From: Candidatus Omnitrophota bacterium
Lineage (GTDB): Bacteria > Omnitrophota > Gorgyraeia > Zapsychrales > JANLHA01
Direction: 5' to 3'
Length of the DNA stretch: 42,440 nucleotides
Assembly (NCBI GenBank): GCA_029560465.1
Contig: JAKQKX010000029.1
Location: 1 to 42,440 of the forward strand
The translations under genes were made by a program, and so were the position numbers. Below, in pieces: positions 1 through 42,440 of this stretch. The notes below the pieces were generated by a model, which was not told where the DNA came from, did no database searches, and saw only the letters and a program-made list of their open reading frames with translations. Position 1 is the first letter of the stretch, and each line of letters starts with the position of its first letter.

Positions 1-1300
1 CCTACGGTTGTGACACGGGCGATTGAAGTGTCCTCTCTGCCGCAGGCCCAGAAGAATGAAATCAGCCAGGAGTTCAGCTCAGCGGTTCAGCAGGCGGCGA
101 CGAGCGGCCAGCCGTTGAATTTAGCTAGTATTCCGAAATTAGTGGCGGCTATTGAGCGGCCGGAAACAAGTTTAGCAACAGGCATAAGCCGGGAAATACC
201 CAAAATCGGGCAAGAATTAGAAACACCTGCAGGGCAAATTACTGTCGCCAAGCAGATCTTACCGAGTGTGAACCCTACGGTTGTGACACGGGCGATTGAA
301 GTGTCCTCTCTGCCGCAGGCCCAGAAGAATGAAATCAGCCAGGAGTTCAGCTCAGCGGTTCAGCAGGCGGCGACGAGCGGCCAGCCGTTGAACATCACAA
401 GTGTGCCGAAGTTAGTGGCCGCGATAGAACGGCCGGAAACCGGGATATCAGCGGGGATCAGCCGGAACATTCCGACATCGAGCCCGGTGATGCAGGGCGA
501 GCAGGTGAATATAGCGAAGGCGGTGCTGCCGAGCGTGAGCCCGGCGTTGGTGAGCCGCGCGATTGAAACATCCTCGCTGCCGCAGGCCCAGAAGAATGAA
601 ATCAGCCAGGAGTTCAGTTCAGCGGTTCAGCAGGCCCAGACGAGCGGCCAGCCGTTGAATTTAGCCAGTATCCCGCGTTTAACCAGAGCGATTGAGCAGC
701 CGGAGAGTGGGATCGCGGCCAGAATTAGCAGCGTTGTTCCCACATCAAGCCCGACAGCTGTGACGGAACGTGTTAAGATCGCTAAAGAGATGGTGCCGAA
801 CATAAGTCCGACAGTGATCTCTGACGCTATCGAAATTGCGGAAATTCCTGAATCAGCCCGGAACGAATTACGTCAGGAATTCAATACAGTAAGCCGTCAG
901 GCAATCAACCAAGGGAAAACCGTTCAAATACGGGATTTACCAAAATTAGCGGCGGCTATTGAGAATCCGAATACTAAAATAGCAGATAGCATCATGCGGA
1001 CTGTCCCGGCGACACCTTCTTTAGAAACTCAAACTATGCAAGTTGAGTCCGTCAAATCCATCTTGCCACAGCTTTCCGCTCAGGTTGTGTCTTCGGCTAT
1101 TAGTGAATCCAACCTCTCTGAGCGTGAAAAGGTCGACCTCATTGGGAAGTTCACCGTGGCCAGTAATTTAGCAGAAAAATCAGGACGGTTCGTGGATATC
1201 AATGCGATGCCCGAACTTGTAACAGCCATTGAGAAACCGGATACCGGCTTGGCTATGCAGTTAGCCAGAGCGGTCCCGACAAAATTGGAGTCAGCGGCGA
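1..1300 (+). repeat. Tandem ~270-bp direct repeats inside the coding sequence
   Basis: Unit starts near 1, 274, 541, 808 and 1078 give periods of 273, 267, 267 and 270 bp, all multiples of three. The first 119 bases of the first two units are identical, and the third is nearly so. Units four and five are recognisable only at protein level. This gradient suggests recent duplication or gene conversion toward the upstream side. Confidence 0.9.
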
Positions 1301-1767
1301 ATAAACAAAACCTTAAAGTATCAACTCTTTCTAATCTTGCATCTCAGACCCGAGAACTGGACGCCTTGTTTAGAAAAGATACAACAATCGGTACTCAGGA
1401 AAGAGAAAAATTGGTCCAGGAAGTCCAGTCACTTAAGCAGTCGGGCGGGTTAACGGATATTCGGAAATTCCGTTCCCAGGCTTCACCGGAGTTGCTGGCC
1501 AGAGTGACGAAACCCCCTATCGGACCGGAACTGGAAAGGGTCGGTGGTATTAACTTAAATGCTAAACTATTTGATTTCCGTATCAATAAAGAAGGGAATG
1601 GGGTTCAGATTCCTATCTCTCTTAAAGAGGGGCAGGAAATCAACTTCGGTGGCTTGGAACCGTTTGTTATTGAAGTTGTCCCGGCTACCCCAGATTCGAT
1701 TCCTTTTAGCGAATCCAATATTGATACAGCGGGAACGAATGATCCTTTAAGGATGAGCAGGAAATAA
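1..1767 (+). CDS. Large tandem-repeat protein, C-terminal part (5' truncated by window)
   Basis: The reading frame is open from base 1, and the first three codons (P-T-V) match the internal repeat, so the gene begins upstream of the window. The visible part contains about five tandem units of 89-91 residues, starting near bases 1, 274, 541, 808 and 1078. Each unit carries an 'AIE.SSLPQAQKNEI' core, then 'QEFSSAVQQA', a 'SGQPLNL.S.PKL' stretch and 'AAIE.PET'. Bases 1-119 and 274-392 are identical, so the units are recently duplicated, while the last two have diverged strongly. After the repeats comes a unique C-terminal region of roughly 150 residues that is rich in charged residues. No transmembrane segment or sorting signal is visible. 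I do not recognise a function. A large helical surface, scaffold or secreted protein is possible, and long repeat proteins of this kind are known from Omnitrophota and related uncultured phyla. Confidence 0.9.
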   Translation, partial: PTVVTRAIEVSSLPQAQKNEISQEFSSAVQQAATSGQPLNLASIPKLVAAIERPETSLATGISREIPKIGQELETPAGQITVAKQILPSVNPTVVTRAIEVSSLPQAQKNEISQEFSSAVQQAATSGQPLNITSVPKLVAAIERPETGISAGISRNIPTSSPVMQGEQVNIAKAVLPSVSPALVSRAIETSSLPQAQKNEISQEFSSAVQQAQTSGQPLNLASIPRLTRAIEQPESGIAARISSVVPTSSPTAVTERVKIAKEMVPNISPTVISDAIEIAEIPESARNELRQEFNTVSRQAINQGKTVQIRDLPKLAAAIENPNTKIADSIMRTVPATPSLETQTMQVESVKSILPQLSAQVVSSAISESNLSEREKVDLIGKFTVASNLAEKSGRFVDINAMPELVTAIEKPDTGLAMQLARAVPTKLESAANKQNLKVSTLSNLASQTRELDALFRKDTTIGTQEREKLVQEVQSLKQSGGLTDIRKFRSQASPELLARVTKPPIGPELERVGGINLNAKLFDFRINKEGNGVQIPISLKEGQEINFGGLEPFVIEVVPATPDSIPFSESNIDTAGTNDPLRMSRK

Positions 1768-1782
1768 TAACGCGGTAGAGTT

Positions 1783-1833
1783 ATAGACAAAAAAGCGGGA
1801 TATCATTATTATGATTCCCGCTTTTTTGTCTAT
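1783..1833 (+). terminator. Strong Rho-independent (bidirectional) terminator
   Basis: A perfect 18-bp inverted repeat has its left arm at 1783-1800 and its right arm at 1816-1833. The loop can pair further (ATCAT/ATGAT) with a one-base bulge. The arms carry A6 on the left and T6 on the right around a GCGGGA/TCCCGC core, so it could work in both directions. It lies 16 bp after the repeat protein and cuts it off from the following glycosyltransferase. Confidence 0.9.
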
Positions 1834-1964
1834 GCCATAGAATTATAGAAAATTATTTAATCCGTTGATTCTATTGATGAATACCGATATAGTTACTTTC
1901 AGGTATGAACAAAGATCCATTCCAAGGGTTATCAGGTTGTCCTCCTTATAAAAATTAAGTAGTC

Positions 1965-3623
1965 ATGAAACATTGGAAGTATAATATTTTATTGTTAGCC
2001 TTGGGGTATGTCCTTCTCATGATGGGCAATGGATTGATTCCGTTGACTCATCCGGACGAGGTTTTTTATGCCCAGACCGCCCAGGAGATGCTGAGCCGCG
2101 AGAGCTGGCTGATTCCAATTCTTTTTGAACACCCCCAATTTGAGAAGCCGATTTTTTTTTACTGGTTGTTAGTCGGGGCCGCAAGATTTTTTGGCTTAAC
2201 GGCGTTTACCGCGCGTTTTTGGCCGGCTTTTTTCGGAATGATGGGTTTGCTTATCACGTACTGGGTCGCATGGTTGTTATTTAGAAATAAGCGGGTGTCT
2301 TTCTTGGCGGGAGTGATTCAAGGGACATCTTTTATTTATATCGCGTTGTCCCGGGCGGTCTTAACCGACATGGTTTTCTCGATGTGGGTCGTCCTTGCCT
2401 TGGGGGCCTTTTATGGGGCTTACCGGTGCCAGGATAAAAGGGATTTAGGGCACCTGTTGTTTTGGGTTTGTGTGGGGCTGGCCGTGTTGACAAAAGGGCT
2501 GCTCGGATTGTGTTTCCCGGTTGGAACGGTTTTGTTGTTTTTGAGCTTTCAGAAAGATTGGGGGTATTTGCGGAGTTGGTCTGTTTTGCGGGGGGGGATT
2601 GTTTTTCTCCTAATTGCGGCCCCGTGGCATGGGTATATTTTTTCGCAATACGGTGACGGTTTTATAAATGAATATTTTTTAAATGTCCATATCCGCCGGT
2701 TGTTTGTGGCGGAACACGCAAAATGTAATACCTGGTATTTTTACGCTTTGACCCTCGGGGCGGGGTTCCTTCCTTGGACTTTCCTCTGCGCCCCCCCCCT
2801 CGCACGGATTCCAAGCCTTTATAAAAATAAGTTAGCGTCCCAAGAACCTTTTGTTTTCTTGCTTTCCTGGTTTCTCGGCATTTTTATCTTTGTGCAGCCG
2901 GCTTCTTCCAAGCTTGCCAGTTATATTTTTCCGGCTTTCCCTGTGATCACGATTTTGTCCGCGTTATGTCTTGATGATTTCCTCCGCTCCTATCAAGATG
3001 TCAGCCGGAGAGGGGTGCGTTTTGTGCAGTTCAGCGTGAGTCTTTTCGGTTCATTCCTGCTGTTAAGCAGCCTGGGGGTGGTCATGGCCAGGAATTATTT
3101 TAAGTCTTTCGCTCCACAGGCATGGCCCGTTGTTATTATGGCTTTGGCTTTCGGTGGCTTCGGCGTTTTGCTTGTTTTTTTTGTTTGGAGGAAAAAATTT
3201 TACGCTGTCACAGGGCTGTTTACGTTGTTCCCCATGATTCTAATCCTTTCTTTCCTGCTGTTCCGTTCCATGGCGGTGCCTTGGGTGTCTTGCCAGGATA
3301 TCGCAACCGTATTGCGAACGCTCGATCAATCTGGCACAACACTCCTGGTCAGTAAATTTTATGTCCGGGGAGTCCGATATTTTACAGGCCGCGACATCGC
3401 GACGGTTAATGTATGGGGTGAAGATTTTTATAGCCCTCATCCGATTCCGTTTCTTAACACGGACCGGAAGGTGGCGGATTTCTTAAAGGCGCAGCCTTTC
3501 ACTTTCGCTGTTGTCAAAAAAGGGGACCTGGAAGATTTGGTGAGGATATGCGCGCTGAATGGTTTTGCTCTCCGGAATATGGGGGGCGTGGGGGGGAAAT
3601 ATATTCTTAGAATTCAGCCGTAA
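1965..3623 (+). CDS. ArnT/PMT-type membrane glycosyltransferase (GT-C fold)
   Basis: This 552-residue, highly hydrophobic protein has about a dozen predicted membrane segments. After the first membrane segment it carries the acidic loop motif 'THPDEVFYAQTAQEM' (residues ~27-41), the Asp-Glu signature of the GT-C PMT/ArnT superfamily. Members move a sugar from a polyprenyl-phosphate donor to lipid A, glycan or protein on the periplasmic face. The usual size (about 550 aa) and the PMT_2-like pattern 'EKPIFFYWL' followed by 'ARFWPAFFG' support this. The acceptor and sugar cannot be told from sequence. No Shine-Dalgarno is evident, and a TATAAA lies 12 bp before the ATG. The gene contains unusually long homopolymers: T9 at 2152-2160, G8 at 2590-2597, C9 at 2791-2799 and G7 near 3590. 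Confidence 0.88.
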   Translation: MKHWKYNILLLALGYVLLMMGNGLIPLTHPDEVFYAQTAQEMLSRESWLIPILFEHPQFEKPIFFYWLLVGAARFFGLTAFTARFWPAFFGMMGLLITYWVAWLLFRNKRVSFLAGVIQGTSFIYIALSRAVLTDMVFSMWVVLALGAFYGAYRCQDKRDLGHLLFWVCVGLAVLTKGLLGLCFPVGTVLLFLSFQKDWGYLRSWSVLRGGIVFLLIAAPWHGYIFSQYGDGFINEYFLNVHIRRLFVAEHAKCNTWYFYALTLGAGFLPWTFLCAPPLARIPSLYKNKLASQEPFVFLLSWFLGIFIFVQPASSKLASYIFPAFPVITILSALCLDDFLRSYQDVSRRGVRFVQFSVSLFGSFLLLSSLGVVMARNYFKSFAPQAWPVVIMALAFGGFGVLLVFFVWRKKFYAVTGLFTLFPMILILSFLLFRSMAVPWVSCQDIATVLRTLDQSGTTLLVSKFYVRGVRYFTGRDIATVNVWGEDFYSPHPIPFLNTDRKVADFLKAQPFTFAVVKKGDLEDLVRICALNGFALRNMGGVGGKYILRIQP

Positions 3624-3676
3624 AATATCAAGACTGAAAACTTTTTAACGGCGGTTTGTCCCGGGAATGATTTGTC

Positions 3677-4564
3677 ATGACCATAAAATCCGATGTTGCT
3701 CAGAAAGTCACTGAAATAGCGCTCAAATTGCCGCGTTCTTTTCCAGGCGGTGAAGAGATTTTGCGGTCGTTATTATCGCAATTCGGAATCCCGGAAACAG
3801 AAATTGTGGAACGGCAGACCGCAACGCATATATTTGTGTTGCTATATGTTCGTCGGAAACCCGCGCAGGAAAAGATCCTGTCCCGGGTTAGGCTATTAAA
3901 TCTTGCCGGGCTTGATGTAGAGGTCAAAGAGATTTACCCTAAGGACTGGCAGGATACCTGGAAAGAGGCGATCCGCCCGTTCCCGTTAACGTCAAAGTTT
4001 GACGTGGTCCCGCTGTGGCGGAAGGATGATTATAAACCGTGTCCAGGGAGGACCCCGCTTATTATCGATACAGCCTTGTCTTTCGGGACTGGCTTGCATG
4101 AGACAACCCGTTTTGTCGCGTTGCTCATTGAGAAATGCGAAGGGAAGTTCTCCCGTTTCCTGGATGTCGGAACCGGGACAGGGATATTATCCCTGGTTGC
4201 TTATTATTGCGGGGCCTGCCATATCGATATGGTCGATGTCAATGAAGACTGTGTCGTGACCGCGCGACAAAATATGTTACGGAATCGAGTTCCATACCAT
4301 AAAATATTTTGTCGTGACATTGCTGGTTTTAAATCGTCGATAGCCTATGATATGGTCGCGGCCAACTTGACATCCCATGATTTAAAATGTTGCGCGCCTG
4401 TGCTGTTGCCTCTTTGCCGCCCCGGCGGTTATCTGGCCTTGTCCGGGATCGCCTTAGAGCATCTTGACGATGTGAGGCAGTATTGGAAAGGGTATCCGTT
4501 CCGGTGTTTGAAAGTGCTGACAGGCCAATCTTGGGGGGCGCTTTTGTATAAAAAGGCTATCTGA
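3677..4564 (+). CDS. prmA: Ribosomal protein L11 methyltransferase PrmA
   Basis: This SAM-dependent methyltransferase trimethylates ribosomal protein L11. The 295-residue length is normal for PrmA. The family signatures are in order: 'DWQDTWKEAIRPF' at ~90-102, 'DTALSFGTGLHETT' at 131-144 (the PrmA-specific DPGxAFGTGxHxTT region), the SAM-binding motif I 'DVGTGTGILS' at 163-172, the acidic 'DMVDVN' after beta-2, and 'VAANLTSHDL' near 227-236, equivalent to the NIL motif. In this last motif Thr-Ser replaces the usual Ile-Leu, a small departure. It is followed 10 bp later by the release-factor-like gene, so the two form a translation-related pair. Confidence 0.93.
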   Translation: MTIKSDVAQKVTEIALKLPRSFPGGEEILRSLLSQFGIPETEIVERQTATHIFVLLYVRRKPAQEKILSRVRLLNLAGLDVEVKEIYPKDWQDTWKEAIRPFPLTSKFDVVPLWRKDDYKPCPGRTPLIIDTALSFGTGLHETTRFVALLIEKCEGKFSRFLDVGTGTGILSLVAYYCGACHIDMVDVNEDCVVTARQNMLRNRVPYHKIFCRDIAGFKSSIAYDMVAANLTSHDLKCCAPVLLPLCRPGGYLALSGIALEHLDDVRQYWKGYPFRCLKVLTGQSWGALLYKKAI

Positions 4565-4574
4565 GGATTTTTTT

Positions 4575-5006
4575 ATGGCCAGAGGTGGATCATCGGAATT
4601 CAGGAGTAAGGAGCTCTCGCGGCGCATGCGGTCGCTGGGTGTCTTCGAAAAGGATCTTGAGGAGCAGTTTGTCCGTTCGTCCGGCCCCGGCGGGCAAAAT
4701 GTTAACAAGCTGGCGACGTGCGTGACTTTAGTCCATCGCCCTTCGGGGCTTAAAGTTAAATGCCAGCGAGAACGTTCCCAGGTGTTGAACCGGATTGCGG
4801 CCAGGGAAATTTTGTGCGATAAGGTCGAGTCGGAACGAAGGCGGGCTTTGGCCCGCGCCCAGCAAGAACGGGAGAAATGTTTGAGACAAAGGCGCAGGAA
4901 ACCCGCGGCTCTTCAGGAAATGATCTTGGAAGAGAAAAGACGGCAGGCTGCCAAGAAGCGGGACCGGCGGCGCATCCTTTTAGGGAAGATTTCTTTTGAT
5001 GATTAA
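4575..5006 (+). CDS. Peptide chain release factor-like protein (GGQ domain only, ArfB / C12orf65 type)
   Basis: The 143-residue protein contains the class I release-factor catalytic loop 'SGPGGQNVNK' (residues ~36-45), followed by a 'GLKVKCQRERSQVLNR' segment typical of the family. It lacks the codon-recognition domain of RF1/RF2 and ends in a long Lys/Arg-rich tail (about residues 85-135), which in ArfB-type proteins enters the mRNA channel. The likely role is hydrolysis of peptidyl-tRNA on stalled ribosomes. A GAGGA Shine-Dalgarno lies before the ATG. The Gln of GGQ, the methylated catalytic residue, is present. I cannot separate ArfB from the bacterial mtRF-R-like group by eye, so no symbol is given. 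Confidence 0.85.
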   Translation: MARGGSSEFRSKELSRRMRSLGVFEKDLEEQFVRSSGPGGQNVNKLATCVTLVHRPSGLKVKCQRERSQVLNRIAAREILCDKVESERRRALARAQQEREKCLRQRRRKPAALQEMILEEKRRQAAKKRDRRRILLGKISFDD

Positions 5007-5319
5007 ATTCAAATATCCATTGCCTCCTCGGGGGCGGGTTTCGTGGTGTGCTTGCCCGGGCCGGGGGCATTTTCTATGACTCGGGAAGCTGATGGAAGAT
5101 TATGAATCCAGTTGTTAAGAACAGGGAATAGTCCTTTTAAAATTGGCCGGGAAAGATTATGATAGCACTCATTAGTAGGCCCTGTTCTGCGGTGGGAAAC
5201 CATGCTTTTGTGACCGTGAAGATATGGTTTCATGGCTTGGGCGGAATTTCATATTGAAACCCTGGAGGAGCGGCAAAGCGCTCAGACGCCTCTGGGGGGG
5301 CGCTCTAGAGGAGGATGGC
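5007..5319. other. Intergenic stretch of 313 bp with no supported gene
   Basis: No convincing gene is present. A weak GC-rich hairpin (TGCCC at 5053-5057 with GGGCA at 5065-5069) is followed by TTTTCT and may be a terminator for the prmA operon. The frame of the next gene stays open back to 5224, but that extension lacks a Shine-Dalgarno and reads as an unusual Arg/Trp-rich leader, so I treat 5224-5319 as untranslated. A G7 run sits at 5294-5300. Confidence 0.5.
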
Positions 5320-6936
5320 ATGAGTGAGCTGATTCGAGATAAGCGGACGACGGGGACGATATTGCTTGTCCTTGCGACCCTGTTCATATTCTTCGGGGTT
5401 ATCTTCCGCTGTTTTCATATCACGGATAACGATTTCATATTTTATGACGAGGGGTATTATCTTAACTATAACCGCCAGGTAATGTTCATTATCGCTAATC
5501 ATCCCCCGCAAGACTTCGGGGATTTTTTTAACGCTTTTGGTGCTTACCTGCGGACATCGTTGGCCAGCGCGAAAGCGCTCTGGTTTTTGGTGGTGAACGC
5601 CCGCGTTTATTTCGTCGGTTTTCATGCCTGGTATTTTCCCCGGGTTGTTTCAGCGGTTTCCGGTATCTTAACGCTGCTGATCCTGTTTTTCTTCACCGGG
5701 CGGTTTTATGAGAACCGCACGGTTTCCTGGTTGGCTGTTGTTATTTTGGCGGTCTATCCGAGCCATGTCTTTTATTCCCGTTTGGGCCTGCAGGAAGCGT
5801 TGAGCACCTTGCTGGTCTTGGCTGGCTTTTTTCTTTATATCTTTCCGCCTCGGTTTGGGCCTAGGGCCGTTCTGTCCGCGCTGGCTTTCGCCGCCGCTTT
5901 TTTTACGAATTATCGGCTCATCATCCTTCCGGTGTTTTACCTTTTCGCGGAAGTTTGGCTGGCCTTTTGTGATCGCCGTCCTGTGAATATCCGCAAATTG
6001 GCCTGGGTCACTGTTGCGTTCTTTTCCATGGTCTTCCTGATCGGGAGCCTGGACGGGGGGAAGAATACTTATATCACGTTTGGCTGGATGTTCCATCAGG
6101 CTAACCTGGCTAAGAAGCAATTCCACCTGATCAATTTTTTTTCTTTCCCGTACTATATTTTCCGCTTGGATAACTGGATCCTTGGCGCGCTTTTTTTTGG
6201 AAACATTTATTTTCTATATCAGAAGAGGTTCCGGGTTGTCTTCCCGTTCCTCTGTGTCTGCCTGCAGATGTTGATATTTTCTTTCGCCAGCGAAAAGGGG
6301 GCCAGATATTTATGTGCCATGACACCCTTTATCGCCATGTCGGTCGCGTATCTGTTGTACAGCGTGTTTTCTGAACAGCCCCATAACCGGGTGGCGTGGG
6401 TGATGTGTGGCCTGGCGATGATCAGTTTGATGTATCTGAAGTCTTGGTCTGTGGCCAAAAGCACTTCGGATTATCGGGCCGCTACGGAATTTATCATGTC
6501 GCAGGGCAGGCCGGCGGGGTTTGTCTCGACCCAGAATTATGTCCAGAATTTATATGTGCCGGACGCGCATAAAGTCCAGCCCTGTCCATCGGACTTTGAA
6601 GGGTTATTTTACCTGGCTTCTCAGGGATACCGTTACCTGGTGTTGTGCCCGCAGGCCTATGTGTCGCTCGCTGAAAATAATGAACGGTTCCATCCCCGGT
6701 TAACCAGTTTCCTGGAGTTCGTCCGGACTCATATCAAGCCGGTGAAGGTGTACCCTCATTTCAATGAGACCCTCCTGGAGCGGTTTGTCTTTGATCATAA
6801 TGAACAGCTTCTGCGTTCGATCCGTTTCCTGAATCAGGCACGTGTCCACAGATACGGTGAATTGAGAGTTTACGATTTATCGCAAGTTGTTAACGAAGCC
6901 TTAAGTCTTATGCGGAAAGTCCAGGGCCGGCCATGA
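5320..6936 (+). CDS. Membrane glycosyltransferase, GT39/PMT_2-like
   Basis: This protein of 538 residues (from the ATG at 5320) has many hydrophobic segments. The first is a TM helix at ~13-35, followed by the acidic loop 'FYDEGYYLNYNRQVM' (~44-58), the Asp-Glu-Gly motif of GT-C polyprenyl-phosphate sugar transferases. The soluble C-terminal ~120 residues would be periplasmic. I chose 5320 because GAGGAGG (5308-5314) sits 5 bp upstream. The longer frame to 5224 has no ribosome site. The stop overlaps the apbE start by 4 bp (ATGA), implying translational coupling. Donor and acceptor are unknown. With the gene at 1965 it gives the window two envelope glycosyltransferases of the same superfamily. 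Confidence 0.82.
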   Translation: MSELIRDKRTTGTILLVLATLFIFFGVIFRCFHITDNDFIFYDEGYYLNYNRQVMFIIANHPPQDFGDFFNAFGAYLRTSLASAKALWFLVVNARVYFVGFHAWYFPRVVSAVSGILTLLILFFFTGRFYENRTVSWLAVVILAVYPSHVFYSRLGLQEALSTLLVLAGFFLYIFPPRFGPRAVLSALAFAAAFFTNYRLIILPVFYLFAEVWLAFCDRRPVNIRKLAWVTVAFFSMVFLIGSLDGGKNTYITFGWMFHQANLAKKQFHLINFFSFPYYIFRLDNWILGALFFGNIYFLYQKRFRVVFPFLCVCLQMLIFSFASEKGARYLCAMTPFIAMSVAYLLYSVFSEQPHNRVAWVMCGLAMISLMYLKSWSVAKSTSDYRAATEFIMSQGRPAGFVSTQNYVQNLYVPDAHKVQPCPSDFEGLFYLASQGYRYLVLCPQAYVSLAENNERFHPRLTSFLEFVRTHIKPVKVYPHFNETLLERFVFDHNEQLLRSIRFLNQARVHRYGELRVYDLSQVVNEALSLMRKVQGRP

Positions 6937-7982
6937 AAATTCTCCTTCACAGGATAGCCAGAGGAATTTCGGGGTTGATTTTTGTGATAGGATTGCTCTG
7001 GGGCTGTGCCCGCCCTCACAGCGATCAGCTTCAGAGATCCAGCCAGACAAAAGTTTTGATGGGAACGTATGTGACGGTGGATGTGTGTTATTCGCGCGAG
7101 GACGCCAGGGTTCTCTTGGACGCATATAATGAGGTGTGGGCCCGGGTGCAGGAGCTCCAGGAGATCATGAGCCTTTATGAGCCGCGGAGTGAAATCTCCC
7201 GGATTAACGGATCGTATCCTGATGCGGTTCCTGTGGGCCATGAGCTTTACCAGGTTTTGGACTCTTCCATCCGGATCTCCGAATTGACCCGGGGGGCTTT
7301 TGATATTACAGTCTTTCCCCTTGTCCATTTATGGCGGGAGTCGGGGAGGGCAAAGAGGCTCCCTTCCAAGATGGAGATCTCCCAGGCTCAAGACAGAACC
7401 GGGATGCGTTTTATTGAACTGCTCGAAGACCAGCGTGTCCGGCTGTTGAAGCCGGGGATGTCTTTAGACCTGGGGGGCATAGCGAAGGGGTACGCGGTTG
7501 ACGAGGCGGCGCGGGTTCTCCGGTCTAGGGGGTTTAAGGATTTCTTTATTGACGCGGGAGGCGATCTTTACCTGGGCGGCCAGAGTTGCCAAGGGACGCC
7601 CTGGCGTATCGGAATCAGGAACCCGGCGAGGAAAGACCAGATTATAGATATTGTAGAAGTGCGGAATCAGGCGGTCACCACCTCGGGGAGTTATGAGCAG
7701 TATGTTGAAATCGGCGGGCGGAACTATTCTCATATTATCGATCCCAGGACGGGTTTTCCTCAGGAGGGGGTCGTGAGCGCCACCGTGATAGCGCCCATCA
7801 CTTATGAGGCCGACGCCTTGGCCACCGCTTTGTGTGTCCTGTCCCAGCAGGAGGGGATTGAGCTTATTGAGTCTATGGGGGAATCTTACGGCGCGCTTTT
7901 GATCGTTTCGGACTCTCGAGTTGATCATTTGAAACTCGTGCCGAGCCTGAAATACCAAGAGCACCGCCTGCCGAAGTTTTGA
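6933..7982 (+). CDS. apbE: FAD:protein FMN transferase ApbE (lipoprotein)
   Basis: ApbE covalently attaches FMN to Thr/Ser of target proteins such as the Rnf/Nqr subunits, on the periplasmic side. An N-terminal signal with lipobox 'GLLWGC' (Cys at ~25) indicates export and lipidation. The family motifs are 'MGTYVTVDV' (~44-52), 'EISRIN' (~86-91), 'SLDLGGIAKGYAVD' (~178-191), 'DAGGDLYLGG' (~208-217) and 'YSHIIDPRTGFP' (~263-274), with the metal-binding 'EADALATALCV' near 290-300. At 349 aa it is full length. It overlaps the preceding glycosyltransferase by 4 bp. No flavinylation target gene is in the window. Confidence 0.93.
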   Translation: MKILLHRIARGISGLIFVIGLLWGCARPHSDQLQRSSQTKVLMGTYVTVDVCYSREDARVLLDAYNEVWARVQELQEIMSLYEPRSEISRINGSYPDAVPVGHELYQVLDSSIRISELTRGAFDITVFPLVHLWRESGRAKRLPSKMEISQAQDRTGMRFIELLEDQRVRLLKPGMSLDLGGIAKGYAVDEAARVLRSRGFKDFFIDAGGDLYLGGQSCQGTPWRIGIRNPARKDQIIDIVEVRNQAVTTSGSYEQYVEIGGRNYSHIIDPRTGFPQEGVVSATVIAPITYEADALATALCVLSQQEGIELIESMGESYGALLIVSDSRVDHLKLVPSLKYQEHRLPKF

Positions 7983-8070
7983 CCCGTCTTTAAGGCCAAG
8001 GACGCCCTTTGGTCGCGGATAAGAAGGCGGGATAGATATTTTGAGTAAAAAAATGCCTTATTCGAGGAAT

Positions 8071-8081
8071 TTTGATATAAT
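8071..8081 (+). promoter_or_regulatory. Extended -10 promoter upstream of glgP
   Basis: TGATATAAT (TGn extended -10 with a perfect TATAAT at 8076-8081) lies 51 bp before the TTG start of glgP, in the 149-bp gap after apbE. A good -35 at the right distance is not obvious, which extended -10 promoters tolerate. A second TATAAT occurs at about 8105. Confidence 0.5.
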
Positions 8082-8131
8082 AATTACCTTCAAGCCGAAG
8101 TGTTTATAATTGATTATTAAAGGAGGAGAGA

Positions 8132-10150
8132 TTGGCTCACTCAGGGAAGAAAATAACTTTTGAGCAGCTCAGCGCTGCTATCGAGAACTACGAGAATAAT
8201 TATCAGGAAGATGTCCATAAAGACAAGTTTTTTGGATTTCCGACCCAGGCGATCCTTGACATTGAAAATCGTCTTTTATCCGCCAAAGAAAAATCTGTCG
8301 CTTATTTCTCGATGGAATACGGAATCGCTCCGAGCATTTATAATACTTTCAATTTAAGCCGGCCGATGAATTTTCAGAATCAGTATTTTACCCACGAGGT
8401 GTTTTCAAATTATTGGCTGTGTGACTATTTATTCAAAATTCATATTGATAAAATGTTGGACATCCCCATTTATGGCGGGGGGCTTGGGGTTTTGGCCGGG
8501 GACACCATTAAAAGCGCTGCGGATATGGGCTTCCCCGTGGTGGCGATAGGGGTCCTGTGGAATAAAGGTTATTTTAAACAAAATTTTTGGTATAAACATG
8601 GACAGGTTCCGGAGGAGTTGAGCTGGGATCCTTATACGTATCCGGGCTTGATCCCGTTGAAGAACATCGTGAGCATCGACACTAAAGAAGGGCCTCTGTA
8701 TCTCCGGTTATGGAAATATTATGTGTATAGCTATAATCAGGCTCACGCCTGCCCGATTGTCTTGCTGGACTCCAATGTGCAACAGAATCCGCCGCATTTC
8801 CGGACGTTGACCGATCAGCTGTACCGCAGTGATGAGGTCTGGTGGAAGATTTTTCAGCGCGCTGTTTTGGGGATAGGCGGGATGAAGGCTTTGCGCAGCT
8901 TGGGGTACCATATCAGCCAGTTCCACCTTAACGAAGGGCATGCCGCGTTTGCTCTCTTGGAGCAGTATGTGAATCTTGAAGACAAAAGCCAGATGGAGGC
9001 TTTAAAAGAGAACTTTTATTTTACATGCCATACGCCCGTCGCCGCGGGGCATGACCGGTTTATGATTAAAGATGTCTCCAGGGTTTTGACGGACGAATAT
9101 GTCCAGGCCGCCGGACTTTACGGCAAGGAAAGCAAAGACAGCGAGCAGATCAATTTGACGTATATCGCGTTGAACAACTGCCGGAAAGTGAACGCCGTTG
9201 CCCAGAAACACGGAGAGGTGATGCGTTGGCAGTTCCCGAAATACGCCTCCAAGATTGATTCGATTACAAATGGGGTCCATCTTCACACGTGGGTCTCTGA
9301 CAGCTTTCAAAAGCTTTTTGACCAATACCCGGACACGTTTGGGGATTGGCGGAAGAATCCGGAGAATCTTGCTCAGGTGAATTCGCTCAAAGACCGGGAG
9401 AACTTCCGGCGAGACCTGTTCCTGGCGCATCAGGCCAATAAGCAAAACCTGATGAAGATCATCAAGCATTGGCGGTGTAAAGAAGATATCTTTACCCTTG
9501 GCTGGGCTCGGCGAATCGCCGGTTACAAGCGGCCGGCGTTGATATTTTATTCCATTGATGAAATCCTGGACCTGGCTTACGAGATAGGGCCTATTCAGAT
9601 CATTCTCGCCGGGAAGGCCCACCCGAACGACGATATCGGCAGCGCTCATATTGATGAAATTCTAGACCACATTGATCGTCTCAATGATCATAAAGAAGTC
9701 ATCCGGGTCATGATTTTGGAGAATTATGATACTTTTTTCGGCAAGCTGCTGACGAATTCTGTTGATGTGTGGCTGAATAACCCGTTGCCGCCGTTTGAGG
9801 CCTCCGGGACCAGCGGGATGAAGGCGATCCTCAACGGGGTTTTGCAGATGTCCACTTTGGACGGCTGGGTGGTTGAGGCAGAAAAAGACGATATCGGCTG
9901 GATTTTTGGTTACCAGCACGAAGGGGGAGACATCGGGAAGGAAACGAATCTTCGCCTCGCTGAGGACAGCCGGGCTCTTAAGGAGACGTTGAGAGAGGCT
10001 TTGACCCTTTATTATCAGACGAATCAGAACGGTCAGATTAACGTTCAAAGTCCCTGGATTGATAAAATGATCCACTGCATCGAAAAGAGCGCGTTCTTTA
10101 ATACCCAGCGCATGATCCAGCAGTATAACGCAATGATGTGGCATTTGTAA
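8132..10150 (+). CDS. glgP: Alpha-glucan (glycogen/maltodextrin) phosphorylase, GT35
   Basis: The enzyme releases glucose 1-phosphate from alpha-1,4-glucan ends using pyridoxal phosphate. Signatures are 'AYFSMEYGI' (~50-58), 'YGGGLGVLAGD' (~115-125), 'HLNEGHAAF' (~269-277), 'FTCHTPVAAGHDRF' (~295-308), 'AGKAHPND' and the PLP-lysine motif 'EASGTSGMKA' with Lys564. At 672 aa it belongs to the shorter alpha-glucan phosphorylase branch rather than the ~815-aa E. coli GlgP type. The start is TTG at 8132, chosen because AGGAGG at 8121-8126 is spaced exactly for it and the frame has no better ATG. It begins the carbohydrate district that continues with glgB, GH57 and malQ. Confidence 0.93.
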   Translation: MAHSGKKITFEQLSAAIENYENNYQEDVHKDKFFGFPTQAILDIENRLLSAKEKSVAYFSMEYGIAPSIYNTFNLSRPMNFQNQYFTHEVFSNYWLCDYLFKIHIDKMLDIPIYGGGLGVLAGDTIKSAADMGFPVVAIGVLWNKGYFKQNFWYKHGQVPEELSWDPYTYPGLIPLKNIVSIDTKEGPLYLRLWKYYVYSYNQAHACPIVLLDSNVQQNPPHFRTLTDQLYRSDEVWWKIFQRAVLGIGGMKALRSLGYHISQFHLNEGHAAFALLEQYVNLEDKSQMEALKENFYFTCHTPVAAGHDRFMIKDVSRVLTDEYVQAAGLYGKESKDSEQINLTYIALNNCRKVNAVAQKHGEVMRWQFPKYASKIDSITNGVHLHTWVSDSFQKLFDQYPDTFGDWRKNPENLAQVNSLKDRENFRRDLFLAHQANKQNLMKIIKHWRCKEDIFTLGWARRIAGYKRPALIFYSIDEILDLAYEIGPIQIILAGKAHPNDDIGSAHIDEILDHIDRLNDHKEVIRVMILENYDTFFGKLLTNSVDVWLNNPLPPFEASGTSGMKAILNGVLQMSTLDGWVVEAEKDDIGWIFGYQHEGGDIGKETNLRLAEDSRALKETLREALTLYYQTNQNGQINVQSPWIDKMIHCIEKSAFFNTQRMIQQYNAMMWHL

Positions 10151-10219
10151 AGCGTTTGGGCCCGCGTCTTGAATTAAATTCCCGAGAATCCGCGTTTTAA
10201 AAAGTGTCAGGTGGTTTTA

Positions 10220-11035
10220 ATGAAACAATATCTGGAATTGGTGCGCCATGTTTTGGATCATGGCGAGAAAAAGGAGGATCGGACCGGCACCGGAACGTTA
10301 TCTGTTTTTGGATTTCAAAGCCGTTATGATTTGAGGGAGGGCTTCCCTATCGTAACCACTAAGAAAGTGCTGTTTCCTGCCGTTGTCCGTGAGTTGTTAT
10401 GGTTCCTTAAAGGGGCAACAAATATTAACGATGGGCTGAAAGAGCACACGCCTATTTGGAATGCCTGGGCCGATGAAGACGGCGAACTGGGGCCTATTTA
10501 CGGCTATCAGTGGAGGAAGTGGGAGCGGTTCGCATGGGATGAAAAGATCAAGGGCTACAGGAAAGAATATGTTGACCAGATTCAGGACGCGATTCATATG
10601 ATTAAAAATTGCCCGTACTCTCGTCGGATTATTGTGAGCGCCTGGAATGTTTCGGATTTGGGCCGGATGGCGCTCCCCCCGTGTCATGCGTTTTTTCAGT
10701 TCAATGTGGCTCAGGGGCGTTTGGACTGCCAGCTTTATCAGCGTTCTGCTGATGTGGCTTTGGGCGTCCCGTTTAATATTTCCAGTTACGCATTATTGTT
10801 GAGCATGGTGGCGCAGGAATGCCATCTAACCCCCGGGTTTCTTATCCATACGTTGGGGGATGCGCACGTGTATCTGAACCATGTTGAAGGCCTGGAACGG
10901 CAATTGCAGCGGAAATGCCGGCCTTTGCCCCGGCTCCAAATCGCGGCCCGGAATGTCCTGGATATGACGTTCGAGGATATCCGGCTGCTTGATTATGAAC
11001 ATGATGAATTTATAAAATTTCCTATCGCCGTGTGA
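10220..11035 (+). CDS. thyA: Thymidylate synthase ThyA
   Basis: ThyA converts dUMP to dTMP with methylene-tetrahydrofolate. It has 271 aa from the ATG at 10220. The motifs are complete: '[12 protein letters not shown]' near the N-terminus, 'FPIVTTKKV', 'ELLWFLKG', the nucleophile motif '[10 protein letters not shown]' (Cys155), '[17 protein letters not shown]' and 'HVYLNHVEG'. A GTG three codons upstream (10211) is also in frame, but AGGTGG at 10207-10212 is well placed for the ATG, and '[12 protein letters not shown]' is the normal ThyA beginning. It is followed 31 bp later by folA, which regenerates the dihydrofolate that ThyA produces. Confidence 0.96.
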
Positions 11036-11066
11036 TCAGGAGTGAAGGTGTGGTCCCGAGAAAAAA

Positions 11067-11618
11067 ATGATGGTGCCATTCGACATTATCGTGGCCGTTG
11101 ATACCCAAAAAGGCATCGGGAGAACCGGGAACTTGCCTTGGCATATTGTGGGTGACCTTAAGCATTTCAAACAGGTCACGACCCGGACGCAATCCGCAGA
11201 CGCGGTGAACATGGTCGTGATGGGGCGTAAGACGTGGGATTCTCTCCCGGAAAAATTTAAACCCCTGCCGGGCCGGATCAATTGTGTGATTTCTCGTAAT
11301 CCCGGGCTTGTGCTGCCGGAGACGGTTTTAAAGGCCGCTGGTTTGGACGAGGCCCTGCTCTTGGCCGGGCAACCGACCGGTAAAAAGATTGAACGTGTTT
11401 TTGTGATGGGAGGAGCGCAGATTTATCAAATTGCTTTAAGGCACCCGTTATGCCGGAAGATTTACTGGACGCAGATTCATCATGACTTCGGATGCGACAC
11501 TTTTATTGATGTTAATTTTGCTGGCTTTGATAAAATCGCAGAAAGCCCTCTACAACACGAAGAGGGTATCCACTTCGCCTTCATCGAATATCAATCCCTG
11601 CCCTGTAACAATTCATAA
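11067..11618 (+). CDS. folA: Dihydrofolate reductase
   Basis: This 183-aa protein reduces dihydrofolate to tetrahydrofolate with NADPH. The N-terminal 'DIIVAVDTQKGIGRTGNLPWHIVGDLKHF' region carries the conserved Trp and the substrate-binding Asp of the 'LPW....DL..F' motif. This is followed by 'VVMGRKTWDSLP' (NADPH-binding MGRxTxxS(L/I)P) and 'VFVMGGAQIYQIAL' (GGxxIY). Adjacent to thyA in the same direction, the usual pairing. Two Met codons are in tandem at the start, and the exact one used cannot be decided. Confidence 0.95.
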   Translation: MMVPFDIIVAVDTQKGIGRTGNLPWHIVGDLKHFKQVTTRTQSADAVNMVVMGRKTWDSLPEKFKPLPGRINCVISRNPGLVLPETVLKAAGLDEALLLAGQPTGKKIERVFVMGGAQIYQIALRHPLCRKIYWTQIHHDFGCDTFIDVNFAGFDKIAESPLQHEEGIHFAFIEYQSLPCNNS

Positions 11619-11739
11619 GAAAGCGTTTTCTTGTACGCTCCTCCGGATTAATTGTCGAAGTTTTTTTGATAAAGCGCTGCCATTTTTTTAACTCCTTGTG
11701 TGACAGATTGTTGTGATGCCACCTTTCCCGACGCCCAAG

Positions 11740-11769
11740 TTGTTCGTGCCCTCCTGTATCATTTATACT
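11740..11769 (+). promoter_or_regulatory. Candidate sigma-70 promoter for the REC-EAL gene
   Basis: TTGTTC (11740-11745), an 18-bp spacer and TATACT (11764-11769) lie 51 bp before the response-regulator start in the 201-bp gap after folA. Four of six bases match the -35 and five of six the -10. No other promoter-like pair is visible in the gap. Confidence 0.4.
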
Positions 11770-11819
11770 TTAAACAATGGAGGGGCTGTGTAGCGTTATT
11801 AATCAACCCTTAAAGCTCT

Positions 11820-12986
11820 ATGATAGAAATTGCGCATCCTAAGAAAAATATCCTTCTTGTTGATGATGAAAAGAACCTCACGCGCACTTTAAGTATGCTG
11901 CTTGAAACCAGGGGGTATTTGGTTCAGGTCGCAAATACTGCCGCAGAGGCGTTTGAAAAGGTTTCTCCGCAAATTGATCTTATCATTTTGGATTTGCGTC
12001 TTCCTGATAGCCATGGGTTTGATGTGTGCCGCAGGCTGAGGGATAACGAAAAAACAAGCCATATTCCCATTATTATGTTGAGCGCTTATACTTTGAATGA
12101 AGATAAAGTCCAGGGGCTTTATCTGGGCGCGGATGATTTCCTGCCGAAGCCTTGCGAGCACGAGGAGTTGTTTGCCAGGATCGATGTCGTCATGCGCCGT
12201 AGCCAGGGGATGAGGAGAAGGTTGTACCAGCAGAACCATGACAATATTGTTTGTGAACTGCGTTTGATCCTGGATCAGGGACTGGTTTTGCCGCATTATC
12301 AGCCGATCTACATGCTGGAGCCTTTTAGTTTGTACGGGATGGAAGTCCTCACCCGGCCGACGATTAAAGGTCCTTTGGCTGACCCTGAAAATTTCTTTAG
12401 TGCCGCGCTTCAGTACGGTATGTACGCGGATATGGAAATCCTGTCATGGTCTAAAGCTTTGTCCCAGCTTTCTTCAAAGATAACAAAAGAAAGAGTTTTT
12501 CTCAATTGCAGCCCTTATTTTATTGAGTCATCGCAGTTCCTGCGGGTGAAGGCGCTGGTGGAAAAGAGTCAATTGGCTCCCGCTAATGTTGTTCTCGAAA
12601 TTACCGAACGTTCGGCTGTGACGAATTATAAGTTATTCTATGAGCACTTGTCCAGTTTTAGGGATTACGGCTTTCGCATCGCTGTGGATGATGTCGGGGG
12701 CGGGTATGCGAGTTTGCAATCCATTGTTGAAACACGCCCGGATGTCGTTAAGATCGACCGGCATTTTATTACTTCTCTCCGGCGGGACCCTTTCAAGCGA
12801 AGTGTCGTGAAGTTTGTTGTGAGCCTCTGCAAGGAGAACGGCATCCTTTCCGTGGCCGAAGGTATTGAGACCCAGGATGATTTGGATATTGTCCGGGAGC
12901 TTAATGTAGACGCCGGGCAAGGATATTATTTCTGCCGCCCTACTCCGGAGATTGACCTCCTGCATTTTTCAGCCGTTAATTTCTAA
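11820..12986 (+). CDS. Response regulator with REC and EAL domains (c-di-GMP phosphodiesterase)
   Basis: This 388-aa two-domain regulator has an N-terminal receiver domain (~9-125) with the acidic 'DDE' pocket, phospho-acceptor Asp58 in 'LIILDLRLPDSHG', Ser in 'MLSAY' and the conserved Lys in 'PKPCEHEEL'. A C-terminal EAL domain (~145-380) follows, with 'GMEVLTRP' (Glu175, EVL instead of EAL), 'LNCSP', 'EITERS', 'AVDDVGGGYASL', 'VVKIDRHFI', 'AEGIET' and 'GQGYYF'. All metal and catalytic positions I can place are kept, so hydrolysis of c-di-GMP is expected. There is no GGDEF domain. Its sensor kinase is not in the window. No clear Shine-Dalgarno precedes the ATG. Confidence 0.9.
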   Translation: MIEIAHPKKNILLVDDEKNLTRTLSMLLETRGYLVQVANTAAEAFEKVSPQIDLIILDLRLPDSHGFDVCRRLRDNEKTSHIPIIMLSAYTLNEDKVQGLYLGADDFLPKPCEHEELFARIDVVMRRSQGMRRRLYQQNHDNIVCELRLILDQGLVLPHYQPIYMLEPFSLYGMEVLTRPTIKGPLADPENFFSAALQYGMYADMEILSWSKALSQLSSKITKERVFLNCSPYFIESSQFLRVKALVEKSQLAPANVVLEITERSAVTNYKLFYEHLSSFRDYGFRIAVDDVGGGYASLQSIVETRPDVVKIDRHFITSLRRDPFKRSVVKFVVSLCKENGILSVAEGIETQDDLDIVRELNVDAGQGYYFCRPTPEIDLLHFSAVNF

Positions 12987-13031
12987 TTCCTAATTTCTTC
13001 CTTTTCCCTGGTAGAGGGCAAGTGGCCAGGG

Positions 13032-13057
13032 TATCGGCATCCCCGATAAGTTTCTTT
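13032..13057 (+). terminator. Weak hairpin after the REC-EAL gene
   Basis: TATCGG (13032-13037) and CCGATA (13043-13048) form a perfect 6-bp stem with a 5-nt loop followed by AGTTTCTTT. A second stem, CCCTGG (13006-13011) with CCAGGG (13026-13031), lies just before it. The T-tract is poor, so termination is only possible. Confidence 0.3.
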
Positions 13058-13063
13058 GAATCG

Positions 13064-13091
13064 TTGCAAAGATCATTAAAGCGGATATAAT
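13064..13091 (+). promoter_or_regulatory. Sigma-70-like promoter upstream of the DUF21-CBS gene
   Basis: TTGCAA (13064-13069), 16-bp spacer, TATAAT (13086-13091). It lies 55 bp upstream of the start codon. A second perfect TATAAT at 13135-13140 ends only 6 bp before the ATG and could start a leaderless transcript. Confidence 0.55.
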
Positions 13092-13146
13092 ATAACTGCT
13101 TTGCGGGATTAAACATGTCTTTGAATCCTCTCTTTATAATTGTCCT

Positions 13147-14130
13147 ATGCTTTTTTTAGTGTTTCTTTTTTTGAGTGTTATATTCCTTTCTGCCTTGTGT
13201 TCCATGTCGGAGGCCGCCATCCTGAGTCTGTCGATGGTCCGGGCCCGTATTCTTGTTGAACAGAAATATAAGTCGGCGGAAGACGTCTTGTTCCTGAAAG
13301 AGAACATCGCGTCGCTTATAGCCGTGATCGTGGTGTTAAACAATTCGATCAACATCATTGGGGCTATTTTTGTGGGGCAGCAGGTGACCCATATTTTTGG
13401 GGAACAATGGCTGGGGCTCGGATCGACAATTATCACGTTGGCAATTATTATCGTCTCGGAGATTATCCCCAAGATGATCGGCGAAAGGTATAAGGTGAGG
13501 ATATCCTTGTCGCTTGCGAAGCCTTTGCGCGGTTTGATGTGGGTGTCCCGCCCGGTCCTCGGGGTGTTGTCGAAAATGTCGCAGTCGTTTCTCAAAAAAG
13601 ACGCCCGGCCCAAAGTCACGGAGGACGAGATCAAGATGATGTTGAAGCTGGGGCATGACGCCGGGACCGTGGAAATGGACGAGGCCGTGCTGTGCACCCG
13701 GGTTTTTAAGCTGAATGATGTGAGGGCCTTCCAGATTATGCGCCCGATAGAACAAATTTTCGCTTTCCCGGCCGGAAAGATGCTGGGGGAGATCCGTGAG
13801 GATATTATCGGAGCCCCGTACAGCAGGATCGCGGTGTTTGACAGGGATCCGCTTGATATCGTGGGGACGGTGCAGCACCGGGTCTTGCTGAGAGAGATCG
13901 CCAAGGATAATTACCGGGCCGTGGTCCGGGATTTTATGACAAAACCCATTTTTGTTAACTGGTTTACTAAGGCGGATGAACTGTTAGAAAAATTCCAGGT
14001 TTATCACCAGCATCTTTTCATTGTTCAGGATACCCATGGGAAAGATGTGGGTATTGTCACGATGGAAGATGTCCTGGAAGAATTGTTCGGTGAAATTTAT
14101 GATGAGAAAGACGTAAAGCTGCGCAGTTAA
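13147..14130 (+). CDS. DUF21-CBS membrane protein (CorB/TlyC/CNNM family)
   Basis: This 327-aa protein has an N-terminal DUF21 (CNNM) transmembrane domain (~1-145) containing 'SEAAILSLS' after the first helix and 'SEIIPKMIGERY' (~111-122), hallmarks of the magnesium/cobalt efflux CorB-type family. A CBS-pair region follows (~180-325), ending 'GIVTMEDVLEELFGEI', the typical CBS2 tail. It lacks the CorC/HlyC C-terminal domain of 420-450-aa relatives, so it is a short form. The likely role is divalent cation transport or its control at the inner membrane. The old name 'hemolysin' is not functional evidence. There is no Shine-Dalgarno. Confidence 0.88.
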   Translation: MLFLVFLFLSVIFLSALCSMSEAAILSLSMVRARILVEQKYKSAEDVLFLKENIASLIAVIVVLNNSINIIGAIFVGQQVTHIFGEQWLGLGSTIITLAIIIVSEIIPKMIGERYKVRISLSLAKPLRGLMWVSRPVLGVLSKMSQSFLKKDARPKVTEDEIKMMLKLGHDAGTVEMDEAVLCTRVFKLNDVRAFQIMRPIEQIFAFPAGKMLGEIREDIIGAPYSRIAVFDRDPLDIVGTVQHRVLLREIAKDNYRAVVRDFMTKPIFVNWFTKADELLEKFQVYHQHLFIVQDTHGKDVGIVTMEDVLEELFGEIYDEKDVKLRS

Positions 14131-14232
14131 AGAAAAAAATGTCGTAATTTAATTAAATTCTTATCGTTATATTTATGATTTGTTGTATAATAAATCCGCA
14201 AAACAATAAAACAATTACAAAAAGGGGAGGCC

Positions 14233-16200
14233 ATGGCCAGAGTGACTCAAATGACATCCCATTCAGAATCTCAAGTCCCGGAACGAGCCGTTTATTACGA
14301 TACCAGCCTGTTGACCGACGAGGATATTTACCTTTTTAAAGAAGGGAATCATTTCCGATTGTACAATAAACTGGGCGCGCATGTTATATCGCGTGGGGAT
14401 GTGACGGGGACAGTTTTCGCCGTTTGGGCTCCGAATGCCAAAGCCGTTTCCGTGATTGGTGATTTTAACGGGTGGAGTCATAACGCACATCCTTTGAGCC
14501 CGCGTTGGGACAGCTCCGGGATATGGGAAGGATTTATCCCCGGGGTGGGGCATGGGCAAATTTATAAGTACCATGTGCTCGGGGAGGACGGCGTGTATCA
14601 GATAGAGAAGCAGGACCCTTACGGGACGTTCTCGGAAACGCCTCCCAAGACAGCTTCGGTTATCTGGGATATCAATTACCAATGGAGTGACGGCGATTGG
14701 ATGCGGACGCGGGGGCAGAAAAATGCCCTGACCGGTCCGATTTCAATTTATGAGGTCCATCTCGGCTCTTGGCGACGGGTGATGGAAGAAAATAGCCGTT
14801 TCTTGACCTATCGCGAGTTGGCGAATTACCTCGTGGATTATATCAAGCGCATGGGGTTTACGCATGTGGAGTTAATGCCGGTTATGGCCCACCCGTTTTA
14901 CGGCTCTTGGGGATACCAGTCTCTTGGTTATTTCGCCCCGACCAGCCGTTTCGGGACACCTCAAGATTTGATGAGCATGATCGACTGTTTCCACCAGAAC
15001 GGAATCGGCGTGTTGCTTGACTGGGTTCCATCGCATTTTCCTACGGACGGGCACGGATTGTCTTATTTTGACGGAACGCACCTTTTTGAGCACAAAGATC
15101 CCCAGAAGGGGTTTCACCCGGACTGGAAAAGTTTTATTTTTAACACGGGCCGCAATGAGGTCAAGGAATTCCTGATCTCTTCGGCGCTGTTTTGGCTTGA
15201 GAAATATCACGTGGATGGGTTACGCGTCGACGCGGTGGCTTCGATGCTGTACCTTGATTACTCCCGGCAGGAGGGGGAATGGATTCCGAACATCTACGGG
15301 GGGCGTGACAATATTGAGAATATCCATTTTATAAAACAGATGAATGAGGTGATTTATCGGAGTTTCCCCGACGTTCAGATGATCGCGGAGGAATCCACGG
15401 CCTGGGCGGGGGTTTCCCGTCCCACTTTCTCCGGGGGCCTCGGATTCGGGATGAAATGGAATATGGGCTGGATGCATGACACGTTGGAATATTTCAGGAA
15501 GGACGCGGTTTACCGTAAATATCATCACAATGAATTAACGTTCAGTATGCTGTACGCTTTCACGGAGAATTTTATCCTTTCTTTGTCTCATGATGAAGTC
15601 GTGCATGGGAAGGGTTCATTGCTGGGGCGGATGCCCGGCGATGACTGGCAGAAATTTGCCAACCTGCGCCTTTTGTTCTCTTATATGTTCGGGCATCCCG
15701 GGAAGAAGCTTTTGTTTATGGGTTCGGAATTTGGCCAATGGGATGAATGGTATCATGAGAAAAGCCTCGATTGGCATTTGCTGAAATACGATTCCCATAA
15801 AGGGATACAGCTTTTGGTGAAAGACCTTAACTGTGTTTACCGCCGGGAGAGGGCCCTGCATCAGCACGACTGTGATGGGGACGGGTTTGAGTGGATTGAT
15901 GGGTCGGACTGGGCCAGCAGTTTAATATTCTTTTTACGCAAGTGCCCGGAAACAAACGAGGTTATTCTGGTGGCCTGCAATTTTACCCCGGTTCCACGGT
16001 TAGGGAAGCGGATCGGGGTGCCACGTTTGGGGTACTGGCAGGAATTGATTAATAGTGACGGCAAAGAATATGGCGGCAGCGGGTTGGGAAACGCCGGCGG
16101 CGTTTGGGGAGAGGAAATCCCTCTGCACAATCAGCCCTGTTCCGTTCAAGTGGATCTGCCTCCTTTGTCGGTTCTTTATTTAAAAGCGCAAAACACTTAA
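14233..16200 (+). CDS. glgB: 1,4-alpha-glucan branching enzyme GlgB
   Basis: GlgB creates alpha-1,6 branches in glycogen (GH13). Of 655 aa, the N-terminal CBM48 domain runs ~40-140 with 'FAVWAPNAKAVSVIGDFNGW'-type residues, then the GH13 barrel with 'YEVHLGSW', 'ELMPVMAHPFYGSWGYQ', the nucleophile motif 'GLRVDAVASML' (Asp333), acid/base 'MIAEES' (Glu386) and 'SLSHDEVVHGKGS' (Asp454). A C-terminal beta domain closes it. The length fits the bacterial GlgB form with a single N-terminal domain. The ATG follows GGGGAGG (14224-14230). A TATAAT at 14186-14191 is the probable -10. No glgA or glgC is in the window. Confidence 0.95.
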   Translation: MARVTQMTSHSESQVPERAVYYDTSLLTDEDIYLFKEGNHFRLYNKLGAHVISRGDVTGTVFAVWAPNAKAVSVIGDFNGWSHNAHPLSPRWDSSGIWEGFIPGVGHGQIYKYHVLGEDGVYQIEKQDPYGTFSETPPKTASVIWDINYQWSDGDWMRTRGQKNALTGPISIYEVHLGSWRRVMEENSRFLTYRELANYLVDYIKRMGFTHVELMPVMAHPFYGSWGYQSLGYFAPTSRFGTPQDLMSMIDCFHQNGIGVLLDWVPSHFPTDGHGLSYFDGTHLFEHKDPQKGFHPDWKSFIFNTGRNEVKEFLISSALFWLEKYHVDGLRVDAVASMLYLDYSRQEGEWIPNIYGGRDNIENIHFIKQMNEVIYRSFPDVQMIAEESTAWAGVSRPTFSGGLGFGMKWNMGWMHDTLEYFRKDAVYRKYHHNELTFSMLYAFTENFILSLSHDEVVHGKGSLLGRMPGDDWQKFANLRLLFSYMFGHPGKKLLFMGSEFGQWDEWYHEKSLDWHLLKYDSHKGIQLLVKDLNCVYRRERALHQHDCDGDGFEWIDGSDWASSLIFFLRKCPETNEVILVACNFTPVPRLGKRIGVPRLGYWQELINSDGKEYGGSGLGNAGGVWGEEIPLHNQPCSVQVDLPPLSVLYLKAQNT

Positions 16201-16257
16201 AAGAAAATCATCATCAAGGATGTTTACCTTTGAACATTTTTGGAGAAAGGGGGAGAT

Positions 16258-16548
16258 ATGAAAGAAAAAGTTATCGAAACTGTCGGTAAAACATGGCGGG
16301 CTCTGGGAGAACTAGGTGAAGCCGACGCCGGCGACATCGCTAAAAGAATTAAAGAGAAAGAAGATGTGGTGAACCTTGCCATCGGGTGGCTGGCCCGGGA
16401 AGACAAGATCCGGTTTTCATCCCAACGTAATAAAATCCTTTTCTCCCTGGTTGCTTCCGAATTGCAGGCGTTTAAAAATATGTGTCCCAAGGCTTCCTCA
16501 ACCCAATCATCCTCTTCGACAAGGCGAAGACGCCTGCGTCTCTTTTAA
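16258..16548 (+). CDS. Small winged-helix protein (DUF2582-like)
   Basis: This 96-aa protein begins 'MKEKVIETVGKTWRALG' and continues with 'GDIAKRIKEKEDVVNLAIGWLAREDKI', a winged helix-turn-helix pattern matching the DUF2582 family. A Ser/Thr- and Arg-rich tail follows. ATG 16258 was chosen over an in-frame TTG at 16240 because AGGGGGAG (16247-16254) lies immediately before it. It sits between glgB and the GH57 enzyme. A DNA-binding role for the carbohydrate genes is an inference; the family itself has no firm function. Confidence 0.75.
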   Translation: MKEKVIETVGKTWRALGELGEADAGDIAKRIKEKEDVVNLAIGWLAREDKIRFSSQRNKILFSLVASELQAFKNMCPKASSTQSSSSTRRRRLRLF

Positions 16549-16553
16549 TTTTT
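16528..16553 (+). terminator. Possible terminator overlapping the stop of the winged-helix gene
   Basis: AGACGC (16528-16533) and GCGTCT (16536-16541) form a tight hairpin with a very short loop, followed by CTTTTAATTTTT. The stem lies within the last codons. The loop is shorter than usual, so confidence is moderate. Confidence 0.4.
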
Positions 16554-16639
16554 ATGCCGTCTCTTCCATGCTCCTTTGAGGTTTGGTTGCTTATGTCGGA
16601 GTGTGCCTGAGACCCCGCAGCTCTTGTTAAAGGGGCCCT

Positions 16640-19081
16640 ATGGAAAAGAAACCTGTTCAACGCTATATTTGTGTGCATGGCCATTTTTATCAGCCGCCGA
16701 GAGACAATCCTTGGCTGGGGGCCATTGAACTGCAGGACACGGCCTTCCCGTATCAGAACTGGAACGAGCGGATTACGGCGGAGTGTTATGCGCCCAACAC
16801 TGCTTCGCGGATTATCGACGCCCAGAATTTTATCATTGACATCGTTAATAATTTTACAAAAATCAGCTTTAATTTCGGCCCGACTTTGCTGTCGTGGATG
16901 CAGTCTGCCCAACCTGATGTTTATCAAGCCATCCTGGATGCGGACCGCCTGAGCGCCGAGCGTTTTTCTGGTCATGGGGCGGCCATGGCGCAGTGCTATA
17001 ACCATATGATTATGCCGTTGGCGAATGAAAGGGATAAACGCACACAAGTTTTATGGGGTGCCCGGGATTTCGAAGCCCGTTTTAACCGGAAGCCGGAAGG
17101 GATGTGGTTACCGGAAACCGCGGTTGACACGGCGACATTGGAAGTCTTGGCCGAATACGGGATCGAGTTTACGATTCTGGCTTCTCACCAGATGAAAAGT
17201 ATTCGGAGGATCGGGGAGAAAGCGTGGAAGAAGGCCTCGGATCCTGTCCCGGATATTTTCAGGCCTTACCGTTGCCCTTTACCGTCGGGCAAATCGATCA
17301 ATATTTTTTTCTATGAAGGGAACGTGGCCCATGACGTCGCCTTCGGCGGCTTGTTGAACAACGGAGAAAATTTTGCCCGGCGGCTGGTCAGCGCTTTCCC
17401 GGAGAAATCCGAGGAGCCGCTTTTGATGCATATCGCGACCGATGGAGAAACATACGGGCATCATCATCAGTTCGGGAATATGGCGCTTTCCTATTGTCTG
17501 CGGTCCATCGAGTCTTTGCCGTCGGTTGAACTCACGGTGTATGGGGAATACTTGGATAAATATCCTCCCGAATACGAAGTTGAGGTTGTTGAGAATTCTT
17601 CTTGGAGTTGCTCCCACGGTGTCGAGCGGTGGCGGGCGGACTGCGGATGTAGAATCGGGGATCGAGCCGGCTGGCAGCAGAAATGGCGCGCCCCTTTACG
17701 GAAGGCCATGGATTTTCTTCGGGATCAGTTGGCCCTCATCTATGAAAAGGAGATGGGCCGTTATGTCAAAGACCCCTGGCAGGCCAGGGATCAGTATATT
17801 CAGGTGCTGTTGTCCCGATCTTCCGAAAGCATTGATGTGTTTCTCAAACGGCAGGTTTATGTTGACTTCAGCGTGGCCGACCGGGTGAAGATTTTGAAGC
17901 TGTTGGAGATGCAGAAATACGCGATGTATATGTATACCAGTTGTGGGTGGTTCTTTGATGATGTCGCCGGCCTGGAGGCGTCGCAAATCATCCAGTATGC
18001 CGGCCGCGCCATGCAATTAACCCGCGAGATCACCCAGCAGGATTTTGAACCGCAGTTTATCGCTCTTTTGGAAAAGGCTCCCGGCAACACGCCCGAGCGC
18101 AAGAACGGGGCTGAGGTCTTCCAGAAAAATGTCAAGCCTTTGATGATCGACCTGATGGATGTCGGGGCGCATTACGCCATTTCAGCTCTTTTTGAAGATT
18201 ACCCTGATCCGGCTCAAGTTTATGCCTTTACCGTCCGGACGCTGTCGACGTACCGGTATGCGACCGGCAAGCACCGGCTGCAGATCGGGCAGGCCCGTAT
18301 CCGTTCGGACATCACGTTGGACGAGATTGAGGTCGATTTCTCCGCCCTTCACTTGGGCGACTATAATCTTTACTGCGGGGTGAAAGCCAAGGGGAAGGAC
18401 CAGGACTTCGACCAATTCCATGATTGCATCCGGCAGATATTCCTTCAGAATAATATCCCTGCGGTGATCCAGGCCATGAACGAAGTTTTTGGTGAAAGGA
18501 GTTATTCCCTTTGGGATCTTTTTAAGAACGAGCAGGGAAAAGTGCTGAGTGAGGTTTTCAATAATACCCTTGGTTCAATTGAATCCCATTTCCGGGAGAT
18601 TTATGAGCATTATTACCCCTTGATGCAGATCAAGCCGGAATTCCGGATTCCCTTGCCGAAGGCTTTGTCGATGACGGTGGAATTCATCCTTTCCAGGGAA
18701 ATGGTCGAGACGCTGGAGGATGCCCATCTGGACCTGGAAAACCTGAAAAGGATCACGGCGGAAATTAAACGTTGGTCTTTTATGAGGGACATGGAGTCCG
18801 TCAGTTTAACCGCCAGCCGGAGGATTGGAACCCTCATGCAGGCCGTCGCGGATGAGCCTCAGAATAATAAGCATTTAAAACTGCTGGTTGGGGTCTTGAT
18901 GGCCTTGATTCCTCTTGGATTGCCTTTGGAGCTTTGGAAGGCGCAGAATATTTATTTTCGTATGAACCGGGATATTTATAAGACCATGGTTTCCCGGGCC
19001 AGGCACAACGACGTCCATGCGGTGGAATGGGTCCAGTTATTCGAGGTTTTAGGTAAGAATTTGAAAGTGAGAAATGGCTGA
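16640..19081 (+). CDS. Glycoside hydrolase family 57 protein with DUF3536
   Basis: This 813-aa enzyme of the GH57 alpha-glucan-active superfamily opens with 'YICVHGHFYQPPRDNPW' (region 1, His-Gly-His). Next is 'FNFGPTLLSWM' (region 2), 'PEGMWLPETAVD' (region 3, candidate nucleophile Glu159) and 'IATDGETYGHHH' (region 4, candidate acid/base Asp268). The C-terminal half (~300-810) corresponds to DUF3536. Members are annotated as putative amylases, glucanotransferases or branching-type enzymes, and the exact reaction here is unknown. It lies 2 bp before malQ and 92 bp after the winged-helix gene, within the alpha-glucan district, which supports a maltodextrin or glycogen substrate. No signal peptide is present, so it is cytoplasmic. 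Confidence 0.9.
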   Translation: MEKKPVQRYICVHGHFYQPPRDNPWLGAIELQDTAFPYQNWNERITAECYAPNTASRIIDAQNFIIDIVNNFTKISFNFGPTLLSWMQSAQPDVYQAILDADRLSAERFSGHGAAMAQCYNHMIMPLANERDKRTQVLWGARDFEARFNRKPEGMWLPETAVDTATLEVLAEYGIEFTILASHQMKSIRRIGEKAWKKASDPVPDIFRPYRCPLPSGKSINIFFYEGNVAHDVAFGGLLNNGENFARRLVSAFPEKSEEPLLMHIATDGETYGHHHQFGNMALSYCLRSIESLPSVELTVYGEYLDKYPPEYEVEVVENSSWSCSHGVERWRADCGCRIGDRAGWQQKWRAPLRKAMDFLRDQLALIYEKEMGRYVKDPWQARDQYIQVLLSRSSESIDVFLKRQVYVDFSVADRVKILKLLEMQKYAMYMYTSCGWFFDDVAGLEASQIIQYAGRAMQLTREITQQDFEPQFIALLEKAPGNTPERKNGAEVFQKNVKPLMIDLMDVGAHYAISALFEDYPDPAQVYAFTVRTLSTYRYATGKHRLQIGQARIRSDITLDEIEVDFSALHLGDYNLYCGVKAKGKDQDFDQFHDCIRQIFLQNNIPAVIQAMNEVFGERSYSLWDLFKNEQGKVLSEVFNNTLGSIESHFREIYEHYYPLMQIKPEFRIPLPKALSMTVEFILSREMVETLEDAHLDLENLKRITAEIKRWSFMRDMESVSLTASRRIGTLMQAVADEPQNNKHLKLLVGVLMALIPLGLPLELWKAQNIYFRMNRDIYKTMVSRARHNDVHAVEWVQLFEVLGKNLKVRNG

Positions 19082-19083
19082 TT

Positions 19084-20622
19084 ATGCCGGAGCCCACGAT
19101 GAATGTGACCCGACGAGAAGACAATCCCCCGTATGAAAGAGGCAGCGGGATTTTGCTGCACATTTCTTCCCTCCCGTCTGCGTTTGGAATTGGAGATTTT
19201 GGCCCAGGGGCGACCCGGTTTGTCGATTTCCTTTCTGAGGCGGGGCAAAAGTACTGGCAGATTCTGCCGTTAAGCCCGACCATGCCGGTTTACGGGAATT
19301 CCCCGTATAGCAGTGATTCCGCTTTTGCGATCAATCCGCTTTTTATCAGCCCTGATGTCCTGCTGTCTGAAAATTGGATCCATGGAGATGACGTGTCTTC
19401 TTTGCCGGACTTCCCGTCGGGGAGAGTGGATTTCGATAAGGTGGGGGCGGTTAAAAGCGCACTGTTATTTAAAGCGTTTGACACGTTTTCCCGGGAAGGC
19501 CGGGACCTGGCCTCTTATGATCTTTTTTGCGGGCGGAACGCCGGCTGGCTCGATGCGTACGCGGAATATAAAGTCCTTAAGGAAGAATTTGGAGGACAGG
19601 TCTGGAGCCAGTGGCCGTCCGCATTGAGGCACCGACAACCCCGGGCCTTGCAGGATGTGCATGAAAAATTTTCTAATGCTATCCGGAGAATTAAATTCTG
19701 GCAGTTCCTGGCCTGGAAACAGTGGGTGGATTTAAAGAGCTATTGTCAGGAAAAAAACATCAGGATTATCGGGGATATCCCGATATATGTCAATTATGAC
19801 AGTTCGGATGTGTGGTCCTCCCCCCATATTTTTCAGCTTGATCAGAATTCCGTGCCGGCATTTGTGGCCGGGGTGCCGCCCGATTATTTCAGCAAAACGG
19901 GCCAGCGTTGGGGGAATCCCGTGTATGATTGGGACGCGTTGCAAAAAGAGAAATTCCAGTGGTGGATAGGACGGATCCGGCACAAACTTTGTTTTTATGA
20001 CATTATCCGGATTGATCATTTCCGCGGCTTGGTGGCTTTCTGGAAAATTCCGGCTCAGGAAGAGACCGCGGTCAAGGGGGAGTGGGCTCCGGTTCCGACC
20101 GATAATTTTTTCCGGGCCCTTTTGGAGGCGTTCCCCCGGCTCCCGATCATCGCTGAAGACCTGGGTATTATCACGGATGACGTGAAAGAAAAAATGGATA
20201 AGCTGAATTTCCCGGGCATGAAGGTCCTTATTTTCGCTTTTGGAGAGGATATCAAAACGCATCCGTACATCCCTGAAAATTATAGCCAGAGCTGCGTGGC
20301 TTACACCGGGACACATGACAATAATACCGTCCAGGGATGGTATCAGCATGAGATAACCGAAGAGGAGAAGAAGAATCTTCTGAAATATTTTGAAACGGTT
20401 AATCCTTCTCAATTGCACTGGCAGATGATAGACGCCGTTTTGCGCTCACCGGCCGTTTTAGCCATTTTCCCCTTACAGGATATTTTGGGCCTGGGGCAGG
20501 AGGCCCGGATGAATATCCCCGGGACATCCTCCGGGAACTGGACATGGCGCTTTGCCCCTGAATCCCTCACCCCTCGGTTGGCTGAAAAAATCGCCCGGCA
20601 AGTCCGGGCTTCCCGCAGATAA
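19084..20622 (+). CDS. malQ: 4-alpha-glucanotransferase (amylomaltase, GH77)
   Basis: MalQ disproportionates maltodextrins. The 512-aa length is standard for the short amylomaltase type. Motifs: 'GSGILLHISSLPSAFGIGDFG' region at the N-terminus, 'WQILPLSPT', 'SPYSSDSAFAINPLFI', 'IRIIGDIPIYVNYDSSDVW', nucleophile 'IRIDHFRGL' (Asp311), acid/base 'IIAEDLG' (Glu358), 'FAFG' and 'YTGTHDNNT' (Asp412). It starts 2 bp after the GH57 stop, indicating one operon. An alternative in-frame ATG is at 19099. Confidence 0.95.
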   Translation: MPEPTMNVTRREDNPPYERGSGILLHISSLPSAFGIGDFGPGATRFVDFLSEAGQKYWQILPLSPTMPVYGNSPYSSDSAFAINPLFISPDVLLSENWIHGDDVSSLPDFPSGRVDFDKVGAVKSALLFKAFDTFSREGRDLASYDLFCGRNAGWLDAYAEYKVLKEEFGGQVWSQWPSALRHRQPRALQDVHEKFSNAIRRIKFWQFLAWKQWVDLKSYCQEKNIRIIGDIPIYVNYDSSDVWSSPHIFQLDQNSVPAFVAGVPPDYFSKTGQRWGNPVYDWDALQKEKFQWWIGRIRHKLCFYDIIRIDHFRGLVAFWKIPAQEETAVKGEWAPVPTDNFFRALLEAFPRLPIIAEDLGIITDDVKEKMDKLNFPGMKVLIFAFGEDIKTHPYIPENYSQSCVAYTGTHDNNTVQGWYQHEITEEEKKNLLKYFETVNPSQLHWQMIDAVLRSPAVLAIFPLQDILGLGQEARMNIPGTSSGNWTWRFAPESLTPRLAEKIARQVRASRR

Positions 20623-20663
20623 CCCATAAACAGGTCCGCCCTCCTAAAAACTCCTGGTAAAGC

Positions 20664-20692
20664 TTGTGGTTATATATTTGCTGTGTTAGAAT
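20664..20692 (+). promoter_or_regulatory. Promoter immediately before a lipoprotein gene
   Basis: TTGTGG (20664-20669), 17-bp spacer, TAGAAT (20687-20692). The start codon is at 20703, so transcription would begin almost at the ATG. No Shine-Dalgarno is present between them. Confidence 0.5.
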
Positions 20693-20702
20693 TTTTTTAG
20701 TT

Positions 20703-21254
20703 ATGATCCGAAAAGGTTTTTTGAGCGTGTTATGTGTTGCCCTGTTCTTGGGGGGCTGTAGCTCCCTTCCTGGACGGGAGAGGGTTGGTTCTGTCTCTCC
20801 CCGGGCGCAGGCTGTCCCACGGACAAAGGTTATCAACGCGGAACGTTTAAGCAAAGGCGGTAAAATTTTTGTGCGGCCTTTTATCCCGGGGGAATTCGTC
20901 ACGTATGATGAGGAGTTTGCCCGGGTCTCCCTGTATGTTCTTAAGGGGTTTTTAACAGCCCTCCAACAGGGGCCCGATCTTTATACGCCGCTGGGGCCGG
21001 ATGAGGCCGGGCAATCCGAATTGGTGGTGGAGGGCCGTATCCTTGAAAAAAAGGCGCGGCGCGTTTTCGAGAAATTATGGAAAAGGAAAACGGTTTATAT
21101 TTTAAAGACGGAGGGCTCTGTCGTGGACAGGGATGATAAGACCGTGATGTATTTTACGCACGAGTTGCGTCGGGATGATGTTGATGGCTTTAACGACCTC
21201 GCAGAGGAGGTCGGCCATGATATCGGCCGTTCGGTATTGATATCGTCGCGTTGA
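20703..21254 (+). CDS. Putative lipoprotein of unknown function
   Basis: The 183-aa protein has a short basic N-terminus (MIRK), a hydrophobic stretch and the lipobox 'LFLGGC' with Cys at about residue 18, so it is a predicted lipoprotein. The mature part contains 'GKIFVRPFIPGEFVTYDEEFARVSL' and 'SELVVEGRILEKKARR', reminiscent of outer-membrane lipoproteins that look alike to the DUF4410 kind, but I cannot assign a family securely. I start at 20703 rather than 20664 because the longer version adds a Cys-rich leader that spoils the signal peptide. It is followed 35 bp later by hldD. Confidence 0.78.
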   Translation: MIRKGFLSVLCVALFLGGCSSLPGRERVGSVSPRAQAVPRTKVINAERLSKGGKIFVRPFIPGEFVTYDEEFARVSLYVLKGFLTALQQGPDLYTPLGPDEAGQSELVVEGRILEKKARRVFEKLWKRKTVYILKTEGSVVDRDDKTVMYFTHELRRDDVDGFNDLAEEVGHDIGRSVLISSR

Positions 21255-21289
21255 GTTTTTGACAGGCGTTTCTAGAGAAGGAGTCCGTT

Positions 21290-22258
21290 ATGATTGTGGT
21301 GACCGGGGGAGCCGGATTTATCGGCAGTTGCATTGTTTCTAAATTGAATGAGCGGGGGAGGACGGATATTTTACTGGTTGACCATCTCGAGCCCGGATCA
21401 AGCAAAGACCGTAACCTGGAGAGAAAAAAATACGCCAGGTATTTTGATAAAAAACAATTTCTCCAAATGATCACGCACGGTGAGCTGCGCGAACCCGTCG
21501 ACGTTGTGATCCATATGGGTGCGTGCAGTTCAACCACTTTGCCTGACCAACAGTATTATCAGGAAAATAATTTTGAATATTCTTGCCATGTCGCCCGATG
21601 GTCCCGGGCCAGGAAAGCCCGGTTGATTTACGCCAGTTCCGCGGCGACCTACGGTGATGGTGAAATGGGGTACAGCGATGATGACGCGGTGACCCGGCGC
21701 CTGAAACCGTTAAATTATTATGGGGAATCAAAACAGCAATTTGATGTCTGGGCTCTTGACGAAGGGTTTTCGCGGCAATGCGTCGGGTTGAAGTTTTTTA
21801 ATGTGTTCGGGCCGAATGAGTACCACAAGGGGGACATGAGGAGTGTCGTTGCTAAAACTTATCAGCGGGTCGCCCGGGAAGGGAAAATCAGCCTGTTCAA
21901 GTCGTATAAACCGGAATACGCGGACGGAGAACAAAAGCGGGATTTTATTTACATCAAAGACGTCGTGGATGTCGTGCTTTTTTTTATGGAGCATCCTGAC
22001 CAGAACGGGATCTTTAACGTGGGAACAGGGCAGGCGAGAAGCTGGAATGATTTGGCGAAGGCTCTTTTCGTGGCGGTTGGAAAAAGTCCGGTGATTGAAT
22101 ATGTCGACATGCCCGCGCATTTAAGGCCGCGGTATCAATATTTTACGCAGGCCCAGATGTCCAAACTGCGTCACGCAGGGTATGCGCAAGCATTCACCTC
22201 CCTGGAGGATGCCGTTCGGGATTATGTGACATATCTCGCGGGAGAAAATACGCTGTAA
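21290..22258 (+). CDS. hldD: ADP-L-glycero-D-manno-heptose 6-epimerase
   Basis: HldD (RfaD) makes ADP-L-glycero-D-manno-heptose for the LPS inner core. The 322-aa SDR-extended protein starts with the NAD(P)-binding 'VVTGGAGFIGS' (~3-13). It has the HldD-type 'VIHMGACSSTT' (~70-80), 'IYASSAATYGDG' (~107-118), catalytic 'YYGESK' (Tyr-x-x-x-Lys, ~143-148) and 'KFFNVFGPNEYHKG'. AAGGAG precedes the ATG. Its presence is good evidence that the organism makes LPS with heptose. Confidence 0.93.
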   Translation: MIVVTGGAGFIGSCIVSKLNERGRTDILLVDHLEPGSSKDRNLERKKYARYFDKKQFLQMITHGELREPVDVVIHMGACSSTTLPDQQYYQENNFEYSCHVARWSRARKARLIYASSAATYGDGEMGYSDDDAVTRRLKPLNYYGESKQQFDVWALDEGFSRQCVGLKFFNVFGPNEYHKGDMRSVVAKTYQRVAREGKISLFKSYKPEYADGEQKRDFIYIKDVVDVVLFFMEHPDQNGIFNVGTGQARSWNDLAKALFVAVGKSPVIEYVDMPAHLRPRYQYFTQAQMSKLRHAGYAQAFTSLEDAVRDYVTYLAGENTL

Positions 22259-22273
22259 CCTTTTGAGGTCTTT

Positions 22274-23434
22274 ATGGAAATCCTTTTTGTTTTGGCGGGA
22301 CTTGTTATCCTGTTTTTTATCATCGGGGTTGTTTTGATCATCAAAGGGGCTTCCGGCTCTTCTGCCCCTGGGGATACCGTGCCCCGCGAGGAACTTGCTC
22401 AGGTACAAAAGGAACTCGGGGCCGCTAGGCAAGAAGACGGGAGGCTTAAGCAGCAGCTTGATACCTTGGCCGTTGAATTGCATCAGGCGCAGAGCCATGT
22501 CCAGGATGCCAAGAATTTGGAAGGCTTGTTGAATACTTTACAACAACAGGAGGCGGATAGCCAAAATACGATTCAGCATTTAGACCGGTCGCTCGCCTTT
22601 TTAAGACAAAAAGCGGATGAGCAGGCCCGGGCTGCGAAAGGTGTGATCGAGGCGCTCCTTATAAAAAGCGATACCCTGTCTAAGGACGTGGCTGACACGA
22701 AAAGCCGTTTTGATGAGAAGGCATTTCTATCTGTTAAGGAGGAGAACCAGCGCCTCCAAGAAGACGTGAAGGCCTTGTTAAGCAAGGTGGAAAACTTTGA
22801 GCGACAGATCGCCGAAAAAGCCCGGGCGAGCACTGCCCTGGAAAGCGAATTGCGCAATGAGTCCCAACGGTATCACAAGGAAATGGCGTTCTTGAAGCAT
22901 GGGGTGTGGCAGCTTATTCAGCGTATTCGGGCTGCTGGGGAGGAAATGGCCGCGGTGAAACAGGCGTGTGATTTGCGGTATAAGGGATTGCTCCGGGAGA
23001 AAGAAGACCGCCTTGCGAGGGATCATCAGGGAATCCTGGACATGGAAAAACAACTGGCAAGGTTCCAGGAGCAAATGAAGGAGAATAATGACGTCATCTT
23101 GGCCTTGGAGCAGTCTCTCTCTGTGAGCCGGGATAGAATAGCTTTGTCAGATCAACTTATCCATGAACTTCAGGAACAGCTTAAGACGCAGACGGTCGCG
23201 GGCGGGGGCGTTGGAACTTCTTCTGTTGAGCAGTCTTTCCGGGAGGAACGGGACCGGTTGCTGCAGGACAAGACTGCTTTGGAAACCAAAATCGCGGAGC
23301 TACGGGAAGCCCATGAATTCTTTCAGCAAAAAGAGAAAATCCTTCAGAAGGAATTAACGAAAAGCCGCACGGAAGCGATGGGCTTTCGAAGGATCTGTGA
23401 AGGCTATAAAATGCAGCTTGAAAAAGGCTCTTGA
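22274..23434 (+). CDS. Membrane-anchored coiled-coil protein
   Basis: This 386-aa protein has one N-terminal transmembrane helix (residues ~3-25, 'LFVLAGLVILFFIIGVVLI'), then a long charged region dominated by heptad-like Gln/Glu/Lys/Leu repeats (about 40-380), interrupted near 310-320 by a Gly-rich 'GGGVGTSS' linker. No enzymatic motif is visible. The topology is probably a cytoplasmic rod anchored in the inner membrane, a shape found in cell-division or structural scaffolds, but no function can be assigned. It sits 15 bp after hldD and just before the CBS-pair gene, so the three may be co-transcribed. Confidence 0.8.
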   Translation: MEILFVLAGLVILFFIIGVVLIIKGASGSSAPGDTVPREELAQVQKELGAARQEDGRLKQQLDTLAVELHQAQSHVQDAKNLEGLLNTLQQQEADSQNTIQHLDRSLAFLRQKADEQARAAKGVIEALLIKSDTLSKDVADTKSRFDEKAFLSVKEENQRLQEDVKALLSKVENFERQIAEKARASTALESELRNESQRYHKEMAFLKHGVWQLIQRIRAAGEEMAAVKQACDLRYKGLLREKEDRLARDHQGILDMEKQLARFQEQMKENNDVILALEQSLSVSRDRIALSDQLIHELQEQLKTQTVAGGGVGTSSVEQSFREERDRLLQDKTALETKIAELREAHEFFQQKEKILQKELTKSRTEAMGFRRICEGYKMQLEKGS

Positions 23435-23448
23435 TAAAAGGGGACGTT

Positions 23449-23874
23449 ATGATCCTGGCGAAGGATATTATGTCTGAAGATATCGAAGTTATTTACGAAG
23501 ACATGTTGGTCCGTGAGGTGGCCCATTTAATGATGCGCGACCGCGTGAGCGGCTTCCCTGTTGTGGACAGGTCGGGGACGGCCGGGATGGTCGGTATTAT
23601 TACGATGACGGATCTTTTTTCTGTGCTCGGGAAAACCCTTGACGTGCAATCTGGCCCCCCTCCCTTGCAAAGTGTGTCCTCGTTGAAAAATTTGTGTGTT
23701 AGGGACGTTATGACCCGGAAGGTGATCTCGATCCCTCCGTCTATGACCTTAGACGAGATTATCCATTTGGTCGTGCATAACGGCATACATTTTTTCCCGG
23801 TCATGGATGAATCGCGCATGGTCGGCATTGTCAGCCGTCATGATATTCTCAACGCGGTTTTTTCCTATGATTAA
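23449..23874 (+). CDS. CBS-domain pair protein
   Basis: The 141-aa protein consists of two CBS domains: 'AKDIMSEDIEVIYEDMLVREVAHLMMRDRVSGFPVVD' region (~3-60, followed by 'GIITMTDLF') and 'VRDVMTRKVISIPPSMTLDEI...' (~82-140, followed by 'GIVSRHDIL'). Such pairs bind adenine nucleotides or SAM and act as energy or ligand sensors. ATG 23449 has AAAAGGGGA just upstream; an in-frame TTG at 23431 overlaps the previous stop but is less well placed. Confidence 0.9.
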   Translation: MILAKDIMSEDIEVIYEDMLVREVAHLMMRDRVSGFPVVDRSGTAGMVGIITMTDLFSVLGKTLDVQSGPPPLQSVSSLKNLCVRDVMTRKVISIPPSMTLDEIIHLVVHNGIHFFPVMDESRMVGIVSRHDILNAVFSYD

Positions 23875-23889
23875 ATCCTCCCCGGACAG

Positions 23890-23910
23890 AGGCCCAACTC
23901 CATTGGGCCT
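23890..23910 (+). terminator. Perfect GC-rich hairpin after the CBS gene
   Basis: AGGCCCAA (23890-23897) and TTGGGCCT (23903-23910) form an 8-bp perfect stem with a 5-nt loop. No U-tract follows, so it may be a weak terminator or an RNA-stability element. It lies 16 bp after the CBS gene and 13 bp before the next start. Confidence 0.35.
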
Positions 23911-23922
23911 GTTGTTGAGCCC

Positions 23923-24363
23923 ATGACGAATCCGGCGTATAACAAGAACATATTCCGTTTGGCCCACGAAACGATCTTGAGTTCGCTCCAGAATATCCAA
24001 TCCCGGGCGAGGGCGCTTCCCGAGGCGAGAAAATATTTTCCGGATTTGACTGAGGCGTTGAACCTTCATCTGGAAAGGCAGGGTGATCCTTTTTATCCCG
24101 GGTTGGAAGCTTTTTTCTCCGAGGATAGAAAAGCGCTGGTGATAATAACTTTTTTTAAGAAAGATTTGAAAGAAGTTAAAGTCGCTTATTTGATGTTTCA
24201 GGAGAAGTATGCAACCGGGTGCCCCAGGCCGATCGATATCCGGCGTTTTCCGCTGGATTTGTCTCAATTTTTCGGCCTGCTCAGGTCCAGGATAATAGCC
24301 GAGGAAGAGTATCTGCTTCCGTTACTGGATATTTATGCAGGGCCATCCTCCTTCCCAGTATAA
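23923..24363 (+). CDS. Hemerythrin-like (HHE-fold) protein, divergent
   Basis: This 146-aa, mostly helical protein shows 'FRLAHETILSSLQNI' (His at ~15), 'LNLHLERQGDPFYPGLEAF' (~47-65) and 'RIIAEEEYLLPLLDIY' (~122-137), spacing that resembles the metal-binding helices of HHE hemerythrins. The usual 'HxxxEE' patterns are partly replaced (Gln in the second helix, no His in the last), so iron binding is uncertain. I call it hemerythrin-like on pattern only. It might sense oxygen or nitric oxide, but that is speculative. Confidence 0.55.
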   Translation: MTNPAYNKNIFRLAHETILSSLQNIQSRARALPEARKYFPDLTEALNLHLERQGDPFYPGLEAFFSEDRKALVIITFFKKDLKEVKVAYLMFQEKYATGCPRPIDIRRFPLDLSQFFGLLRSRIIAEEEYLLPLLDIYAGPSSFPV

Positions 24364-24412
24364 AGAGACGGTCGAACTTGAGAAGAGGCAGGCCAGGCTT
24401 GCTGGATACCGA

Positions 24413-24440
24413 TTGCATAACGGGAAGGTTTTGCTATAAT
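24413..24440 (+). promoter_or_regulatory. Extended -10 promoter abutting a lipoprotein gene
   Basis: TTGCAT (24413-24418), 16-bp spacer, perfect TATAAT (24435-24440) preceded by TGC, an extended -10. The ATG is at 24449, 8 bp after the -10, so the transcript would have essentially no leader. Confidence 0.6.
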
Positions 24441-24448
24441 AGGAACCT

Positions 24449-24919
24449 ATGAACAAGCACACGCGTGTTTTTTTGGTGTTGTTTTTGTTATGTTTGTGGG
24501 GGTGCGCTCCTATTCAGGAAGCCGGCAAGACGCTGTGGGGCTCCTCGACCCGCGCTCTTAAAAAAGCCCGGAGCGGGGCCATCATCCGGGAATTTGATTG
24601 TTCTCTGGGGGATGCCTATAACGCGGCGTTGGAATTAACGAGGGGGGGGCAGCAACCGGTGGTGCCCGTTTCCGAAGATCCTTTGTTGGAAAAGGATCAG
24701 GAAACATACGTGTTGTTCCTCGAAAATCGCCGGGAGCATTTTTTTGTTGTCATGGGTGTCCCCGGCAGTATTAACACGACTGAAGTCGGTGTCTTTTTTA
24801 AGCCGATTCGTGAGGATATCGTGCGTGTGGAAGTGGCCTCTTTGAGTTCTTATGCGAAATCCCGGGTGGCTGACGTTGTTTTTGCGTATCTGTCCAGGCG
24901 GTTTGGACCCCCAAGATGA
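24449..24919 (+). CDS. Putative lipoprotein of unknown function
   Basis: The 156-aa protein has a classical signal, basic 'MNKHTR' then a Leu-rich stretch, and lipobox 'LCLWGC' (Cys at ~19). The mature domain contains 'REFDCSLGDAYNAALE' and ends 'SRVADVVFAYLSRRFG', a layout seen in small periplasmic lipoproteins of unknown role. A G8 run at 24642-24649 lies inside the gene. It is the last gene before the accessory block. Confidence 0.8.
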   Translation: MNKHTRVFLVLFLLCLWGCAPIQEAGKTLWGSSTRALKKARSGAIIREFDCSLGDAYNAALELTRGGQQPVVPVSEDPLLEKDQETYVLFLENRREHFFVVMGVPGSINTTEVGVFFKPIREDIVRVEVASLSSYAKSRVADVVFAYLSRRFGPPR

Positions 24920-24983
24920 CGCTCATCCCGGACCTCCGCTTCCTGCGCGTCCATTAAAATTAATAGGCTGTCCTTAAAAGATT

Positions 24984-25508
24984 ATGATTGAACATGAAAT
25001 GCTGTTCTTGGGCTTGCTCATGGGCGGGCCTAAACACGGTTATGAGATCAAAAGGATTATTGAAGAAGAACTGTATCCTCTCGTCGGGTTGGATATCAAA
25101 TCGATTTATTATCCTTTAAAAAAGATGGAGGAGTTGGACCTGATCACCAAGGATATTGAACGGGAGGGCCGCTGGCCCGAGAAATATGTTTATAAGATCA
25201 CCCTGAAAGGCAAAAAGATATTCAATCATCTTATTACGGAAAGCTTCCTGCTGATCGAGCGGCCCTATTTTAACATAGATTTGTCCCTTTATTTTATCCC
25301 CTACGTAAATCAGAAAATCGCCCGCAGGAAGCTGAAAGCCCGTATTTTTTTCCTGAATCGGATCAAAAAAGGGCTGGAAAAATTTTTAAACCGGAAAAAT
25401 GATTTAACATCCCCGCACCTTAAAATTATCCTGGAACACGATTTGGACCTTGTGGAAGCGGAAATCAAATCTTTCAAAAGGCTGATTGAAACTTTGAATA
25501 GTGCTTGA
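24984..25508 (+). CDS. PadR-family transcriptional regulator
   Basis: This 174-aa regulator's N-terminal winged helix (~1-75) has the PadR layout: 'LFLGLLMGGPKHGYEIKRIIEEEL' followed by 'IKSIYYPLKKMEELDLI' and the wing 'GRWPEKYVYKITLKGKKIF'. The C-terminal half is helical with many Lys/Arg, as in PadR dimerisation arms. PadR proteins usually repress neighbouring genes in response to small aromatic or other molecules. It stands at the head of the salvage/polyketide block, and its stop codon overlaps the -35 box of the next promoter, so control of that promoter is a reasonable guess. Confidence 0.88.
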   Translation: MIEHEMLFLGLLMGGPKHGYEIKRIIEEELYPLVGLDIKSIYYPLKKMEELDLITKDIEREGRWPEKYVYKITLKGKKIFNHLITESFLLIERPYFNIDLSLYFIPYVNQKIARRKLKARIFFLNRIKKGLEKFLNRKNDLTSPHLKIILEHDLDLVEAEIKSFKRLIETLNSA

Positions 25509-25553
25509 CAAATATCCCGTCCGTACTAAAATCTAACTAATAAAATTTTACTA
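25505..25553 (+). promoter_or_regulatory. Promoter plus palindromic candidate operator after padR
   Basis: A perfect TTGACA (25505-25510), 16-bp spacer and TAAAAT (25527-25532) form a near-consensus promoter. Just downstream, around the expected start of transcription, lies the palindrome TAATAAAATTTTACTA (25538-25553), perfect over its central 10 bp with one mismatched pair outside. The position would let a bound protein block transcription of the acyl-CoA ligase and following genes. PadR is the obvious candidate but the site does not match the ATGT-n8-ACAT form known for PadR itself. Confidence 0.6.
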
Positions 25554-25656
25554 TTCATGCTTGACGTTTAAGTGGTTTTAATTCAAAGAGATACCTTTGC
25601 TATGGGAGTTTTTGGGGTTCATGAAGGGCCCGTATTTTTTAAGGGAGGGGCTGATT

Positions 25657-27195
25657 ATGAATATGCTGAATGTGTTGCATGATAGAGTGAAGGAGCAGGG
25701 AAACAAACCCGCTTTAATTTTTAAAGACCAGGTTATTTCTTTTGCCGATTTGCAAAAACACGTCATCCGCCTGGCTGCGGCTCTCAGAAAACTCGGCATC
25801 GGGCCTTCGGATAAAGTCGCGGTTTTCCTGCCGAATTGCCCGGAATATGTCTTCGGTTATTTATCCTGTTTTTGTTTGGGAGCCGTTGTTGTCCCCTTGG
25901 ACTATATGTTGAAAGAAGATGAATTGATTTCCTGCCTTTCGCATTCAGAGGCTAAGTTGCTTGTGGCTCTCCCCAAGCAGGACGTGTCGCTAGCCGCAAT
26001 TAAAGCTGCTGTCCCGACTTTGGAAACCGTTATCTTTCTGGCGGACGATGCAGCGGCTTTGGATACTGGGGTTCTTTACGGAGATGTTATGGCCGGTGCG
26101 CAGGACGATATCCCGGAGGTGACGGTGCCGGAGGCGGCCCCTGCTTTAATTATGTATACATCGGGGACCACCGGGCGGCCGAAAGGGATTCTTTTGAATT
26201 ACAAGCACCTCGAAGGGTCGCCCAAGGCTATGGAGCATTTCGTGGATTTAAGCGCCCGGGATATTAAGCTTGCGGCATTGCCGTTCAGCCATAGCGCGGG
26301 TTTCATTTACATTCAAAATTGCCTTTTGTTCGGGATAACGCTTGTTATCATGGACCGGTTCAATCCTTACGAGTTTTTAAAAAATGTTGAGCGTTATCGT
26401 GTGACCTGTTTTCATATCGTCCCAGCCATGTATACGGCTTTGCTGACGTTAAAGCAACTGGATAAATTTGACCTGTCTTCTTTGCGATGGGTGGTTGTGT
26501 TCGGCGCTCCCAGCACCCCGGAAATTATGGCCCGTTTTCACCGGCACTGCCCGAATGCGAAACTCCTGAACGGTTGGGGGATGACGGAAACCTGCCCGCC
26601 TAATTCTGTGACACCGTTAGGGAGCACAAATATTGCGAGCGTCGGGAAGCCCTCTCCTTTATGCGAGATCAAGCTGGTTGATGATACCGGGGGGGACGTT
26701 CCGACCGGAGCGGTCGGGGAAATTGTCATCCGGGGCTGGGTTGTCATGGATGAATATTACAAGGACCCTGCCCAGACAGCGCAGATTAAAAAGAACGGGT
26801 GGCTGTATACCGGCGACCTCGGGCGTTTTGATGAGGAAGGTTTTTTATATATTGTTGGACGGAAGAAAGAGATGATCAAGGTGGGCGGGCAGATTGTTTT
26901 CGCCCCGGAGGTCGAGGCCGCTTTTTATAAACATGAGGCGGTTGCCGAAGTGGCTGTCATCGGGGTTCCGGACCCGCTGCGAGGCGAAGCCGTGAAAGCG
27001 TTTGTGGTATTGAAAGACGGCATGGGGGGTACGGAGGAAGAATTGCGTTACTTTGCCCGGCAGCATCTCGCCCATTTTAAGGTTCCGCAGGTGATCGAGC
27101 TGCGGGAACACCTTCCTAAAAATCGGACGGGGAAAATTGATAAAGAATCGCTGGCGGAGGTTAAAAAAGACCCTTGCCAGGTCGATGGACATTGA
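25657..27195 (+). CDS. Acyl-CoA ligase (AMP-binding, ANL family)
   Basis: This 512-aa acyl-activating enzyme has the P-loop 'YTSGTTGRPKG' (167-177), 'GWGMTETCPP' (motif A5 region, ~306-315), 'YTGDLGRFDEEGFLYIVGR' (A7/A8, ~385-403) and the catalytic Lys motif 'PKNRTGKIDK' near the C-terminus (~486-495). It forms an acyl-AMP then an acyl-CoA. Chain specificity cannot be read, but it resembles medium/long-chain or aryl acid ligases. ATG 25657 was preferred because AGGGAGGGG lies just before it; an in-frame TTG at 25597 has no ribosome site. In context it may activate the acid made by the downstream aldehyde dehydrogenase, or a starter or product of the polyketide enzymes. Confidence 0.9.
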   Translation: MNMLNVLHDRVKEQGNKPALIFKDQVISFADLQKHVIRLAAALRKLGIGPSDKVAVFLPNCPEYVFGYLSCFCLGAVVVPLDYMLKEDELISCLSHSEAKLLVALPKQDVSLAAIKAAVPTLETVIFLADDAAALDTGVLYGDVMAGAQDDIPEVTVPEAAPALIMYTSGTTGRPKGILLNYKHLEGSPKAMEHFVDLSARDIKLAALPFSHSAGFIYIQNCLLFGITLVIMDRFNPYEFLKNVERYRVTCFHIVPAMYTALLTLKQLDKFDLSSLRWVVVFGAPSTPEIMARFHRHCPNAKLLNGWGMTETCPPNSVTPLGSTNIASVGKPSPLCEIKLVDDTGGDVPTGAVGEIVIRGWVVMDEYYKDPAQTAQIKKNGWLYTGDLGRFDEEGFLYIVGRKKEMIKVGGQIVFAPEVEAAFYKHEAVAEVAVIGVPDPLRGEAVKAFVVLKDGMGGTEEELRYFARQHLAHFKVPQVIELREHLPKNRTGKIDKESLAEVKKDPCQVDGH

Positions 27196-27247
27196 TATTT
27201 AAACAGGGAAGACCAGCGAAGGGGTTGTCCTAAAGAAAGGGGTCAAT

Positions 27248-27997
27248 ATGCAAACTATGGTGAAAGACGTCCATATGACAGGCAAAGATTTGATGGGAAT
27301 GGTTCAGCTCCGGCCGGAAGACATCGGGGCTTACGCGCTTGTCCCGGGCCCCCGTGAGCGTATGGAAGCGCTGGTCAAGAAGCTGGAAAATCCCGTCAAG
27401 AATTTTTCTTTTATGGAATACACGATGTATACCGGGCAATATGCGGGGACGAAGGTGACGACGATCAACGGCGGCCGTTTTGCCGCGGACACGGCTATTA
27501 CGACGGAAATCCTGTGCAACGCCCAGGCCGGGACGATGATTCGTATCGGGAGCTGCGGCTCTTTAAGAGAGGATATCAAGGTGGGGGACCTGGTGATCGC
27601 CGATAGCGCCTTGAGAGGGGAGGGGGTGACGCCGTATTATGTGGAAGATAGTTTCCAGACACGGTCTGACCCGGCGCTCACCGCTCAATTCAAAACGGCG
27701 GCAGGCCAGTCCGGGTTGAATGTTCACGTTGGAAAAGTTTGGTCTACCGACGCGATCCTTAAGGAAACCCGCGAGCATGTGGGCCGGGCCGTGGATCAGG
27801 GCGCTGTCGCGGTGGATATGGTGACCTCGGTTTTTTTGACGCTGTGCCAGCTGTATAAGATTCCGGCCACGGTCATCCTGGCGGTCAGCGATAATGTTAT
27901 CACCGGGGAGATGGGATTCATGAACCCGGATTATTACATGGCGGAAGCGGCCATGATAGGAATCTCGCTTAACCTTGTTAAGAACTTGGGACAATAA
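27248..27997 (+). CDS. Nucleoside phosphorylase (PNP/UDP family, NP-I)
   Basis: The 249-aa protein is of the PNP_UDP_1 family. It shows 'LVPGPRERME' (phosphate loop start), 'TMIRIGSCGSL' (phosphate binding, ~96-106), 'AVDMVTSVFLTLC' (in place of the usual 'VEME', so Glu to Asp, with the ribose-contacting Met kept) and 'AVSDN' with the catalytic Asp. It cleaves a nucleoside to base and (deoxy)ribose 1-phosphate. The neighbours MtnA-like isomerase and class II aldolase suggest 5'-methylthioadenosine or 5'-deoxyadenosine as substrate, although by sequence it is nearer to uridine phosphorylases. AAAGGGG precedes the ATG; the next gene follows 4 bp after the stop. Confidence 0.85.
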   Translation: MQTMVKDVHMTGKDLMGMVQLRPEDIGAYALVPGPRERMEALVKKLENPVKNFSFMEYTMYTGQYAGTKVTTINGGRFAADTAITTEILCNAQAGTMIRIGSCGSLREDIKVGDLVIADSALRGEGVTPYYVEDSFQTRSDPALTAQFKTAAGQSGLNVHVGKVWSTDAILKETREHVGRAVDQGAVAVDMVTSVFLTLCQLYKIPATVILAVSDNVITGEMGFMNPDYYMAEAAMIGISLNLVKNLGQ

Positions 27998-28001
27998 CGC
28001 G

Positions 28002-28967
28002 ATGGACACCCCGCTTTTCTGGCCGGCGCATATTAAGGGACGGGTTCTTTATGTCCTGGATGAAACCCTTATCCCGCAAAAAGTGGTTTATATTAAAATT
28101 AGAACTTCGGCGCAGGCGGTGCGGGTTATCAAGACGATGAAGACCCGGGCTTTCGGGCAGTTTCTCGTGGTCCTCAACACGTTTCTTCTGGAAATTCAGT
28201 TTGCCACCAAGGTCACCGATACGCAATTATTGCGCCGCCTTCAAGCTGCGGCGAAAGCCTTGAACGCGAGCCGCCCAACATTCCCATTCTCGGAAGTGAC
28301 GGGGATCGTGATCCGCTGGGCCGAAGAAGCGCACTGTTCGGGAGGAGACCTTCGCAGCACGGTGCAACGGAATATCCTGGGTTATATGGAAGGAATCAGA
28401 CGGCAGCGGTTGGATCGCGTGGCCCGTCTGGCCGGGTTGATGAGGGATGGCGACAGCATCCTGACGCACTGTAACCTTTCCGGAGAGCTGGCGATGGCCG
28501 CGGCGTTGTGCCGGAGAGAGAAAAGGAAGGTGCAGTTTTTTGTCACCGAAACCCGGCCGTATTTCCAGGGGGCTAAATTGACCTGCTGGGAGCTCAAGCG
28601 GGTGGGCGCAGATGTCACCTTAATCGCGGACAATGCCGTGGCGTCCGTCATGTCTGACGCCCTGGTGAACAAGGTTATTGTTGGGTCGGACCGGAACTGC
28701 GCCAACGGTGATTTCGCCAACAAGATCGGGACATATCAGATGGCCGTGTGTGCCCAGGAATTTCATATTCCGTTTTATGTCCTGACGCAGCCTTCTCAAA
28801 AAGTCAAGACGGGAAACGATATCCCGATTGAAATACGGGACGACAAGGAACTCCTGGTTTTTGCCGGGAAAAGGATTGTCCCGCGTGCCGTTAAAGGTTT
28901 TTATCCGGGATTTGATGTGGTCCCCCACCAGTATATAACGAAAGCGGTTCCGATTCATGTTAAGTAA
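28002..28967 (+). CDS. mtnA: MtnA-like sugar-1-phosphate aldose-ketose isomerase (eIF-2B family)
   Basis: The 321-aa protein matches methylthioribose-1-phosphate isomerase of the eIF-2B superfamily. It has the catalytic 'SILTHCNLSGELA' with Cys157, 'TETRPYFQGAKLTCWELKRVGA', 'VGSDRNCANGDFANKIGTY' with Asp230, and a C-terminal 'YVLTQPSQKVKTG' region. The two catalytic residues correspond to the Cys/Asp pair of characterised MtnA proteins. It isomerises 5-methylthioribose (or 5-deoxyribose) 1-phosphate to the ribulose 1-phosphate. It is slightly shorter than typical (about 345 aa). It overlaps the following half-size paralogue by 11 bp. No mtnW, mtnX or mtnC genes are present, so the classical methionine salvage route is not complete here. 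Confidence 0.87.
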   Translation: MDTPLFWPAHIKGRVLYVLDETLIPQKVVYIKIRTSAQAVRVIKTMKTRAFGQFLVVLNTFLLEIQFATKVTDTQLLRRLQAAAKALNASRPTFPFSEVTGIVIRWAEEAHCSGGDLRSTVQRNILGYMEGIRRQRLDRVARLAGLMRDGDSILTHCNLSGELAMAAALCRREKRKVQFFVTETRPYFQGAKLTCWELKRVGADVTLIADNAVASVMSDALVNKVIVGSDRNCANGDFANKIGTYQMAVCAQEFHIPFYVLTQPSQKVKTGNDIPIEIRDDKELLVFAGKRIVPRAVKGFYPGFDVVPHQYITKAVPIHVK

Positions 28968-29442
28968 GGATCAACGATCTTATATCTTATTACACGGGGT
29001 TCCGGAGCCGGCGCTTTTCGACAAATTCAAGGCCTGTAAGGTCAAGGCGTGCGTTATTCCGGAAGGGCGGCCGGATCTAAAAGCCGCGCAGGTCAATAGC
29101 CGGGCGATGTTGAAAAGGGGAATGGCTCCCGTGTTGATCGCGGATAATATGGCCGGGTTTATGTTGTATCGGTCCATGATCAAAGAGATATGGCTTGCCT
29201 ACCAGGTGGGTGATGATCACGGCGCCCTGTGCGATATCGGTGCTTTGATTTACGCGATTTTGGGGAAGAAACATGGAGTGCCGGTCTATGGTTATCCCGC
29301 GGCGGAGAAACGACGGTTCATCGGGAAGCCTCAAGAAATTTTCTGTTTTTGTCAAAAACGCATAGCGCCCCGCGATATCCACGGGTATGTGCCTCTCTTG
29401 GAATGGGTCCCGGGGACGTATATTAAGAGGATGTATGAATAA
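28957..29442 (+). CDS. Half-size MtnA-like protein lacking the catalytic Cys
   Basis: The 161-aa protein aligns by eye with the C-terminal Rossmann-like domain of the upstream isomerase from the catalytic loop onward: 'YILLHGVPEP' matches 'SILTHCNLSG', 'PEGRPDLKAAQVN' matches 'TETRPYFQGAKLT', 'VLIADNMAGFM' matches 'TLIADNAVASV', and 'YQVGDDHGALCDIGALIY' matches 'VGSDRNCANGDFANKIGTY'. The Cys is replaced by Gly14, while the Asp is kept. The N-terminal MtnA domain is absent. It has intact start and stop, an 11-bp overlap with mtnA and an 8-bp overlap with the aldolase. It is not a frameshift remnant, since the upstream copy is complete. It may be a regulatory or partner subunit. Confidence 0.8.
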   Translation: MLSKDQRSYILLHGVPEPALFDKFKACKVKACVIPEGRPDLKAAQVNSRAMLKRGMAPVLIADNMAGFMLYRSMIKEIWLAYQVGDDHGALCDIGALIYAILGKKHGVPVYGYPAAEKRRFIGKPQEIFCFCQKRIAPRDIHGYVPLLEWVPGTYIKRMYE

Positions 29443-30460
29443 CGAAATTATCCAAATTGTAAAGAAGAATATGATCGCGATCGGCCGTTTGTTATGGGAA
29501 AAGGACCTGGCGACGGCGCTCAACGGGAATATCAGCGCCAGGGTGGATGAGGAGCATATCCTGTTAACCGCCAGCAAAACGTGCCTGGGGCTTCTCAACG
29601 AAAGCGACATCCTGTTGATGCGGCTTGATGGAAAAGTGCTGGATCCCGGGACGATTTCCACCGAGCGGCTTGTGCACAATGAAATCTATAAGGAGTTCCC
29701 GCACATTAAAGCCATCCTGCACAGCCATACGACTTTTGCCAACGCGTATTTTTTGGAACAGGATTGTTTGCAACCGAGGATTCTTGAATCGCGGATTTGT
29801 TTAGGGCAGGTGAAAGCAGTCCCGCAGCAGACCCCGTCAGTCACGGACGTCCAGCCCATTGTGTCCGCCCTGAAAGACAATAATGTTATTGTCTTGAAAA
29901 ATCATGGCGTTGTCGCGATGGGGGAAGACCTTTTTGACTGTTTCCTCCTGATTCAGAGCCTGGAGGAAGCGGTTAAGGTGGAATGTTACAGCCGGCTATT
30001 CAGAATCGGGCTGGGGCAGGAGGCCCGGCTTGAGAACGAGGCCCGCCTTTCAACTCAGGGAGAACCGGGCAGTTCACAAAAGCGGTATGTTATGTTTTCC
30101 AAGGAACATATCGATGAGATTGTTAAAGCCGTTAACGCGGACGAGTCGTTAAGGGGCTTGGGCGAAAAAACCGACATGACCATGGAACTGGCTGTCCGGT
30201 TAAACGAAACCGGACAGGTGTACAGTTTTCAGTTTGAGCGGGGCCGGATTGTGAATGTCGGGCACAACAGCGACGCGGAATTCCTGATTTCGGCCCCGGC
30301 CAAAGTCTGGTCGGCTGTTTTTTGCCGGCAGATCGATCCTTTTGTCGCCACGACTCAAAAAAAGATGCATCTTAAAGGGGATTTCGCGCGTATATCCAGA
30401 TGGTACGCCCCTTGCAGCCGGATTTTTGAACTTTGGCAACAGGTCCCCGTTGAAAGCTAG
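29435..30460 (+). CDS. Class II aldolase fused to a C-terminal SCP2-like domain
   Basis: This 341-aa protein has residues 1-~205 forming a class II (zinc) aldolase/adducin domain. It contains 'LNGNISAR' (~29-36), 'STERLVHNEIY' with the catalytic-type Glu77, 'AILHSHTTFANAY' with zinc ligands His96 and His98, and 'LKNHGVVAMG' with His157. Residues ~220-335 resemble an SCP2 (sterol carrier) domain: 'KTDMTMELAVRL' / 'YSFQFERGRIVNVGHNSDAEFLIS' / 'KKMHLKGDFARISR'. Aldolases of this family cleave deoxyribulose or methylthioribulose 1-phosphate to DHAP plus acetaldehyde or a thio-aldehyde. AAGAGG lies 5' of the ATG; an upstream in-frame start at 29387 runs inside the previous gene and is unlikely. 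The lipid-binding-type fusion is unusual. Confidence 0.83.
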   Translation: MNNEIIQIVKKNMIAIGRLLWEKDLATALNGNISARVDEEHILLTASKTCLGLLNESDILLMRLDGKVLDPGTISTERLVHNEIYKEFPHIKAILHSHTTFANAYFLEQDCLQPRILESRICLGQVKAVPQQTPSVTDVQPIVSALKDNNVIVLKNHGVVAMGEDLFDCFLLIQSLEEAVKVECYSRLFRIGLGQEARLENEARLSTQGEPGSSQKRYVMFSKEHIDEIVKAVNADESLRGLGEKTDMTMELAVRLNETGQVYSFQFERGRIVNVGHNSDAEFLISAPAKVWSAVFCRQIDPFVATTQKKMHLKGDFARISRWYAPCSRIFELWQQVPVES

Positions 30461-30471
30461 GAATTATTTTG

Positions 30472-31959
30472 ATGGAAAAATATGATTTATATATCGGAGG
30501 CGCTGTCCGGCCGGCTCGGCCGCAGCGTTATTTCGAGAGTATCAATCCGGCGGTGGGTGCGCCTTTTGCCCTGGTCGCGGACGCGTCCGTGGACGACATG
30601 AGGGAAGCGGTGGCACGCGCCCGGGACAGCTATGAAGCCAGGTCTTGGGCCGGGTTGCCCGTCAAGGAGAGGGGCCTGGTTTTGTCGCGGGTGGCTCAGG
30701 CAATCCGGGAAAACGCCAAACGGTTAGCCGAGCTTGAGAGTCTTGATACCGGGAAAACTATCAAACAAACGACGTTTATCGACGTCCCGTCCTGCGCGGA
30801 CACCTTTGAGTATTTTTCCGGGGCGGGTGATCTTTTGAAAGGGAAACTTAATCCTGTTCCGGCTCCGGTGCGAAGCGTTACGGAACGGGAACCCTTGGGG
30901 GTTGTGGCCTGTCTGATCCCTTGGAATTATCCCCTTATCATGTTTGCCTGGAAAGCCGCTCCGGCTCTTTTGGCCGGGAACTCCGTCGTTTTTAAACCGT
31001 CGCAGCACGCCAGTGTGTCGCTGTTATATCTGGCGGCGCTCATCCGTGACCTGGGTCTTCCTGACGGCGTTTTGAATATCGTTGCGAGTTCGCGGCATGA
31101 GGTGGCCCAGGACCTGATTGAAAGCCCGGATGTGCGGATGATCAGCTTTACCGGCGGCACGGAAACTGGACGAGACGTCATGGCCCGGGCCGCCCGGACG
31201 ACTAAAAAAGTGAGCCTGGAGCTGGGAGGGAAATCCCCGAATATTGTTTTTGGCGATTGTGATATGGACGCGGCCATCGGGGGAACTCTGTCGGCTATTT
31301 TTATGAACCAGGGGCAGATGTGCACGGCCGGGTCTCGGTTGCTGCTGGAAGATACGATATACGAAGAATTTTTAGCCAGGCTTGAAGAGAAAACCCGTGG
31401 GTTAAAGATTGGCAACAGCATAAATTATGATACCGATTTCGGCCCGCTTATCAGCGAAGGGCACCGGGCCCAAGTGCTTTCTTGTATTCAGAAAGGGCTT
31501 GCCCAGGGCGCCCGGCTGGTTTGCGGCGGGAAAATTCCTCCAGGGCTGCCTTCGGATATTCAAAAAGGTTTTTATCTGGAGCCAACAATTTTTGCCGATG
31601 TCGATAATACGATGACGGTCGCCCGGGAAGAGATTTTCGGCCCAGTGTTGGCGGTGATTAAATTTTCTGGCCTGGACCACGCCGTGAGCCTGGCCAATGA
31701 CTCCCCGTATGGCCTGGCGTCGTGTGTGTGGACGAAAAGCATTAATAAGGCCAGCCAGGTGTCCAGCCGGTTGCAATGCGGGATCGTGTGGGTAAACACG
31801 TACGGGGGGTTTTATAATGAGGCCCCGTTTGGGGGGTATAAGCAGAGCGGGGTCGGACGGGAGTTGGGGGAGGAGGGTCTTTTGGAATATACTCAATCGA
31901 AACATGTTTGTGTCGATGTCACTCCCGGCGGCCGGTCGTTGGTCACGAGTTGGTTTTGA
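30472..31959 (+). CDS. NAD(P)-dependent aldehyde dehydrogenase
   Basis: This 495-aa ALDH is of the betaine/aldehyde dehydrogenase type. Markers are 'NYPLIMFAWKAAPALLAGNSVVFKPS' region (cofactor), 'FTGGTETGRDVM', 'LELGGKSPN' with general base Glu250, 'NQGQMCTAGSR' with nucleophile Cys284 and 'EEIFGPVLAVIKF'. It oxidises an aldehyde to the acid. In this operon the natural substrate would be the aldehyde released by the upstream aldolase, and the acid could go to the acyl-CoA ligase. It is 11 bp after the aldolase stop and is the last gene of the salvage half. The start is ATG 30472; a TTG one codon upstream is in frame but needless. Confidence 0.92.
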   Translation: MEKYDLYIGGAVRPARPQRYFESINPAVGAPFALVADASVDDMREAVARARDSYEARSWAGLPVKERGLVLSRVAQAIRENAKRLAELESLDTGKTIKQTTFIDVPSCADTFEYFSGAGDLLKGKLNPVPAPVRSVTEREPLGVVACLIPWNYPLIMFAWKAAPALLAGNSVVFKPSQHASVSLLYLAALIRDLGLPDGVLNIVASSRHEVAQDLIESPDVRMISFTGGTETGRDVMARAARTTKKVSLELGGKSPNIVFGDCDMDAAIGGTLSAIFMNQGQMCTAGSRLLLEDTIYEEFLARLEEKTRGLKIGNSINYDTDFGPLISEGHRAQVLSCIQKGLAQGARLVCGGKIPPGLPSDIQKGFYLEPTIFADVDNTMTVAREEIFGPVLAVIKFSGLDHAVSLANDSPYGLASCVWTKSINKASQVSSRLQCGIVWVNTYGGFYNEAPFGGYKQSGVGRELGEEGLLEYTQSKHVCVDVTPGGRSLVTSWF

Positions 31960-31990
31960 CTGAAGAGCGTAAGGAGCGCGGCCGTTTTTC

Positions 31991-32019
31991 TTGTCACCAG
32001 GTTGGTCGCGATTTCTAAA
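31991..32019 (+). promoter_or_regulatory. Weak candidate promoter for the polyketide half
   Basis: TTGTCA (31991-31996), 17-bp spacer, TCTAAA (32014-32019), the only promoter-like pair I see in the 235-bp gap (31960-32194) between the aldehyde dehydrogenase and the next gene. A 5-bp hairpin (TTGCC/GGCAA) lies further downstream. Otherwise this gap holds nothing recognisable. Confidence 0.3.
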
Positions 32020-32194
32020 AAAGTGAATTTCCGTTTCAGGAAGACGTGTGTTCAGGCGGATCGGTTTTGGTTTTTTCGAAAAGAAGAGCCGCTTGCCAGG
32101 CAGGGCAAAGGCGTTGCCCGGTGAGGCGGGCGCACGGTTAATCCTTAAAGGCGCGGCTTTCGCCGCTGAAGCCCCGAGGAGAGGATGGTGTCGT

Positions 32195-32482
32195 ATGGCT
32201 GATCAACAGCCTCAGATGGCTTGGGAAAAAAACGCATTGATAAAATATGAGAACATGATCCGGCGGCTTCCGTTATTTCATCGGGACATCGCCGATGAGG
32301 TCGTGCGGAAAAAAGCGATGCAGAACGCTTTGGCCCGGCGGGGAGCGATGATTGAAGAAAGCGATATCCTTCGCGCTTTCTTTTCTGAAGTGCCCATGAC
32401 GTTTTACGGGCTTATGATCCGTCTTCTTGAAGAAACTGGATTTGATTACGGCCCGTATGATCCGGGGCATCATAAATCCTGA
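32195..32482 (+). CDS. Small PCP_red-like helical protein
   Basis: This 95-aa protein has a conserved-looking core 'WEKNALIKYENMIRRLPLFHRDIADEVVRKKAMQNALARRGAMIEESDILRAF', which resembles the small PCP_red domain found at the C-terminus of protochlorophyllide reductase ChlB and in stand-alone proteins ('iP..vR..a....E..A...G...I'). ATG 32195 has AGGAGAGG upstream; an in-frame GTG at 32048 would add a low-complexity leader and is not supported. The function is unknown. It opens the polyketide half and is followed 30 bp later by an SRPBCC gene with a good Shine-Dalgarno. Confidence 0.6.
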   Translation: MADQQPQMAWEKNALIKYENMIRRLPLFHRDIADEVVRKKAMQNALARRGAMIEESDILRAFFSEVPMTFYGLMIRLLEETGFDYGPYDPGHHKS

Positions 32483-32512
32483 ATTTTATTATGAATCACG
32501 AAGGAGACTTGA

Positions 32513-33007
32513 ATGTTATTTCATAAGAACAAAACGCCTGTTCCCCCAAAGGGCCTGAAGCTTATCCAGCTTTTCACTTTCGTTGAAATCCCGGTCGGCC
32601 AGATAGCGGACGGGGCGCTGCATTGGGGGGAGGCGGACTGGTGGCCCGGGTCCGGTCTTCTTGAGTATTCCAAAACGACGGGCGGGGACGCGGGCTTAGG
32701 CACGCGGTACCGTTTCAAACTTGACGGGTTTCTCGCCCCCGCCGGTGCTTCCGAAGTCACGCAGTATGAGCCACGTCAGGTCATGGAGAGGACTTTCCGC
32801 GGGGGATTTTTTGCCGGATATGAGCTCCTGCAGATCAGTGAACGGGCCAACGGCACGCGCGTTGATTATGAAATGCATTACCGGGTGGTGGGATTTGTTC
32901 AGACCCTGTTATGGAATTTGTTTTATAAAAAGAAGTATGTCCGCGCTATAGAGTTGTTGCTGGATGCGTTAAAGCAGCATATCGTGAAACATTATTATCA
33001 TGCTTAA
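32513..33007 (+). CDS. SRPBCC (START-like) protein, possible polyketide cyclase/dehydrase
   Basis: The 164-aa protein follows the START/SRPBCC pattern: an N-terminal strand 'KLIQLFTFVEIPVGQIADGALHW', 'GLGTRYRFKLDG', 'YEPRQVMERTFRGGFFAGYELLQIS', 'GTRVDYEMHYRVVGFVQTLLWNLF' and a C-terminal helix 'YVRAIELLLDALKQHI'. Members bind hydrophobic ligands in a deep cavity and include polyketide cyclases. It differs from the TcmN-like gene at 37986. The ATG follows AAGGAGA. Between a helical protein and a reductase in the polyketide half, a role in folding the chain is plausible, but simple ligand binding cannot be excluded. Confidence 0.75.
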   Translation: MLFHKNKTPVPPKGLKLIQLFTFVEIPVGQIADGALHWGEADWWPGSGLLEYSKTTGGDAGLGTRYRFKLDGFLAPAGASEVTQYEPRQVMERTFRGGFFAGYELLQISERANGTRVDYEMHYRVVGFVQTLLWNLFYKKKYVRAIELLLDALKQHIVKHYYHA

Positions 33008-33022
33008 ATATCACGGAGCGCC

Positions 33023-34021
33023 ATGATGGAAATTGCGGTTATCGGGGCCGGGGCCATCGGGTCGGTCGTCGCCGGCCTTCTCACGAAAACCGGCGAGAAT
33101 GTCCTTCTCGTGGGGCGGCCGGCTCAGGTTAAGGCTATCCGGGACAAAGGGCTCGCCATCAAGACGTCCAATGGACAGGAGACTGTTCCTGTTCGGGTGG
33201 CTGAACGCCTGGATCGGGCCTATGACCTCGTTATTTTTACCGTAAAAAGCCAGGATTTGGAGCAGGCCTATCAGGATAATATGGCTTACCTGGAGCATGG
33301 GCGCGTTTTAACGACCCAGAATGGCGTCCAGGGAGACAATCTTTTAAGCACGCACTTTGAGCCGGGAAATATGTACAGCAGTATTGTGATGTTCGGGGCC
33401 ACGTATATGCAGTCCGGCCAAGTCGTTTTAAATTTTCCAGGAGACTGGATCCTGGGGAAGCCTTACACCCCGCTGGATAACGTGATTGAAGACATAGCCG
33501 GGATCCTGAGGAAAGCTTTTCCGGTGACGGTGACCCCGTTCATCCTGGGGATGAAATGGCTGAAGCTTTTTATTAATTTTAATAATAGCATCCCCGCGTG
33601 CCTGAACCGCTCGATGCAGGAAACGTTCGCTGACCTTGATTTTTGCCGGCTGAGCATTTTGCTCTTGAACGAGGGCTTGCAGGTTGTCCGGTCGGCGGGA
33701 ATAGAGATGGTGTCGCTGCCGAGTTTCCCGGTGGAAAGGATATTGGGGATCGCCGGGATGCCGATAGAAACGGCCGCCGGCATTATGCAGAAGACGTTAA
33801 CCGGCTTAAGCCGGGAGCCTTTATACGGGTCGATTTTACAAAGCATCAAAAGGGGGAAGCCCAGTGAAATAGATTTTATTAACGGGGAAGTAGACCTCTT
33901 GGCTGCCAGTCTTCGGATGAACGCCCCTTTAAACCGGAAAATCGTGGCGTTGGTGCACCGGGTTGAAAACACCGGAGTATTCTTTTCCCCAGCGCAGCTT
34001 AAGGCGGAATTTGGATTGTAA
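33023..34021 (+). CDS. Ketopantoate reductase-like protein (ApbA/PanE family)
   Basis: The 332-aa NAD(P)-dependent reductase starts with the Rossmann 'AVIGAGAIGSVVAGLL' (~5-20), then 'DLVIFTVKSQDLEQAY' (~68-83), 'TTQNGVQGDNLL' (~94-105) and the family's catalytic Lys/Asn region 'GMKWLKLFINFNNSIPACL' (~174-192). True PanE makes pantoate for CoA; here the setting suggests a tailoring reductase acting on a polyketide keto group. If it is a real PanE it could instead support phosphopantetheine supply for the ACP. Two tandem Met codons start the gene. The 147-bp gap after it contains no supported gene. Confidence 0.82.
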   Translation: MMEIAVIGAGAIGSVVAGLLTKTGENVLLVGRPAQVKAIRDKGLAIKTSNGQETVPVRVAERLDRAYDLVIFTVKSQDLEQAYQDNMAYLEHGRVLTTQNGVQGDNLLSTHFEPGNMYSSIVMFGATYMQSGQVVLNFPGDWILGKPYTPLDNVIEDIAGILRKAFPVTVTPFILGMKWLKLFINFNNSIPACLNRSMQETFADLDFCRLSILLLNEGLQVVRSAGIEMVSLPSFPVERILGIAGMPIETAAGIMQKTLTGLSREPLYGSILQSIKRGKPSEIDFINGEVDLLAASLRMNAPLNRKIVALVHRVENTGVFFSPAQLKAEFGL

Positions 34022-34168
34022 CCGGGTGTTCCGTCATGATGCCCCGGGGTCGTTGGGGGATGTGGGGAAAGAAGCGCTTGTCCCTCGGACGCCGGGCGGG
34101 AGCGTAACAATTAATCGTGGTCATCGCCAAGGGAAAGCCCTCGGGATTGACCTGGAAAGAGGAAAAAC

Positions 34169-35428
34169 ATGTCCAGACGTGTTGTCGTGACGGGGGTCGG
34201 GGTGATTGCCCCCAATGGTATCGGTAATGAAGAATGTTTCAATGCGATGGTCAACGGCGTTTCCGGCGTCCAGCGGGTTACTGAATTTGACGTGTCGCAA
34301 TTTAATACAAAGATCGCCGCTCAGGTCCGCCGCTTTGATCCCATTGCCTTGGGGTTGACCCGGCAGGAGGCGATCCGCATGGACCGGTATGTCCAGTTCG
34401 CGGTCGTCGCCGCCCGTATGGCCTGGGAAGATGCCGGCCTGGATTCGGCGCGGCTCGACAAGGAACGCATGGGCGTATCCCTGGCCAACGCGATTTGCGG
34501 GACCAAATATATGGAAGAGGAATTCGCCCTTGTGACGGACAGCGGGAAGAACCCGATTGACCCGTCTCTGGTCCGCCAGGATTTATACGATGCGGCGATG
34601 TTCAACACCCCGTCCAGTGAAATCACGGCCCGCTATGGTCTTAAGGGCATCTGCAATACGATCTCAACCGGATGCACGGCGGGGACCGATTCGGTCGGAT
34701 TCTCTTATGAGGCGATTCAGGCCGGAGAGGCGGACCTCATGGTCACGGGAGCCAGTGAGGCGCCGATCACGCCGATCACGCTGGGGGCTTTCGATTGCGT
34801 CAATGTGTTGTCTGCCAGCAACGAGGAGCCGGAAAAAGCCTCCCGTCCTTTTGATAGTAAACGCAACGGCTTTGTCATTTCGGAAGGGGCGGGCCTGCTG
34901 GTCGTTGAGGAGCTTGGGCATGCTTTAAAACGCGGGGCGCGGATTTACTGTGAGATTATCGGGTACGGGACGACGAACAATGCTTACCACATGACGGATC
35001 TTCCTCCAGAAGGTGATGCCATGGCCGACAGCATCGTGCTGGCCCTCAAGAGTGCGGGCGTCAGGCCGGATGAGATCGATTATATCAACGCCCACGGGTC
35101 GTCGACCCGCCAGAATGATGTGTTTGAAACCAATGCGTACAAGATGGCCCTGGGGGAGGCTGTTTACCGCATCCCCATCAGTTCTTTGAAATCCATGATC
35201 GGTCATCCCCTGGCCGGGGCGAACGGCGTGGAACTGGCGCTCGGCGCCATGATGTTCGAACGGAATATCCTCCCGCCGACGATCAATCAGGAGTTCCCGG
35301 ACCCCGAATGCGATCTGGATTATATCCCCAACAAGGCTCGGGAGAAAAAAGTCAATATCATGCTCAAAACAAGCAGCGGTTTTTCCGGGATCCATTCATC
35401 AATGGTCTTAAAAAGATTTCATTCCTAA
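34169..35428 (+). CDS. Type II polyketide ketosynthase alpha (KS-alpha)
   Basis: This 419-aa beta-ketoacyl synthase performs decarboxylative condensation of malonyl-ACP. The catalytic set is complete: Cys169 in 'ISTGCTAGTDSVGF', His309 in 'INAHGSSTRQND', Lys341 and His346 in 'LKSMIGHPLAGANG'. The 'GCTAGTDSVG' and 'AHGS.T.QND..ET' wording is closer to KS-alpha of aromatic type II systems ('GCTSGLD..G') than to FabF. AGAGGA precedes the ATG. A second ketosynthase with lost catalytic residues follows, then an ACP, the minimal PKS order KS-CLF-ACP. An ordinary FabF or an aryl-polyene KS is the alternative, less likely given the CLF and TcmN-like cyclase nearby. Confidence 0.88.
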   Translation: MSRRVVVTGVGVIAPNGIGNEECFNAMVNGVSGVQRVTEFDVSQFNTKIAAQVRRFDPIALGLTRQEAIRMDRYVQFAVVAARMAWEDAGLDSARLDKERMGVSLANAICGTKYMEEEFALVTDSGKNPIDPSLVRQDLYDAAMFNTPSSEITARYGLKGICNTISTGCTAGTDSVGFSYEAIQAGEADLMVTGASEAPITPITLGAFDCVNVLSASNEEPEKASRPFDSKRNGFVISEGAGLLVVEELGHALKRGARIYCEIIGYGTTNNAYHMTDLPPEGDAMADSIVLALKSAGVRPDEIDYINAHGSSTRQNDVFETNAYKMALGEAVYRIPISSLKSMIGHPLAGANGVELALGAMMFERNILPPTINQEFPDPECDLDYIPNKAREKKVNIMLKTSSGFSGIHSSMVLKRFHS

Positions 35429-35440
35429 AGGGGGAAAAGA

Positions 35441-35518
35441 ATGATTGTGGCGATGGGGTTTGAAGAGGGAGGTGCTGGCGTGCTCGCCGCGAGTTTGTTC
35501 TTAAGTGCGTATTTGTGA
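35441..35518 (+). CDS. Possible 25-codon ORF between KS-alpha and CLF
   Basis: An ATG preceded by AAGGGGGAAAAGA opens 25 codons (MIVAMGFEEGGAGV, then a hydrophobic LAASLFLSAYL end) in the 138-bp gap between the ketosynthase genes. Actinobacterial KS and CLF genes usually overlap, so this gap is unusual. The ORF may be a translated spacer peptide or chance. Confidence 0.3.
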   Translation: MIVAMGFEEGGAGVLAASLFLSAYL

Positions 35519-35566
35519 TCAAAATAAAAATAAGAAGCAGACACTTTATAGAGACAAGGATTTCAT

Positions 35567-36808
35567 ATGCAAAGAATTGCCATAACTGGAATGGGAATTG
35601 TCAGCCCGAGCGGCCTTGATAAGAGGAAGTTCTGGGCTAACATCAAGAGCGGGCGTTCTGAGGTTAAAATCATTGACCGGTTTGACGCGTCAAGATACCC
35701 GTCGCATGTCGCCGGACAGGTCCGTGAATTAGATGCCTACAGCAAAGTCTCCTCAAGGCTGTTAAAGAAGATTGACCTGTTCGCCCACATGGCCCTGGTG
35801 GCCTCCGAACTGGCGATTGAGGACGCCTGTATTGACATGAAAAGTGAGAACCTGAAACGTGCTGGTATTTTTATGGGCAACGCGATCGGCGGCTGGTTAT
35901 ACGCGGAAACTGAATTGCGCGACCTGTATATCGAAGGGCGGGAGGGGGTCAGTCCGTTCATGGCCTCCGCTTGGTTCCCGGCCGCCCCGCAAGGGCAGAT
36001 TTCAATTCATTACGGGATTAAAGGCTACAGTAAGACTATCGTCGCGGACCGGGCCAGTTCGCTGATGGCCATCGCCTATGGCGCCAAGAATCTCACGCGT
36101 GGCCATAATGACTTTGTCCTCGCCGGGGGGATGGAAGCCCCGGTGACGCCGTATGCGCTTTTGTGCTGCAACACATCAGGGATGCTGACGCGGAATAATG
36201 CGCAGGCCAGGACCGCCTACAGGCCGTTCGACAGAAACCGTGACGGGTATGCCATCGCGGAGGGGGCGGGGTGCCTTATCCTCGAGCCGCCGGCCCGGGC
36301 TAGGAAGCGCCAAGCCCAAGTTTCGGGCTATATCGCGGGTTTCGGGACCACGACAGACGGGGTTGACCGGATTCATCCCGCGGACGACGGGGTTCAGTTG
36401 GCGCGGGCGATTCGTCTGGCGTTGGATGACGCCGGATGCGGCCCGGAGGCCATTGATTATATTTGCGCGGACGGCTCTGCCACGGACCTGGGGGACCGCA
36501 CGGAAACCATGGCGATCAAACAGGTTTTCGGGGCCCACGCGTATAAGATCCCGGTGACGGCCCCGAAATCGGTTTTCGGCAATATGCTGGGCGCCTCGGG
36601 CGCTTTGGATGTCATAACGGTGCTGTTGGCGATGGAGCATAACATCATTCCTCCCACGATTAATTACCAGACTCCGGACCCGGAATGTGACCTGGACTAT
36701 TGCCCGAATGAAAGTCAAAACCAAGAAATTAACAGGGCGCTGGTCGTTAATCGAGGCCGGGGTGGTATCAATGCCGCGTTGGTTTTGGAAAAAAACTTTA
36801 TAATGTAA
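35567..36808 (+). CDS. Chain length factor (KS-beta), catalytically inactive ketosynthase
   Basis: This 413-aa thiolase-fold protein is homologous to the preceding KS-alpha over its whole length. Aligned with it, the nucleophile Cys position is Arg162 ('IVADRASSLM'), the first His is Asp302 ('ICADGSATDL'), the second His is Asn339 ('KSVFGNMLGASG'), while the Lys (334) is kept. Chain length factors of aromatic type II systems likewise lack the Cys and His residues and dimerise with KS-alpha to set chain length; they usually have Gln at the Cys site, so Arg here is unusual. The frame is intact and the ACP follows 12 bp later, so this is not a decayed gene. Confidence 0.87.
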   Translation: MQRIAITGMGIVSPSGLDKRKFWANIKSGRSEVKIIDRFDASRYPSHVAGQVRELDAYSKVSSRLLKKIDLFAHMALVASELAIEDACIDMKSENLKRAGIFMGNAIGGWLYAETELRDLYIEGREGVSPFMASAWFPAAPQGQISIHYGIKGYSKTIVADRASSLMAIAYGAKNLTRGHNDFVLAGGMEAPVTPYALLCCNTSGMLTRNNAQARTAYRPFDRNRDGYAIAEGAGCLILEPPARARKRQAQVSGYIAGFGTTTDGVDRIHPADDGVQLARAIRLALDDAGCGPEAIDYICADGSATDLGDRTETMAIKQVFGAHAYKIPVTAPKSVFGNMLGASGALDVITVLLAMEHNIIPPTINYQTPDPECDLDYCPNESQNQEINRALVVNRGRGGINAALVLEKNFIM

Positions 36809-36820
36809 GGAGGATTTGCC

Positions 36821-37057
36821 GTGGATGTGGAAGCGAAAATCAAGAAAATTTTTCAACGTGTCTTAGACGTGGCCCCGGATGACATTAAGCCGGATGAATC
36901 CCTCGTGTCGTCCCTGGGGGTGGACTCCACGGAGCTGGTGGAAATAACCGTCGGGATCAAAAAGGAGCTCAACGCCCTTTTAACGGACGGGGAGTTGAAG
37001 AAGACCCACACTTTTAACGAAATTGTGGAAATTGTTAAGTCCAAAGTTTCGCCGTAG
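36821..37057 (+). CDS. Acyl carrier protein of the polyketide synthase
   Basis: The 78-aa acidic helical protein has the phosphopantetheine attachment motif 'LGVDSTELVEI', with Ser at about residue 37. The helix I region 'IKKIFQRVLDVAPDDIKPDESLV' and a C-terminal helix 'TFNEIVEIVKSKV' complete the fold. The start is GTG at 36821, set by AAGGAGG at 36808-36814. After the modification the Ser carries the growing chain for KS-CLF. It lies 12 bp after the CLF. It is distinct from fatty-acid AcpP, which has 'DSLDTVEL'; here it reads D-S-T. Confidence 0.92.
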   Translation: MDVEAKIKKIFQRVLDVAPDDIKPDESLVSSLGVDSTELVEITVGIKKELNALLTDGELKKTHTFNEIVEIVKSKVSP

Positions 37058-37120
37058 AAATTCTTTTGAATTTCGGGCGCGGGGCATCGTTTCGCGAGAT
37101 GCCGGTTGAAAGGGAGAGGT

Positions 37121-37921
37121 ATGATTATTGATTTGAGTTTGCCGATCGATGACACATTGCAGGAAACCCATGCCGCAACCATCGAGCGCATCAGCCATGC
37201 GGACGGCGTGGATCATTTTAATTGGGTGGTGATGAAAAACCGGCCTGGAGGGGAGAAAGAATACTCGGCCGGAAAGCGCGTTGTTTCCGCCGCGGAAGTC
37301 CCTGACGGGGAAATGTTGTCCCTGGAGATTGTCCATGCTTCCGTTCATATGGGCTCGCACGTGGATGCCCCGTTTCATTACGGGAGCCGCTGTCAAGGCC
37401 GGCCTGCCCGCATGATTGAAGATGTCCCGTTGGAATGGTGTTTCGGGGACGGGGTGATTTTGGATTTCACGCATTTTCATTATCCGGATGTCATCCGGAA
37501 GCCCGATGTCGAGGACGCGCTGAGGAAAATCCCTTATACGTTGAAGCCCATGGACATTGTCCTTATATACACCGGCGGAGATGCGATGTTGGGGACGCCT
37601 GATTATGTGAATAAATACGTCGGCATGATGCCTGATGCCGTTGAGTTTATTTTAGACCAGGGCGTTAAGATGCTGGGTATCGACACGATCGGCCTGGACC
37701 GGCCTTGTTTTGAAATGTTCCGGGAATTTTTAAGCACGAAAGACAAGTCGAAAATCTGGCCGTCGCATTTTCTCGGCCGCCGGAGAGAATTTTGCCATAT
37801 GGAACGGCTTGGAAATCTGGGCGCTGTCCCGCACGCCGTCGGCTTTAAGGTGGCATGCTTTCCGGTGCGGATTAAAAATGCCGGGGCTGGATGGGCGAGG
37901 GTTGTGGCTATCCTTGATTAA
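37121..37921 (+). CDS. Cyclase family protein (PF04199, kynurenine formamidase-like fold)
   Basis: The 266-aa protein carries the metal-binding signature 'ASVHMGSHVDAPFHY' (H-x-G-[ST]-H-x-D-x-P-x-H) typical of the cyclase/arylformamidase family, followed by 'DIVLIYTG' and 'VKMLGIDTIGLDRP'. Family members hydrolyse N-formylkynurenine or act as polyketide cyclases and lactone-type hydrolases. ATG 37121 has AAAGGGAGAGG upstream; an in-frame upstream GTG at 37106 is not better placed. In the polyketide setting it could catalyse a ring closure or release the finished chain by hydrolysis. The metal is probably zinc or manganese. Confidence 0.83.
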   Translation: MIIDLSLPIDDTLQETHAATIERISHADGVDHFNWVVMKNRPGGEKEYSAGKRVVSAAEVPDGEMLSLEIVHASVHMGSHVDAPFHYGSRCQGRPARMIEDVPLEWCFGDGVILDFTHFHYPDVIRKPDVEDALRKIPYTLKPMDIVLIYTGGDAMLGTPDYVNKYVGMMPDAVEFILDQGVKMLGIDTIGLDRPCFEMFREFLSTKDKSKIWPSHFLGRRREFCHMERLGNLGAVPHAVGFKVACFPVRIKNAGAGWARVVAILD

Positions 37922-37929
37922 AATTAAGA

Positions 37930-37952
37930 CCCCGGGTTTTTTAGCCCCGGGG
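37930..37952 (+). other. GC-rich hairpin with U-rich loop between cyclase genes
   Basis: CCCCGGG (37930-37936) can pair with CCCGGGG (37946-37952) across a 9-nt loop TTTTTTAGC. There is no T-tract after the stem, so a classical terminator is unlikely; a processing or stability element between the cyclase and aromatase messages is possible. Confidence 0.4.
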
Positions 37953-37985
37953 AGGGGGCAGGAATAAACTGAAGGAGGGAACACG

Positions 37986-38447
37986 ATGGGACATACAAGG
38001 AATTCTATTTTTATTAATGCTCCGTACGGAGTGGTTTTTGATATTTCCAACCATATCGAGAGGTGGACGGAACTTTTCGGCGATGAATATGTGAAGGCCG
38101 AGACACTGGAAAGAAACGGTCACGAGATTACCTTTCGCCTTACGGATGATGAAAATAAATCCTGGGTTTCCAAGCGCTGGCTCCATAAAGAACAGTATTA
38201 CGCGTTTGCCTCCCGCCATGACCCGCTGTTCCCCTTTAAATACATGAAAATTATATGGTTGTATCATGTGACACCAGAGGGGACCCTGATGACCTGGATT
38301 CAGGATTTTGAAATGGATCCTAAATTTACCGCATATACTGAAGAGCAGATTGAGGGGTTTATTAACGAACATTCCCGCCAGAATATGAAAATTTTTAAAG
38401 AAGTTATTGAAAAAGAAGCCCGGGAAGTGGCCTCACATCACGCATAA
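37986..38447 (+). CDS. Aromatase/cyclase, TcmN N-terminal type (SRPBCC)
   Basis: This 153-aa protein strongly resembles the mono-domain aromatase/cyclases of aromatic type II polyketide systems such as the TcmN N-terminal domain and WhiE/ZhuI types. It has 'NSIFINAPYGVVFDISNHIERWTELF', 'AETLERNGHEITFRL', 'SWVSKRW', 'YMKIIWLYHVTPEGTLMTWIQDFEM' and 'INEHSRQNMKIFKEVIE'. These proteins hold the poly-beta-ketone on the ACP in a deep pocket and direct first-ring closure and aromatisation. AAGGAGGG precedes the ATG by the correct distance. It is the single best indicator that the KS/CLF pair makes an aromatic product rather than a fatty acid. Confidence 0.9.
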   Translation: MGHTRNSIFINAPYGVVFDISNHIERWTELFGDEYVKAETLERNGHEITFRLTDDENKSWVSKRWLHKEQYYAFASRHDPLFPFKYMKIIWLYHVTPEGTLMTWIQDFEMDPKFTAYTEEQIEGFINEHSRQNMKIFKEVIEKEAREVASHHA

Positions 38448-38485
38448 GCAAAAAACAGGAAAAAATTCTTACATTTTTTATGGTT

Positions 38486-38521
38486 TTTTGATACTAATAT
38501 TATTATGGTATAATAATATTA
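38486..38521 (+). promoter_or_regulatory. Promoter with long palindrome upstream of the exporter
   Basis: TTTTGA (38486-38491), 17-bp spacer and perfect TATAAT (38509-38514); a TTGATA at 38488-38493 gives a 15-bp spacing. Over the -10 box lies a perfect inverted repeat, TAATATTATTAT (38495-38506) and ATAATAATATTA (38510-38521), 12-bp arms with a 3-bp centre. The overlap with the -10 fits a repressor operator for the MFS gene, such as one lifted when the product accumulates. The whole 38448-38556 region is strongly AT-rich. Confidence 0.6.
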
Positions 38522-38556
38522 ATATAAAAAATCTTATATTTTTTTTATACTTTCTT

Positions 38557-39720
38557 ATGCGTGAATTATTCGGTAAAAAAGTCGTTAATGAAGAAATTGT
38601 AATTTACTTTTTGCTGTGTTGCGGATGTTTTACAATATCATTTAATGTCGCAGCGATCGTGGCCGCTGTTCCGGCTATTAGTGCGGATTTGAGGGTTTCC
38701 GACATTCTTGTTTCGGATATTATTCCCTATTATATGATTCCGTATGGCTTCGGGGCGTTATTATACGCCCCGTTAACACAATGCCGGTCGTATAAATATA
38801 TTTCGGGCGTGTCCTTGTTGTTATACGCTTTGGCGTGTTTTTACTGCGCGTCTGTTTCGGCCTTGCCCCAATTGTTGGCGGGCCGGCTGGTCATGGGGGT
38901 CGCTGGCGCAAGCGTGATTCCTTTAGGGCTGATGATCATCGGCCAGCTTTTTGACAAGAATGTCCGTGGACGCTTGGTGGGGTTGTTTTTCAGCTGCAGC
39001 TTCCTGGCCTCCATCGCGGGGCTTATTTTGAGCGGGACGGTGAATTGGCGTTGGCTTTTTTTTGTCCCGGCTTTGATCGGGGCCGTGACAGCCGCGTTTG
39101 TTTTATTCCTGCCCTTGAAATCTTTTAGCCATGTCCGTGGGGGGGGCAGGATCAAGTATGGGAACGCGCTCAAGCAGCACCATATCCAAAAAGTGTTCTT
39201 TTTTATTATGGTCATCAGTTTCTTGTACCATGCCGTGCACACGTGGTTTGGCGTGTATTTGGCGCGTCGCTACCACCTGAACCAGATGGCCATCAGCTCT
39301 TTGTTATTAATTCCCCTGCTGACCGGGGCGGTGGGGCAGGTGGCAGGGGGATACCTGTCTGATAAAAAAGACCGGGCGACCGCCTGCGCGGTCGGGCTGT
39401 TGATTTTGTCTTGTTCAACGCTTTTATTGTCTGGGCGATATCCTCTGTGGGGGGTGGGGTTGGTCTTAGGGGGTGTTGCTTTCGGCTGGACCATAGGGCA
39501 TAATGGGATGTCAACGGTCTTGACGGATTTCCCGGAGGCATACCGCTCGGAGATCGCGAGCTTGAACTCGTCTTTACGTTTTATTAGTGGCGGAGTCGGG
39601 TTTAAAATCAGCAGAATTTTTATTGAGCGCGGGATGAGCTTTGAAATGAATTTCCTGATAATGGGGCTAGGTATGCTGGTTTCCGGGCTGTTTTTAAGAA
39701 CCCTTGTCCTGGATGAATGA
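38557..39720 (+). CDS. MFS transporter (probable product exporter)
   Basis: The 387-aa major facilitator has about 12 predicted membrane helices. The conserved loop 'GRLVMGVAGASVIPLGLMIIGQLFDKNVRGRLVGLFF' corresponds to motif B/A-like drug:H+ antiporter signatures, and 'SDKKDRAT' in the second half matches motif A. I start at ATG 38557, after a TATACT at 38546-38551, because the upstream frame (to 38407) overlaps the aromatase gene and encodes a poor leader. There is no Shine-Dalgarno. Its place in the polyketide locus and its own promoter suggest export of the product or self-resistance, though substrate cannot be read from sequence. Confidence 0.87.
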   Translation: MRELFGKKVVNEEIVIYFLLCCGCFTISFNVAAIVAAVPAISADLRVSDILVSDIIPYYMIPYGFGALLYAPLTQCRSYKYISGVSLLLYALACFYCASVSALPQLLAGRLVMGVAGASVIPLGLMIIGQLFDKNVRGRLVGLFFSCSFLASIAGLILSGTVNWRWLFFVPALIGAVTAAFVLFLPLKSFSHVRGGGRIKYGNALKQHHIQKVFFFIMVISFLYHAVHTWFGVYLARRYHLNQMAISSLLLIPLLTGAVGQVAGGYLSDKKDRATACAVGLLILSCSTLLLSGRYPLWGVGLVLGGVAFGWTIGHNGMSTVLTDFPEAYRSEIASLNSSLRFISGGVGFKISRIFIERGMSFEMNFLIMGLGMLVSGLFLRTLVLDE

Positions 39721-39804
39721 GGCGGGCGGTTCCCGTGGCCCGAACTTGGGTGAAAATAATGAAATGTGTTTTAGTGTCCTGTTGTTTTACAGAAAGGGAA
39801 GAAA

Positions 39805-40575
39805 ATGAATTTGAAGGGTAAAAACGCCGTTATTACCGGTGCCAGCAAAGGCATTGGGAAAGCGATTGCTTTAAAGCTGGCTGAGCAGGGGGTTAATGTC
39901 ATGCTGGCCGCCAGAACCCGGGAGACTTTGGCGGAGGCCACCGCCGAAATCCAGGGAAAAACTAAAGTGAAAGTCTTCGGTGTCCCCACGGATGTCAGCC
40001 AGCTTGGCGATTTGCAGAATCTTGTGAACAAAGCATTTGAAGAATTTAAAACTATAGATATCCTGATCAATAACGCTGGCGTCTCCAGCCAATACCCGTT
40101 CGATAAGCAGCCGTTGGAGGACATTGAACGCTTAGCCCACACGAATTATCTCGGCTATGTGCGCTTAATCCGCCTGGTGATCCCGCATATGATTGAGCGG
40201 AAACAGGGGGCTATTATTAACATGGTGAGTGGGTCGACGCTGTGTGACCCGTTGCCCAAAAATTTTCTCACCTACAGTTCTTTAAAAGTCGGCCTGCGGG
40301 CTTTTTTGAAAGGCCTTTTCTGGGAAATGAGGGATCATGGCATTAAGGTGACGTCAATTTTGCCGGGGGTGGTCGATACGGAACTGACCGGTAAATTGCA
40401 GGATATCGCTGTCCAACAAAAAGCCCGGCTCATGTCTGCCGAGACCGTTGTGGATATGGTGATGTTCGCGCTATCGGTTCCTCAGAATGCGTGCCCTGTG
40501 GAGTTGGCCGTGATCAACCAGCAGACGCCATGGACCAAACCGGTGATTGATTATGTCCAGGAACAGGCCCAATAA
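39805..40575 (+). CDS. Short-chain dehydrogenase/reductase, possible polyketide ketoreductase
   Basis: The 256-aa classical SDR has cofactor motif 'TGASKGIG' (~11-18), 'NNAG' (~89-92) and the catalytic Ser ('VSGST') plus 'YSSLK' (Tyr-x-x-x-Lys, ~155-159). The NADP(H) preference is suggested by 'AARTRE' after beta-2. In type II systems an enzyme of this family reduces one keto group (often C-9) before cyclisation, so this is a good ketoreductase candidate. AAAGGGAAG precedes the ATG. It is separated by 84 bp from the exporter gene. Confidence 0.9.
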   Translation: MNLKGKNAVITGASKGIGKAIALKLAEQGVNVMLAARTRETLAEATAEIQGKTKVKVFGVPTDVSQLGDLQNLVNKAFEEFKTIDILINNAGVSSQYPFDKQPLEDIERLAHTNYLGYVRLIRLVIPHMIERKQGAIINMVSGSTLCDPLPKNFLTYSSLKVGLRAFLKGLFWEMRDHGIKVTSILPGVVDTELTGKLQDIAVQQKARLMSAETVVDMVMFALSVPQNACPVELAVINQQTPWTKPVIDYVQEQAQ

Positions 40576-40652
40576 AAGGAATGAGCATGGCGGCAATGTG
40601 AGTAGGGCGCTTCATGATGGACGTGGGAAGAGGAGGAAGGGGGGTGACATGA

Positions 40653-40886
40653 GTGGATAAAACCGTTTTTACTTTCAAAAAGAACAAGTTCCAGGAAGTC
40701 AGGGTCGGGATTCGGGAGTATAAAGGCAATGACTTGGTTGACATCCGGACTTGGACGATGACCCAGGGGTCCGAAGAAATGGTCCCGACGGCAAAAGGAG
40801 TTTCTATCAACATTAATTTGCTCCCGGACTTAAGAAAAGCCCTTGAAGTCGTCGAGCAGGAGTTAAAACAGAACGCCATGATGTGA
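40653..40886 (+). CDS. PC4/p15-like single-stranded DNA-binding protein
   Basis: This 77-aa protein shows the PC4 (SUB1) pattern 'EVRVGIREYKGNDLVDIRTW' followed by 'MVPTAKGVSININLLPDLRKALEVVEQEL', with the 'pT.KGi.l' turn. In eukaryotes PC4 is a transcription coactivator; bacterial members are small single-stranded DNA-binding proteins of poorly known role. The start is GTG at 40653. Its place among biosynthesis genes suggests it could regulate them, but it may be a bystander. Confidence 0.8.
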   Translation: MDKTVFTFKKNKFQEVRVGIREYKGNDLVDIRTWTMTQGSEEMVPTAKGVSININLLPDLRKALEVVEQELKQNAMM

Positions 40887-41065
40887 TTCCCCTCCGGGAT
40901 GATGTCGGGTCGGGGTTGATGAGGCAGATGACGGGTGGCGCCATGCCTTGGTGGAATGGCAAAGGCCGTGTTTTATTCCACCGGAGCGTCCATGCCGTTT
41001 TTGATTTTTTGTAATCCCCCGGGAAGAGGGGTTGCGCACGTTGAAAACTTTTGAAAGGTGTTGGT

Positions 41066-41977
41066 ATGAGCCGAATTTATGATGCCCACAGTCACTATAT
41101 GCCGCCGCAGATCGCGTCCAAGACGTCTTTTTACCGCTCTAGCTGGTCGGACATCGAGTGGCAGAGAGCGTCCATGAAACAGTTCGGGATAGAAAAAGCG
41201 CTTTTGCTTTACCCGACCAGCGACGCTCATGTGCACATGGGGGGATGGAAAAATGTTTGCGAGATTTATAATGACAAGATAGGGGAGGTGGTCCGGAAGC
41301 ATTCCTCTTTTATCGGCGGAGGGATCCTGCCTTTGGATGACCCGGATGCCATGATGAAGGAACTGGACCGTTTTCGGAAGTTGAATCTTTCCGTCATATC
41401 TTTGCCGTCGAGCTTTGAAGGGAAATACCTGGATGATCCGCTGTTTGTCCCGGTGTTTGAATATGCCCAGAAGCACAAGACCCCGGTTCACGTCCATCCT
41501 CAAATCATGGCCCCGATCGGGGAAGACCGGGTGAAAGACCCGCTCCTCACCCCGGTCCTGGAATATGTGATGGACGTGTCGATGGCCATCGGGAAAATGA
41601 TGATGAGTGAAACTTTCCGTGTCTTTTCCGACGTGAATTTTATCTTTGCCCATTATGGGGGCGTATTGCCGTTTCTTAAAGAGCGTTTTGACAGCACGTA
41701 CACGATGTTGCGGACCCGTGGCTTCGTGAAGGATGTCTTAAAATTGCCGAGCGAGTATTTTAAAAATTTGTATTTTGATATGAGCGGCTCGAAATCCTCG
41801 GCCTGTTTTTTTTGCGCCCTGGAAGTGGCGGACCCGTCCCACATCTTGTTTGGTTCCGATTTCCCGGCCAATCAGGCGTTGTCTGACACGATCAACGTGG
41901 TTAAGCACTCCCCGTTGAGCGGGGAGAATAAGGACGATATTTATTCCAGGAATTTGCGCCGGTTGCTTAATATTTAA
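41066..41977 (+). CDS. Amidohydrolase-2 family protein (ACMSD / resorcylate decarboxylase type)
   Basis: The 303-aa metal-dependent protein is of the amidohydrolase superfamily. It has an N-terminal 'DAHSHYMP' (H-x-H), 'VHVHPQ' (~149-154), 'FAHYGGVLPFL' and 'LFGSDFP' with the metal/catalytic Asp. This subgroup includes aminocarboxymuconate-semialdehyde decarboxylase and gamma-resorcylate decarboxylase, non-oxidative decarboxylases of aromatic acids. At the end of the polyketide block, removal of a carboxyl group from the aromatic product is plausible. An alternative is hydrolysis of an amide or lactone. The 179-bp gap before it holds nothing recognised. Confidence 0.82.
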   Translation: MSRIYDAHSHYMPPQIASKTSFYRSSWSDIEWQRASMKQFGIEKALLLYPTSDAHVHMGGWKNVCEIYNDKIGEVVRKHSSFIGGGILPLDDPDAMMKELDRFRKLNLSVISLPSSFEGKYLDDPLFVPVFEYAQKHKTPVHVHPQIMAPIGEDRVKDPLLTPVLEYVMDVSMAIGKMMMSETFRVFSDVNFIFAHYGGVLPFLKERFDSTYTMLRTRGFVKDVLKLPSEYFKNLYFDMSGSKSSACFFCALEVADPSHILFGSDFPANQALSDTINVVKHSPLSGENKDDIYSRNLRRLLNI

Positions 41978-42027
41978 GAGGGTTTCCGTTCACGGACCGG
42001 CGGGAATAAAATATTAATAAAAATTTC

Positions 42028-42056
42028 TTGACAAAAGATTGCCGTTTTGATATTCT
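42028..42056 (+). promoter_or_regulatory. rRNA operon promoter
   Basis: Perfect TTGACA (42028-42033), 17-bp spacer, TATTCT (42051-42056), preceded by an A/T-rich stretch (AATAAAATATTAATAAAAATTT) that could act as an UP element. It is about 95 bp upstream of the 16S start. Confidence 0.75.
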
Positions 42057-42063
42057 TCTTAAA

Positions 42064-42099
42064 CCTTTCCAAGTGGAAAGGCTCAAGTGTTCTTTGACA
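42064..42099 (+). promoter_or_regulatory. rrn leader boxB-boxA antitermination site
   Basis: A perfect hairpin, CCTTTCC (42064-42070) and GGAAAGG (42075-42081) with loop AAGT, is followed by TGTTCTTTGACA (42088-42099), which closely matches the rRNA boxA consensus (TGCTCTTTNACA). The boxB-boxA order and spacing are as in bacterial rrn leaders. Confidence 0.75.
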
Positions 42100-42150
42100 T
42101 CTTATTGTCTTTCCTTTGATTACTTTTGAGCGATCAACAAGCCAAGTTGT

Positions 42151-42440
<290 letters not shown>

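Follow-up and report, generated by a model that had tools for sequence, protein, structure and literature searches.

Several described systems resemble parts of the locus analysed here. In the fluoroacetate route of Streptomyces cattleya/MA37, a phosphorylase, an isomerase, an aldolase and an aldehyde dehydrogenase reportedly act on a 5'-modified adenosine in a natural-product setting. In the hopanoid HpnH/HpnG route, a radical SAM enzyme and an NP-I nucleosidase/phosphorylase act on lipid-bound adenosine; HpnH is not known to contain a B12 domain. The DHAP shunt and 5-deoxyribose disposal systems (drdK-drdI-drdA; mtnP or mtnN/mtnK, mtnA, ald2) combine in one operon a phosphorylase or kinase, an MtnA-type isomerase and a class II aldolase that yields DHAP and an aldehyde. 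Aromatic type II polyketide synthases (PKSs) of the WhiE/TcmN type contain a ketosynthase (KS), a chain-length-factor (CLF)-like KS, an acyl carrier protein (ACP), an aromatase/cyclase and a ketoreductase, and KS-CLF pairs from 'Candidatus Omnitrophica' have been listed (PMC10132072).

We analysed a window (the whole stretch of DNA under study, 42,440 nt) from a member of the Omnitrophota. On its + strand lies a cassette (27248-31959) in which genes for a nucleoside phosphorylase, an MtnA-type isomerase and a class II aldolase occur together, as in the DHAP shunt. Unlike the DHAP shunt, the cassette lies within a type II PKS cluster, its phosphorylase and isomerase have diverged while canonical copies are also found in the genome, its aldolase is fused to an SCP2 domain and falls outside the DrdA clade, and it brings in an aldehyde dehydrogenase, a CoA ligase of the aryl/long-chain type and a half-size paralogue of the isomerase. 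The isomerase and aldolase have no known counterpart in the hopanoid route. The PKS genes match the WhiE/TcmN set, but they occur in a Gram-negative uncultured phylum, in a cluster with radical SAM and nucleoside-processing genes. No description of a nucleoside-processing module within this PKS cluster was found in the literature. The SAM-recycling-like enzyme set is a fixed part of this large aromatic-polyketide gene cluster, and its role is probably to help build a compound, perhaps a fatty one, and not only to clear waste. Our preferred reading, held tentatively, is that the phosphorylase, isomerase, aldolase, aldehyde dehydrogenase and ligase form a dedicated module of the conserved cluster, and that the group at C5' of their substrate is most likely bulky, hydrophobic and polyketide-derived.

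The cassette and the surrounding cluster

Profile matches confirmed the families and positions given in the first-pass annotation. The phosphorylase gene, which encodes a DMV motif (27248-27997; PF01048, PNP_UDP_1, E 6e-38), is followed by the isomerase gene (28002-28967, true ATG at about 28002; PF01008, E 7e-52), the aldolase gene (about 29435-30460; PF00596, E 9.4e-37) and, as claimed, an aldehyde dehydrogenase gene (30469-31959; PF00171, Aldedh, E 2.3e-167), with the AMP-forming acyl-CoA ligase gene upstream (25597-27195, +; PF00501, E 1.3e-88). The first three had been described as standing in direct succession, which is incorrect: a second IF-2B protein of 161 aa, the half-size MtnA paralogue (28957-29442; PF01008, E 3.4e-5), is encoded between isomerase and aldolase. 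A PadR-family protein (24984-25508, +; PF03551, E 1.3e-9), encoded at the equivalent position in most relatives with the window's arrangement, probably regulates the cluster.

Downstream, also on the + strand, lie the type II PKS genes (32048-41977), which, like the half-size paralogue and the SCP2 domain, had been overlooked. First come a DUF2621-like small protein (32048-32482; PF11084, below cut-off), a conserved neighbour whose gene follows that of a B12 radical SAM enzyme in relatives, an SRPBCC/polyketide-cyclase-like protein (32513-33007; PF10604, weak, below cut-off) and a ketopantoate-reductase-like oxidoreductase (33023-34021; PF02558/PF08546). The components that define a type II PKS are all present: a KS with the active Cys (34169-35428; fabF model, 459 bits; STGCTAG in the sequence), a CLF-like KS homologue in which this Cys is replaced by Arg (35567-36808; alignment to 4ls5, match to the actinorhodin CLF 1tqy_B), an ACP with a DSxE motif (36821-37057) and a TcmN/WhiE-VI-type aromatase/cyclase (37986-38447; PDB 3tl1, E 7.6e-24; TcmN 2rez, E 5.4e-23). 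The remaining genes encode a PF04199 cyclase-family protein (37106-37921; E 3.2e-28), an MFS exporter (38407-39720; PF07690, E 1e-36), an SDR ketoreductase (39805-40575; PF00106, E 1.1e-51), a PC4-like small protein (40653-40886; PF02229, E 1.3e-12) and an amidohydrolase-2 protein resembling aromatic-acid decarboxylases (AMDH, 41051-41977; PF04909), whose nearest PDB match is 5-carboxyvanillate decarboxylase (E 4.6e-20). The PC4-like gene adjoins the AMDH gene in locus L052 too.

The cassette genes, with or without the half-size paralogue and together with the ligase and PKS genes, recur in two arrangements, in Omnitrophota and in one deltaproteobacterial MAG. Dozens of neighbourhoods share the cassette order, with protein identities of roughly 40-77%, and the gene set is therefore far beyond chance. 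Among 384 sampled Omnitrophota genomes, the phosphorylase was found in 141, the aromatase in 134 and both in 127 (Fisher p 2e-75, uncorrected for kinship). The cluster is retained in more than one third of the sampled genomes, and in most of those from several families. In most loci an aldehyde dehydrogenase gene and an ATP-dependent ligase gene are found with the cassette. Five loci from other families have MMPL, LolA-like and DUF1302 genes after it, as in lipid export.

In 10 loci, CrcB and DUF190 genes (assigned by sequence reading only) lie between the AMDH and phosphorylase genes. They would fit a route from 5'-fluoro-5'-deoxyadenosine to fluoroacetyl-CoA as a PKS unit, and the order of the cassette enzymes is similar to that of the fluoroacetate route. 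However, unlike in S. cattleya/MA37, the fluorinase/SAM hydroxide adenosyltransferase family (PF01887) is absent from this genome and from 10 genomes with the CrcB pair (0/11 tested), which largely refutes this route and leaves it a negligible likelihood. A fluoride riboswitch search near the CrcB genes gave no Rfam match in four loci.

Features of the cassette enzymes

The phosphorylase (AF2 model, pLDDT 90.4) has the NP-I fold, with 1jdv as its best match (E 4.8e-23) and S. solfataricus MTA phosphorylase as the nearest solved fold. A uridine-specific enzyme, which would have spoken against the initial assignment, is disfavoured by this fold and by the retained aspartate of the purine-type 'SDN' motif. 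It is not an HpnG by the TIGR03468 model (46.7 bits versus a cut-off of 187.1). The Glu that binds the ribose 2',3'-hydroxyls, present in 1xe3/2ac7 and in DMET, the genome's second PNP_UDP_1 protein, is replaced by Val in 80/80 cassette phosphorylases and in further relatives examined. All 80 also have Met where, in the alignment, uridine phosphorylase has the His that binds the 5'-OH. In loci L074, L078 and L079, which come from aromatase-less lineages, this position is Ser, His or Gln.

Alignments to 2yrf/6a34 and to relatives indicate that the isomerase retains the catalytic Cys and Asp and the phosphate contacts (THCN, GSDR, SRPT, QGAKLT, NKIG). The RGAPAIG loop of canonical MtnA is replaced by TRAFGQ; RGAPA occurs in 0/76 isomerase sequences, with TRA[FV]GQ in its place, and the protein scores 208 bits against the canonical MtnA model (NCBIfam TIGR00512, cut-off 279). 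The half-size paralogue lacks the catalytic Cys and Asp and is probably inactive. It is conserved beside the isomerase in loci with the window's gene order; it went undetected in the majority of loci with the second arrangement and was for this reason rejected as an essential part.

The aldolase (AF2 model, pLDDT 92.6) retains the metal and catalytic residues of its class, and its aldolase part is nearest to FucA/YgbL folds. Sequence comparison places it outside the characterised DrdA clade, with 32.9 bits to DrdA (6btd) versus 58.9 to FucA 4c24 and 62.7 to Aquifex 2irp. DrdA has 222 residues and no SCP2 domain, whereas the cassette enzyme carries one at its C-terminus (PF02036, E 1.1e-4), as do 41/41 aldolase sequences scanned (best E 1.4e-9). 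In a literature search, no paper mentioning both a class II aldolase and a sterol carrier protein was found. SCP2 has a precedent in a quinone context in UbiJ/UbiT (PMC6747719), and ordinary quinone genes are reported in parts of Omnitrophota (PMC10066038). A respiratory polyketide quinone was considered and rejected, as nothing in its favour was found beyond the domain.

The aldehyde dehydrogenase is of the non-acylating, betaine-aldehyde/phenylacetaldehyde type, with BADH and StyD models among its best matches (below cut-off). The ligase scores 459 of 476 bits with PRK06187 (NCBIfam) versus 273 of 729 with acetate--CoA ligase, and its nearest PDB chains are FadD5 and feruloyl- and coumaroyl-CoA ligases. 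These two enzymes bear on whether the module could run in reverse, with the aldolase condensing DHAP and a cluster-made aldehyde, and the isomerase and phosphorylase then building a 5'-modified nucleoside. Phosphorolysis is reversible, and the aldol equilibrium lies strongly towards condensation (about 1e-4 for cleavage; PMC6079011). A non-acylating dehydrogenase and an ATP-dependent ligase in most loci pull the opposite way, making this direction improbable.

The absence of other methionine-salvage genes, noted earlier for this locus, holds within the window but not genome-wide: a canonical MtnA is encoded on contig C40 and a canonical MTA-phosphorylase-type protein (MtnP, assigned by sequence reading) on contig C13. 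Canonical enzymes of this type are known to act on MTA as well as on 5'-deoxyadenosine (PMC12632272). The genome's only class II aldolase (PF00596) is that of the cassette; a separate MtnB dehydratase, as in the methionine salvage pathway, was not found among its PF00596 proteins. An MTA substrate, from which the module would make a methylthioacetyl-CoA starter or tailoring unit, agrees with the MtnA-like isomerase and the MTA phosphorylase-like fold. It is nevertheless very unlikely, given the separate canonical enzymes and the strict link to a radical SAM enzyme, for which it does not account. As chemistry, 'DHAP-shunt-like' is apt. General salvage is doubtful because the genome retains canonical MTA phosphorylase and MtnA, the ribose-diol Glu is Val in the cassette phosphorylases, the aldolase lies outside the DrdA clade and always carries SCP2, and the ligase is closer to aryl/long-chain than to acetate ligases.

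The radical SAM enzyme and the proposed pathway

A B12-binding radical SAM protein is encoded in 34/36 long loci with the phosphorylase and KS. Its gene lies within the cluster in relatives and on contig C14 in this genome; in aromatase-less lineages it stands between the ligase and phosphorylase genes, or between those of the isomerase and its half-size paralogue. The relative in locus L053 is nearest to BchE and HpnJ but misses the BchE, HpnJ and ladderane NCBIfam cut-offs (202/481, 143/578 and 82/360 bits), and a ladderane reading was rejected on the last score.

Enzyme families, catalytic residues, gene order and co-occurrence were read from the sequences; the reaction steps are those we infer. 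In our preferred reading, the radical SAM enzyme would form a 5'-deoxyadenosine-type nucleoside, from which the phosphorylase would remove adenine to give a pentose-1-phosphate. The isomerase, perhaps in complex with its half-size paralogue, would convert this to a ketose-1-phosphate, and the aldolase would cleave it to DHAP and a C2-extended aldehyde, with the bulky, hydrophobic, polyketide-derived C5' group held by SCP2. Oxidation by the dehydrogenase and CoA thioester formation by the ligase would follow. The net result would be the addition of a two-carbon carboxyl unit from SAM's ribose (R-CH2-COOH to R-CH2-CO-CoA), with the direction set by irreversible oxidation and ATP-driven ligation. 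The proposed logic from nucleoside to acyl-CoA finds support in family membership and retained catalytic residues.

A bulky 5' substrate is suggested by SCP2 in every aldolase scanned, the FadD5/feruloyl/coumaroyl-like ligase, the Met in all 80 phosphorylases and the MMPL, LolA-like and DUF1302 genes in five loci. The hopanoid HpnH/HpnG side-chain route offers a model for it, and the canonical MtnP and MtnA already in the genome speak for a dedicated module. Against a bulky substrate, a BchE-like reaction would just release 5'-deoxyadenosine, SCP2 may instead serve complex formation, and three loci from aromatase-less lineages lack the Met. The Glu to Val exchange is left unexplained, since a 5'-alkyladenosine still has the ribose diol. 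We know of no B12-dependent radical SAM enzyme that adenosylates its substrate. The specific sequence of adenosylation by this enzyme, then phosphorolysis through CoA ligation, placing a carboxymethyl unit from SAM's ribose on a polyketide or lipid across much of Omnitrophota, is rather unlikely.

The original assignment as a salvage cassette for SAM by-products now stands as one of two main readings, given the PKS cluster membership, the separate canonical MTA enzymes, the non-DrdA aldolase with its lipid-binding domain and the phosphorylase without the ribose-binding Glu. In its plain DHAP-shunt form, 5'-deoxyadenosine from the radical SAM enzyme would be converted to adenine, DHAP and acetaldehyde, and the latter via acetate to acetyl-CoA. 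5'-Deoxyadenosine inhibits such radical SAM enzymes, and the acetyl-CoA may feed the PKS. Each step has a precedent (drd pathway, PMC6079011; DHAP shunt, PMC12632272), the radical SAM gene is constantly part of the cluster, and the His to Met change fits a 5'-deoxy substrate. Disposal is a possibility to be taken seriously, though we lean against it: the genome retains canonical MtnP and MtnA, the aldolase is closer to Aquifex 2irp and FucA than to DrdA, the SCP2 domain is left unexplained, and the ligase is not of the acetate type.

Our analysis suggests that DHAP-shunt chemistry can be wired into natural-product biosynthesis, and that a large part of the uncultured phylum Omnitrophota has retained an aromatic polyketide. 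The substrate of the cassette enzymes is directly testable. If it is a polyketide-bound adenosine, the module would represent an unrecognised way to add carbon from SAM's ribose.

Gene content and order of the cassette

The window sits on contig C59 of a 2.77-Mb genome, and the matching GTDB-genome records are nearly all labelled 'Candidatus Omnitrophota/Omnitrophica'. The genes described in the first-pass annotation as a DHAP-shunt-like salvage cassette for SAM by-products (27248-31959) are present, closely packed and in part overlapping. An acyl-CoA ligase (ACSL, 25597-27195) is followed by a phosphorylase (PNP, 27248-27997), an MtnA-like isomerase (MTNA, 28002-28967), a half-size second IF-2B protein (HALF, 28957-29442), an aldolase (ALDO, 29435-30460) and an aldehyde dehydrogenase (ALDH, 30469-31959). 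A type II polyketide cluster lies 3' of the cassette, up to 41977. It encodes a ketosynthase (KS), a homologue with Arg in place of the catalytic Cys, an ACP, a PF04199 cyclase (CYC), a TcmN/WhiE-VI-type aromatase (PDB 3tl1, E 7.6e-24), an MFS exporter, an SDR reductase and a protein resembling 5-carboxyvanillate-type decarboxylases (AMDH). The window end truncates a 16S rRNA gene on the + strand, leaving its 5' part at 42151-42440 (Rfam RF00177, 162.7 bits).

Gene order was compared in two partly overlapping sets: 39 neighbourhoods of the cassette in other Omnitrophota genomes, with one stretch of this genome as control, and 80 named loci. The scan recovered 530 phosphorylase relatives, and the best 80 were retained. 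Two arrangements emerged. That of the window runs PadR-ACSL-PNP-MTNA-HALF-ALDO-ALDH-(radical SAM)-DUF2621-PanE-KS-KS-ACP-CYC-aromatase-MFS-SDR-AMDH; the second is PanE-KS-KS-radical SAM-ACP-CYC-aromatase-MFS-SDR-AMDH-PNP-MTNA-ALDO-ALDH-ACSL. Other genes were named from sequence reading. In 23 loci, the majority with the second arrangement (family n13), an RlmN-like radical SAM gene lies immediately 3' of the CoA ligase. CrcB-like fluoride channel and DUF190-like genes separate decarboxylase and phosphorylase in L111, L117, L128, L129, L146, L150, L151, L156, L162 and L163. A DhnA/FbaB-like class I aldolase and a zinc alcohol dehydrogenase are paired near ALDO and ALDH in L075, L118, L131, L161 and L162, and a PlsC-like acyltransferase, a PurU-like deformylase and an AsmA/DUF748-like protein lie between ALDH and the CoA ligase in L148, L162, L163, L168, L169 and L172.

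Among 384 evenly sampled Omnitrophota genomes, the phosphorylase was found in 141, the aromatase in 134 and both in 127 (Fisher p 2e-75, kinship not corrected for). The chain-length-factor-like KS was used as query in eight genomes with the phosphorylase but lacking an aromatase match. A close homologue (57%) is present in only one of these, G262; matches in the other seven (36-42%) may be ordinary FabF. By label, the cassette also occurs in two Deltaproteobacteria MAGs (L113, with PKS genes, and L127) and a Planctomycetales MAG (L137), such labels being no proof of origin. KS-CLF pairs from Omnitrophica (PMC10132072) and Omnitrophota biosynthetic clusters, including 'ladderane' ones (PMC9902471), are on record, which means that the PKS itself may already have been noticed. 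Our search of open-licence papers found no description of this nucleoside-to-acyl-CoA module.

Predicted chemistry of the module

The enzyme order fixes the chemistry except for the nature of the 5' group. The base would be released, isomerisation would follow, aldol cleavage would yield DHAP and R-CH2-CHO, and the aldehyde would be oxidised and ligated to CoA, much as in the DHAP shunt (PMC6079011, PMC12632272).

The phosphorylase has an NP-I fold (AF2 pLDDT 90.4), with S. solfataricus MTA phosphorylase as the closest solved structure, and retains the purine-type SDN motif and the Arg preceding the GSCG loop. In the NP-I family, a Glu (Glu181 in E. coli PNP, Glu198 in uridine phosphorylase) contacts the ribose 2',3'-OH. 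This Glu is present in the PNPs 1xe3 and 2ac7 (VEMET in the alignment), and the genome's other PNP_UDP_1 protein carries DMET at the motif. In the cassette enzyme the position is Val in 80/80 sequences and in all relatives of a separate alignment (DMV[ST]). Where S. pyogenes uridine phosphorylase has the His that binds the 5'-OH, these 80 sequences have Met; L074, L078 and L079, from lineages lacking the aromatase, have Ser, His or Gln. Here and for the other enzymes, residue roles are carried over by alignment. The phosphorylase is tandemly duplicated at L046:8036-9607 and L047:8347-9892, where the second copy has diverged (46-50% to the window's) and keeps DMV.

The isomerase retains the MtnA catalytic Cys, Asp and phosphate contacts, with TRA[FMV]GQ where MtnA has the RGAPAIG loop. 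In HALF the catalytic Cys is missing, as is the Asp in the majority of sequences, and the protein is probably a non-catalytic partner. It was not seen in most loci of the second arrangement and is therefore not essential.

The 5' group of the substrate

The metal/catalytic residues of the aldolase, E, HxH and H, are invariant. In sequence and fold the enzyme is closer to FucA/YgbL/Aquifex class II aldolases than to DrdA, and an SCP2 domain follows in 41/41 sequences. In UbiJ and UbiT, domains of this kind serve hydrophobic quinone intermediates (PMC6747719). The ligase is closest to FadD5 and feruloyl- and coumaroyl-CoA ligases, not acetate ligases. In other families (L074, L076, L078, L079, L083), the cassette and a radical SAM gene precede MMPL exporter, LolA-like/DUF1329 and DUF1302 outer-membrane-type genes. 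The SCP2 domain, the ligase type, these lipid-export-type neighbours and redundancy with the genome's canonical MtnP and MtnA favour a substrate whose C5' bears a bulky polyketide-derived group.

In relatives, the cluster includes a radical SAM protein of ~490 residues that binds B12. Its gene lies in the ALDH/DUF2621, ACSL/PNP or MTNA/HALF gap or after the KS pair, and it occurs in 34/36 long loci containing both PNP and KS. It is absent from the matching site in the window (31959-32048), which is too short for it; a homologue lies elsewhere in the genome (C14:27263-28708, 55% identity to L053). About ten more B12-type radical SAM homologues lie within 35 kb at 60-94 kb of C14 (L093, L094). 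The top curated matches of the cluster protein are BchE and HpnJ, both far under cut-offs. In a second reading, which we consider only slightly less likely than the bulky substrate, this enzyme releases plain 5'-deoxyadenosine and the module would be a private disposal route to acetyl-CoA; direct precedent and the BchE-like character of the enzyme favour it.

All evidence comes from sequence, chiefly metagenome-assembled genomes. The module is very probably part of the polyketide cluster and not of general salvage. Tentatively, its substrate may carry the bulky group at C5', in which case the module would use SAM's ribose as the source of an added two-carbon carboxyl unit.

Follow-up and report, generated by a model that had tools for sequence, protein, structure and literature searches.

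Class II aldolases of the DrdA/Ald2 type act in 5-deoxyribose disposal (the DHAP shunt), where they lie beside an MtnA-type isomerase, and acetaldehyde is the product proposed for them in the accessible text of PMC6079011. The aldehyde released by this shunt varies with the substrate, according to the available part of PMC12632272. In the fluoroacetate pathway of Streptomyces cattleya and Nocardia, a phosphorylase, an isomerase, an aldolase and an aldehyde dehydrogenase convert a 5'-substituted deoxyadenosine to X-CH2-COOH; there X is fluorine, the aldolase gene is unsettled, and the accessible sections of the source mention neither an SCP2 domain nor a radical SAM enzyme (PMC3999930). In hopanoid synthesis, the radical SAM enzyme HpnH attaches a 5'-deoxyadenosyl group to a lipid and a putative phosphorylase, HpnG, then removes adenine, but no sugar cleavage is mentioned in the available text (PMC12583986). 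SCP2-like domains are carried by enzymes of greasy substrates such as the alkylsulfatases SdsA1 and Pisa1 and eukaryotic MFE-2, which are among the fold matches of the C-terminal domain described below. SCPx likewise combines an SCP2 domain with an enzyme that handles greasy substrates. The catalytic domains of all these proteins are nevertheless different from the one studied here, and the closest solved fold, the SCP2 protein of Thermus thermophilus (TT1886, 2cx7/1wfr), stands alone. Both domains are thus familiar, as is the three-step handling of the sugar.

The window analysed here is a stretch of 42,440 nucleotides from a Candidatus Omnitrophota bacterium (contig JAKQKX010000029.1 of assembly GCA_029560465.1). 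It encodes a class II aldolase fused to an SCP2 domain, and the isomerase with a phosphorylase or kinase as neighbours that marks the DHAP shunt was found here as well. The genes and domains are as follows.

24984..25508, + strand: PadR-type regulator (Pfam)
25657..27195, + strand: AMP-forming acyl-CoA ligase, with its best profile scores to long-chain fatty acid ligases
27248..27997, + strand: nucleoside phosphorylase (PNP_UDP_1; Pfam and NCBIfam profiles)
28002..28967, + strand: MtnA-like aldose-ketose isomerase (Pfam IF-2B)
28957..29442, + strand: short MtnA/IF-2B paralogue of 161 aa (Pfam IF-2B, 23.6 bits), kept in fusion loci
29435..30460, + strand: aldolase-SCP2 fusion gene, 341 aa (Pfam and predicted structure)
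29435..30019, + strand: class II aldolase domain of the fusion, residues 1-195, with E77, H96, H98 and H157 (Pfam, VIA, invariant residues)
30089..30457, + strand: SCP2 domain of the fusion, residues 219-341 (Pfam, isolated-domain model, fold matches)
30469..31959, + strand: aldehyde dehydrogenase, immediately 3' of the fusion (Pfam and NCBIfam profiles)
32048..32482, + strand: small protein with weak DUF2621 similarity, under the Pfam cut-off
32513..33007, + strand: SRPBCC/polyketide cyclase-like protein, under the Pfam cut-off
33023..34021, + strand: ketopantoate-reductase-like protein (Pfam)
34169..35428, + strand: ketosynthase with the active-site Cys (profile; Cys read in the translation)
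35567..36808, + strand: ketosynthase-like protein without that Cys, chain-length-factor-like (profile; translation)
36821..37057, + strand: acyl carrier protein (profile)
37106..41977, + strand: genes for a PF04199 cyclase and for SRPBCC, MFS, SDR and amidohydrolase proteins, all part of the conserved cluster (profiles; relatives)

The fusion gene's start and the stop of the gene before it overlap, and homologues support this start. In Pfam searches of the protein, Aldolase_II covered residues 12-183 (E 8.3e-37, 127 bits against a curated cut-off of 22.2) and SCP2 (PF02036) residues 252-317 (E 9.4e-5, 23.1 bits against a curated cut-off of 21.3). Across an alignment of 46 homologues that includes the window's own protein, Aldolase_II was matched in all 46 sequences and SCP2 in 43 (E <= 0.01). 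A full-length AlphaFold2 model, built on a 26-sequence alignment, has two ordered domains (pLDDT 89.2) and a weak linker at residues 201-212. Mean pairwise identity among 26 aligned proteins was 64% for residues 219-341, 53.5% for residues 8-190 and 18.6% for the linker, so the SCP2 half is the more conserved of the two domains in this set.

A sequence-only reading had recognized a class II aldolase with zinc-site and Glu motifs in the N-terminal part, and both the Aldolase_II match and the alignment bear this out. A catalytic Glu and metal-binding residues are general features of class II aldolases. Residues E77, H96, H98 and H157 are unchanged in 46 of 46 sequences and align with the catalytic Glu and metal ligands of 4c24, roles that the accessible text of PMC6079011 also describes; judging by these residues, the catalytic site of the aldolase is intact. 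VIA matched the aldolase half, at Z 25-26, to the fuculose-phosphate aldolases of Thermus and E. coli and to the deoxyribose-salvage aldolase of Bacillus thuringiensis (6btd/6btg). The earlier remark that known aldolases end near residue 215 holds for the close single-domain PDB relatives, which are 200-222 residues long; the 6btd chain has 222 residues compared to 341 here, and DrdA/Ald2 differs from the fusion in lacking SCP2 and in its gene company. Two other identities were tried and rejected: MtnB dehydratase (TIGR03328; 60.4 bits against a cut-off of 137) and the plain L-fuculose-phosphate aldolase equivalogs of NCBIfam, for which scores were below cut-offs (e.g., 98.6 against 250 bits).

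Structure searches with the full-length model returned only aldolase-superfamily chains among the matches listed. Because the aldolase domain filled that list, the C-terminal part was modelled alone. The last 128 residues then gave a pLDDT of 95.2 and aligned with Thermus SCP2 2cx7 at Z 17.5, with an rmsd of 1.8 A over 118 residues, followed by the related 1wfr at Z 15.5 and by a next group at about 10. Foldseek retrieved 1wfr at E 1.9e-9, and a sequence profile of the domain placed 1wfr and 2cx7 on top, although weakly (E 0.003). This part of the protein is thus predicted to be ordered and to be a genuine SCP2 fold, which may bind a hydrophobic ligand, although fold similarity by itself is no proof of function. 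The proposal of an SCP2-like fold at about residues 220-335 was therefore sound in kind and in bounds (the fold spans about 219-341), with the Pfam match above its curated cut-off, the isolated-domain model and the structure matches in agreement. A chance SCP2 match is ruled out by conservation in 43 of 46 sequences together with the fold match. No second SCP2 domain was found in the window genome besides that of the fusion.

Nor is the fusion an isolated oddity. A fusion profile matched 155 of 384 sampled Omnitrophota genomes at E <= 1e-40, a total in which certain aldolase-only genes are counted, and a profile scan of further contigs added one fusion locus, also from Omnitrophota. Among 92 genomes, including that of the window, 57 carry the fusion (54 whole, three cut by contig ends), six encode an aldolase that lacks SCP2, and the other 29 contain neither form. 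The distribution of homologues indicates that the fusion is an ancient conserved trait within Omnitrophota. Its companions follow it closely. The nucleoside phosphorylase was detected in 53 of 57 fusion genomes, in none of the six aldolase-only genomes and in three of the 29 with neither; the counts for the cluster-type ketosynthase were the same (53/57, 0/6 and 3/29), and those for the cluster-type radical SAM protein were 53/57, 0/6 and 2/29. Fisher values for these co-occurrences were below 1e-16, as computed with shared ancestry ignored and on a set in which many of the 92 genomes are incomplete. The exceptions amount to four of the 57 fusion genomes for each of phosphorylase, ketosynthase and radical SAM, and one of them, G090, has the core genes and lacks the cluster-type ketosynthase.

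When a tree of the aldolase domain was rooted with an outgroup, the six short proteins nested among the fusion proteins. Bootstrap values were 94 for a 62-tip clade, 91 for a 41-tip clade and 80 for a group of five short proteins with one fusion group; the deeper and intermediate nodes around the aldolase-only branches are weak (57-72). No SCP2 remnant was detectable in the six aldolase-only loci. From this nesting and the lack of a remnant, it looks as if the fusion were ancestral and SCP2 had been dropped with loss of the pathway. Since the domain was lost where the pathway was lost while the aldolase stayed, SCP2 appears to be tied to the substrate of the pathway and not to aldol chemistry as such.

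The gene order of the window (PadR regulator, ligase, phosphorylase, isomerase, paralogue, fusion and aldehyde dehydrogenase, followed by polyketide-type genes) recurs in relatives. When 41 loci and the window were clustered, 36 had the fusion and six the aldolase alone. In this set of 42, MtnA-type and aldehyde dehydrogenase genes were each found 36 times and KS/CLF genes 33 times, and 30 loci had a B12-radical-SAM gene. The 161-residue paralogue matches only the C-terminal half of MtnA and sits between isomerase and aldolase in most loci of the order; it is perhaps a non-catalytic partner subunit. The genes at 34169-37057 (ketosynthase with Cys, Cys-less partner and acyl carrier protein) make up a KS-CLF-type system, and each of the two ketosynthase genes mostly shows 60-80% identity between the loci compared. 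KS-CLF pairs are mentioned for Candidatus Omnitrophica in the accessible text of PMC10132072, and ladderane-type cluster calls for Omnitrophota in that of PMC9902471. A tandem phosphorylase pair was seen at L038:6353-7883 and at L043:7051-8586.

The B12-radical-SAM gene of the relatives usually lies between the aldehyde dehydrogenase and the DUF2621-like gene. Two members, from L055 and L080, scored best against BchE and HpnJ, under the cut-offs of both. Unlike most relatives, the window has no B12-radical-SAM gene in that interval (31959-32048), and the same gap, despite contiguous sequence, occurs in four fusion loci in total (the window, L049, L064 and L054). The genomes of all four (G000, G011, G036 and G079) carry a radical SAM homologue on another contig. 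In the window genome, the nearest homologue is at L080:10239-11702 on the minus strand and adjoins a small regulator, which by eye is TetR-like.

Twenty more distant loci, one per genome and hand-picked from the 384-genome search for family spread and long contigs (several stretches end early), carried an MtnA label in 18, an aldehyde dehydrogenase in 18 and a radical SAM gene in 16. Five of them (L127, L130, L133, L136 and L137) have, in or near the phosphorylase slot and before MtnA, a gene that by eye is aminotransferase IV-like; that of L130 lies at L130:7690-8499. The family phosphorylases of these five genomes are located elsewhere, and the phosphorylase-isomerase link is therefore not universal. 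In four of the 20 (L125, L127, L130 and L138), the fusion gene has behind it a pair of genes encoding an LsrF-type thiolase and a zinc dehydrogenase. Family scores were obtained with the L130 pair (L130:10956-12791), and the other loci were assigned by similarity to it; L039 and L050 have the pair too, upstream of their clusters. LsrF converts a phosphorylated substrate to DHAP and acetyl-CoA, according to the available text of PMC7828210. By chemical reasoning, oxidation of 5-deoxyribulose-1-phosphate at C4 would give the dione on which LsrF acts, which suggests that the pair could provide a second route from this kind of ketose phosphate to an acyl-CoA. Genes for an MMPL-family transporter, a LolA-like protein and a DUF1302 protein come after the core genes at L055:3314-7973 and also in L124, L128, L133 and L136, and they look like lipid export.

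The cluster phosphorylase and the MtnA-like isomerase both fall under the curated MtnP and MtnA cut-offs. The isomerase (28002-28967) reaches 208 bits against TIGR00512, below the cut-off of 279, and retains the Cys and Asp; the phosphorylase scored 46.7 bits with the HpnG profile, whose cut-off is 187.1. With hopanoids considered as a possible substrate, HpnH matches were found in none of the 92 genomes, in a search run without a positive control. The window genome also has an MtnP and an MtnA apart from the cluster, both above curated cut-offs, with the separate MtnA on contig 40 at 384 bits to TIGR00512, so the cluster does not obviously serve to salvage plain 5'-deoxyadenosine. The cluster ligase scored 459 bits against the long-chain fatty acid ligase subfamily compared to 273 against acetate-CoA ligase. 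Taken with the separate MtnP and MtnA, its long-chain type leads us to infer that the aldehyde is more likely bulky and greasy than acetaldehyde, although the broad substrate range of the dehydrogenase and ligase families would also suit an acetaldehyde route.

The function that we favour, at about even confidence, is that the fusion aldolase splits a hydrophobic 5-substituted 5-deoxyribulose-1-phosphate into DHAP and a hydrophobic aldehyde, which the SCP2 domain holds and passes to the dehydrogenase. The phosphorylase and the MtnA-like isomerase would convert a 5'-substituted 5'-deoxyadenosine to that ketose phosphate, and its cleavage would be a metal-dependent class II reaction. SCP2 would bind the hydrophobic part of substrate or product, keep the aldehyde in solution and pass it on to the dehydrogenase encoded next door; the acid formed would be activated by the CoA ligase for lipid or polyketide assembly. 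Each reaction step is read from protein families, while the hydrophobic substituent and the hand-off are suggested by context. Such a domain would be a sensible holder for a greasy aldehyde. The earlier idea that the true substrate is larger or greasier than a deoxy sugar is thus upheld in part: it gains indirect support from the conserved fusion and the loss of SCP2 alongside the cluster, and also from the adjoining fatty-acyl-type ligase, the separate MtnP and MtnA, and the MMPL/LolA/DUF1302 genes of some relatives.

The order of phosphorylase, isomerase and aldolase is the same as in the 5-deoxyribose pathway (accessible text of PMC6079011), a radical SAM gene is near in most loci, and the aldolase half matches the DrdA fold (6btd/6btg) at Z 25. 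These points would also fit a DHAP-shunt-like local disposal of the plain 5'-deoxyadenosine that the radical SAM enzyme of the cluster releases, with an aldolase yielding DHAP and acetaldehyde, subsequent conversion to acetate and acetyl-CoA, and an SCP2 domain that merely docks the enzyme to a lipid-bearing complex. We regard this as possible but rather doubtful, given the MtnP and MtnA apart from the cluster and a ligase that is not acetate-like; it also leaves unexplained the higher conservation of SCP2 and its loss where the aldolase alone stays.

The aldolase might instead work in synthesis: it would condense DHAP with a hydrophobic aldehyde presented by SCP2 to give a lipid-tailed ketose phosphate, which MtnA and the phosphorylase would turn into a lipid nucleoside. 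Aldol formation is favoured thermodynamically and DrdA takes several aldehydes, as stated in the available part of PMC6079011; however, the aldehyde dehydrogenase, present in 36 loci of the 42-sequence set (36 fusions) and in 18 of the 20 distant loci, would consume the aldehyde, and the LsrF pair of some loci points to cleavage, which makes synthesis in this sense unlikely. More improbable still is that SCP2 is a protein-protein or scaffold module whose lipid binding has been lost, on an aldolase acting on an unrelated small sugar phosphate. Some enzymes, the Eis acetyltransferases among them, do contain SCP2-like folds, but the best structural match is an SCP2 protein that stands alone, at Z 17.5 against about 6 for Eis.

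The favoured cleavage of a hydrophobic ketose phosphate can be extended, tentatively, to the origin of that substrate. The B12-radical-SAM enzyme might link a hydrophobic precursor with the 5'-deoxyadenosyl group from SAM. The phosphorylase, isomerase and aldolase-SCP2 protein would then trim the nucleoside of this adduct to two carbons, C4' and C5' of the ribose. The aldehyde dehydrogenase and CoA ligase, or the dehydrogenase and LsrF-type thiolase in some relatives, would yield R-CH2-CO-CoA. The net result would be a carboxymethylation, a chain extension of a new kind, and R-CH2-CO-CoA could prime the KS-CLF polyketide system.

No description of the fusion, of its conservation across the phylum or of the link to radical SAM and polyketide genes was found in literature titles and abstracts, among which subscription journals are thinly covered. 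If the extended proposal is true, a large phylum without cultured members would use the ribose of SAM as a two-carbon unit for building lipids. Enzymes of the salvage type would then serve synthesis, and fusion to SCP2 would mark the substrate as hydrophobic. The more modest reading, cleavage to DHAP and a hydrophobic aldehyde, still offers a function that can be tested for this conserved cluster.
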